Source of the DNA: Thiohalobacter sp.
GTDB taxonomy: Bacteria; Pseudomonadota; Gammaproteobacteria; DSM-19610
Length of the DNA stretch: 41,096 nt
Assembly: GCA_026984515.1 (NCBI GenBank)
Contig: JALSRZ010000135.1
Coordinates: 1 to 41,096, forward strand
Reading direction: 5' to 3'
In this document: one piece after another, positions 1 through 41,096 of the stretch
Layout: each line of letters starts with the position of its first letter
Numbering within the stretch: the stretch's first letter is position 1
Notes under the pieces: model-generated
Seen by the model: the letters and a program-made list of their open reading frames with translations, nothing else
Told to the model about the DNA's origin: nothing
The model's database searches: none
Position numbers and translations under genes: made by a program

Positions 1-1
1 C

Positions 2-28
2 GGAACCCGGTGAGAAATGCGGGCTAGG
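2..28. repeat. Dispersed 27-bp repeat, copy 1
   Basis: This segment matches positions 14707-14733 at 25 of 27 bases, with a shared core GGAACCCGGTGAGAAAT. In both places it spans the stop codon of a minus-strand gene (rsmE here, the macro-domain gene there). It may be the end of a mobile or extragenic repeat unit. The left part runs to the edge of the window. Confidence 0.55.
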
Positions 29-752
29 CCAGGTCCCCCCACAGGGCCTGCACCGCGCTGAGCGTTGCCAGCGCCGCTGTTTCAGTACGCAGCACCCTTG
101 GCCCAAGCCGCACGCGCTGAAATCCGGCCGATACGGCCAGCATCATCTCCTGCTCCTCCAGCCCACCTTCCGGTCCGACCAGTATACGAACCCGGTTCAC
201 CGCTTGCAGGTCACGGAGGCTGGTTTCCGCCCCGGGGTCGAGCACCAGTTGCAGGGCATTGTTTTCCGTGGCACACCAGTCCGTTAAGCTGCCGGGCTCC
301 TGCAGGGCCGGCAGCACAGAGCGACCGGATTGTTCACACGCGGCACGCATTACACCCTGCCAGTGCGCCAGGCGTTTTTCCAGGCGCTGGTCCTGCAGAC
401 GGACCTGTGAGCGGCTGGTCCAGAGCGGCGTCACGGTGTTCACACCGAGTTCCACGGATTTCTGCAGCACGAAATCCATGCGTTCTCCCCGCGAGACACC
501 CTGTCCCAGCTCGATATACAACGCGGATTCGTTGCAGACCGGTTCGCTGTTGCGTATGCGGGCCAGCACCTGCTTTTTGTCAGCGCTTTCCACGATAGCG
601 TGGTAGTCCCGGCCTGAGCCATCGAACAGCACCAGCGTATCGCCATCGCGAAGGCGCAGTACACGCGTGATGTAGTGGCTGGTTTCCCGGTCCAGTGCAA
701 CCGTTGCCCCGTGGGTGAGCGTCTGCTGGGTATAAAAGCGGGAAGTGCGCAC
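24..752 (-). CDS. rsmE: 16S rRNA (uracil-1498-N3)-methyltransferase
   Basis: RsmE uses S-adenosylmethionine to methylate N3 of U1498 in 16S rRNA of the assembled 30S subunit. The 242-residue protein has the usual family length. It shows an N-terminal PUA-like part (HYITRVLRLRDGDTLVLFDG) and a C-terminal SPOUT knot with the hallmark LVGPEGGLEEQE followed by RVLRTETAALATLSAVQ. Start ATG is 13 nt downstream of the metF stop on the same strand, so the two are probably cotranscribed. This places a SAM-consuming enzyme behind the SAM-cycle genes metK, ahcY and metF. Nothing in the sequence looks damaged. Assignment rests on family motifs. Confidence 0.95.
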   Translation of the reverse strand: MRTSRFYTQQTLTHGATVALDRETSHYITRVLRLRDGDTLVLFDGSGRDYHAIVESADKKQVLARIRNSEPVCNESALYIELGQGVSRGERMDFVLQKSVELGVNTVTPLWTSRSQVRLQDQRLEKRLAHWQGVMRAACEQSGRSVLPALQEPGSLTDWCATENNALQLVLDPGAETSLRDLQAVNRVRILVGPEGGLEEQEMMLAVSAGFQRVRLGPRVLRTETAALATLSAVQALWGDLA

Positions 753-765
753 AGGGTGGCACCGT

Positions 766-1614
766 TCAGAGGCCCAGCCTGTTCCAGATTGCGCTGGTGG
801 GGCCGGCCTGGTTCATGGTGTAGAAGTGCAGGCCGGGAGCGCCGGCATCCAGCAGCGCCTGGCACATTTCCGTGATCACGTCTTCACCAAAGGCGCGGAT
901 GGAAGCCCGGTCATCGCCGAAAGTTTCCAGCCGCTTGCGGATCCAGCGTGGGATCTCGGCGCCGCACATGTCAGAGAAACGCGCCAGCTGGGTATAGTTG
1001 GTAATCGGCATGATGCCGGGCACGATGGGGATGTTGATATCCCGTTTATCGCACTGTTCGACAAAATGGTAGTAGGCGTAGGGGTTGAAAAAATACTGGG
1101 TGATGGCGCTGTCCGCACCGGCCTCGACCTTGTGTTTGAAGTTGTCCAGGTCGGCATCGGCGTTGTCGGCCTGCGGGTGGTACTCCGGGTAGGCGGCGAC
1201 TTCGATATGAAAATGGTCGCCGGTTTCGCTGCGGATGAACTGCACCAGTTCATTGGCATAACGGAATTCGCCCGGTTGACCCATGCCCGACGGTATATCG
1301 CCGCGCAGTGCTACGATATGGCGGATATTCTGTTGCCGGTACCGTTCCAGGATGTCACGTATGCTGTCCCTGGTGGAGCCCACACAGGACAGGTGCGGCG
1401 CCGCTTCTATGCCCGAATCACGCTGGATCTCGCACACTGTCTCGAATGTGCGTTCGCGGGTGGATCCGCCGGCGCCGAAGGTGACCGAGAAAAAGCGCGG
1501 TTTCAGCCCGGCCAGTTGCGCACGCGTTGCACGCAGTTTGGCAGCGCCTTCGTCCGTTTTGGGCGGGAAGAATTCAAAGCTGTATACGCGCGGATGTTTT
1601 TGTTGAGATTCCAT
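766..1614 (-). CDS. metF: 5,10-methylenetetrahydrofolate reductase
   Basis: MetF is a flavoprotein TIM barrel that reduces methylene-THF to 5-methyl-THF, the methyl donor for methionine synthesis. The 282-residue product has the expected bacterial length. Visible family motifs are YSFEFFPPKTDEG with the catalytic Glu near the N-terminus, SVTFGAGGSTRERT, HLSCVGSTRDSI, VALRGDIP, and ITQYFFNPYAYYHFV followed by PIVPGIMPITNY. It lies between ahcY and rsmE on the same strand. The ahcY-metF gap is about 107 nt and includes a GC hairpin at 1687-1704 without a T-run, so read-through from ahcY is likely. The neighbourhood indicates a role in regenerating methionine for SAM synthesis. Confidence 0.96.
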   Translation of the reverse strand: MESQQKHPRVYSFEFFPPKTDEGAAKLRATRAQLAGLKPRFFSVTFGAGGSTRERTFETVCEIQRDSGIEAAPHLSCVGSTRDSIRDILERYRQQNIRHIVALRGDIPSGMGQPGEFRYANELVQFIRSETGDHFHIEVAAYPEYHPQADNADADLDNFKHKVEAGADSAITQYFFNPYAYYHFVEQCDKRDINIPIVPGIMPITNYTQLARFSDMCGAEIPRWIRKRLETFGDDRASIRAFGEDVITEMCQALLDAGAPGLHFYTMNQAGPTSAIWNRLGL

Positions 1615-1721
1615 GAGTGTCTGTTCCCTGCACGCGACGGGATAACCCGTACATTACCAGGAGCGGCAGATCCGCCCGATAAAGTACCTGCCCTCGCGGG
1701 CAGGCGGCTATCCGGCGAAGC

Positions 1722-3140
1722 TCAGTAGCGGTAATGCTCCGGCTTGTACGGCCCGTCTACCGGCAGGCCCAGGTACTCGGCCTGTTCCTCGGTCAGCCTG
1801 GTCAGGTTGGCGCCGATTTTTTTCAGGTGCAGCCGGGCGACTTTTTCGTCCAGCTGTTTGGGTAACACGAATACCTGGTTTTCATAGTTCTGACCGTTGC
1901 TGAACAGTTCCATCTGCGCCATCACCTGGTTGGTGAAGGAGGCCGACATCACGAAGCTCGGATGCCCGGTTGCGCAGCCGAGATTCACCAGGCGACCCCT
2001 GGCCAGCACGATGATCTTCTTGCCATCGGGGAAGATTACGTGATCCACCTGGGGCTTGATTTCTTCCCACTGGTATTTCTCCAGTGAAGCGATATCGATT
2101 TCCGAATCGAAGTGACCGATGTTGCAGACAATCGCCTCGTCCTTCATGGCCACCATGTGGTCGTGGGTAATGACGCTCAGGTTGCCGGTGGTAGTGACGA
2201 AGATATCGCCGATGCCGGCAGCTTCTTCCATGGTGACCACCCGATAGCCTTCCATGGTTGCCTGCAGGGCGCAGATCGGGTCGATTTCGGTGACCAGCAC
2301 GGTAGCGCCCATGCCGCGGTAGGCCTGTGCGCAACCCTTGCCGACATCGCCGTAGCCCAGTACCACGCAGATCTTGCCGGCGATCATCACGTCGGTGGCA
2401 CGCTTGATACCGTCGATCAGGGATTCGCGGCAACCGTACAGGTTGTCGAACTTGGACTTGGTGACCGAGTCGTTGACGTTCATGGCGGGGAACAGCAGTT
2501 CGCCGGCTTCCTGCATCTGGTACAGGCGGTGTACGCCGGTGGTGGTTTCCTCGGTAACGCCCTTGATACTGTCGGCCATTTTCTGCCACATGCCCGGGTT
2601 GCCGGCCAGGTTGCGACGCAGCACGTCCAGGATGGCCTTCCACTCTTCGTTATCGTCGGCCTTTGTTTCCGGCACGGCGCCGGCTTTTTCAAATTCGACA
2701 CCCTTGTGGATCAGCAGGGTAGCGTCGCCGCCGTCGTCGAGGATCATGTTGGGCATCTGTCCGTCGGGCCAGTTCAGGGCCTGTTCGGTGCACCACCAGT
2801 ATTCCTCGATGCTTTCGCCTTTCCAGGCAAACACCGGTACACCGGCAGCCGCGATGGCGGCCGCGGCCTGGTCCTGGGTAGAGTAGATATTGCACGAAGC
2901 CCAGCGTACCTCGGCGCCCAGTTCGACCAGCGTTTCGATCAGTACCGCAGTCTGGATGGTCATGTGCAGGCTGCCGGTGATGCGTGCACCCTTGAGCGGT
3001 TTCTGTGCGCCGAATTCCTCGCGCAGGGCCATCAGGCCGGGCATTTCGACTTCCGCGATGCGGATTTCCTTGCGGCCCCAGTCGGCCAGCGAAATATCGG
3101 CGACCTTGTAGTCGTTGGTGGAATCAAGAACAGCGTTCAT
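1722..3140 (-). CDS. ahcY: S-adenosylhomocysteine hydrolase
   Basis: AhcY reversibly splits S-adenosylhomocysteine, the product inhibitor of methyltransferases, to adenosine and homocysteine using tightly bound NAD. The 472-residue protein shows the substrate domain ([20 protein letters not shown]), the NAD-binding signature [29 protein letters not shown], and the conserved C-terminal PYKPEHYRY. Length fits the long form usual in proteobacteria. The start follows a GGGAG ribosome-binding site. Upstream lies a clear SAH riboswitch (3171-3240, minus strand), which fits activation of the gene when its substrate accumulates. It sits between metK and metF, completing an activated-methyl cycle cluster. 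Confidence 0.97.
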
Positions 3141-3170
3141 AAGGCATCTCCCTTAAAGATTCTTAAGGTC

Positions 3171-3240
3171 GAGCGCCGTTGTTTTGAGATGCTGGTTTCG
3201 CCGAGCCTGGCGGGCATGGCCCGCTGCAGCGCCCCTCGGG
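3171..3240 (-). promoter_or_regulatory. SAH riboswitch
   Basis: On the minus strand the leader of ahcY carries the SAH-riboswitch core: CCGAGGGGCGCTGC, then a GCGGG...CCCGC hairpin, then CAGGCTCGG, a short linker, and ACGGCGCTC. GAGCG near the start pairs with CGCTC at the end, and CCGAG pairs with CTCGG, as in the published class found upstream of ahcY in proteobacteria. It ends about 30 nt before the start codon. The known class switches gene expression on when SAH rises. Confidence 0.9.
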
Positions 3241-3269
3241 GAACACAGCCAAAAAATAGAAGACCTGTA

Positions 3270-3297
3270 ATTATAGGTTAGCGGGGACAGATTTCAA
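3270..3297 (-). promoter_or_regulatory. Candidate sigma-70 promoter of ahcY
   Basis: Minus strand reads TTGAAA (3297-3292), 16 nt, then TATAAT (3275-3270), which is a perfect -10. Transcription would start near 3263, just ahead of the SAH riboswitch. The -35 box lies within the palindrome at 3280-3310. Confidence 0.7.
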
Positions 3298-3310
3298 ATC
3301 TGTCCCCGCT
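3280..3310. repeat. Perfect 15-bp palindrome between metK and ahcY
   Basis: AGCGGGGACAGATTT and its exact reverse complement are separated by one C. The GGGGACAGATTT core resembles extragenic palindromes mobilised by REP-associated transposases, but no such transposase is visible in this window. It could also serve as a bidirectional hairpin behind metK. Confidence 0.75.
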
Positions 3311-3315
3311 GTCAG

Positions 3316-4482
3316 TCAGATACCTGCGTCTGCCTTCAGGATTTCCGCCTTGTCGGTATTTTCCCAGGTAAAACCTTCGTGTTCACGGCCGAAGTGCCCG
3401 TAGGCGGCTGTTTTCCGGTACTTGATCTTGTCGGCGTTGAGCAGGTCGAGCATGGTCAGAATCCCGTAGGGGCGCAGGTCGAAGTGCTCGCGGACCAGTT
3501 CGGTGATGCGTTCGTCGCTGATCTTGCCGGTGCCGAAGGTGTCGATCATGATAGAAGTCGGGTCGGCGACACCGATGGCGTAGGACACCTGGATCTCGCA
3601 GCGCTCCGCCAGGCCGGCGGCAACGATGTTCTTGGCCACGTAGCGACCGGCGTAGGCGGCGGAACGGTCCACCTTGGACGGGTCCTTGCCGGAGAAGGCC
3701 CCGCCACCGTGACGTGCAGCGCCGCCGTAGGTGTCGACAATGATCTTGCGTCCGGTCAGTCCGGCGTCGCCCATCGGGCCGCCGATGACAAAGGCGCCGG
3801 TGGGGTTGATGTGGTACTGGGTGTCGGCGGTCAGCCACTCACTCGGCAGCACGGGCTTGATGATGTGCTCCATCACCGCTTCCTGCAATTCATTGTGATC
3901 GATGTCCGGTGCGTGCTGGGTGGAGAGCACCACGGCGTCGATGGCTACCGGTTTGCCGTCCCGGTAGTGGAAGGTGACCTGGCTCTTGGCGTCGGGGCGC
4001 AGCCAGGCAAGCACGCCCTTGCGGCGCATCTCGGACTGGCGGTGTACCAGCCGGTGTGCGTAGGTGATCGGCGCCGGCATCAGCACGTCGGTTTCGTTGG
4101 TGGCGTAGCCGAACATCAGGCCCTGGTCGCCGGCACCCTGGTCCTCCGGACGGGAGCGATCGACGCCCTGGTTGATGTCCGGTGACTGCACACCAAGGGC
4201 GGTCATCACTGCGCAGCTTTCATAGTCGAAACCCATCTCGGAGCTGGTGTAGCCGATGTCCTGGATAGTGTCGCGCATAATCTTTTCGTAATCGGGTTTG
4301 GCGGTGGTGGTGATTTCGCCGGCGATCATGACCATACCGGTCTTGAACAGCGTTTCGCAGGCCACGCGGGCGTGCGGGTCGTCGGCCAGGATGGCGTCCA
4401 GCACAGCGTCGGAGACCTGGTCCGACATTTTGTCCGGGTGGCCTTCAGAGACTGATTCAGAGGTAAAAAGATGTTCGTTCAT
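3316..4482 (-). CDS. metK: S-adenosylmethionine synthetase
   Basis: MetK makes SAM from methionine and ATP. The protein of 388 residues begins [18 protein letters not shown], the standard N-terminus with the catalytic His in GHPDK. An upstream ATG at 4497 is in frame, but 4482 matches the family start. Signatures [12 protein letters not shown] and [19 protein letters not shown] are intact, along with the C-terminal AYGHFGRE. It is the first gene of the minus-strand methyl-cycle group. It is separated from ahcY by a palindrome and ahcY's own promoter, so the two can be controlled apart. Its own leader contains a terminator-like hairpin (4503-4535) ahead of the start codon. Confidence 0.97.
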
Positions 4483-4502
4483 GGAGTTGGCTCCCAATAA
4501 AT

Positions 4503-4535
4503 AAAAAACCCGCCAGGCAAAAGCGCTGGCGGGTT
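4503..4535 (-). terminator. Intrinsic terminator-like hairpin in the metK leader
   Basis: On the minus strand a 10-bp stem (AACCCGCCAG / CTGGCGGGTT) with a 9-nt loop runs into a T-run about 20 nt before the metK start codon. A plausible promoter (TTTGAT, 16 nt, TATAAA at 4579-4574) lies upstream of it, so this would stop metK transcripts early. It looks like an attenuator. The loop sequence GCGCTTT is complementary to AAAGCGC near the leader's 5' end (4558-4564), which could form a pseudoknot or antiterminator. Confidence 0.65.
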
Positions 4536-4573
4536 CTGGAAAACTGGTTTTCTTTCCGCGCTTTAGCCGTATT

Positions 4574-4601
4574 TTTATAGCGCCCGCAATCTGACATCAA
4601 A
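4574..4601 (-). promoter_or_regulatory. Candidate metK promoter
   Basis: Minus strand TTTGAT (4601-4596), 16-nt spacer, TATAAA (4579-4574). It is flanked by inverted arms GCCCGCAA / TTGCGGGC (about 4582-4616) that could be an operator. The leader from here to metK would be roughly 85 nt. Confidence 0.45.
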
Positions 4602-4677
4602 TCGGCGCTTGCGGGCTATTGTAGGGGGCATGCCCGGTCAGGGTCAACCAGTGGTCGTCACATAGACAGGCAGGCAC

Positions 4678-4706
4678 AAAAAAGCCCGGCAATCCCGGGC
4701 TTTATT
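4678..4706 (-). terminator. Terminator after the PEP-CTERM gene
   Basis: Minus strand AAAGCCCGG, a 4-5 nt loop, CCGGGCTTTTTT. The T-run on this strand lies about 20 nt after the stop of the 4724-5665 gene. Confidence 0.8.
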
Positions 4707-4723
4707 GTGATCTGAAGTGGGGT

Positions 4724-5665
4724 CTAGCGGGTTTTACGGCGCGCAATCCCGGCCAGGCTCAGTAGCCCGGAACCAAACAGCCATACCGTGGCAGGTACAG
4801 GGACAACAGCAACATCGGCAGTTACAACAATATCATCAATCTTGCCAAAGTCGCCGTCGCCATTATCCAGCCAGAAGGCTACCCAGACTTCGGACTGGTT
4901 ATCAGCGCCTGCCAGGGAAAAACTTTCGTTGGTGAACTGGGTATTATCCCTTTTGCGCATGAGTTCAATCCACTTCCCGCCCTGGTAGCCCGACACACTG
5001 CCGTTCTGGTTTAAAACCGGGCTCCAGTTCCAGTCGCCATCGTGCGGGCCGTAAGTGGTGCCACCGTTGGTAAACTGTGCCTCGTTCTGCAAGTCGATGG
5101 TGTTGTTGGCGTCAAACCCGCTACCGATCGACGCAGGTCTGCCGGCGGTCAGGTCACCGATGAAATAGCCCACGACCAGCCTGTCTCGGCTGCCGGATTT
5201 GAACGTGCGCCAGTCGAAGCTCAGCTGGAGATTCTGTTTGCCGGTGGTGTCGAGCCTGAACATGATACCGCCATCATCTGACAGCAGGCCGACATGGTTG
5301 CCCGGTGTAGGGTTGTTTTCATAACCGGCGTCGTGACCTTTGCCGCCGTACTGCTGCACCCCGATATCGCCGGGATTGGAATAGGTGCCATTACCGATCA
5401 GATCGGGGCTGTCCGGGTGTTCGAAGCGTGCTCCATACCAGACTTCATCTGCACCTCCGTTGATTCCGTCACCGCTTCCCACGCTGGTGGGTACTCCGCC
5501 GGTGATGCTGTGCGAACCCGAAGTGCCGCTATTGCTGGTGGGGGCGCTGTAATATCCTGAATTTACGCCATCAAAGGTTTCGCTGAACAGCGTTACAGCC
5601 TGTGAACCCGCCGAACATGCCAGTAACACCGGCGCGATTGACCAGGTCAATGCATGCTTACTCAT
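4724..5665 (-). CDS. VPLPA-type PEP-CTERM sorting-domain protein
   Basis: This 313-residue protein is probably exported and then processed by an exosortase. It starts with a signal peptide (MSKHALTWSIAPVLLACSAGSQA). It ends with a sorting tripartite signal: VPVPATVWLFGSG, a short hydrophobic stretch, then the basic tail ARRKTR. The middle is rich in Gly, Ser, Asn and Asp and has no cysteine pairs or catalytic motif I can name. Segments such as LQLSFDWRTFKSG and EVWVAFWLDNGDGDFGKIDDI look like a beta-sandwich of the kind seen in surface or floc-associated proteins. A strong AGGAGG ribosome-binding site precedes ATG. A sigma-54 promoter lies upstream. No exosortase gene is in the window. The specific role is unknown. 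Confidence 0.85.
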   Translation of the reverse strand: MSKHALTWSIAPVLLACSAGSQAVTLFSETFDGVNSGYYSAPTSNSGTSGSHSITGGVPTSVGSGDGINGGADEVWYGARFEHPDSPDLIGNGTYSNPGDIGVQQYGGKGHDAGYENNPTPGNHVGLLSDDGGIMFRLDTTGKQNLQLSFDWRTFKSGSRDRLVVGYFIGDLTAGRPASIGSGFDANNTIDLQNEAQFTNGGTTYGPHDGDWNWSPVLNQNGSVSGYQGGKWIELMRKRDNTQFTNESFSLAGADNQSEVWVAFWLDNGDGDFGKIDDIVVTADVAVVPVPATVWLFGSGLLSLAGIARRKTR

Positions 5666-5754
5666 TTAATACACTCCTCCTGAATGTGGGCCGACTTTTC
5701 TATTGGAAAGTCCCGGCACTGGCGCGATTCTCTGCACGCTGAATATCATGTGTA

Positions 5755-5770
5755 AGCAGGTGTTATGCCA
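5755..5770 (-). promoter_or_regulatory. Candidate sigma-54 (-24/-12) promoter
   Basis: On the minus strand TGGCATAACACCTGCT has the invariant GG and GC with the exact 10-nt spacing and matches TGGCAC-N5-TTGCW except at a few positions. It lies about 90 nt before the PEP-CTERM gene. Regulation of PEP-CTERM genes by RpoN with the PrsK/PrsR system is known in other proteobacteria, which supports the reading. Confidence 0.65.
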
Positions 5771-5793
5771 ACTCTATAATTATATAAATTTCA

Positions 5794-5844
5794 AATGGTT
5801 ATAAACCATTCTCTAACATGCTGTTTTTATTAGTGTAAATTTAC
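5794..5844. promoter_or_regulatory. Two palindromes upstream of the sigma-54 site
   Basis: AATGGTT-ATA-AACCATT (5794-5810) and GTAAATTTAC (5835-5844) are perfect palindromes lying 25-90 bp upstream of the candidate sigma-54 promoter. The surrounding stretch (about 5750-5930) is markedly AT-rich. They sit where an enhancer-binding protein would act. The rest of the gap up to 6058 shows no gene. Confidence 0.4.
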
Positions 5845-6057
5845 TCGTCACTACCCAAAGGTACAATGTATGGATATTATTTAGTAAATTCATGTAGTTG
5901 AATAGATTCTATTTTGGCTTGAGATGTCGAGATTGCTTACAATTACTTCCCTCGAAAACGATCCTGGGTGGTTTTACGGTGGCGGGAACGACAGGTGTGC
6001 ATGGGCGGTGCTTGCGCTAGAATCTGGCTCCTTTTTCGGTTGCGGGAGTAGGTTGGT

Positions 6058-6621
6058 ATGGTTTCACTGCAAACACCGGTCTGTGAGTTCGGACTGTCAG
6101 CGATTGATTTTTCCCTGCCGGGTACCGATGGCAAGGTCTGGACGCTGGAGCAATGCCGCGGCGAGAAAGGCCTGCTGGTCATGTTCATCTGCAATCATTG
6201 TCCCTATGTCAAAGCCATCCTCGACCGCCTGGTGCGGGATACCCGGGAATTGCGTGAACTGGGTGTACACAGTGTAGCGATCATGTCCAACGATCCGACC
6301 GAGTATGCGGAAGATTCGTTCGAGAATATGAAAGCGGTGGCGGAACGCGAGCAGTTTCCGTTTCCCTACCTTATAGATGAAACCCAGCAGACTGCCCGGG
6401 CCTATGGCGCGGTGTGTACCCCGGACTTTTTCGGTTACAACGCGGACCTCGAGTTGCAGTACCGCGGCCGGCTGGATGCCAGTCGCAAGGAGCGTGCAGC
6501 GGCGGATGCCCGCCGTGAGCTGTTCGAAGCCATGAGCCTGGTTGCACGCACCGGCAAGGGTCCGCAGGAGCAGATCCCGAGCATGGGATGTTCCATCAAG
6601 TGGAAGCACGAAACGGTTTGA
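6058..6621 (+). CDS. Thioredoxin-fold peroxiredoxin-like protein
   Basis: A 187-residue single-domain protein of the AhpC/TSA-related thioredoxin-fold group. It shows the order expected: FSLPGTDGKVWTLEQCRGEKG, then the central strand LLVMFICNHCPYVKAILDRL with a CNHC site where thioredoxins have CxxC, then FPFPYLIDETQQTARAYGAVCTPDFFGYN with the cis-Pro region, and a closing MGCSIKWK. No signal peptide is visible, so it should act in the cytoplasm. It is probably a thiol-disulfide or peroxide-handling protein. The natural substrate cannot be told. It stands alone between divergent and downstream genes. The start ATG is the first good one after a weak GGAGTAGG ribosome-binding site. Confidence 0.85.
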   Translation: MVSLQTPVCEFGLSAIDFSLPGTDGKVWTLEQCRGEKGLLVMFICNHCPYVKAILDRLVRDTRELRELGVHSVAIMSNDPTEYAEDSFENMKAVAEREQFPFPYLIDETQQTARAYGAVCTPDFFGYNADLELQYRGRLDASRKERAAADARRELFEAMSLVARTGKGPQEQIPSMGCSIKWKHETV

Positions 6622-6955
6622 CGGGCGGGCGTTTTATACCTGCATAGAGAGAATCTTTTGTCTTCGCCCGCTACTGTCAACGATCCGACACCGGGATAAA
6701 TCAACAGTTGCCCCACGTCCCTATCTGGTGGAGAATGTCGCGCTCGATCCGGCCCGGCGCGACTCGCCAGCCAGGCCAGCCAGGGGCTCGCTTCGCCGGA
6801 TACGGACTGCCGGTTGCGCGGGAGGGTTCAGCAGCCCCGGCAAGCAGCGCTAAAGAATTCGTTACGCGGTCGCCTTCGAGTACCGGGGGGTGGCCGTTTC
6901 GCTGTCGTTACCGGCGGCAGCGCGACCAGATTCAAGACACAAACAGGAGACAGCG
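6622..6955. other. Gene-free region before tkt
   Basis: About 330 bp of GC-rich sequence with no coding frame resembling a protein family. It probably carries the promoter and leader of the tkt-to-fba cluster. I see no strong sigma-70 match and no riboswitch I can name. A CAGGAGA ribosome-binding site (6944-6950) precedes tkt. Confidence 0.5.
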
Positions 6956-8944
6956 ATGGCCTCGCGTAAAGAACTTGCGAATGCGATTCGTGCACTGAGC
7001 ATGGACGCCGTACAGAAAGCCAAATCCGGCCACCCCGGCGCGCCCATGGGCATGGCGGACATCGCCGAGGTGCTGTGGAACGACCACATGCACCATAATC
7101 CCAGCAACCCGAAATGGGTCGATCGCGATCGCTTTGTGCTGTCGAACGGCCACGGCTCGATGCTGATCTACTCGTTGCTGCACCTGACCGGCTACGACCT
7201 GTCCATCGACGACCTGAAAAACTTCCGCCAGTTGCACTCTAAAACACCGGGCCACCCGGAATACGGCTACGCACCGGGCGTAGAGACCACCACCGGCCCG
7301 CTGGGGCAGGGCATCACCAATGCGGTGGGTATGGCCATTGCTGAAAAGGTCATGGCGGGTCAGTTCAACCGCGACGGCCATCACATTGTCGATCACAACA
7401 CCTTTGTGTTCATGGGCGATGGCTGCATGATGGAAGGCATTTCCCATGAAGCCTGTTCGCTGGCCGGCACCCTGGGCCTCGGCAAGCTGATTGCCTTCTG
7501 GGACGACAACGGTATCTCCATCGACGGTCATGTCGAAGGCTGGTTCAGTGACGACACGCCGAAGCGTTTCGAGGCCTATGGCTGGCACGTGATTCGCGAT
7601 GTCGACGGCCACGATTCTGCGGCCATCGACAAGGCCATTCACGAAGCCAAATCGGTCAACGATAAACCCACCCTGATCTGTACCAAAACGGTCATCGGTT
7701 ACGGTGCGCCGAACCTGTGCGGCAGCCACGACTGTCACGGTGCCCCTCTGGGTGACGATGAAATCAAGGCCACACGTGAAAACCTGGGCTGGAATCACCC
7801 GCCCTTCGAGATTCCGGACGACATCTACGCGGGCTGGAATGCCAAGGACAAGGGTGCTTCCGCAGAATCCGAGTGGAACGAAAAATTCGCGGCCTACAAG
7901 GCCGCGCATCCTGACCTGGCCGCCGAGTTCGAGCGCCGCATGGCGGGCGACCTGCCGGCCAACTGGAAAGATGGCGCGGCCAAATTCATCAATGAGGTCA
8001 ATGAAAAGGCCGAAACCATTGCTTCGCGCAAGGCTTCGCAGAATGCGCTGAACGGCTTCGGTCCGCTGCTGCCGGAATTTCTTGGCGGTTCCGCCGATCT
8101 TGCCGGTTCCAACCTGACCATCTGGTCCGGTTCAAAGGGCATCAGCAATACCGTGTCCGACGGTAACTACATCTATTACGGTGTGCGCGAGTTTGGCATG
8201 TCTGCCATCATGAACGGTGCCGCGCTGCACGGTGGTTTTATCCCGTATGGCGCCACTTTCCTGATGTTCTCCGAGTATGCACGCAATGCCCTGCGCATGG
8301 CGGCGCTGATGAAGATCCAGAGTATTTTTGTGTACACCCACGACTCCATCGGTCTGGGAGAAGACGGTCCGACCCACCAGCCGGTGGAGCAGACTGCCAC
8401 GCTGCGCATGATTCCGAACATGGAAGTCTGGCGTCCCTGCGATGCAGTCGAATCGGCCGTGTGCTGGAAGGCGGCCATCGAACGCACCACCGGTCCAAGC
8501 TGCCTGATCTTTTCGCGCCAGAACCTGGCGCACCAGAACCGCAGTGCCGCGCAGATCGCCGATATTGAACGCGGCGCTTATATCCTGAAGGACTGCGACG
8601 GAACACCGGACGCCATCATCATTGCCACCGGTTCCGAAGTGGAACTGGCCATGAATGCAGCCGAACAGCTCAGTGGCAGGAAGATCCGCGTGGTTTCCAT
8701 GCCTTCCACCAACGTATTCGATGCCCAGGACGATGCATACCGCGAGTCGGTGTTGCCGTCTGCCGTGAAAGCACGCGTGGCGGTGGAAGCCGGCGTGACG
8801 GATGGCTGGATCAAGTACGTGGGCCTGGACGGCAAGGTGATCGGGATCAATACCTTTGGTGAATCCGCGCCGGCCAGCGACCTGTTCAAGCACTTTGGCT
8901 TCACCACGGAAAACGTGGTCAAGGCTGTGGAAGAGGTGCTGTAG
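6956..8944 (+). CDS. tkt: Transketolase
   Basis: Transketolase moves two-carbon units between sugar phosphates with thiamine diphosphate. In an autotroph it works in the Calvin cycle as well as the pentose phosphate pathway. The 662-residue product has [19 protein letters not shown], the ThDP motif [18 protein letters not shown] ending in [17 protein letters not shown]-region [19 protein letters not shown], and [13 protein letters not shown]. The ATG at 6956 follows a CAGGAGA ribosome-binding site and gives the standard N-terminus [20 protein letters not shown]. An in-frame upstream ATG at 6890 lacks support. It heads the tkt-gap-pgk-pyk-fba series. Confidence 0.97.
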
Positions 8945-8960
8945 GACCTGTTTTGATAAA

Positions 8961-10103
<1,143 letters not shown>

Positions 10104-10142
10104 GCGCTGCGGTGGTGAAGCCCTGATTAACTGAAATACCTT

Positions 10143-10238
10143 CGTCATTGCGAGCGCAGCGCGGCGATCTTCCGAACGCTGCATGATTTGTCTGTAAAGG
10201 CAGCCGCAGGGAATTGCCGCGCTGCGCTCGCAATGACG
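10143..10238. repeat. Dispersed palindromic element between gap and pgk
   Basis: Left arm starts CGTCATTGCGAGCGCAGCGC, and the right arm ends GCGCTCGCAATGACG. The arms (about 28 bp) are near-perfect complements around a 40-nt centre. It is the same family as 8961-9045 but with a diverged inner arm. Confidence 0.8.
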
Positions 10239-10251
10239 GGTTAATCAGAGG

Positions 10252-10287
10252 CCTTTGCCAGGCTGTTTGTCTGGCAAAGGTTTTTGA
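10252..10287 (+). terminator. Terminator-like hairpin just upstream of pgk
   Basis: CCTTTGCCAG, 9-nt loop, CTGGCAAAGG, then TTTTT, ending about 20 nt before the pgk start. A perfect 10-bp stem with a T-run in this place suggests partial termination after gap, or an attenuator for pgk. Confidence 0.65.
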
Positions 10288-10305
10288 AAATAACGGAGTC
10301 CCAAC

Positions 10306-11484
10306 ATGTCTTTTATCAAGCTGACCGATCTTGATCTTGCCGGCAAGCGCGTGTTGATCCGCGCCGATCTCAATGTACCCGTCAAGGATGGCAAGGTTAC
10401 TTCCGATGCGCGTATCGCTGCATCCATGCCCACCATCGAACACTGCGTGAAAGCCGGTGCCAGGGTCATGGTAATGTCCCATCGCGGTCGTCCCGAAGAG
10501 GGCAAGGCCGATGAAGAAAACTCCATGGCGCCGATCGCCGCCGATATGTCGGAAAAACTCGGCAAGGAAGTGCGCCTGGTCAAGGACTATCTCGATGGCG
10601 GTGTCGACGTGGCCGAAGGTGAGGTGGTGTTGCTGGAGAATGTCCGTTTTAACGCGGGCGAAAAGAAGGATGACGAAGCACTGGCGAAAAAGTACGCCGC
10701 CCTGTGTGATGTGTTCGTGATGGATGCTTTCGGTACCGCACACCGCGCCCAGGCTTCGACTCACGGCGTGGGAAAATTTGCGCCTGCTGCCTGTGCGGGC
10801 CTGCTGCTGACCAGCGAACTGGAAAACCTGGCCAAGGCCCTGGCCGAGCCGGCACGCCCGATGGTTGCGATTGTCGGCGGTTCCAAGGTGTCCACCAAGC
10901 TGACCGTGCTGGAAGCGTTGTCGGAAAAAGTCGACCAGCTGGTGGTCGGCGGTGGTATCGCCAACACTTTCCTCAAGGCTGTCGGCTGCAACGTGGGCAA
11001 GTCGCTGTGTGAAGACGACCTGGTCGATACCGCCAACGCGCTGATTGCGAAAATGAAGGCGCGCGGCGCCAATATTCCGATTGCGGTTGACGTGGTGTGT
11101 GGCAAGAAATTTGACGAAAACGAGCCGGCCGTTCTGAAAGACGCCGACAAGGTGGACGACGATGACATGATCTTCGACATCGGTCCGAAATCCGCGCAGG
11201 AACTGGCGGATATCATCAGCAAGGCGGGCACCATTATCTGGAACGGGCCGGTGGGTGTGTTTGAGTTCGACCAGTTCGGCGAGGGTACAAAAACCGTAGC
11301 CATGGCGATAGCCAATGCAAAGGGATTCAGTCTTGCCGGGGGTGGCGATACCATAGCGGCCATCCAGAAATACAACATCTACGACAAGGTGTCCTATATC
11401 TCCACGGCCGGCGGCGCCTTCCTCGAGTACCTTGAAGGCAAGACCCTGCCGGCAGTCGCCATGCTGGAAGAGCGCGCCAGGTAG
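10306..11484 (+). CDS. pgk: Phosphoglycerate kinase
   Basis: Transfers phosphate between 1,3-bisphosphoglycerate/ADP and 3-phosphoglycerate/ATP. In CO2 fixation it runs in the ATP-consuming direction. The 392-residue protein shows the N-terminal substrate signature [18 protein letters not shown], the [11 protein letters not shown] loop, the hinge region with [15 protein letters not shown], and the nucleotide site [15 protein letters not shown] followed by [12 protein letters not shown] and [23 protein letters not shown] ribosome-binding site precedes ATG. It is 67 nt upstream of pyk and likely cotranscribed with it. Confidence 0.97.
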
Positions 11485-11550
11485 TAGCGAGCTTGCTCGC
11501 GAACCTGTTACCGGCAAATCGGTGCCCATACATTTCGGAATCAGCTGACC

Positions 11551-12996
11551 ATGCAGCGTAGAACAAAAATTGTGGCTACCCTCGGTCCTTCGACCGACGA
11601 TCCAAAGGTGCTGGACGCCATGATCCAGGCCGGCGTGGACGTGGTCCGTGTCAACTTTTCACACGGTTCGCCGGAAGAACACCTGCAGCGTGCCGAGGCG
11701 GTCCGTAACCGGGCCCGCGCACACGGTCGCCAGGTGGGCGTGTTTGCCGACCTGCAGGGACCCAAGATCCGTATCGATCGCTTCAGTGATGGCAAGATTA
11801 ATCTGAAGGAAGGTGAGCGCTTTATCCTGGATGCCGCACTGGATGCGGATGCCGGCAATACAGAGCGTGTCGGTATCGCCTACAAGGCACTGGTCGATGA
11901 CGTGAACCGGGGCGACACGCTGTTGCTCGACGACGGTGCCGTGGTGTTGTGGGTCGAAGGTGTCAAGGGCGCCGAGATTGAAACCCGCGTCGTGGTCGGC
12001 GGCACGCTGTCCAACAATAAGGGTATCAATCGCCAGGGTGGCGGTCTCTCTGCGCAGGCGATTACCGACAAGGACCGCGCTGATATCAAGGTGGCTGCAG
12101 AGATGCAGGCGGACTATATTGCGGTTTCTTTTCCGCGTCACGCCACCGATATCAACGAAGCCCGGGAACTGTTACGCAAGGCGGGCGGGCACGGCGGCAT
12201 TGTCGCCAAGATCGAACGTGCCGAAGCCATGAACGCGCTGGAAGAAATCATCGAGGCCGCCGACGTGGTAATGATTGCGCGCGGTGACCTGGGTGTCGAA
12301 ATCGGTGACGCCGAATTGCCCGCCGTACAAAAGCGCATCATTCGTATCGCCCGTACCATGGACCGCGTGGTGATTACCGCCACACAGATGATGCAGTCCA
12401 TGATCGAAAATCCTATCCCCACACGTGCCGAGGTTTTTGACGTGGCCAACGCCGTTATCGATGGCACCGACGCCGTTATGCTGTCGGCCGAGACGGCGAC
12501 CGGGAAACACGTTGCCAAGGTGATCGAGGCCATGGACCGTATCTGTCGGGGTGCCGAGACCCAGCGTATGGACACCGCGACGGAACGGCGCAGTGCCATG
12601 CATTTCAAGGCGATAGACGAGGCCATTGCCAAGGCGGCCATGTATACCGCAAACCATACCGGTGTTAAGGCTATTGCGGCATTGACGGAATCCGGTGCTA
12701 CCCCGCTGTGGATGTCCCGTATCAGTTCCGGGATTCCGATCTACGCCTTGACGCGCCATGTGGAGACGCGTAGAAAGGTGACTCTTTACCGCGGTGTTTA
12801 CCCCGTGAGCTTCGACGTCACCACGACGGATCATCCGCAGGTGAACCGCGAGGCGATCGACGAACTGATGCGGCGTGGAGCGGTGCGTGACGGTGACCTG
12901 GTAATCATCACCAAGGGCGACCTCATGGGCGTGCACGGTGGCTCCAATGCCATGAAAATCATTCGTGTCGGCGAGCATGTCATCAATATGGAATGA
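11551..12996 (+). CDS. pyk: Pyruvate kinase
   Basis: Makes pyruvate and ATP from phosphoenolpyruvate and ADP. The 481-residue protein has the barrel start RRTKIVATLGPSTDDP, VRVNFSHGSPEEH, FADLQGPKIRI, the active-site signature IVAKIERAEAMNALEEII, MIARGDLGVEIG, and the ATQMMQSMIENPIPTRAEVFDVANA region that defines the family. The C-terminal allosteric domain is complete. It is embedded between pgk and fba, an arrangement seen in several autotrophic proteobacteria. Which of the two gamma-proteobacterial isozyme types it is cannot be settled by eye, so a neutral gene name is used. Confidence 0.95.
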   Translation: MQRRTKIVATLGPSTDDPKVLDAMIQAGVDVVRVNFSHGSPEEHLQRAEAVRNRARAHGRQVGVFADLQGPKIRIDRFSDGKINLKEGERFILDAALDADAGNTERVGIAYKALVDDVNRGDTLLLDDGAVVLWVEGVKGAEIETRVVVGGTLSNNKGINRQGGGLSAQAITDKDRADIKVAAEMQADYIAVSFPRHATDINEARELLRKAGGHGGIVAKIERAEAMNALEEIIEAADVVMIARGDLGVEIGDAELPAVQKRIIRIARTMDRVVITATQMMQSMIENPIPTRAEVFDVANAVIDGTDAVMLSAETATGKHVAKVIEAMDRICRGAETQRMDTATERRSAMHFKAIDEAIAKAAMYTANHTGVKAIAALTESGATPLWMSRISSGIPIYALTRHVETRRKVTLYRGVYPVSFDVTTTDHPQVNREAIDELMRRGAVRDGDLVIITKGDLMGVHGGSNAMKIIRVGEHVINME

Positions 12997-13063
12997 CGCC
13001 TGGCTGCCGCATTTCAAAACACAGAAAATGTTTACTCACTGAACCAACTCCGAGGATACCAAC

Positions 13064-14128
13064 ATGGCTCTGATTTCCATGCGTCAACTACTCGATTATG
13101 CCGCCGAAAACGATTTCGGTATGCCGGCATTCAACGTGAACAACATGGAGCAGGTGCATGCCATCATGCAGGCTGCTGATGAAACCGACAGCCCGGTAAT
13201 CATGCAGGGTTCCGCCGGTGCGCGCTCCTACGCGGGCGAGCCTTTCCTGCGCCACCTGATTACGGCGGCCACGGAAATGTATCCGCACATTCCGATCGTC
13301 ATGCACCAGGACCACGGTTCCGAGCCGGCTGTCTGCCTGCGCTCCATCCAGTCCGGTTTCACCTCGGTGATGATGGACGGCTCGCTGATGGCCGACATGA
13401 AGACGCCTTCAACCTTCGAATACAACGTCGACGTTACGCGTACCGTGGTGCAGATGGCGCATGCCGGCGGTGTATCCGTCGAGGGCGAACTGGGCTGCCT
13501 GGGTTCACTGGAAACGGGTGAGATGGGCGAGGAGGACGGCCACGGTGCAGAGGGCAAGCTGTCCATGGATCAGTTGCTGACCGACCCCGAGGAAGCCGCC
13601 AGTTTTGTAAAGGAGACCGGTGTTGATGCGCTGGCCATTGCTATCGGTACCAGCCACGGTGCCTACAAGTTCACCCGTCCTCCGACCGGTGACATCCTGG
13701 CGATCAACCGCATCAAGGAAATCCACGCGCGCCTGCCCAATACCCACCTGGTCATGCACGGTTCCTCATCCGTGCCGCAGGAATGGCTGAAGATCATCAA
13801 CGACTTCGGTGGTGACATGGGTGAAACCTACGGTGTGCCGGTGGAAGAAATCTGCGAAGGCATCAAGCATGGCGTGCGCAAGGTCAATATTGATACCGAC
13901 CTGCGTATGGCATCCACCGGCGCCATCCGCAAGCACCTGGCCGAAAACAAGTCCAACTTCGACCCGCGCAAGTTCCTCAAGGCCTCCACGGCTGCCATGA
14001 AGGACATCTGCAAGGCGCGTTACGAGGCCTTCGGTTGTGCCGGTCACGCGGCAAAGATCAAGGTGATCAGCCTGGAAGACATGGTTGCCCGCTACAGCTC
14101 CGGTGAACTGGACGCACGCGTCAGCTAA
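13064..14128 (+). CDS. fba: Fructose-bisphosphate aldolase, class II
   Basis: Zinc-dependent aldolase joining dihydroxyacetone phosphate with glyceraldehyde-3-phosphate. In Calvin-cycle bacteria the same family (CbbA) also forms sedoheptulose-1,7-bisphosphate. The 354-residue protein has [20 protein letters not shown], the metal/active-site region [15 protein letters not shown] with metal-binding His, FTSVMMDGS, the second signature [17 protein letters not shown], and [15 protein letters not shown] with the later His ligand in [10 protein letters not shown]. It closes the tkt-gap-pgk-pyk-fba series and is followed at once by a strong terminator. An ACTCCGAGG ribosome-binding region precedes ATG. 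Confidence 0.95.
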
Positions 14129-14146
14129 AGCCACACCATGCCGGAA

Positions 14147-14174
14147 AAAGGCGGCCTGGTGGCCGCCTTTTTTA
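14147..14174 (+). terminator. Terminator after fba
   Basis: AAAGGCGGCC, loop TGGT, GGCCGCCTTT followed by more T. A perfect 10-bp stem with a T-run, 19 nt past the stop. It ends the sugar-phosphate cluster. Confidence 0.9.
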
Positions 14175-14203
14175 TTTCCTGCCTGGAACAGGATTAAGTA
14201 TGG

Positions 14204-14566
14204 TCAGTCGCAGTGTTCAGTGAAAAAGGCTGTGGAGTTAGCCAGGTCGATAAACCGACTCTGGAATCGGGTAAACTGTTCCAGCAGCGTGCGGGCCTGC
14301 TCTGAAGCGTAGACTTCCGGAAGGTGCTGGGCACTCTCCCAGTAGTACTCCAGTATGCCGTCATAGGGCTGCGCAAGCCCCCGCTCCGAGACCAGTTCCT
14401 CGCCCATGCTTACCTGCAGTGTCAGGTTTTTACTGTGCCGGGTAGCGCTGGTCAGTACAACGATCTTGTGGATGAGTTCATTGAACTCGGCGCCCTGCCA
14501 GAATTCCCGGAAATCTTCGGTCGAGAGGCCCGGTGCTTTCCTGAAACAATTGATATAGCGTATCAC
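14204..14566 (-). CDS. EthD-like dimeric alpha/beta-barrel protein
   Basis: A 120-residue protein. The N-terminus MIRYINCFRKAPGLSTEDFREFWQG matches the EthD/antibiotic-monooxygenase type ferredoxin-like fold (beta strand, then xxPGLSxEEFxxxW helix). The C-terminal half has YDGILEYYWESAQHLPEVYAS and ends DLANSTAFFTEH, where the family usually has a conserved E/H pair. Function of such stand-alone domains is rarely known. Ligand or redox roles are possible but not shown here. It faces the fba terminator tail to tail. Confidence 0.65.
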   Translation of the reverse strand: MIRYINCFRKAPGLSTEDFREFWQGAEFNELIHKIVVLTSATRHSKNLTLQVSMGEELVSERGLAQPYDGILEYYWESAQHLPEVYASEQARTLLEQFTRFQSRFIDLANSTAFFTEHCD

Positions 14567-14706
14567 GTGATAGTACCCCGCGGTCAGTCAGCCGAGTGTA
14601 AAACGAAAACGTCGATCTTTAAACACAGGCAGAGGAAATAACAGGTCGATGTGCTCACGGAGCGGTATTTTTGTGCGCTTCCTGCCGCTCTGCGCCTGCC
14701 GCAGCA

Positions 14707-14733
14707 GGAACCCGGTGAGAAATCCGCGCTAGG
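14707..14733. repeat. Dispersed 27-bp repeat, copy 2
   Basis: 25 of 27 bases match positions 2-28. It overlaps the stop codon of the macro-domain gene on the minus strand. The 14567-14706 stretch next to it has no visible gene. The unit may supply the last codons and stop to whatever gene it lands behind. Confidence 0.55.
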
Positions 14734-15307
14734 GTTCCGTAGCAAAGTGTGCCCGGGCGTCGGCCAGCGCCTGCTCCAGTTCCTTTCCGGTCTCGCCGCC
14801 ATAACATGAAAAAATCACCTTGCGGATCCCGGCATTGTGCCCCGTGAAGTGCAGTACTTCGCGCACAGCGATCCGGCAGGCGCGTGCAATCGGAAATCCG
14901 TACACACCGCAACTGATGGCCGGGAAGGCGATGCTGGACAGACCCTTTTCCAGTGCCAGTTTCAGGCTTTCCCGGTAACAGGATGCCAGGTCCGCATCCT
15001 CGTTCCGGTTACCCCCGTGCCAGACCGGACCGACCGTATGGATGACATGTTTTGCAGGCAACCCGTAGCCTCCTGTAATTTTGGCATGACCGGTTTTGCA
15101 ACCACCCAGAGTTCGGCATTCCTGTAACAGCGCTTTCCCGGCGGCACGATGTATGGCACCGTCCACGCCACCGCCGCCCAGCAGGGAGTTGTTGGCGGCA
15201 TTGACAATTGCGTCAACCGGCAGGGTGGTGATATCAACCTGCTCAATCAAAATTTCCGTCACCACATGTAACACCTCAGGTAATTGAGTAAGGAATTTAT
15301 GCTTCAT
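14729..15307 (-). CDS. Macro domain protein (ADP-ribose-related deacetylase type)
   Basis: A 192-residue single macro domain. Family members bind ADP-ribose and remove O-acetyl or ADP-ribosyl groups. Motifs are clear: [27 protein letters not shown] (the diagnostic NAANN and GGGVD elements), [27 protein letters not shown], and [14 protein letters not shown]. The start is uncertain, since the family core begins near [18 protein letters not shown] and the ATG at 15307 adds about 15 residues. It is close to the MacroD/YmdB group. The last residues overlap a dispersed repeat, so the extreme C-terminus may be altered. Confidence 0.88.
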
Positions 15308-15308
15308 T

Positions 15309-15362
15309 CATTGCCGTGCTTCGCTTGCAATGACGGGAATCCTGAATTAATCAGGGTTTCCC
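15309..15362. repeat. Half copy of the CATTGCGAGCG repeat family
   Basis: Sequence ending CTTCGCTTGCAATGACGGGA matches the right arm of the elements at 8961-9045 and 10143-10238. No full left arm remains beyond a short ATTGCCGTGC. Next to it CCTGA-ATTAA-TCAGG forms a small hairpin downstream of the HPP gene. Confidence 0.45.
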
Positions 15363-15383
15363 CAAAGAGTAATGGCCGGTCAG

Positions 15384-16085
15384 TCAGGCGCTGTTTTTGT
15401 CTACATGCCGGTTGGTCGCAAGCGCATAGATTTTCAACAGGTCCTCTTCGCTGATATCAACAAAAGTATCAATGTGACTCAGGGCAAAAACAAAGTCTTC
15501 ATGATTGACGGGTTCATATCCTTTGGCCTCTGGCGCGGGTATTTTCTTTTTAAAAGGAAGGGATGCCGGGTACCGCCGCCATTTGAATAATCCGTTAAAG
15601 GCAATTGCAACCAGTAAAATGGTTATCGTATTAAGTAATACAGGTTCGAATTCATAGGCGTAGCCCAGGTTGTGCAGTTTTTCGGAACCAATAACGGCGG
15701 CCAGTGCGGTTGCACCACCGGGCGGATGAATGCAGCGCATGAAATACATGGCTCCAATGGCCAGTCCGACGCTGGCAGAAGCAGCTATCGTATAGTCAGG
15801 AATCCAGTGCCAGCATGCTACACCGATGACGGCCGAAATTGCGTGACCGCCAAGGACGTTCCAGGGCTGGGAAAAGGGGACATGAGGTGCGGCAAAAAGC
15901 AATACTGCACTTGCCCCCATCGATGGAACAATAAATACAGCGACCTCGGAATCCAGCAGCCAGTAACTGCTCATAAATATTGCAAATATCCCGAGAAAAC
16001 CACCCGCTGTAGAGATGATTTTTTCCTTGAAATTGATTTTGTGGCGACTAAAACCAATCATATCCAGAAAGTCGTGCAGGCTCAT
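15384..16085 (-). CDS. HPP family membrane protein
   Basis: A 233-residue integral membrane protein of the HPP family. Hydrophobic helices occur at about residues 24-45 (IISTAGGFLGIFAIFMSSYW), 50-70, 78-97, 100-120 and 145-165. The family's name motif HPPGGATALAAVIGS is present, with the preceding FMRCIHPPG typical. A hydrophilic C-terminal tail of about 55 residues follows. Some HPP proteins transport nitrite in plants and cyanobacteria, but the bacterial substrate here is unknown. GAGGGA upstream is a suitable ribosome-binding site. It is oriented with the macro-domain gene, 76 nt downstream, though cotranscription is unproven. Confidence 0.85.
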   Translation of the reverse strand: MSLHDFLDMIGFSRHKINFKEKIISTAGGFLGIFAIFMSSYWLLDSEVAVFIVPSMGASAVLLFAAPHVPFSQPWNVLGGHAISAVIGVACWHWIPDYTIAASASVGLAIGAMYFMRCIHPPGGATALAAVIGSEKLHNLGYAYEFEPVLLNTITILLVAIAFNGLFKWRRYPASLPFKKKIPAPEAKGYEPVNHEDFVFALSHIDTFVDISEEDLLKIYALATNRHVDKNSA

Positions 16086-16185
16086 ATAGATCCCTCATGT
16101 AAATTAATTGTCCTCACCTGCGGGCTCGCTCCAAAGTTAACGGGACAGCAGTGATGTACATTATGAGTGTTCAGTTCCCCGAATG

Positions 16186-17175
16186 TTAAAGGTGTAGCGG
16201 ATCGTCCAGTGCCGCAGCCTGTTCCCGCAGGCTGAGGATGTGTTCTTCCCAGTAGCGGGGTGAGTCGAACCAGGGGAAGGCCTGCGGGAAGGCAGGGTCG
16301 TCCCAACGACGGGCAATCCAGGCGGCGTAGTGCATGATCCGCAGGGTGCGCAAGGGTTCGACCAGGAGGATGCTGTTGTAGTCGAAGTCGTAAAAGGTCT
16401 GGTAGCCTTCCAGCAGGTTCTGCAACTGGATACGCATTTCAGGGTGGTCGCCGGACAGCAGCATCCAGAGATCCTGGATGGCGGGGCCGGTGCGGCTGTC
16501 GTCGAGGTCGACAAAGTGAGGGCCGGTGTCGGTCCACAGGATGTTGCCGGGGTGGCAGTCGCCGTGCAGGCGAATACGGGTGACCGGTCCGGCGGCGTCG
16601 AACAGGGACTCGATCCTGTCCAGCAGGTCCTGTGTGAGGCTGGCATAGGCCTCGATGAGGTAGCCGGGCAGGAAGTTGTGTTCGAGCAGGTAGTCTCGTG
16701 ATTCTGTGCCGAGGGATGCTATCGTGAGCCTGGTCCGGTGTGTGAACTGCCGGGCGGCACCGACCGCGTGCAGGCGGCCCAGGAAGCGCCCCATCTGGCG
16801 CCGTTGTTCGGCGCTGTCGAGGTCCGGCCAGCGACCGCCGCAGCGGGGATAGACGGCAAACAGGTATTCCTCGTGCTGGTGTAGTGTGGTACCTCCACGA
16901 TCGCATAACGGCGCCACGACCGGGATTTCCTGCGCAGCGAGTTCCAGCGCAAAGGCGTGTTCCTCCAGGATGGCCTGTCTTGACCAGCGGCCGGGGCGGT
17001 AGAATTTGGCGATGACCGGGGCGCCGTCCTCCTGCCCGACCTGGTAGACGCGATTTTCATAGCTGTTCAGCGCCAGCAGGCGGCCATCGCAGGCGAAACC
17101 CTGTTCCTCCAGCGCGTTCAGCATCCGGTCCGGGGTGAGTCGACTGTAGGGGTGGGAGCCGGAATCACTTTGCAT
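16186..17175 (-). CDS. srkA: SrkA/YihE-type stress response kinase
   Basis: A 329-residue protein with the aminoglycoside-phosphotransferase-like kinase fold of SrkA (formerly YihE), a Ser/Thr kinase that protects E. coli from stress-induced death. Seen are the N-terminal PDRMLNALEEQGFACDGRLLALNSYENRVYQV, the nucleotide-binding Lys in PVIAKFYRPGRWSRQAILEEHAF, the catalytic loop RIRLHGDCHPGNILW, and the metal-binding FVDLDDSRTGPAIQDLWML. The length fits the family. It is transcribed away from the sulfur globule protein gene, so the 17176-17384 gap may hold divergent promoters. Confidence 0.92.
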   Translation of the reverse strand: MQSDSGSHPYSRLTPDRMLNALEEQGFACDGRLLALNSYENRVYQVGQEDGAPVIAKFYRPGRWSRQAILEEHAFALELAAQEIPVVAPLCDRGGTTLHQHEEYLFAVYPRCGGRWPDLDSAEQRRQMGRFLGRLHAVGAARQFTHRTRLTIASLGTESRDYLLEHNFLPGYLIEAYASLTQDLLDRIESLFDAAGPVTRIRLHGDCHPGNILWTDTGPHFVDLDDSRTGPAIQDLWMLLSGDHPEMRIQLQNLLEGYQTFYDFDYNSILLVEPLRTLRIMHYAAWIARRWDDPAFPQAFPWFDSPRYWEEHILSLREQAAALDDPLHL

Positions 17176-17298
17176 GGCGGGATCATACCGAAAACAACGA
17201 CGGACGTTACCGGCGTATCGAGCCCGGGGCAGATCCCGATGGCCCCGGTTGCGTTCTGAAAGTTGACCCGGATCAAGGCAGGGCCCGATTGTGACTGA

Positions 17299-17326
17299 AA
17301 GTACTTGCGAATATGCGCAAGTACTT
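17299..17326. promoter_or_regulatory. 11-bp perfect inverted repeat upstream of the sulfur globule gene
   Basis: AAGTACTTGCG-AATATG-CGCAAGTACTT. The arms are exact and 6 nt apart, lying 59 nt before the gene's start and just upstream of an AT-rich TTAAATAATAAT that could hold a -10. A regulator-binding site is the simplest reading. No T-run follows that would make it a terminator. Confidence 0.55.
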
Positions 17327-17384
17327 AAATAATAATGGCGTAGTTAGTGCTTTTTCTCATTTCAAACACGGAAGGAGTCTTATC

Positions 17385-17792
17385 ATGAAACTCAAAAAAT
17401 TCCTGGTAGCAGCAACACTGGCTGGTGCAACAGCGCTGGCAATGGCGCCCGCACAGGCGTGGTGGGGTCCCTGGAACAACGGCTGGGGTAACGATGGCTG
17501 GAACAACGGCTGGGGTAACGATGGCTGGGGTGACGGTCTGGGTGATATGTGGGGTGATGGCGACTTCAGCATGGGCTTCAGTGCCCATGGTACGGGTCGC
17601 GGTTACGGTCGTGGTTATGGCCGTGGCTACAACGACTATTACAACCGGTACTATGGAGGCTATGCGCCGTACTACTATGGCCCGCCCCCGTACTATGGCG
17701 GTGGCTGGGCGCCTTACGGTTACGGTGCACCCTATGGTGCGCCTCCGCAGGCGGCTCCACAGCAGCAGAAAGCACCGGCTGCCAACAAGTAG
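17385..17792 (+). CDS. Sulfur globule family protein
   Basis: A 135-residue secreted low-complexity protein. Residues 1-25 form a signal peptide ending APAQA. The mature part is almost all Gly, Trp, Tyr, Asn, Asp and Pro: tandem NNGWGNDGW repeats, [23 protein letters not shown], then [20 protein letters not shown] and a Pro/Ala/Gln tail. This order matches proteins annotated as sulfur globule proteins, which form the envelope of stored S0 globules in purple sulfur bacteria and relatives. There are no cysteines. A GAAGGAG ribosome-binding site fixes the start. It is followed by a strong terminator and faces the qmo-hdr operon. The role is inferred from composition and context. Confidence 0.8.
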
Positions 17793-17848
17793 CGTTGTAG
17801 TGCCGTCAGGGTTGGAGGGGGTGACGCCCCTTCAACCGGCGGGCATAG

Positions 17849-17880
17849 AAAAGCCCCTCAGAGGAGGGGCTTTTTGTTTT
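17849..17880. terminator. Bidirectional terminator between sgp and hdrB
   Basis: AAAAGCCCCTC, loop AGAG, GAGGGGCTTTT then TGTTTT. T-rich on both strands, so it can serve the plus-strand sulfur globule gene and the minus-strand hdrB. Confidence 0.88.
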
Positions 17881-17921
17881 CCGGCCGGGAGAGGCCGGTC
17901 TGGCCTCGCGACCTGTGTTGC

Positions 17922-18821
17922 TTACTTGCCGGCAATATCTTCCAGTTGCTTCGCCTTGATGATCTGTCCGTCCAGGGCTGCTTCCTTTGCACTCTTGCCA
18001 TAGGCTACCGACAGCAGTGTGCTGTAGTACACCACCGGCATCTTGAACTTGGTGCCGTAGGTGGCGTTGATCTGGTCCTGGTAGACCTCGGTGTTCATCT
18101 GGCATACCGGGCAGGGGGTCACGATCATGTCGGCGCCATTGTCATAGGCGGACTCGATGATGTCCTTGATCAGGGCCTGGCTCTTTTCCGGCTCGGAGAA
18201 GGCCAGTGCGCCGCCGCAGCAGGACACTTTTTTCTCGTAATTGTCGCAGGCCTCGGCGCCCACCGTTTCGATCATTTTGTCGAGGTACTTCGGGTTCTCG
18301 AAGGACTCGCCGGCGATGCCGAACGGGCGGTTGGTCTGACAGCCGACGTAACCGGCGATCTTGAGGCCTTCCAGCGGCTTCTTGACGTGCTTGCCGAGTT
18401 CCTCGTAGCCGATGTCCTCGATCAGGACTTCCACCATGTGGCGGATCTTCTTGTCGTTCTTCAACTTGAGGCCGGCCTCTGCCAGCGCGGTGTTGGTCTC
18501 CGCCATCAGCTCGCTGTCCTCGTTGAGGCGTTCCTGGGTCTCGCGTGTGGCGAGCCAGCAGGCGGCACAGGTGGCAACGATGTCCTGGTCACCGTGGGCC
18601 TGCTCGGACAGCGCGATGTTGCGCGCCGACAGAGCAAGACGCGGCAGCTCGCCGCCACCGGCGTAACCAATGGAGGCCGAGCAGCAGTTCCAGTCCGGGA
18701 TCTCGTTCAGTTCGATGTCCAGCTCCTGGCACATGGTATCGACCGATACCTGGTAGTTGGAGGAGGAGGCGGCTTTCTGCGAGGAACAACCGGGGTAAAA
18801 GGAATAGGAATGTTTTGCCAT
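17922..18821 (-). CDS. hdrB: Heterodisulfide reductase subunit B-like protein
   Basis: A 299-residue protein with two CCG domains that bind the unusual noncubane [4Fe-4S] clusters found in HdrB. The Cys-rich motifs are visible: FYPGCSSQKAASS, DWNCCSASIGYAGG, TCAACWLATRET, then in the second half GYVGCQTNRPFG, KKVSCCGGALAFSEPEKSQ and VTPCPVCQMNTEVYQ. It is the last gene of qmoA-qmoB-hdrC-hdrB, starting 11 nt after hdrC. In this arrangement HdrC and HdrB stand where QmoC, the membrane quinone subunit, is fused in sulfate reducers. The partner is probably adenylylsulfate reductase or another sulfur enzyme encoded elsewhere. Confidence 0.92.
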   Translation of the reverse strand: MAKHSYSFYPGCSSQKAASSSNYQVSVDTMCQELDIELNEIPDWNCCSASIGYAGGGELPRLALSARNIALSEQAHGDQDIVATCAACWLATRETQERLNEDSELMAETNTALAEAGLKLKNDKKIRHMVEVLIEDIGYEELGKHVKKPLEGLKIAGYVGCQTNRPFGIAGESFENPKYLDKMIETVGAEACDNYEKKVSCCGGALAFSEPEKSQALIKDIIESAYDNGADMIVTPCPVCQMNTEVYQDQINATYGTKFKMPVVYYSTLLSVAYGKSAKEAALDGQIIKAKQLEDIAGK

Positions 18822-18832
18822 GTCAGTTCTCC

Positions 18833-19459
18833 TCAGCTTCCGCTCTTGCCGATGCGCGCTTCTTCAAGCTCCTGCGCTTTTTTCAGCATGGCCTGGAAGC
18901 CTTTTGTGTCTTTGCAGCTGTGGCCGCCGAAGTATTCCATCGGGCTCATGCGTTTGGTCTTGAGCATGTTGAGGCCGATGTCTTTCATTTTCAGTGAGGT
19001 CTTGATGCCTTCGCCTATGCCGTTCATGAAATACAGCGACAGACCCAGTTTCAGTTCGTTTACGCGGCCTTTTTTGGTCAGGTTGTCCCAGAACAGCTGT
19101 GCGAACTTGGCAGTCGGCTGCTGTTGAGGGGCCAGGCCCAGGCGTTTGGAGTAGGTGGCCAGACCGTGCATGATGTGCGTGATCGGCAGACCGCGCGGGC
19201 AGCGGGCGATGCAGTTATAGCAGGAAGTGCACATCCACATGGAGGTGGATTCCAGCACTTCCTCGCGCTTGCCGGCGCGGATCATCATGAAGATTTCCTG
19301 CGGCGGGTGATCCCAGTGCGGACCCAGCGGGCAGGAGCCGGAGCACACGCCGCACTGCATGCACATCTTCACCCAGTCGCCTTCTTCCACGTTGTCCTGC
19401 ACTTCCTTGAGGAAGTTGCCGCGGTACTTATCAATCATTTCCTGGTTGTAGTTGCTCAT
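18833..19459 (-). CDS. hdrC: Heterodisulfide reductase subunit C-like protein
   Basis: A 208-residue iron-sulfur protein. Two [4Fe-4S] motifs are intact: CMQCGVCSGSCPLG near residue 32 and CTSCYNCIARCPRG near residue 72. The remainder is helical and contains no membrane helix. ATG at 19459 (MSNYNQEMIDKYRG) is 8 nt after the qmoB stop and has a GGAGC ribosome-binding site. A longer in-frame extension upstream lies entirely within qmoB and is not credible. It would pass electrons between QmoAB and HdrB. Confidence 0.92.
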   Translation of the reverse strand: MSNYNQEMIDKYRGNFLKEVQDNVEEGDWVKMCMQCGVCSGSCPLGPHWDHPPQEIFMMIRAGKREEVLESTSMWMCTSCYNCIARCPRGLPITHIMHGLATYSKRLGLAPQQQPTAKFAQLFWDNLTKKGRVNELKLGLSLYFMNGIGEGIKTSLKMKDIGLNMLKTKRMSPMEYFGGHSCKDTKGFQAMLKKAQELEEARIGKSGS

Positions 19460-19467
19460 GACTGCTC

Positions 19468-21684
19468 CTAGAACTTGAACGGGCTCATGCCCATTTTCTC
19501 GACCGCTTCGGCCATGTCGTTGATCAGTTTCGGCGCGCGCTCGATGTCGGTAATGGCGATCTCGTAGGTCTCCACACGTTCTTTTTCGAGACTCAGGGTC
19601 TCCAGCGTGTCGTCGACCTTGCTCATGCGAACGTTGGCCATTTCCGAACCCTTGACGAAGTGGCACTGGTAGTCGTCACCCTTCTGGCAGCCCATCAGGA
19701 TGATGCCGTCGTAGCCGGAGTTCAGCGCGTCGGTGACCCAGATGGTGTTGACGCTGCCCAGGCAGCGTACCGGGATGATGCGGGCAAACTGGCTGTAGCT
19801 GACGCCCTGCTGGGCGGCCATGTCGAGTGCCGGGTAGGCGTCGTTTTCACAGGCCAGCACCAGGATGCGCGGCTTCTCGTCGAACTCATCCGGTATGTCG
19901 ACGTTCTTGATCTGCTGGCCGACGGTATCGCAGGAGTAGTTCTCGAAGGAGATAACACGCACCGGGCAGGCGCCCATGCAGGTGCCGCAACGGCGACAAC
20001 GGGATTCGTTAAATACCGGGAAGCGTTTTTCATCTTCGTCGATAGCGCCGAACGGGCATTCCACGGTGCAGCGTTTGCACTGTGTGCAGCCTTCCTTACG
20101 GAAGATCGGGTACGACAGGTCACCGGAACGTGGATGCGCGGCGCGGCCGACTTTGGCGTTCTCGATTTCCTGGATAGCTTTCAGGGTGGCGCCGGTAGCG
20201 TCATCGATCGCCTGCTGGGTGTCCATCGGCCGGCGTACCGGGCCGCAGGTGTAGATGCCGGTGCGGCGGGTTTCATACGGGAAGCAGATGAAGTGCGAGT
20301 CATTGAAGCCGTACTTCAGGTGCGGCAGATCCTTGCCCTGGCGGTAGTTCAGGTTGAGGATGGAATCCACGCTGACTTCCCACTCGCCGGGTTCGTTCTG
20401 CGGCACTGCGTCGATATCGACGCCGGAGTTGGCGACCATGCCGGTGGCCAGCACCACCAGGTCGGCTTCTTCTTCCACATCTTCGTCGAGGATCATGTCC
20501 TTGAACCTGACCAGCGGTCCGTTACTGCCGGCGACGACTTCACTGACCTTGCCCTTGCGGAAGGTGACCAGCTTGTCCTGGCCGCTGCGGTAGAAGTCCT
20601 CGCCCGGGGCGCCCGGGGTACGCAGGTCGTCGAACAGGATTTCGGTTTCGATGTCCGGGTTCTGGTCCTTGAAGTACATGGCCTGCTTGATGGAGGTCAG
20701 GCAGCAGTCACCGGAACAGTAGTTCAGGTGGCCTTCCTTGTCGCTGCGCTGGCCGGCGCACTGGATGAAGGTGACCTTCTTCACTTCCTTGCCGTCGGAG
20801 GGCCGCTTGATCGGTCCGCCGTTGGCGGCGATGGCCAGCTGTTCCAGTTCCACGCGGTCGACCACGTCCTTGCTCTTGCCATAGCCGAGTTCCGGCAGCT
20901 GGCTGGCATCGTAGGGCGTGGCGCCGGAAGCCTGGATGATGGCGCCGAAGTTTTCGGTGGTGGTAGCACCGCTTTCGGTGCTGATATCGGCGGAGAAACG
21001 GCCCGGTGCACCGGAGGTCTTGCTGATGGTGGCGTTCAGGTGCACGGTGATGCGGCTATCGGCTTCGACTTCGGCGATCAGTTTTGTCACCGGGGTGTCA
21101 ACCGGGTCGGTGTAAGGCGAGTGCATGGGCACGTCTTTCCACATCTTGCCGGCATAGCCGCCGAGGGAACCGGTTTTTTCGACGATGTGTACCGGGTAGC
21201 CGGTTTTGGCGGCCTCGATGGCCGCGGTCATACCGGTGATACCGCCACCGACCACGAGGATGGTGTCGTTACTGCCTTTTTCCTGCTCGGAGGCCGGCAC
21301 GGTGGAGTGTTTGGCTTCGGCACAACCCATGCGGATGTAGTCCGCGGCCATTTCCTGCGTGGTTTCACGCAGGTCGTCCTCGTCGGGACGAATCCAGATG
21401 ACGCCTTCACGCAGGTTGGCGCGTGAAATGGTGACATTCTGGAAGTTAAAGGCCTCGGTCTTGGCGCGGCGTGAACAGGCGCCGATGACCACGCGGTTGA
21501 TGCCTTCGTTGTCGATGTCGGCCTGGATCATCTTCACGCCTTCGGCGGAACACAGGAAGTCGTGCTGCTGCACGACCTGCGCCTTGCCGTCGCGCTGGGC
21601 GATGGTGGCCAGTTCATCGCAGTCCAGGCGTTCGCCCAGTCCGCAACCCTTGCAAATATAAGCTCCAATCTTCATGTCTGCCAC
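19468..21684 (-). CDS. qmoB: QmoB-like HdrA/MvhD-type flavoprotein
   Basis: A 738-residue HdrA-related flavoprotein with a C-terminal MvhD-type domain, as in QmoB. In order: an N-terminal Cys-containing region (ICKGCGLGERLDC, DFLCSAEG, GACSRRAK), FAD site ILVVGGGITGMTAAIEAA, FIQCAGQRSDKE with LNYCSGDCCLTSIKQA, two ferredoxin motifs CTQCKRCTVECPFG and CRRCGTCMGACPVR, and an MvhD part with VLACENDAYPALDM, IPVRCLGSVNTIW and MGCQKGDDYQCHF. It starts 3 nt after qmoA. It likely carries electrons between sulfur metabolism and the quinone pool. Flavin-based bifurcation is possible but unproven. Confidence 0.92.
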   Translation of the reverse strand: MADMKIGAYICKGCGLGERLDCDELATIAQRDGKAQVVQQHDFLCSAEGVKMIQADIDNEGINRVVIGACSRRAKTEAFNFQNVTISRANLREGVIWIRPDEDDLRETTQEMAADYIRMGCAEAKHSTVPASEQEKGSNDTILVVGGGITGMTAAIEAAKTGYPVHIVEKTGSLGGYAGKMWKDVPMHSPYTDPVDTPVTKLIAEVEADSRITVHLNATISKTSGAPGRFSADISTESGATTTENFGAIIQASGATPYDASQLPELGYGKSKDVVDRVELEQLAIAANGGPIKRPSDGKEVKKVTFIQCAGQRSDKEGHLNYCSGDCCLTSIKQAMYFKDQNPDIETEILFDDLRTPGAPGEDFYRSGQDKLVTFRKGKVSEVVAGSNGPLVRFKDMILDEDVEEEADLVVLATGMVANSGVDIDAVPQNEPGEWEVSVDSILNLNYRQGKDLPHLKYGFNDSHFICFPYETRRTGIYTCGPVRRPMDTQQAIDDATGATLKAIQEIENAKVGRAAHPRSGDLSYPIFRKEGCTQCKRCTVECPFGAIDEDEKRFPVFNESRCRRCGTCMGACPVRVISFENYSCDTVGQQIKNVDIPDEFDEKPRILVLACENDAYPALDMAAQQGVSYSQFARIIPVRCLGSVNTIWVTDALNSGYDGIILMGCQKGDDYQCHFVKGSEMANVRMSKVDDTLETLSLEKERVETYEIAITDIERAPKLINDMAEAVEKMGMSPFKF

Positions 21685-21687
21685 GGC

Positions 21688-22974
21688 TTAACCCTCCGCA
21701 CCGGCAACTTTGTTGACCACCTGGATGGCGCGCAGGGCGCTGGCCGTCGCGCTCTGTACCGCGCGGTTGACATCCAGGGCATCCGACGAACAGCCAGCGG
21801 CGAAAAATGCGCCGTTGGCTTCATCCAGTTCCACGAAACCTTCCTCGTTCAGCACCACTTCCATGGGGAAGCCGTCGGCCGGGACGCTGGGCTCCATGCC
21901 GATTGCCAGCACCACCAGCTCATGCGGGTTGCTGTACCGGTGGTATCCCTCGGTGTCCACGCCGTGCAGGACCGGGTTGCCGGTTTCCTTGTCTTCAGTG
22001 ATGGAAGCGACTTTGGACTTGGTGAAGGTGATGTTTGAATCGTTCTGCACCTTCTGGTAGAAGTCATCGATACGGTCGATGGCGCGGATATCGATGTAGT
22101 ACACGGTGCCTTTGGCGTCATCGCCGTACTGCTCGCGCAGGTAGGTGGTCTGCTTCAGGCTGGCCATGCAGCAGATGCGCGAGCAGTGCTTGAGGTGGTT
22201 CATGTCACGCGAACCGGCGCACTGGATGAAAGCGACGTCTTTCGCTTCCTTGCCATCGGACGGGCGCAGGATCTTGCCGCCGGTCGGGCCGTGCGGGTCG
22301 AGCATGCGCTCGAACTCGACGGAGGTGATGACGTTCTGGTAGCGGTCGTAGCCGTAGGGCTGGATTTTGCCGGCGTCGTAGGGTTTCCAGCCGGTGGCCC
22401 AGATGATGGCGCCGACGGTAATGGTGGTCTCGGCTTCGGTCATGTCGAGGTCAATCGCATCGTACTTGCACGCGGCTTTGGCTTTTTCCGCGTCGTCGGT
22501 ACCGATGATAGCCGGGTCCAGCACGAAGCGTTCCGGGTACGCCTGGTTGAACGGCCGGTAGGCGCCCTTGCGCTTGCCCAGTCCGTAGTTGTACTCGTCG
22601 TCGAACTCGGCTTCCACCGCGTTACCGCAGTCGCCGCAGCTGGTGCAGTTTTCATTCACGTAACGCGGTGCGGTCTTCAGCGTAACGCTGTAGTTGCCGG
22701 CGTCACCGCTGATCGAAGTTACCTCGGTCATGGCCATGACCCGCAGGTTGCGGTTGGCCTTGATCCGGCGGAGGTTGATCTCCAGACCACATTTGGGGTG
22801 GCAGAGTTTGGGGAAATATTTATAGAGCTGGCTGACGCGGCCGCCAAGCGATGGGTTCTTCTCCACCAGAATGACCTGTTTGCCGCACTCGGCGGCTTCC
22901 AGCGCGGCCGTCATGCCGCTGATGCCGCCACCCACCACCAGAATCGTCTGGTTGGTTGCGATAACCTCTGACAT
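21688..22974 (-). CDS. qmoA: QmoA-like HdrA-type flavoprotein
   Basis: A 428-residue FAD protein of the HdrA family without extra ferredoxin domains, as in QmoA. It starts with the dinucleotide-binding motif ILVVGGGISGMTAALEAAECG and continues with LGGRVSQLYKYFPKLCHPKCGLE, ENCTSCGDCGNAVEAEF (Cys ligands), WATGWKPYDAGKIQPYGY, and FIQCAGSRDMNHLKHCSRICCMASLKQT. The gene leads the operon. The upstream 366 bp contain an AT-rich promoter-like stretch (about 23098-23155 with palindrome ATCGAA-TCT-TTCGAT at 23116-23130). In sulfur oxidizers Qmo normally links adenylylsulfate reductase to quinones. The apr genes are not in this window. Confidence 0.92.
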   Translation of the reverse strand: MSEVIATNQTILVVGGGISGMTAALEAAECGKQVILVEKNPSLGGRVSQLYKYFPKLCHPKCGLEINLRRIKANRNLRVMAMTEVTSISGDAGNYSVTLKTAPRYVNENCTSCGDCGNAVEAEFDDEYNYGLGKRKGAYRPFNQAYPERFVLDPAIIGTDDAEKAKAACKYDAIDLDMTEAETTITVGAIIWATGWKPYDAGKIQPYGYDRYQNVITSVEFERMLDPHGPTGGKILRPSDGKEAKDVAFIQCAGSRDMNHLKHCSRICCMASLKQTTYLREQYGDDAKGTVYYIDIRAIDRIDDFYQKVQNDSNITFTKSKVASITEDKETGNPVLHGVDTEGYHRYSNPHELVVLAIGMEPSVPADGFPMEVVLNEEGFVELDEANGAFFAAGCSSDALDVNRAVQSATASALRAIQVVNKVAGAEG

Positions 22975-23251
22975 GGATACTCCTCCGTCCAGAGTTACTG
23001 TGACAATTGGTTAAAATGCTTCCGGTCCGGGACGAGCACCGGGCCGGGGCTGAAAAGCGGAGCCAACCATACCCCACCCCCATGCACTGCGCTAGAGAAT
23101 CTATATATAAAGAGCATCGAATCTTTCGATAATAAAATAAGAGGCGTATATATCACCCCGGATTTGTGGGCTTTGTTGCCCTCCCGGGAGAGAAGCGGTA
23201 CCGTCGCCAGCGCACTGTTTTTCGAATCGGGGCGAGACCCGATATAGACAA

Positions 23252-23327
23252 CCGTCATTCCGGCGTATGCCGGAATCCAGGCGGTTGCATCGGGCTTTAT
23301 GGATTCCGGCATACGCCGGAATGACGG
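23252..23327. repeat. Dispersed palindromic repeat upstream of cbbQ
   Basis: Perfect 28-bp arms, CCGTCATTCCGGCGTATGCC... at 23252-23279 and the reverse complement at 23300-23327, with a 20-nt centre. This is a familiar extragenic repeat type; its translation gives the spurious WIPAYAGMT peptide. It ends 14 nt before the cbbQ start, so it will fold next to the ribosome-binding site. Confidence 0.85.
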
Positions 23328-23341
23328 GGGCAGGAACCGGA

Positions 23342-24154
23342 ATGACCGCGCAAGTCATTAAACCAGAAGAATATTGTATCACCGACGAGCCCTATTACGA
23401 GCCCGTCGGCAATGAAATAGAGGTTTTCGAGGCGGCCTGGGCCAACCAGCTGCCGGTACTGTTGAAAGGCCCGACCGGTTGCGGCAAGACGCGCTTCATG
23501 GAACACATGGCGTGGCGCCTGAAGCGCCCGCTGATTACCGTCTCCTGCCACGACGACCTGACTGCCTCCGACCTGGTCGGGCGTTTCCTGATCAGCGGTG
23601 GAGAGACCGTATGGGTGGACGGCCCGCTGGCCAGGGCGGTACGCGCCGGCGGTATCTGCTACCTCGACGAAGTTGTCGAGGCGCGCAAGGACACCACGGT
23701 GGTGATCCACCCGCTGGCGGACGACCGGCGCGTGCTGCCGATGGAGAAGCTCGGCGAAATGCTGGAAGCCGGTGACGATTTTTGCATGGCCATTTCCTAC
23801 AATCCCGGTTACCAGAGTGTGCTCAAGGACCTCAAGCAGAGTACCCGTCAGCGTTTTGTGGCGCTGGAGTTCGATTACCCGGCGGCCGGGCTGGAGGCTA
23901 AGATCATCGCCAGCGAAACCGGGGTGAGCACCGATACCGCTGCGCAGCTGGTCAAGTTTGCCCAGATGACCCGTAACCTGAAGGGCAGTGGACTGGAAGA
24001 AGGCGCCAGTACCCGCCTGCTGGTGCATGCTGCCAAGCTGATGAAAAGCGGCGTAAAACCGGTGGTGGCCTGCCGCTCCAGTATCGCCCAGGCGCTCACC
24101 GATGACGCCGAAATGCTGACCGCTGTAAACGAGCTGAGCGCGTCGGTATTCTGA
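23342..24154 (+). CDS. cbbQ: CbbQ, MoxR-type AAA+ ATPase (Rubisco activase subunit)
   Basis: A 270-residue AAA+ protein. CbbQ hexamers with CbbO remove inhibitory sugar phosphates from Rubisco, restoring activity. Walker A GPTGCGKT is at residues 43-50, Walker B ICYLDEV near 105-111. SASDLVGR-like [18 protein letters not shown] is a CbbQ/NorQ hallmark, and [21 protein letters not shown] holds sensor 1 and the Arg finger region. NorQ is the close paralogue, but the following gene is CbbO-like and there are no nor genes. ATG at 23342 gives the family N-terminus. The longer frame upstream is repeat sequence. Rubisco genes lie outside the window. Confidence 0.9.
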
Positions 24155-24240
24155 ATATGGTTTTCGACAGTGGGCCTGTTTCGCCCGGGCTTCGGCCTTG
24201 CTGCCCAGGCGAAGCAGGCAGACTGTACCTGTCATAGGCC

Positions 24241-27200
24241 ATGGTCCAGCTCCCGGAAATCCCTGAATCCGCCACCCGCGATGCGCGGGTCGAAACGCCG
24301 TTGGACGATTACGAACTGCTCGACTTCGGGCGCGGCCGCAAGCTGGAACGCTGGGGTGCTTACCTGGTGGAGACGCGCGACGCGCTGGCCACGGGCGAGC
24401 CGTCGACTTCTGGCTGGCAGGCCGACTGGATCTATGTCGATGAAGTCGGGCACGCCGGCCAGTGGGAGCCGACCCGCAGCGGTTTGAAGCGCGAGTGGAC
24501 GGTGACAGTGGCCGGGATCACCGTGCCGTGCCGGCTGGACGCACGCGGCCGGGTCGGGTTGCAGGGCCGGGACCTGCCCTGCGGCCAGTGGGTACGCGAG
24601 CGCATCGACGGCTGCTATGACCTGGAAGACATCCGTCTGCTCAACCTGTTTGGCGGCAACGGGTTTGTCAGCGCGCAGGCTCTGGCTGCCGGTGCTTCGG
24701 TGGTGCACGTGGACGCCGACGCAGAGAGGCTGGCACTGGCCCAATCCCTGGCCGGAACCGCGGGTGTCGACTATGTGCAGGAAAACGTCATGGACTATGT
24801 CGAGGGCCTGCTGCGCCGCCAGCAGCGTTTCGACATGCTTGTACTCCCGGTGCCGGCGCTGGGGCACGGACCGAAGGGGCAGTTGTGGGATCGCGAAGTC
24901 GACCTGCCCCGGCTGGTGAAGTACCTGCCGCGCCTGGTCAGCGATCACTGCCTGGGCATCTGGTTGTCCACCGACGGTGGCGCCATTACCTGGAAAGCCG
25001 AGAGCCTTGGTCAATTGCTGCACGAGGTATTGCCCGGGCACACCATCGAGCCCCTGGTGCCGGGTGTCGGAACCCGCGACGGGCGTTTCCTGCCGGCGGG
25101 CGTCGCGGCGCGCTGGTTCGACGCCACGGATTTTCTCCAGACCGGTGACAGGCCGCTCACCGCGGCCCAGCTGGAAGAGCGCCTGGATGTGCACATGGTG
25201 TCGCTGGGTGCAGCGGAAGAACCGGCGCGCGCACTGGCGGACTACCCGCGAGCACAACAGGATTTCGTGTTGCGCTGTGCCGGCATGGTGGCGCGTACCA
25301 GTTCCGGGATGGCTTACAACTTTGTAACGCACGTGTGTGGTGCGTTACGCCTGATGGACGAAGCCGGTGTGGAGAACTGGCTGTTGTCCTGCATGGATAT
25401 CTACGATACACGCGGCCTGCATCCCGCGGTGGCCGCCTTCAGGGATGTCGAGACTTTTGCGCGCGAGTACCGGGCGCGTCGTAGCGGCCTGGCGCTGGAT
25501 GAAGTGGTCAATGTGCTGGAAGCCTTCGCGCACGGACTGAACGGCCGCCGTCTGAAAGTGGAAGCCGGTGAGCACGTCTACACCGATACGGAAACCCTGT
25601 TTTTGCCGGCCTCGGTCACCCTGTCGGCGCAGCGCGACGAGAATTTCCAGCTGTACAAGGCGATGCTCGTGCACCAGTGGGCGCAGACCTGGACCGGTAC
25701 CTGGCGCATCGATGTCAGCGCAGCATTGTCCCCCTATCCCGACTATGCGAGGGCACTGGCCTGTTTTCATGCACTGGAAACCCTGCGCCTGGACGCGTTC
25801 GTCGCCCGCCAGTTGCCGGGTGTGTTTCGCTCGCTGCAGGCATTTCGTGAGAGCGGTGAAGCCTCCCTTACGGAAGAGTGGCGCCTGGCGCGGCAGCGAC
25901 TGGCACGCGATAGCGCCGGCGTGCAGGACAGTCTGGAACTGCTGCCCGCCTTACTCGACCAGCCCTTGCCGGCCACCACGCCCTACCAGGGCGTGTTGCG
26001 ACCGGCCGACGTGGCGCGCGTGCGTAGTGCGCGTATCGAATCGGACAAACAGGCATTTCGCCTCGGCCTGTTGAAGATGCAGAACGATATCGATACAGCC
26101 CGCGAGCAGGGAGAAGAGGCAGCCGCACAGGAGGATACCGGGGCAGCGCCGGACCAAGCCGACAGCCCTGCGCTGCAACTGCGTGAAGTCCCGTCACAGG
26201 AAACGCCGGACGGCTTCAGCTACGAAATAGAACTTGATGGCCGGCCGCTGGACGTGCCCGACAACGTCAGGGGGACCATGGCCTCGATCCTCCAGGACCT
26301 GGGCGAGATACCCGACGATTACCTGCAGGCGGCGGGCGACGGTATGTACTACGCGGGCGAAATCGAAGCGCCCAGTTCCGAGGATGTGTGGAAGGGAACG
26401 TATCACGAAGAAGGCGCCTTTCTGTATAACGAATGGGACTACGAGCGCCAGAACTACCGCAAAAACTGGGCCGTGTTGCGCGAGATGGACGTGCTCCCGG
26501 GACAGGATCATTTCGTCAGTGACACCCTGTACAAGTACCGCGGGCTGGCCATGGAGCTGCGCCGGACCTTTGAAGCCCTGCGCGGTGAGGACAAGCTGCT
26601 GAAGAGACAGCCGCACGGTGACGATGTCGATATCGATGCGCTGGTCGAAGCGCTGGCCGATACCCGTCACGGCGCGGAAATGTCCGAGCGCCTGTTTACC
26701 CGTATGCACAAGCTGGAACGCAATATCGCCGTCATGTTCATGGTCGACATGAGCGGTTCCACCAAGGGCTGGATCAACGATGCCGAACGCGAAGCGCTGG
26801 TGTTGTTGTGCGAAGCCCTGGAGACCCTCGGTGACCGCTATGCGATCTACGGGTTTTCGGGCATGACCCGCAAGCGCTGCGAAGTCTACCGTGTGAAGCG
26901 TTTCGATGAACCCTGCGGAGAGGAAGTGCGCGCACGTATCAGCGGCATACAGCCCAGGGACTACACGCGCATGGGTGTAACGATACGCCACCTTACCAGC
27001 CTGCTGAATGAAGTCGAGGCGCGTACCAGGCTGCTGATCACGTTGTCCGATGGCAAGCCAGATGATTACGACACGTACCGGGGCGCCTACGGCATCGAAG
27101 ACACACGCATGGCGTTGATCGAGGCCAGGCGCAGCGGCATCCACCCGTTCTGCATCACTATCGATACCGAGGCGCGTGACTACCTGCCACACATGTACGG

Positions 27201-27282
27201 TGCCGTGAACTACGCAGTCATCGATGAGGTGCGCAAGCTGCCGTTAAAGGTGTCGGATATCTACCGGCGGTTGACGACCTGA
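24241..27282 (+). CDS. cbbO: CbbO Rubisco activase adaptor with N-terminal methyltransferase-like domain
   Basis: A 1013-residue protein. Residues from about 315 on match CbbO/NorD: MARTSSGMAYNFVTHVCGALRLM follows a YPRAQQDFVLRC helix region, and the C-terminal von Willebrand A domain has an intact MIDAS (VDMSGS, D836, S838, S840) and LSDGKPDDYDTY. CbbO docks the CbbQ ring on Rubisco through this domain. Typical CbbO is about 700-800 residues. The extra N-terminal 300 resemble the class I SAM-methyltransferase family that starts DYELLDFGRGRKLERWG. It keeps a Rossmann loop LLNLFGGNGF (about 133-142) with acidic D158, but the expected DPP motif is LPVPALG (about 202-208), so catalysis is doubtful. 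The start has a weak ribosome-binding site, 86 nt after cbbQ. Confidence 0.88.
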   Translation: MVQLPEIPESATRDARVETPLDDYELLDFGRGRKLERWGAYLVETRDALATGEPSTSGWQADWIYVDEVGHAGQWEPTRSGLKREWTVTVAGITVPCRLDARGRVGLQGRDLPCGQWVRERIDGCYDLEDIRLLNLFGGNGFVSAQALAAGASVVHVDADAERLALAQSLAGTAGVDYVQENVMDYVEGLLRRQQRFDMLVLPVPALGHGPKGQLWDREVDLPRLVKYLPRLVSDHCLGIWLSTDGGAITWKAESLGQLLHEVLPGHTIEPLVPGVGTRDGRFLPAGVAARWFDATDFLQTGDRPLTAAQLEERLDVHMVSLGAAEEPARALADYPRAQQDFVLRCAGMVARTSSGMAYNFVTHVCGALRLMDEAGVENWLLSCMDIYDTRGLHPAVAAFRDVETFAREYRARRSGLALDEVVNVLEAFAHGLNGRRLKVEAGEHVYTDTETLFLPASVTLSAQRDENFQLYKAMLVHQWAQTWTGTWRIDVSAALSPYPDYARALACFHALETLRLDAFVARQLPGVFRSLQAFRESGEASLTEEWRLARQRLARDSAGVQDSLELLPALLDQPLPATTPYQGVLRPADVARVRSARIESDKQAFRLGLLKMQNDIDTAREQGEEAAAQEDTGAAPDQADSPALQLREVPSQETPDGFSYEIELDGRPLDVPDNVRGTMASILQDLGEIPDDYLQAAGDGMYYAGEIEAPSSEDVWKGTYHEEGAFLYNEWDYERQNYRKNWAVLREMDVLPGQDHFVSDTLYKYRGLAMELRRTFEALRGEDKLLKRQPHGDDVDIDALVEALADTRHGAEMSERLFTRMHKLERNIAVMFMVDMSGSTKGWINDAEREALVLLCEALETLGDRYAIYGFSGMTRKRCEVYRVKRFDEPCGEEVRARISGIQPRDYTRMGVTIRHLTSLLNEVEARTRLLITLSDGKPDDYDTYRGAYGIEDTRMALIEARRSGIHPFCITIDTEARDYLPHMYGAVNYAVIDEVRKLPLKVSDIYRRLTT

Positions 27283-27316
27283 AAAATACACGGCCATTCA
27301 ATAAAACACATCGCGC

Positions 27317-28291
27317 ATGAATAAACTGCACCGCCTGTTTGAGTTGCACCGGCTGTTGAGTCAACGGCGCCGGCCTGTACCGTTGCAGCTTATTTGCGAA
27401 CACATGGAATGCTCGGAATCCACGGCGCGCCGGTTGGTACATGCCCTGCGCGACGACATGAATGCGCCGCTCGAGTACGACCGTGCACAACGCGGCTGGC
27501 GTTATGACGATGTGCCCGGCCAGCGTTACGAATTGCCGGGCCTGTGGTTCTCGCCCGAAGAGCTGTATGCACTGATGGTGTCCTGGCATTTGTTATCCGA
27601 ACTCCAGCCCGGACTGGCGAGCCGTTACATTGAACCCGCGCGGGATAAAATAGAGCAGTTGTTACAGCAGCAAGGCGGGAGTAGTGCGGATATCGGCCGA
27701 CGTATCCGCATTCTGCAAATGGCGGCAAGGCCTGCCGACCTCAAATTGTTCCAACAACTCAGCCGCGCACTGTTTGAACGCCGCCGCATCAGCATCCTCT
27801 ACCATGGTCGCGAACGCGACAAAACGACCGAGCGCGACGTGTCTCCACAGCGCCTTGTCTACTACCGCAGCAACTGGTACCTCGATGCCTGGTGTCACCT
27901 GAGAAATGAGCTGCGCAGCTTCTCGCTGGACCGTCTTTACCTGGTCGATACGCTGGCGCAGGCCGCACGCGAATGCAGCGACAAGCTGCTCGACGGTCAC
28001 TTTAGCCGTGCCTACGGCATTTTCGCCGGCGAACCCGAAAACACCGCGGTGCTGCGCTTTACCCCGGCTGCCGCACGCTGGGTGGCCGACGAACAATGGC
28101 ACCCTGACCAACAGGGTAAGATATTGAAAAATGGCGGGTTCGAGCTTCGCATTCCGTACAGCGATCCACGCGAACTGATGATGGATATCCTCAAGTACGG
28201 GCCGGAGGTCGAGGTGCTGAGGCCGATGAAACTGCGCGAAACAGTTGCCGAAAAGCTTATGAAGGCCGCCCGGCAATACAAAAACAATTAA
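27317..28291 (+). CDS. WYL-domain transcriptional regulator (YafY type)
   Basis: A 324-residue regulator. Residues 1-60 form a DeoR-like winged helix (MNKLHRLFELHRLLSQRRR, CEHMECSESTARRLVHALRDD). Residues about 140-215 are the WYL fold with SPQRLVYYRSNWYLDAWC (W187 Y188 L189) and RSFSLDRL. The end is the WCX-type tail with PYSDPRELMMDILKYGPEVEVLRP. WYL proteins sense ligands, often nucleic acids, and control CRISPR and other defence loci, for example Sll7009 in Synechocystis. It lies directly before the operator at 28292-28310. A damaged copy of its C-terminus recurs at 29037-29155 before cas3. It is probably the controller of the locus. Confidence 0.88.
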   Translation: MNKLHRLFELHRLLSQRRRPVPLQLICEHMECSESTARRLVHALRDDMNAPLEYDRAQRGWRYDDVPGQRYELPGLWFSPEELYALMVSWHLLSELQPGLASRYIEPARDKIEQLLQQQGGSSADIGRRIRILQMAARPADLKLFQQLSRALFERRRISILYHGRERDKTTERDVSPQRLVYYRSNWYLDAWCHLRNELRSFSLDRLYLVDTLAQAARECSDKLLDGHFSRAYGIFAGEPENTAVLRFTPAAARWVADEQWHPDQQGKILKNGGFELRIPYSDPRELMMDILKYGPEVEVLRPMKLRETVAEKLMKAARQYKNN

Positions 28292-28326
28292 CCTGTCAGG
28301 TTTTGACGGGGTTAGGGTGGTATAAG
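28292..28326 (+). promoter_or_regulatory. Operator/promoter copy 1 (nucleotidyltransferase)
   Basis: Inverted repeat CCTGTCA-GGTTT-TGACGGG (28292-28310, one mismatch), 10 nt, then extended -10 TGGTATAAG (28318-28326). The palindrome covers the -35 region, as expected for a repressor site. It begins 1 nt after the WYL regulator's stop. Copy 2 lies before cas3. Confidence 0.65.
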
Positions 28327-28347
28327 GGAAAACAAGGAACGGGAAAT

Positions 28348-28857
28348 ATGAAACTGGACAGCGTCGAACAAATATTCCAAGCACTCAATTCAGCTGGTGT
28401 GCGCTACCTTGTCGCGGGTGGGCTTGCAGTCAATGCTCACGGTTACCTGCGGTTCACCAAGGATGTGGATTTTGTTCTGCAGCTGGCGCCTGACAATATC
28501 CAGCGTGCATTCGCAGCGCTCGGCGCTTTGGGTTATCGGCCGAATGTCCCTGTTACAGGCGAGCAGTTTGCCGATCCCGAGCAACGGGAAAGCTGGGTTC
28601 GGGATAAGGGGATGCAGGTACTGCAGCTATGGTGCGAGGCTCACCGGGAGACGCCCGTCGACATCTTTGTGAGTGAGCCTTTCCCGTTTGACGATGAATA
28701 CAGCCGCGCTCTGGTGAAGCCCCTGTACGGGGATATCGAAGTACGATTTGTTTCCATACCGACACTGATTCAAATGAAACAGGCTGCAGGTCGGGAGCAG
28801 GATCGTATTGATATCGAGCAGTTGCAGATATTGCAGAGCGAGAACGATGGCGAATAA
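28348..28857 (+). CDS. Nucleotidyltransferase (AbiEii/MNT-like)
   Basis: A 169-residue stand-alone nucleotidyltransferase domain. The signature is GG at residues 24-25 followed by TKDVDFVL with D39 and D41, the pattern of AbiEii/MNT-type toxins and antitoxins. VDIFVSEPFPF offers a third acidic strand, and the end VSIPTLIQMKQAAGREQDRIDIEQL is the conserved helical part. ATG at 28348 follows GGAACGGGAAAT. An upstream in-frame ATG at 28303 lies in the operator and is unlikely. It overlaps the next small gene by 11 nt, so the two form a unit. Its place between the WYL gene and cas3 suggests a toxin-like defence accessory. Confidence 0.8.
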   Translation: MKLDSVEQIFQALNSAGVRYLVAGGLAVNAHGYLRFTKDVDFVLQLAPDNIQRAFAALGALGYRPNVPVTGEQFADPEQRESWVRDKGMQVLQLWCEAHRETPVDIFVSEPFPFDDEYSRALVKPLYGDIEVRFVSIPTLIQMKQAAGREQDRIDIEQLQILQSENDGE

Positions 28858-29071
28858 ATCGGAAGATGACGTGGACTGGAAGCTTACCACCTGGGAGGGC
28901 GCGAAGCGCGAAGCACTGAGGCGCTGGGCAGCTTTACCGCTCGAAAGGATCGTTGCGGCATTGGAAGAAATGCAGGAACTGGGTGAAGAGCTTCATTCAT
29001 CAGATGCCGGGGTGGGCGTGGGTGAACAGCAGGGCGATTATCGTGCTGGGGCCAAAGACGAGCATCGTTGA
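28847..29071 (+). CDS. Small partner protein of the nucleotidyltransferase
   Basis: A 74-residue protein starting at ATG 28847 inside the nucleotidyltransferase's end. The N-terminal pattern DWKLTTWEGAKREALRRWAALPLERIVAALEEMQELGEEL resembles short helical proteins (T(F/W)EGAxxxQLR...LEEM) commonly encoded beside such nucleotidyltransferases, likely antitoxins. The last dozen residues run into the decayed WYL-gene remnant that starts near 29037, so the native C-terminus may have been lost or replaced at this junction. Function is inferred from pairing only. Confidence 0.6.
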   Translation: MANKSEDDVDWKLTTWEGAKREALRRWAALPLERIVAALEEMQELGEELHSSDAGVGVGEQQGDYRAGAKDEHR

Positions 29072-29155
29072 TGCGGAGAAGTGGTGCCAAGGCAGAAAAA
29101 AGTGCGTGATACGGTGGCCGGCAAGCTTCGGTAGGCAGGTCGGCAATACAAATAA
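29037..29155 (+). pseudogene. Decayed 3' end of a second WYL regulator gene
   Basis: Read in frame from 29099 it gives KVRDTVAGKLR, stop, AGRQYK, stop, against KLRETVAEKLMKAARQYKNN at the end of the intact regulator. Upstream, in another frame, IIVLGPKTSIV matches ILKYGPEVEVL. So one frameshift and two stops separate it from function. Nucleotides CGGCAATACAAA are identical in both. It is followed directly by the second operator copy. It is best explained as the tail of an older regulator allele left when the WYL-nucleotidyltransferase block arrived. Confidence 0.75.
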
Positions 29156-29165
29156 AGATCATTAG

Positions 29166-29200
29166 CCTGTCAGGTTTTGACAGGATGGGGGTGGTATAAG
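29166..29200 (+). promoter_or_regulatory. Operator/promoter copy 2 (cas3 operon)
   Basis: Perfect inverted repeat CCTGTCA-GGTTT-TGACAGG (29166-29184), 10 nt, extended -10 TGGTATAAG (29192-29200). Arrangement and spacing are identical to 28292-28326. It should drive the whole cas3-to-cas6e operon and be a target of the WYL regulator. Confidence 0.72.
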
Positions 29201-29260
29201 GTTGGCAGGGAGGAATGAATGCAGCCAATCAATACAAAACTGTCGCAGGGAAAGGAGCCG

Positions 29261-31954
29261 ATGGCCGGCGAGCAGAGCTATTATCGTTACTGGGGGAAAG
29301 CGTCGAAAGACGATAGTGGCGAGTTCCGTTGCCACTTGCTTCCGTACCATAGCCTTGACGTGGCGCAGATGGCAGCATGTTGGCTGGAAAACAGCAGCGT
29401 CTTGCGTGGTCGTCTCGCCACCATGACGCATTGTTCCATTAAGAAGTCCGTCGCCTGGGTGTTATTTTTCGTTGCCTTACACGATCTTGGCAAGTTTGAT
29501 ATTCGCTTTCAGCTAAAAGTCCCCGCAGTCTTAAATACGTTTTGGGGCGGTTCATCAGGCAATTTGCCAGATAACATTATTTCCAGAAACTACTGGCATG
29601 GTGAGTACGCGGCTTATTGGGCCTATCATGATCTCGCTGATCGGTTGCAATGGAAGCTGAACGAAGACATGCCTTGGGATGAACCTGTAGGCGTAGAGAT
29701 CTGGGCAGCGTGGCAACCCTGGATTCGCGCTGTAGCTGGACATCACGGTATGGAACCCTCATCAGCTAAGGAACCCGATGGCCAGCCACCTCTGGCTTTG
29801 CCCGAAATTGCGGAGCAAGATTGTAAGGCACGCCTGGCATTTATCGAGGCTATGGAAGAACTTTTTCTCAAGCCCGCAGCCCTTTCTCTCGAAGACACGC
29901 CGCCGCCATGCGATCTGGAATTTATCGCAGGGTTCTGCTCCGTCTGTGATTGGCTGGGCTCTACCACCGAAAACCGTGATGGCCAGTCCCGTTTTACCTA
30001 TTGTGAGGTTCCGGGAGACTTGGCGCAGTATTTTCAATCGCGAAAATCGATAGCGGAAACGCTACTGGACGAAAGTGGACTACTTGGCTGCACTGTAACA
30101 GCAGGCGGAATGGCTGATGTATTTCCGCAATTTGATTGTCCTCGTCAAGTACAAACCCTGGTGGATGAGCTGCCTGTTGAGGCTGGTTTGACTTTAATCG
30201 AATCGCCCACGGGTTCCGGAAAGACAGAAGCAGCCCTGGCGTACGCCGCCCGTTTGCTGGTCGCAGGGCAAGCAGAAAGCATTATTTTCGCCTTGCCGAC
30301 GCAGGCGACAGCTGACGCCATGCTGAATCGACTGACAGAAGTGGCTATTCGCTTGTTTGATAATGCTGATGTAGTACTGGCACACGGTAAGTCACGTTTC
30401 AACCCGGCATTTATCAACCTGAAGAAGAAAGCGGGAAAAAGTACTGCAAACAGCGTCCGGGAACGAGAAGCCGGTGTCCAGTGTGCGCATTGGCTGGCCC
30501 AAAGCCGAAAACGGGTGTTTCTCGGTCAGATAGGCGTATGTACCGTGGACCAGGTGCTGATTTCTGTGTTGCCTGTGCGTCACCGTTTTGTCCGTGGTTT
30601 TGGATTGGGCAAGAGTGTACTCATCATCGATGAGGTACATGCCTACGACGCTTATATGTATGGGTTGCTGGACCGGGTTCTACGGCATCAGAATGCCATG
30701 GGCGGCAGCGCTGTCCTGCTTTCCGCCACACTGCCACTGGGCCTGCGGCATGCGCTATTGAATTCCTGGGATGTGAGTGGTGACGTTTTGAATTCCGCGA
30801 ACGATTACCCTCTCGTAACGCAGGTGCAAGGAAAGCAAGCCAGGATGTACCCATTGCCAGATGCTGAGAAACAGCGTCTGGCAGAAGAGAAGCGAGTCGT
30901 GCATCTGGAACAGCTGGAAACCGGCGACATGCTACCCGATGATGATTTGCTTGCGCGGATTGTCAGGGCGGCTGATGCAGGCGCCAATGTTGTGGTGATC
31001 TGTAATCTGGTGGCCGATGCGCAGAAACTGGCGGAACGTCTGTCAGATTTGACGCCTCGGGATATTCTGTTGTTTCACTCTCGCTACCGTTTCAAGGATC
31101 GCCAGCGGATTCAACAACAGGTCATGTCCCGTTTTGGAAAGAGCGGGCAACGGATTCAGGGTGGTATTCTGGTTGCAACCCAGGTTGTGGAGCAGAGTCT
31201 CGATCTGGACTTCGACTGGATGATTACACAGCTCAGCCCCGTCGACCTCCTGTTTCAGCGACTTGGCAGGCTGCATCGTCACGAACGCAAACGACCGACA
31301 GGTTTTGAAAAGGCCGCCTGTACCGTGCTCGTCCCGGTCGATAACCAGTATGAGCTACACAAACTCATCTACGGCAATGGCAAGGCTTCCAACTCCCGAG
31401 TGCTGTGGCGTACAGAACAAATAGTGAGGCAGCATTCCCAATTGTGTTTTCCCGATGTTTATCGGCCGTTGATCGAAAGTGTGTATGAAGAAGAATCCTG
31501 GGATGACGAGCCACGCGAAATCGTTCAGGAATACGAAAAGTACTGGCAGGCCCAGTACGCCAGCCGTAGTGTCGCACGCCAAATCAGCGACATCGAAAAT
31601 GCCTGGCCTGATGACGACAGTCATGTGAACCTGTTGACCCGCGATGGTGAAATGAGTCTGAGTATTGTTCCTGTCGAGGAAACCGCTGATGGACTCTGTT
31701 TGCTCGGTGATGACACACCTGTCGCCCAGCTTGAGGGCTGGGAGCAAGCTGAACTGGTTATGCGAAACACCTTGCCGGCACCGGCCTCATGGCGCAACCT
31801 CGGCCTTCCAGAGGCTGCGAAACAAGACGGTTTGATATGGCTCGTGATGGAAGCGGATGGCATGGATGGGTGGCGATTCAGCACTCGGAAGGCGGTCTTC
31901 GACTATGACCGAAAATACGGATTAAGGATGACAAGAAATGAATCTACTCACTGA
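29261..31954 (+). CDS. cas3: Cas3 helicase-nuclease, type I-E
   Basis: Cas3 is recruited by target-bound Cascade and unwinds and degrades the DNA. The 897-residue protein has an N-terminal HD nuclease (LHDLGKFD, H74 and D75), Walker A SPTGSGKTEA (Lys 321), DEVH box (residues 457-460), SATLP, and the motif VATQVVEQSLDLDFD followed by QRLGRLHRH. An ATG at 29219 with a good GGGAGG ribosome-binding site would add 14 residues. The ATG at 29261, preceded by AAAGGAG, puts YWGK and the HD residues at exactly the positions of E. coli Cas3, so it is preferred. It overlaps cas8e by 17 nt. Confidence 0.95.
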   Translation: MAGEQSYYRYWGKASKDDSGEFRCHLLPYHSLDVAQMAACWLENSSVLRGRLATMTHCSIKKSVAWVLFFVALHDLGKFDIRFQLKVPAVLNTFWGGSSGNLPDNIISRNYWHGEYAAYWAYHDLADRLQWKLNEDMPWDEPVGVEIWAAWQPWIRAVAGHHGMEPSSAKEPDGQPPLALPEIAEQDCKARLAFIEAMEELFLKPAALSLEDTPPPCDLEFIAGFCSVCDWLGSTTENRDGQSRFTYCEVPGDLAQYFQSRKSIAETLLDESGLLGCTVTAGGMADVFPQFDCPRQVQTLVDELPVEAGLTLIESPTGSGKTEAALAYAARLLVAGQAESIIFALPTQATADAMLNRLTEVAIRLFDNADVVLAHGKSRFNPAFINLKKKAGKSTANSVREREAGVQCAHWLAQSRKRVFLGQIGVCTVDQVLISVLPVRHRFVRGFGLGKSVLIIDEVHAYDAYMYGLLDRVLRHQNAMGGSAVLLSATLPLGLRHALLNSWDVSGDVLNSANDYPLVTQVQGKQARMYPLPDAEKQRLAEEKRVVHLEQLETGDMLPDDDLLARIVRAADAGANVVVICNLVADAQKLAERLSDLTPRDILLFHSRYRFKDRQRIQQQVMSRFGKSGQRIQGGILVATQVVEQSLDLDFDWMITQLSPVDLLFQRLGRLHRHERKRPTGFEKAACTVLVPVDNQYELHKLIYGNGKASNSRVLWRTEQIVRQHSQLCFPDVYRPLIESVYEEESWDDEPREIVQEYEKYWQAQYASRSVARQISDIENAWPDDDSHVNLLTRDGEMSLSIVPVEETADGLCLLGDDTPVAQLEGWEQAELVMRNTLPAPASWRNLGLPEAAKQDGLIWLVMEADGMDGWRFSTRKAVFDYDRKYGLRMTRNESTH

Positions 31955-33422
31955 CCCCTGGGTGCCGGTTCAGGACGCCAGCAAGACCGTGCTGATCAGC
32001 TTGCAGGATGTGCTGACCAGCGATGAGGACCACCAGATTGTATTGCCACGCGACGATATGGAGCTGGCATGTCTGCAACTGTTGATCTGCCTGACTCAGG
32101 TGCTGTTTCTTCCCGAAGATTCCGGGGCATGGAAGCGACGAATTAAAACGCCACTGGATGCCGATGAGTATAAAGCGGGTATTGAGCGATATATCGACTG
32201 GTTCGATTTGAATCATCCTGAATGGCCGTTTATGCAGTCGCGAGGTGTTAGTGCAAAGAAAGTCACGCCAATACAAAAGATTCTTATAGGACTTCCTGCG
32301 GGCACAAGTAGCCATGCGTTTTTTAATGGCCCGGGAGAGATCGGTCAGGTTTCCCAGTCCGTGGCAGCAATCTCACTTTTTAATATGGCAAATAATTATT
32401 CGTATGGTGGAGGGATAAAAGAGGGGCTTCGTGTTGTGTCTCAGAAGTCGCCAATTACTACGTTGATGTCCGGTCACATGCTACGGCGCACAATCTGGTT
32501 TAATGTTCTGCATAAGGAAAGTCTGTTGAATATTATGCCAGACTACGATCGGCTCAAGGAAAATGACAACCCGGTCTGGGTCGAACCAATTAAACCTAAA
32601 TCCACTTTCCATGCACATGAGATCGGGTTGATTCGAGGCCTGTTCTGGCAGCCTGCGCACATCGAATTGGCTTTTTCTTCTGGTGGCGAGTGCGACTTGC
32701 TTGGTGTAAATACTCAGGATGCTTTGGTATCAGGGTTCTGTATAGAGAAATTTGGGAGTTATAAGACTGGCGGATTTGATGTAGAGGGGCGATGGATTCA
32801 CCCCCATTCCCCTCGAGTTCTCGACCTGAAAAAGGGGGAGATGAAATATCTTTCTTTCACTACTACCGCTCCGGCCTGGACGCAGCTTGATCACTTGTTG
32901 CTTGAGTCCAAAGACGATAAGCAGGGATACATCCCCGCCGAAGTGGTACGGCAGTTCAAACGAGACCTCATGCAATCGGATCAGTTGATTGTCGGTGGTT
33001 ATCGCAACAAGCAGGCGTCCATTTTGCAGCGGCGCCATGAACTTTTCCCCTTGCGTCCCGGTTGGGATAAGAATGGCCAACTTTTTTCACAGTTTGTTCG
33101 CATGACGCTGGAAATCAAGACACTGTTGCGCAATAAATTGTATGGCTTCGCCAAGTCGGCAGGAGTTCCCGGTCTGCATGATCAGGCCGAAGCAATCTAT
33201 TACCACCAGTCAGAGCCACTGATTCATCAGACCCTGCGAGAAATTGATTGGTCGAAACCTGGTGATCGTTTGCGCAATTTAAGCAATGATCTTGTTGACC
33301 TCAGTTGGAGAATTTTTGAACAGGTCGCCCGTCCCTATGCCCACGAACCAGGGATGATCAAGGCATTGGCTGTCGCCCGAACGACCCTGGGTAGAGCATT
33401 CCGTAAATTGAGGGAAACCTGA
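31938..33422 (+). CDS. cas8e: Cascade large subunit Cas8e (Cse1/CasA)
   Basis: Cas8e recognises the PAM and recruits Cas3. The 494-residue protein starts MNLLTDPWVPV like E. coli CasA and keeps LPRDDMELACLQLLICL, HPEWPFMQSRGVSAKKVTP, NMANNYSYGGGIKEGLR, GLIRGLFWQPAHIEL, GGYRNKQASILQRRHELF and the C-terminal PYAHEPGMIKALAVARTTL. The zinc-binding cysteine cluster present in some relatives (after the FWQPAHIEL segment) is not seen here, where the stretch reads SSGGECDLLGV. G+C is visibly lower than in the metabolic genes upstream, a sign of transfer. It overlaps cas3 and sits 3 nt before cse2. Confidence 0.95.
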   Translation: MNLLTDPWVPVQDASKTVLISLQDVLTSDEDHQIVLPRDDMELACLQLLICLTQVLFLPEDSGAWKRRIKTPLDADEYKAGIERYIDWFDLNHPEWPFMQSRGVSAKKVTPIQKILIGLPAGTSSHAFFNGPGEIGQVSQSVAAISLFNMANNYSYGGGIKEGLRVVSQKSPITTLMSGHMLRRTIWFNVLHKESLLNIMPDYDRLKENDNPVWVEPIKPKSTFHAHEIGLIRGLFWQPAHIELAFSSGGECDLLGVNTQDALVSGFCIEKFGSYKTGGFDVEGRWIHPHSPRVLDLKKGEMKYLSFTTTAPAWTQLDHLLLESKDDKQGYIPAEVVRQFKRDLMQSDQLIVGGYRNKQASILQRRHELFPLRPGWDKNGQLFSQFVRMTLEIKTLLRNKLYGFAKSAGVPGLHDQAEAIYYHQSEPLIHQTLREIDWSKPGDRLRNLSNDLVDLSWRIFEQVARPYAHEPGMIKALAVARTTLGRAFRKLRET

Positions 33423-33425
33423 GCC

Positions 33426-33872
33426 ATGAATGAAGTCATTGATTTTGTAGCTATAGCGAGACGTTATACCGAGTTGGGAAGTGGGTCCAAGGCGGAACTG
33501 CGACGTGCCGGCAAGCCGGATGATCTGGTGCTGATCCCTGCTTTTTATCATCTACTGCCTGGTGTCCGCACGGATAAACGTTGGCAGCGCGTGGTGTTTT
33601 TCCTGCCTTACATAACGCATGCAGAAAACGGCATGTCGCTGGGTAAACAGCTGGCGGGAAAAGTCAGTGAAGAGCGCCTGTTTCAAGTGCTGCGTTCCAC
33701 TTCGCCAAATGACCTGATTCAGCTTCGCAGATTGGTGAAACAGGTTGACCCTGTCCTGGACTGGAAAAAGTTGGGCGAGATGCTTTTCTACTGGAATGAA
33801 CAGGCCAAGCGCCGCCTGATTGAAGACTATTTCCTGCCACCCGTCGATTCGAAAAAGGAAGCCGTATCATGA
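33426..33872 (+). CDS. cse2: Cascade small subunit Cse2 (Cas11e/CasB)
   Basis: A 148-residue, mostly helical, basic protein. Two copies line the Cascade belly and hold the displaced strand. The family pattern is seen in GSKAELRRAGKPDDLVLIPAFYHLL, RVVFFLPYITHAENG, LGKQLAGKVSEERLFQVLRSTSPNDLIQLRRLVKQV and the terminal DWKKLGEMLFYWNEQAKRRLIEDYF. The stop overlaps the cas7e start by 4 nt (ATGA), so translation is probably coupled. Unambiguous given position between cas8e and cas7e. Confidence 0.93.
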   Translation: MNEVIDFVAIARRYTELGSGSKAELRRAGKPDDLVLIPAFYHLLPGVRTDKRWQRVVFFLPYITHAENGMSLGKQLAGKVSEERLFQVLRSTSPNDLIQLRRLVKQVDPVLDWKKLGEMLFYWNEQAKRRLIEDYFLPPVDSKKEAVS

Positions 33873-35017
33873 GCGAAAAGAACTTTGTTAATTTTCATGT
33901 CCTGATTTCCCATAACCCATCCTGTCTGAATCGGGATGATATGAACCTGCAGAAAACCGCAATTTTTGGTGGGGAACGGCGGGTACGCATCTCATCGCAG
34001 TCATTAAAGCGAGCTATGCGAAAAAGTACGTATTACCGAAAATACTTAGGTCATTCATCGGTTCGTACTCGTGAATTGGGCATCTACCGTAATCAAATTA
34101 GTAGGGAGATGGGCAGCCGGTTTCCTACGGAAATAATAGATCGAGCTATTACATTTTGGGCCGACGCCAGAGGAATTGAAGATTTTGAGTCATCTGAAAC
34201 TGCTGTGGCTCCTTGGGTAGTCGAAGAAACGGAGATACTTTGTGAAGCATTAGTAGAGAACGATGAGTTCAAACGCTTGTGTGACGAATATGTAGAAATT
34301 ACCGGAAATGCGGATAAAGACAAGAAGAAAAAACGATCCTTAGAAAAAAAGTCCACAGCCTTACTGAAAAAAGAAGGTGTGTGGGATGCTCTTCTATGTG
34401 CAGTGTCGAATGCTATAGATATCGCGCTGTCTGGTCGCATGGCTACATCGGGGCTTATGACAAACATTGATGGTGCCATGTCTATTGCGCACTCAATAAC
34501 CACACACTCGACAGACTCCGATATTGACTGGTTCAGTGCGGTAGATGACTTGGTAGAACAAGGCGCCGGCCATCTAAACAGTCAGGAACTCAGCTCAGGT
34601 GTGTTTTATCGCTATGCCAGCCTGAATATACCGCATCTGCAACAGAACCTTGGCGGGGCTACACGGGAAAGAGCATTGGAAATTGCAAAACATGTGGCTC
34701 ACATGCTGGCGACTGTTGTTCCAACAGCCAAGAATCAGAGTACTGCACCGTTCAATCTCGCGGATTTCGTCATGATCAGTTTCAGCGATCTACCGGTCTC
34801 CCTGGCTAATGCTTTCGAGAAGCCGATTGATGATAAGGGGGGTTATTTGCGGCCGTCTATCGAGGCGTTGACGGGTTACTGGAAAAACATCCATCGAGGC
34901 TACGGCCTCGATGAACAGGTGGCGGCGTTCCAGGTGGGCGGCGCAGACGGTGAGCCCGAGACCTTCGCCAGCCTGCCAGAGCTGGAAGACTGGGTGGCCA
35001 AGGATAGCGGAAAATGA
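33869..35017 (+). CDS. cas7e: Cascade backbone subunit Cas7e (Cse4/CasC)
   Basis: Cas7e polymerises along the crRNA, six copies per complex. The 382-residue protein begins MSEKNFVNFHVLISHNPSC and has LNRDDMNLQKTAIFGGERRVRISSQSLKRAMRKS, the conserved RNA-binding palm start. Later ALSGRMATSGLMTNIDGAMSIAHSITTHS, VPTAKNQSTAPFNLADFVMI and the C-terminal Gly-rich segments follow. A Lys-rich insertion (DKDKKKKRSLEKKSTALLKKEG) occurs in the middle. The coding sequence is noticeably AT-richer than neighbours outside the locus. It overlaps cse2 and cas5e by 4 nt each. Confidence 0.95.
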   Translation: MSEKNFVNFHVLISHNPSCLNRDDMNLQKTAIFGGERRVRISSQSLKRAMRKSTYYRKYLGHSSVRTRELGIYRNQISREMGSRFPTEIIDRAITFWADARGIEDFESSETAVAPWVVEETEILCEALVENDEFKRLCDEYVEITGNADKDKKKKRSLEKKSTALLKKEGVWDALLCAVSNAIDIALSGRMATSGLMTNIDGAMSIAHSITTHSTDSDIDWFSAVDDLVEQGAGHLNSQELSSGVFYRYASLNIPHLQQNLGGATRERALEIAKHVAHMLATVVPTAKNQSTAPFNLADFVMISFSDLPVSLANAFEKPIDDKGGYLRPSIEALTGYWKNIHRGYGLDEQVAAFQVGGADGEPETFASLPELEDWVAKDSGK

Positions 35018-35670
35018 TGAAGGCGTATGTTGCACTGAAATTGCGAGGTGTGATGCAGGCCTGGGGTGGTCATACTTTTGAAGATCTTCGCCACACCGAA
35101 CTGATTCCAACACGTAGTGGTATTCTGGGGCTGTTAGCGGCTTGTTTCGGTATCGACCGGACAGATCAGGCGCGCCTCGAAGACCTGGCCGGGAGTGTAG
35201 CCATCGCCGTGAGGATGGACAGAGCACCGCAGCGCATTACCGATTTTCATACTGTGATGGATGCTCGCAAGGTGGATGGAAAAGCCAGAAAGGACCCCAT
35301 CGTTTCACGCCGCGAGTATCTGTGTGATGCAGAATACACCGTTTTACTGGAGATCTCCGAACTTGCCGGGTTTTCGGTAGCTGATGTGGTGCGCGCCCTT
35401 CAGCGCCCGGTTTACACACCATTTCTTGGAAGACGCTCCTGCCCTACATCCCGACCGCTCTATGAGGCGACCATTGATGCGGTAGATTTTGAGTCGGCGT
35501 TTGGTCTGGTTGAGCCGTGTAAAGGAACAGTTTATAGCGATAAATGTCCGCGCTCGGGAGGCACACGATTTCGCCTGCGTGATATTCCGTTGTATGGGCG
35601 TAAACGACAGTTTGCTTCGCGCCAGCTTTATGTCTATCAGCAGTCGGGGGACGGTGATGATCCTCAGTAA
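35014..35670 (+). CDS. cas5e: Cascade subunit Cas5e (CasD)
   Basis: Cas5e caps the 5' handle of the crRNA. The 218-residue protein starts MMKAYVALKLRGVMQAWGGHTFEDLRHTELIPTRSGILGLLAACFGI, the typical RAMP start with the invariant QAWG and PT(R/K)S motifs. It also has RITDFHTVMDARKV, SRREYLCDAEYTVLLEI and RPVYTPFLGRRSCPTSRPLYEA. Two adjacent ATGs (35014, 35017) are both possible; the first overlaps the cas7e stop. It overlaps cas6e by 14 nt. Complete and apparently functional. Confidence 0.94.
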   Translation: MMKAYVALKLRGVMQAWGGHTFEDLRHTELIPTRSGILGLLAACFGIDRTDQARLEDLAGSVAIAVRMDRAPQRITDFHTVMDARKVDGKARKDPIVSRREYLCDAEYTVLLEISELAGFSVADVVRALQRPVYTPFLGRRSCPTSRPLYEATIDAVDFESAFGLVEPCKGTVYSDKCPRSGGTRFRLRDIPLYGRKRQFASRQLYVYQQSGDGDDPQ

Positions 35671-36256
35671 AGTTATTCTTGCGCCGGGTAATCTTCAAAA
35701 CGCATGGGAGTGGCACCGTGCATTATGGTCCTTGTTTCCAGATATCGAGTGCCAACCCAATGAATCCTCGCCTTTTCTTTATCGTGTGGAGCGGCTGGAC
35801 CTTGCCAAAGGTGCCGAGGTTCTCGTTCAGTCGACATTACGTCCTGTAGAACGATCAAAAAATGCCAAAGTGGCGGCGACTCGCATGATTGAACCCAGTC
35901 CACAAACGCACCAGCCACTACGCTTTCTGCTTACTGCCAATGTCACCAAAACCATTCGGGATAAAGAGGCTCCTGACCGTAAGATCCGTGTTCCATTGAT
36001 CAGGGAGGAAGAGCAAATTCGTTGGTTGGGCAGGAAGCTTAATGGGGCGGCTGATAAAATCAGCGAACTGAAGGTACGGCCTCATCCGCCAATCTATTTC
36101 CGTAAAGGGGGCCGGTCTGGAAAAATCGTGAAGGTAAGTTTTGAAGGGTTGCTGGAGACAGCCGATCCCGAACGGTTAAAGGAAATACTGGTGAGCGGGA
36201 TCGGCCCGGCCAAAGCCTTTGGGTGTGGTTTGTTGCTGGTGCGTCGACCGTCGTGA
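35657..36256 (+). CDS. cas6e: Cas6e crRNA endonuclease (CasE)
   Basis: Cas6e cuts the pre-crRNA at the repeat hairpin and stays bound to the 3' end. The 199-residue protein starts MILSKVILAPGNLQNAWEWHRALWSLFPD with His 20 in the catalytic position. It has RVPLIREEEQIRWLGRKLNGAA and ends with the glycine-rich loop GIGPAKAFGCGLLLVRRPS. The start at 35657 lies in the cas5e end; a longer frame upstream is a shadow of cas5e. Diverged copies of the final glycine-rich loop coding sequence recur twice downstream (to 36399 and 37342), each before a toxin-antitoxin module. It is the last gene of the Cascade operon proper. Confidence 0.94.
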   Translation: MILSKVILAPGNLQNAWEWHRALWSLFPDIECQPNESSPFLYRVERLDLAKGAEVLVQSTLRPVERSKNAKVAATRMIEPSPQTHQPLRFLLTANVTKTIRDKEAPDRKIRVPLIREEEQIRWLGRKLNGAADKISELKVRPHPPIYFRKGGRSGKIVKVSFEGLLETADPERLKEILVSGIGPAKAFGCGLLLVRRPS

Positions 36257-36332
36257 GTATGTGCTCGCCTCAGCTTGCGGGTAAAAAAACCGGTGGTTAC
36301 GCGACTTAATGAGGATAGCAAGAAATAAAGTG

Positions 36333-36399
36333 ATTCCAAGGAGTTGGGCCAGCCAAGGCCTTCGGCTGCGGTCTGCTCCTGGTCCGTCCAGCAAGGTGA
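36333..36399 (+). pseudogene. cas6e 3' remnant, copy B
   Basis: Reads FQGVGPAKAFGCGLLLVRPAR then TGA, equivalent to the last residues of Cas6e (GIGPAKAFGCGLLLVRRPS). It uses many different synonymous codons from the intact gene, so it is an old or foreign allele, not a fresh duplicate. The stop just upstream (36330-36332) shows nothing longer is left in frame. The 36257-36329 stretch before it has no recognisable gene. Confidence 0.85.
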
Positions 36400-36421
36400 T
36401 ATCGCAGCAAAAAATCCATAA

Positions 36422-36445
36422 TTGTGCTATCATTTGATGGCACAA
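36422..36445. promoter_or_regulatory. Palindromic operator of the first TA module
   Basis: TTGTGCTATCA-TT-TGATGGCACAA, 11-bp arms with one mismatch, 21 nt before the antitoxin start. Such a site is expected for autoregulation by a Phd-type antitoxin. It also contains promoter-like AT-rich sequence. Confidence 0.7.
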
Positions 36446-36466
36446 ATTAACAGCAGGGTAATTCTG

Positions 36467-36790
36467 ATGGACACGTTCACAGTAAGAGATCTACGCGAAC
36501 GCACCGGCGAGCTTATCCGGGATGCCGAGTCGGGAGAGCTTGCGGTTGTCACCAAGCACGGCAAACCCGTGTTTGTCGCCGTGCCCTTTAGCGAAGAGGT
36601 CGTGGCATCCGGCATCCTGTTCGTCCTGGCAGCCAGATTTTTCCAGGAAAACCTCCTGAGCCTGGGCAAGGCGGCACGCTTCGCAGGCTGTTCGATACCC
36701 GAGTTCGTCGACTACCTGGACAAGGTTGGTATTCCCACCGTGCAGTACCCGGCGGAAGAACTGGAACAGGAACTGGAAGCGATTGGCTGA
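36467..36790 (+). CDS. Chimeric antitoxin: Phd/YefM N-terminus plus UPF0175 C-terminus
   Basis: A 107-residue protein. Residues 1-45 (FTVRDLRERTGELIRDAESGELAVVTKHGKPVFVAVPF) are a Phd/YefM DNA-binding antitoxin domain. Residues 55-107 (AARFFQENLLSLGKAARFAGCSIPEFVDYLDKVGIPTVQY plus an acidic tail) match the UPF0175 family, which usually forms the whole antitoxin of DUF3368 toxins. So repression and toxin-binding parts seem to come from two antitoxin families. ATG at 36467 gives the clean Phd start; 36437 is in the operator. It overlaps the toxin start by 8 nt. It sits between cas6e remnant B and the toxin. Confidence 0.78.
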   Translation: MDTFTVRDLRERTGELIRDAESGELAVVTKHGKPVFVAVPFSEEVVASGILFVLAARFFQENLLSLGKAARFAGCSIPEFVDYLDKVGIPTVQYPAEELEQELEAIG

Positions 36791-37274
36791 GACTGTTGTC
36801 GCCGATGCGGGGCCGTTGATTGCGTTTGCGCATCTGGAACTGCTTCCGCTGCTACCGGAGTTGCTTGGGCGCGTTATCGTACCTGTCAGTGTTTTGCAGG
36901 AATGCCTGTATATTCCCACCCGGCCTGACGCGGTGACGATTCAGGCTGCGCTGGACGAGGGCGTGCTGGTCGCACAAGCGACAACTGATACGCCGCTGGA
37001 AGGCCTGTCATCTTCGCTGGGTGCAGGCGAACAGTCCGCCATTTCTCTTGCGCTTTCGCTGGAATGTGCCGTACTCATGGATGACAGGCTGGCGCGCCGG
37101 GCAGCACGTCACCTGGGGCTGCGCGTCATCGGTACGGGAGGTGTACTGATCAAGGCCAGGCAGAGCGGGTTGATACCTGAAGTGGGCCCTTTGCTGGAGC
37201 AGTTGTGTGCCAAGGGGTATCGCCTCTCGTCCGGACTCATTGCCACTATCCTTCAATATGCCGGGGAAGCGTGA
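36783..37274 (+). CDS. DUF3368 PIN-like toxin
   Basis: A 163-residue PIN-superfamily protein, likely an RNase toxin. The acidic sites are in place: VADAGPLIAFAHL near the start, LGAGEQSAISLALSL in the middle, and LMDDRLARRAARHLGLRVIGTGGVLIKARQSGLIPEV at the end, all typical of DUF3368. The best start is TTG 36783, which overlaps the antitoxin stop and gives the normal N-terminus. The ATG at 36726 would lie in the antitoxin gene and is not credible. Cognate antitoxin is the gene before it. Confidence 0.78.
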   Translation: MAETVVADAGPLIAFAHLELLPLLPELLGRVIVPVSVLQECLYIPTRPDAVTIQAALDEGVLVAQATTDTPLEGLSSSLGAGEQSAISLALSLECAVLMDDRLARRAARHLGLRVIGTGGVLIKARQSGLIPEVGPLLEQLCAKGYRLSSGLIATILQYAGEA

Positions 37275-37279
37275 ATACG

Positions 37280-37342
37280 CAGGGTATTGGGCCTGCCAAA
37301 GCCTTTGGCTGTGGTCTGTTACTGGTGCGACGCCCCACTTGA
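37280..37342 (+). pseudogene. cas6e 3' remnant, copy C
   Basis: Reads QGIGPAKAFGCGLLLVRRPT then TGA, nearly the same protein end as intact Cas6e but with different synonymous codons. It starts 6 nt after the DUF3368 toxin stop and precedes the second TA module. Similarity to the intact gene extends a few bases past the stop codon (TGAGTRTGT). Confidence 0.87.
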
Positions 37343-37383
37343 GTGTGTATACTGGGTGTGTAACCAGAGAAGGTGCCGGATAC

Positions 37384-37617
37384 ATGTCACACCGTGTCAA
37401 TATCATGCTGGATAATGAGGTCTGGCAGGCCATGCAGGCACTGCCCCGCGGCGAGCGCAGCCGGCTGGTCAACCGCGCCATCAAAGCGTACTTGTTGCAA
37501 CAACGCCGGCAAAAAGCGGCGGAGGCCATGGATGCCCTCCGTGAATCCACCCGCCCCCTGTCCGGCAGCACGGAGCAGTGGGTGCGGGAAGACAGGGAGA
37601 GTCATTGGAAAGATTGA
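37384..37617 (+). CDS. Ribbon-helix-helix antitoxin
   Basis: A 77-residue protein. The N-terminal MSHRVNIMLDNEVWQAMQALPRGERSRLVNRAIKAYLLQQ is a MetJ/Arc-type ribbon-helix-helix (beta strand then two helices), the DNA-binding part of VapB-like antitoxins. The acidic/charged C-terminus (STEQWVREDRESHWKD) would wrap the toxin. The start at 37384 gives the family N-terminus; a longer frame upstream reads through the cas6e remnant region out of frame. A TATACT (37348-37353) upstream may be the -10. It overlaps the toxin by 13 nt. Confidence 0.82.
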   Translation: MSHRVNIMLDNEVWQAMQALPRGERSRLVNRAIKAYLLQQRRQKAAEAMDALRESTRPLSGSTEQWVREDRESHWKD

Positions 37618-38030
37618 TCGTCACGGATGCGTGCGTGTTGCTCAAATGGGTGCTGCCGGCCGAGCAGGAACAGAACCTTGCACAGGCGCTGGCCTTGCGA
37701 CGTGCCTTTGAGGAACAGCGGATTGACTTGCTGTTGCCGCCGCTGTGGTTCTACGAGGTGGGAAACGTGCTCACACGCAAATGTCCATCGGATGCGGCAC
37801 GACGCCTGCGCCTGTTGACGGACCTCGCCATGCCCGAGGCGCGTCCGAGCACCCGCTGGCAGGAGGCGATCTGCGAGCTGGTACAGACCAGTGGCGCCAC
37901 CTTCTATGATGCAACCTATCATGCCCTTGCCCGTGTGACGTCCGGTGTTTTTGTCACAGCAGACATGAAATACCTGGCGCGCGCCGGTCGCGATGCGCAT
38001 ATCCTGCCGCTGTCCGAGTGGCTGGACTGA
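37605..38030 (+). CDS. vapC: VapC-type PIN-domain toxin
   Basis: A 141-residue PIN ribonuclease. All four acidic positions are visible: VTDACVLLKW (Asp), WFYEVGNVL (Glu), TFYDATYHALA (Asp) and VTADMKYL (Asp). VapC toxins cut tRNA or rRNA. TTG at 37605 follows GGGAGA and overlaps the antitoxin end, so it is the likely start; TTG 37614 is an alternative. The stop lies 2 nt before the cas1 GTG start, so cas1 is translationally tied to this TA module. Confidence 0.85.
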   Translation: MERLIVTDACVLLKWVLPAEQEQNLAQALALRRAFEEQRIDLLLPPLWFYEVGNVLTRKCPSDAARRLRLLTDLAMPEARPSTRWQEAICELVQTSGATFYDATYHALARVTSGVFVTADMKYLARAGRDAHILPLSEWLD

Positions 38031-38032
38031 TT

Positions 38033-39224
<1,192 letters not shown>

Positions 39225-39330
39225 TAACTCGGTGAGTACCTGTAGGGGCTGACGTAGATTCTGCCGGGAAATTGTTGGTAGAATCTTAAAGCTTCTATTT
39301 GTAATGGAATAACATAGAGATACAGGAAGT
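39225..39330 (+). promoter_or_regulatory. CRISPR leader
   Basis: The AT-leaning 106 bp between cas2e and the first repeat. It holds inverted arms AGATTCT / AGAATCT about 19 nt apart that could bind a leader protein. It should contain the array promoter and the Cas1-Cas2 docking site. I could not place a confident promoter or IHF site by eye. Confidence 0.65.
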
Positions 39331-40945
39331 GTGTTCCCCGCGCATGCGGGGATGAACCGACTTAGCGGCCGATCACCTCCAATACGCGAAAGTGTTCCCC
39401 GCGCATGCGGGGATGAACCGTACTGTTTCTGGAATCGGCTGAACCCGGTACCGTGTTCCCCGCGCATGCGGGGATGAACCGACGCCTGTGACGCTCAGCG
39501 TAATTGTGAAACGGTGTTCCCCGCGCATGCGGGGATGAACCGGATGCGCCCGTATCAACACACGCCGACGTAAAGTGTTCCCCGCGCATGCGGGGATGAA
39601 CCGATTTAACCGACGGATTACGATTGACTCCTACAGTGTTCCCCGCGCATGCGGGGATGAACCGGTAATGTCCGGCTTTGATATGTATGTGGAACGGTGT
39701 TCCCCGCGCATGCGGGGATGAACCGAATCATTTTCGCCAACCACCGCTAACTGTGAAGTGTTCCCCGCGCATGCGGGGATGAACCGGGCACGTTATCAAC
39801 ACATTGGTTTAATTTTAAGTGTTCCCCGCGCATGCGGGGATGAACCGGTTGGTTGTTCAGGTCTCTACAGCAGCTACCAGTGTTCCCCGCGCATGCGGGG
39901 ATGAACCGCTCATGAATCCTCCTGATGTCGCCTATACCAGGTGTTCCCCGCGCATGCGGGGATGAACCGCCGAACATCGTCCGGCAGGGCCTTGATCTGG
40001 TGTGTTCCCCGCGCATGCGGGGATGAACCGTTTCCGCCAAAAATTGCACCAGCAGTCACAGCGTGTTCCCCGCGCATGCGGGGATGAACCGAGCTGGAGC
40101 CTATTTCACTATCGGAGTGGGCGGTGTTCCCCGCGCATGCGGGGATGAACCGGGGCGAAGCTATGCACCTATCAAGGCGAGGTAGTGTTCCCCGCGCATG
40201 CGGGGATGAACCGGCGTTTTGCCGCAGAGAATCCCTTCTACAGTGGTGTTCCCCGCGCATGCGGGGATGAACCGATGATATTGTCCAGCGTTTGCTCGTC
40301 GTCAGGGTGTTCCCCGCGCATGCGGGGATGAACCGTTTTCCGGTGCGTTCATGGCCAGCTCCTTGCCGTGTTCCCCGCGCATGCGGGGATGAACCGTTGG
40401 CTGATAGTGCTGTCTTTGAAGTCGCCGAGTGTTCCCCGCGCATGCGGGGATGAACCGCCTGGACACGCTGTCGAGAAATTGGCTCTCCCGTGTTCCCCGC
40501 GCATGCGGGGATGAACCGTCACGGTGCTGCGTGCGGTTCTGTTTGCGGCAGTGTTCCCCGCGCATGCGGGGATGAACCGGCCAGATTATCCGAACCGTGG
40601 CCGAGTCCGGGGTGTTCCCCGCGCATGCGGGGATGAACCGGCTTCGACCTGTTTTACAGCGTCAATGGATAGGTGTTCCCCGCGCATGCGGGGATGAACC
40701 GGGATTTTCTCATTTCCTCGATAGTCATACCCAGTGTTCCCCGCGCATGCGGGGATGAACCGCTTGACCCAGCTCCTAGAGTCAACTCCAGGTTGTGTTC
40801 CCCGCGCATGCGGGGATGAACCGTGATGTGCTGGACTGCCCTGCTTTATATCGACGTGTTCCCCGCGCATGCGGGGATGAACCGGCAAATCCGACGATAA
40901 ACAGGTAAGCGTATGTGTGTTCCCCGCGCATGCGGGGATGAACCG
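39331..40945 (+). CRISPR. Type I-E CRISPR array, 27 repeats and 26 spacers
   Basis: The 29-bp repeat starts GTGTTCCCCGCGCATGCGGG and ends GATGAACCG. It is present 27 times with an exact 61-bp period, so all 26 spacers are 32 bp. I found no base change in any repeat. The repeat holds the Cas6e hairpin CCCCGC-GCAT-GCGGGG and would leave the 8-nt handle ATGAACCG on the crRNA. All spacers differ by eye. The last repeat is not degenerate, which suggests the array once continued. Orientation follows the adjacent cas2e and leader. Confidence 0.98.
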
Positions 40946-40970
40946 ATAGAACGGAAACCTACAACGAGGC
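40946..40970 (+). other. Truncated 27th spacer
   Basis: 25 nt after the last intact repeat (starting ATAGAACGGAAACC) look like a spacer cut short 7 nt before its expected end at the start of the IS21-like sequence. Confidence 0.55.
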
Positions 40971-41096
40971 TGCGTATCCCACTGAAGCCTGCCACCCATT
41001 CCACGTGAAGGTTGCCATCCAGACCACGGCAAAGCTGCCACCCATCGGAGCGTAGCGACGCGGGGAAAGTAACGTTAGTCTTCCGGGGTTCGATCT
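40971..41096. mobile_element. Terminus of an IS21-like insertion sequence (partial)
   Basis: From TGCGTATCCC onward the sequence has three related 17-bp repeats (CTGCCACCCATTCCAC at about 40989, TTGCCATCCAGACCAC at about 41012, CTGCCACCCATCGGAG at about 41035) spaced by 23 bp. Multiple terminal repeats of this kind, starting with TG, mark IS21-family ends. The transposase genes would lie beyond the window. Family assignment comes from pattern memory and needs a database match. Confidence 0.6.

Follow-up and report, generated by a model that had tools for sequence, protein, structure and literature searches.

A qmo-associated lineage of CbbQO/NorQD-type AAA+ machines in which the VWA protein can carry a methyltransferase-like domain

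One gene of Thiohalobacter sp. looks like the Rubisco activase subunit CbbO with some 300 additional residues at its N-terminus, which raises the question of what the added domain is and which client the protein serves. We examined the gene in the whole 41,096-nt stretch of contig JALSRZ010000135.1 (assembly GCA_026984515.1), hereafter the window. Below, O designates the VWA protein and Q the ATPase encoded upstream of it (Table 1).

The gene is a single ORF of 1013 codons (1013 aa) with an ATG start, located at positions 24241-27282 of the + strand, in which residues 1-315 stand ahead of the O part. A long N-terminal extension had been described in a first-pass annotation, and the strings quoted there, DYELLDFGRGRKLERWG, LLNLFGGNGF and LPVPALG, all lie within these residues. 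Roughly 20 loci of relatives contain the same single ORF of ~1000 codons, and similarity to the relatives' proteins runs from residue 1 on (MVQLP/MVELP). For the extension taken by itself, dN/dS is 0.06-0.08 in the comparison with the closest relative, much as for the remaining protein, and two other pairs give 0.17-0.23. The extension is translated and under strong purifying selection. An internal start near residue 310, the alternative raised in the first-pass annotation, is ruled out by the conserved N-terminus and the low dN/dS of the extension, and an assembly chimera by the many independent assemblies with the same fusion.

The homology of the N-terminal domain to methyltransferases is beyond chance. 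A search with residues 1-315 finds 2igt with an E-value of 5.6e-23 when the single sequence is used and 9.2e-41 with a profile. Their predicted structure (pLDDT 88.7, pTM 0.87) also has 2igt as its best structural match (TM 0.81, Z 34.9, rmsd 2.2 A over 287 residues), with rRNA methyltransferases of the RlmI/RlmK type coming next. The earlier suggestion of a methyltransferase scaffold is borne out, here joined to a VWA adaptor. Motif I (NLFGGNG) is retained in the window protein and its NLFxxxG pattern in most other fused copies; most motif II/III positions of the domain are retained as well. At residues about 202-208, the position of DPPS, the motif IV region of the window protein reads LPVPALG. 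All seven stand-alone relatives have DPP[STKA][YF]G, whereas DPP is retained in two of the 23 fused copies (G117 and G174) and lost in 21 (Fisher p 2e-5 on raw copy counts, kinship ignored); the 23 include G086 and G204, both cut by contig ends, with the fusion assumed for G204. In the window clade the motif has become LP[VAIC]Px[LTVI]G, and other fused copies show SPPRIG, TPPTFA, RPPQIQ and the like, in agreement with the degenerate catalytic motif first reported. Since motif IV has decayed and motif I is widely retained, catalysis has likely been lost, and the SAM pocket may plausibly persist, as far as sequence can tell.

The closest solved relatives of the O part are the NorD chains 9qhd/9qh6. 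Its VWA part is homologous to NorD (E 5e-55), and the MIDAS motif DMSGS...T...SDG is invariant among 12 aligned sequences. Q lies directly upstream of the fused gene (PF07728, 1.9e-32; PF08406, 9.9e-30), so that the locus shows what marks MoxR AAA+/VWA pairs of the CbbQ/NorQ type, an AAA_5 plus CbbQ_C ATPase with a VWA adaptor downstream. A structure prediction of the full-length 1013-aa protein had low confidence in the VWA half (pLDDT 64, pTM 0.37), too low for the domain arrangement to be drawn from it.

The genome encodes two Rubiscos, form I on contig C113 and form II on C109 (forms assigned from sequence and context). A dedicated cbbQO accompanies each of them, and C181 carries a nor cluster with a norQD pair of its own. 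Within this genome the closest paralogue of O is NorD (40% identity), and the CbbOs are 32-34% identical over the VWA part only. The Q tree resolves qmo-associated Q, CbbQ and NorQ as separate groups with 99-100% support; CbbQ from six Rubisco-linked loci form a 100/100 branch without the window Q, and NorQ from four nor operons another one (99/93). In the O tree, the window O branch stands apart from NorD, CbbO1 and CbbO2 (100/100), the reference branches being long; NorD_G000 and G033 are long branches in the trees, and the exact placement of both is unsure. The window pair neither groups with the Q/O of Rubisco loci nor adjoins Rubisco genes, and it neither groups with NorQ/NorD of nor operons nor is linked to norCB. 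Window Q and O constitute a third, well-supported lineage of CbbQO/NorQD-type AAA+ machines. The 'normal CbbO body' of the first-pass annotation is therefore right in that residues 316-1013 are a NorD/CbbO-type VWA protein, but the protein falls outside the CbbO lineage in the O tree, as its Q falls outside CbbQ in the Q tree.

The Qmo module is the electron-transfer partner of APS reductase. In the window, hdrB and hdrC take the place of QmoC, an arrangement (qmoAB-hdrCB) described in PMC4136832. The true start of hdrC is probably near 19456-19462, because the relatives' proteins have ~207 aa. The WYL-domain regulator has no counterpart in the relatives' loci and therefore probably lies outside the module. 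On the other side, a sulphur globule protein gene (PF17228, 17313-17792) adjoins hdrB, which fits a sulfur oxidizer. Directly downstream lies a type I-E-like CRISPR-Cas locus (29219-40945) with cas3, a cas8e-like gene, Cas7 (CT1975), Cas1 and an array of 61-nt periodicity with the repeat GTGTTCCCCGCGCATGCGGGGATGAACCG. It contains three similar 66-nt segments (36197-36262, 36340-36405 and 37283-37348), each encoding a GPAKAFGCGLLLVR-like end, which we take to be typical of Cas6e; this suggests duplicated or broken cas6e copies.

Table 1. Features of the locus around the fused gene, in window coordinates
Feature	Position	Strand	Remarks
hdrB-like subunit	17922..18821	-	two CCG domains
hdrC-like subunit	18833..19666	-	
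qmoB, HdrA-like with FlpD/MvhD domain	19468..21684	-	
qmoA, HdrA-like	21688..22974	-	divergent from Q
Perfect 28-nt inverted repeat, 20-nt loop	23252..23327	.	in the qmoA-Q gap, shortly ahead of the likely Q start 23342
Q, MoxR/CbbQ/NorQ-family AAA+ ATPase	23342..24154	+	AAA_5 + CbbQ_C, Walker A GPTGCGKT, helix-2-insert motif
N-terminal domain, residues 1-315	24241..25185	+	beta-rich segment + class-I SAM-methyltransferase fold
O part, residues 316-1013	25186..27282	+	helical NorD/CbbO-like adaptor region, linker, C-terminal VWA with MIDAS
WYL-domain regulator	27317..28291	+	after the fused gene

The company of Q and O recurs well beyond the window. Most of its relatives have hdrB-hdrC-qmoB-qmoA divergent from Q and the fused gene, and unfused Q-O pairs lie beside qmo in eight genomes (G033, G076, G100, G101, G102, G165, G276 and G366). 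Among 369 genomes of the class, 42 have both O and QmoA, 15 O only, 20 QmoA only and 292 neither (odds ratio 41, p 2e-27, raw genome counts with kinship ignored). After dropping the 23 linked genomes, in which O and QmoA lie within 13 kb, the counts are 19/15/20/292 (odds ratio 18, p 6e-12, kinship ignored), and some of the 19 remaining co-occurrences may be linked across contig breaks. At the cut-off, 20/62 QmoA genomes are without O and 15/57 O genomes without QmoA, some assemblies being incomplete; the sample includes many incomplete MAGs, and scoring was limited to 3-6 first-look candidates in each genome. Within the window's order, the presence of the fused gene matches that of QmoA in 19 of 20 genomes (10 both, 9 neither), and the discordant one, with the fused gene only, is 71% complete.

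APS reductase follows the same division. In the 20 genomes searched for AprA, those with the qmo module carry a copy of the window type (74-95% identical for full or near-full copies; 60% for a partial copy in G376), whereas those without it have only a 48-49% type. The two types fit the published grouping of APS reductases into Qmo-linked and AprM-linked ones (PMC2211403). A CxxCxxCC protein (PF03692) is encoded next to aprA in the window genome (L047, 12343-13341) and also next to AprA in G064, G165 and G256. Among open-licence papers we found none tying a MoxR/VWA pair to qmo genes.

A search for further carriers of the extension, which the first-pass annotation had proposed, found the fused gene in 10 other members of the order (the ORF being cut or interrupted in three) and about a dozen further gammaproteobacterial loci; in the class sample it spans about ten families. 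The branch of the window O also includes O proteins that lack the extension, most of them about 705-770 aa long, and the one in G101 is nested among fused ones in the O tree. The methyltransferase domain is an accessory and dispensable part, because unfused O occurs beside qmo. Conversely, G112, G150 and G262 have a free methyltransferase gene with DPP[ST]F and are without O and QmoA. In G150 (L076, about 8516-10470) remnants of Q and of the O VWA flank, in the original order, an intact methyltransferase ORF with DPPSFG and its own stop. That the domain outlives Q and O in these three genomes hints at a function of its own. The fused state needs five changes on the O tree, at least two of them forced by well-supported branches; since the methyltransferase and O trees have their main groups in common, a single fusion with later losses is the favoured history on phylogenetic grounds. 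A seemingly different second N-terminal fusion in G276/G371 (a 1033-codon frame) was rejected, as the frame only overlaps Q in another reading frame.

Some fused genes have another neighbourhood. ccoI encodes a copper P-type ATPase, and in L027, L031, L033, L037, G281 and G376, which belong to two branches only, the fused gene adjoins ccoI together with ccoN or a neighbour of ccoN and is without adjacent Q. G376 has a Q of the window lineage beside qmoA on another contig; a search for Q in G281 found none. In L027, L031, L033, L037 and L087 the fused gene is near ccoI and the start of a cbb3 oxidase operon, and in L031-L033 a small rhodanese-like gene lies between it and the ccoI/cbb3 genes.

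We propose, at about an even chance of being right, that the QmoAB-HdrBC/APS-reductase module is served by Q and O, which would act on it as a remodelling chaperone akin to NorQD/CbbQO, the pseudo-methyltransferase being a docking or SAM-sensing module. In the NorQD structures (9qhd, 9qh6) a VWA finger sits inside the NorQ pore and force is exerted via the NorD linker (PMC13036017); by analogy, a hexameric Q would hold one O with its VWA domain in the pore. N-terminal regions have been proposed to set client specificity (PMC9976466), and that of O would dock on the client. ATP hydrolysis would then remodel the client and mature or repair one of its cofactor sites, perhaps one for Fe-S or flavin in QmoAB-HdrBC or AprAB. 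O would have gained the methyltransferase scaffold, now present in about ten families, before motif IV decayed, leaving what is most likely a non-catalytic docking or SAM-sensing module. Going by gene company alone, the client would be a component of the Qmo/Apr module; we further infer the direction of action, and that the N-terminal domain may bind SAM. For a remodelling chaperone we counted the NorD-like VWA with its MIDAS and the helix-2-insert (H2i) motif of Q, as in NorQD. For the assignment to the Qmo module we counted the adjacency, the co-occurrence, the separate Q lineage and the AprA split, and for a non-catalytic added domain the motif IV decay; against the proposal as a whole, the QmoA genomes without O and O genomes without QmoA, the cco context without Q, the dispensability of the methyltransferase domain and the three free DPP[ST]F copies.

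Those unpaired genomes (15 O-positive without QmoA, 20 QmoA-positive without O) would also suit a general maturase of sulfur oxidizers, associated with qmo through habitat or linkage and with no physical client relation. We consider this unlikely, given that the adjacency recurs in about ten families, unfused and re-ordered loci included, that both are jointly absent within one genus and that the association holds without the genomes of known O-QmoA linkage. The cco neighbourhoods, together with NorD as the closest paralogue in the genome, would speak for a maturation factor of heme-copper oxidases or cNOR, inserting metal as NorQD does, with the cbb3 oxidase as client and the proximity to qmo secondary. 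This is improbable, as the cco context is confined to two branches, G376 retains its same-lineage Q beside qmoA and the cNOR locus has a norQD of its own.

Two further alternatives concern the added domain. Were it still active as a methyltransferase, acting on the client or a cofactor as Q-O opens the client, the retained motif I and most of motifs II/III, the purifying selection, the DPP of G117 and G174 and the DPP[ST]F of the free copies would be accounted for; the LP[VAIC]Px[LTVI]G of the window clade and the Asp lost from most other fused copies and kept in all stand-alone ones make it quite improbable. The Rubisco activase variant of the first-pass annotation, a CbbO whose domain binds Rubisco, its inhibitor or SAM, has become highly improbable. 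The CbbO/NorD-type architecture and the Rubisco encoded in the genome fit it, but both Rubisco loci have their own cbbQO, whose CbbO/CbbQ lie on separate branches; the window pair sits beside qmoAB-hdrCB and tracks QmoA; no Rubisco genes were noted across the inspected loci with qmo or the fused gene; and the relatives G003, G009 and G012 have Rubisco without the fused gene.

We return to a remodelling chaperone of the Qmo module. In the boldest form of this proposal, Q-O would be a dedicated maturation or repair factor of QmoAB-HdrBC/APS reductase whose decayed methyltransferase docks the client or responds to SAM, so that electron transfer in sulfur oxidation would be tied to methyl status; this is a doubtful but not negligible prospect. 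Annotation easily labels such genes CbbQ/CbbO or NorQ/NorD, and they are then read as Rubisco activase or denitrification genes, while their genomic company places a large Q-O lineage with the QmoAB-HdrBC/APS-reductase route of sulfite oxidation. As the cellular role of QmoAB-HdrBC is called unclear in PMC4136832, Q-O offers a specific candidate factor that can be deleted. The added domain has the look of a former methyltransferase that now serves an AAA+ machine as an accessory part. Of wider reach than this fusion is the existence of a Q-O lineage linked to qmo.

Among known systems, exactly the gene set of the QmoAB-HdrBC complex of sulfur oxidizers adjoins window Q-O, and the accessible text of PMC4136832 and PMC10504309 makes no mention of a Q-O partner pair. 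CbbQ homologues without Rubisco association (the 'fourth class' of PMC4633670) are similar as a CbbQ-like group outside Rubisco loci, and no link to qmo genes or a fused domain is drawn in the accessible part of that paper. The CbbQ/CbbO Rubisco activase (PMC4660213) shares the AAA+ and VWA pair and a divergent N-terminal region, but the window pair is on a different branch, away from Rubisco genes and at 32-34% identity in the VWA part. The Agrobacterium SAM-dependent methyltransferase 2igt and the RlmI/RlmK-type enzymes resemble the N-terminal domain in fold and sequence over its whole length and in SAM motif I, whereas the window protein has lost the Asp-Pro-Pro of motif IV and is fused to a VWA adaptor. 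NorQ/NorD, the AAA+/VWA pair for cNOR iron insertion, shares the order of Q and then VWA adaptor, the Q family, the H2i motif GRxL(L/I)xxxxT, the helical N-region, the linker and the C-terminal VWA with MIDAS; unlike it, window Q and O form separate branches, have qmoAB-hdrCB and not norCB as neighbours, and include in O an extra methyltransferase-like domain of 315 residues.
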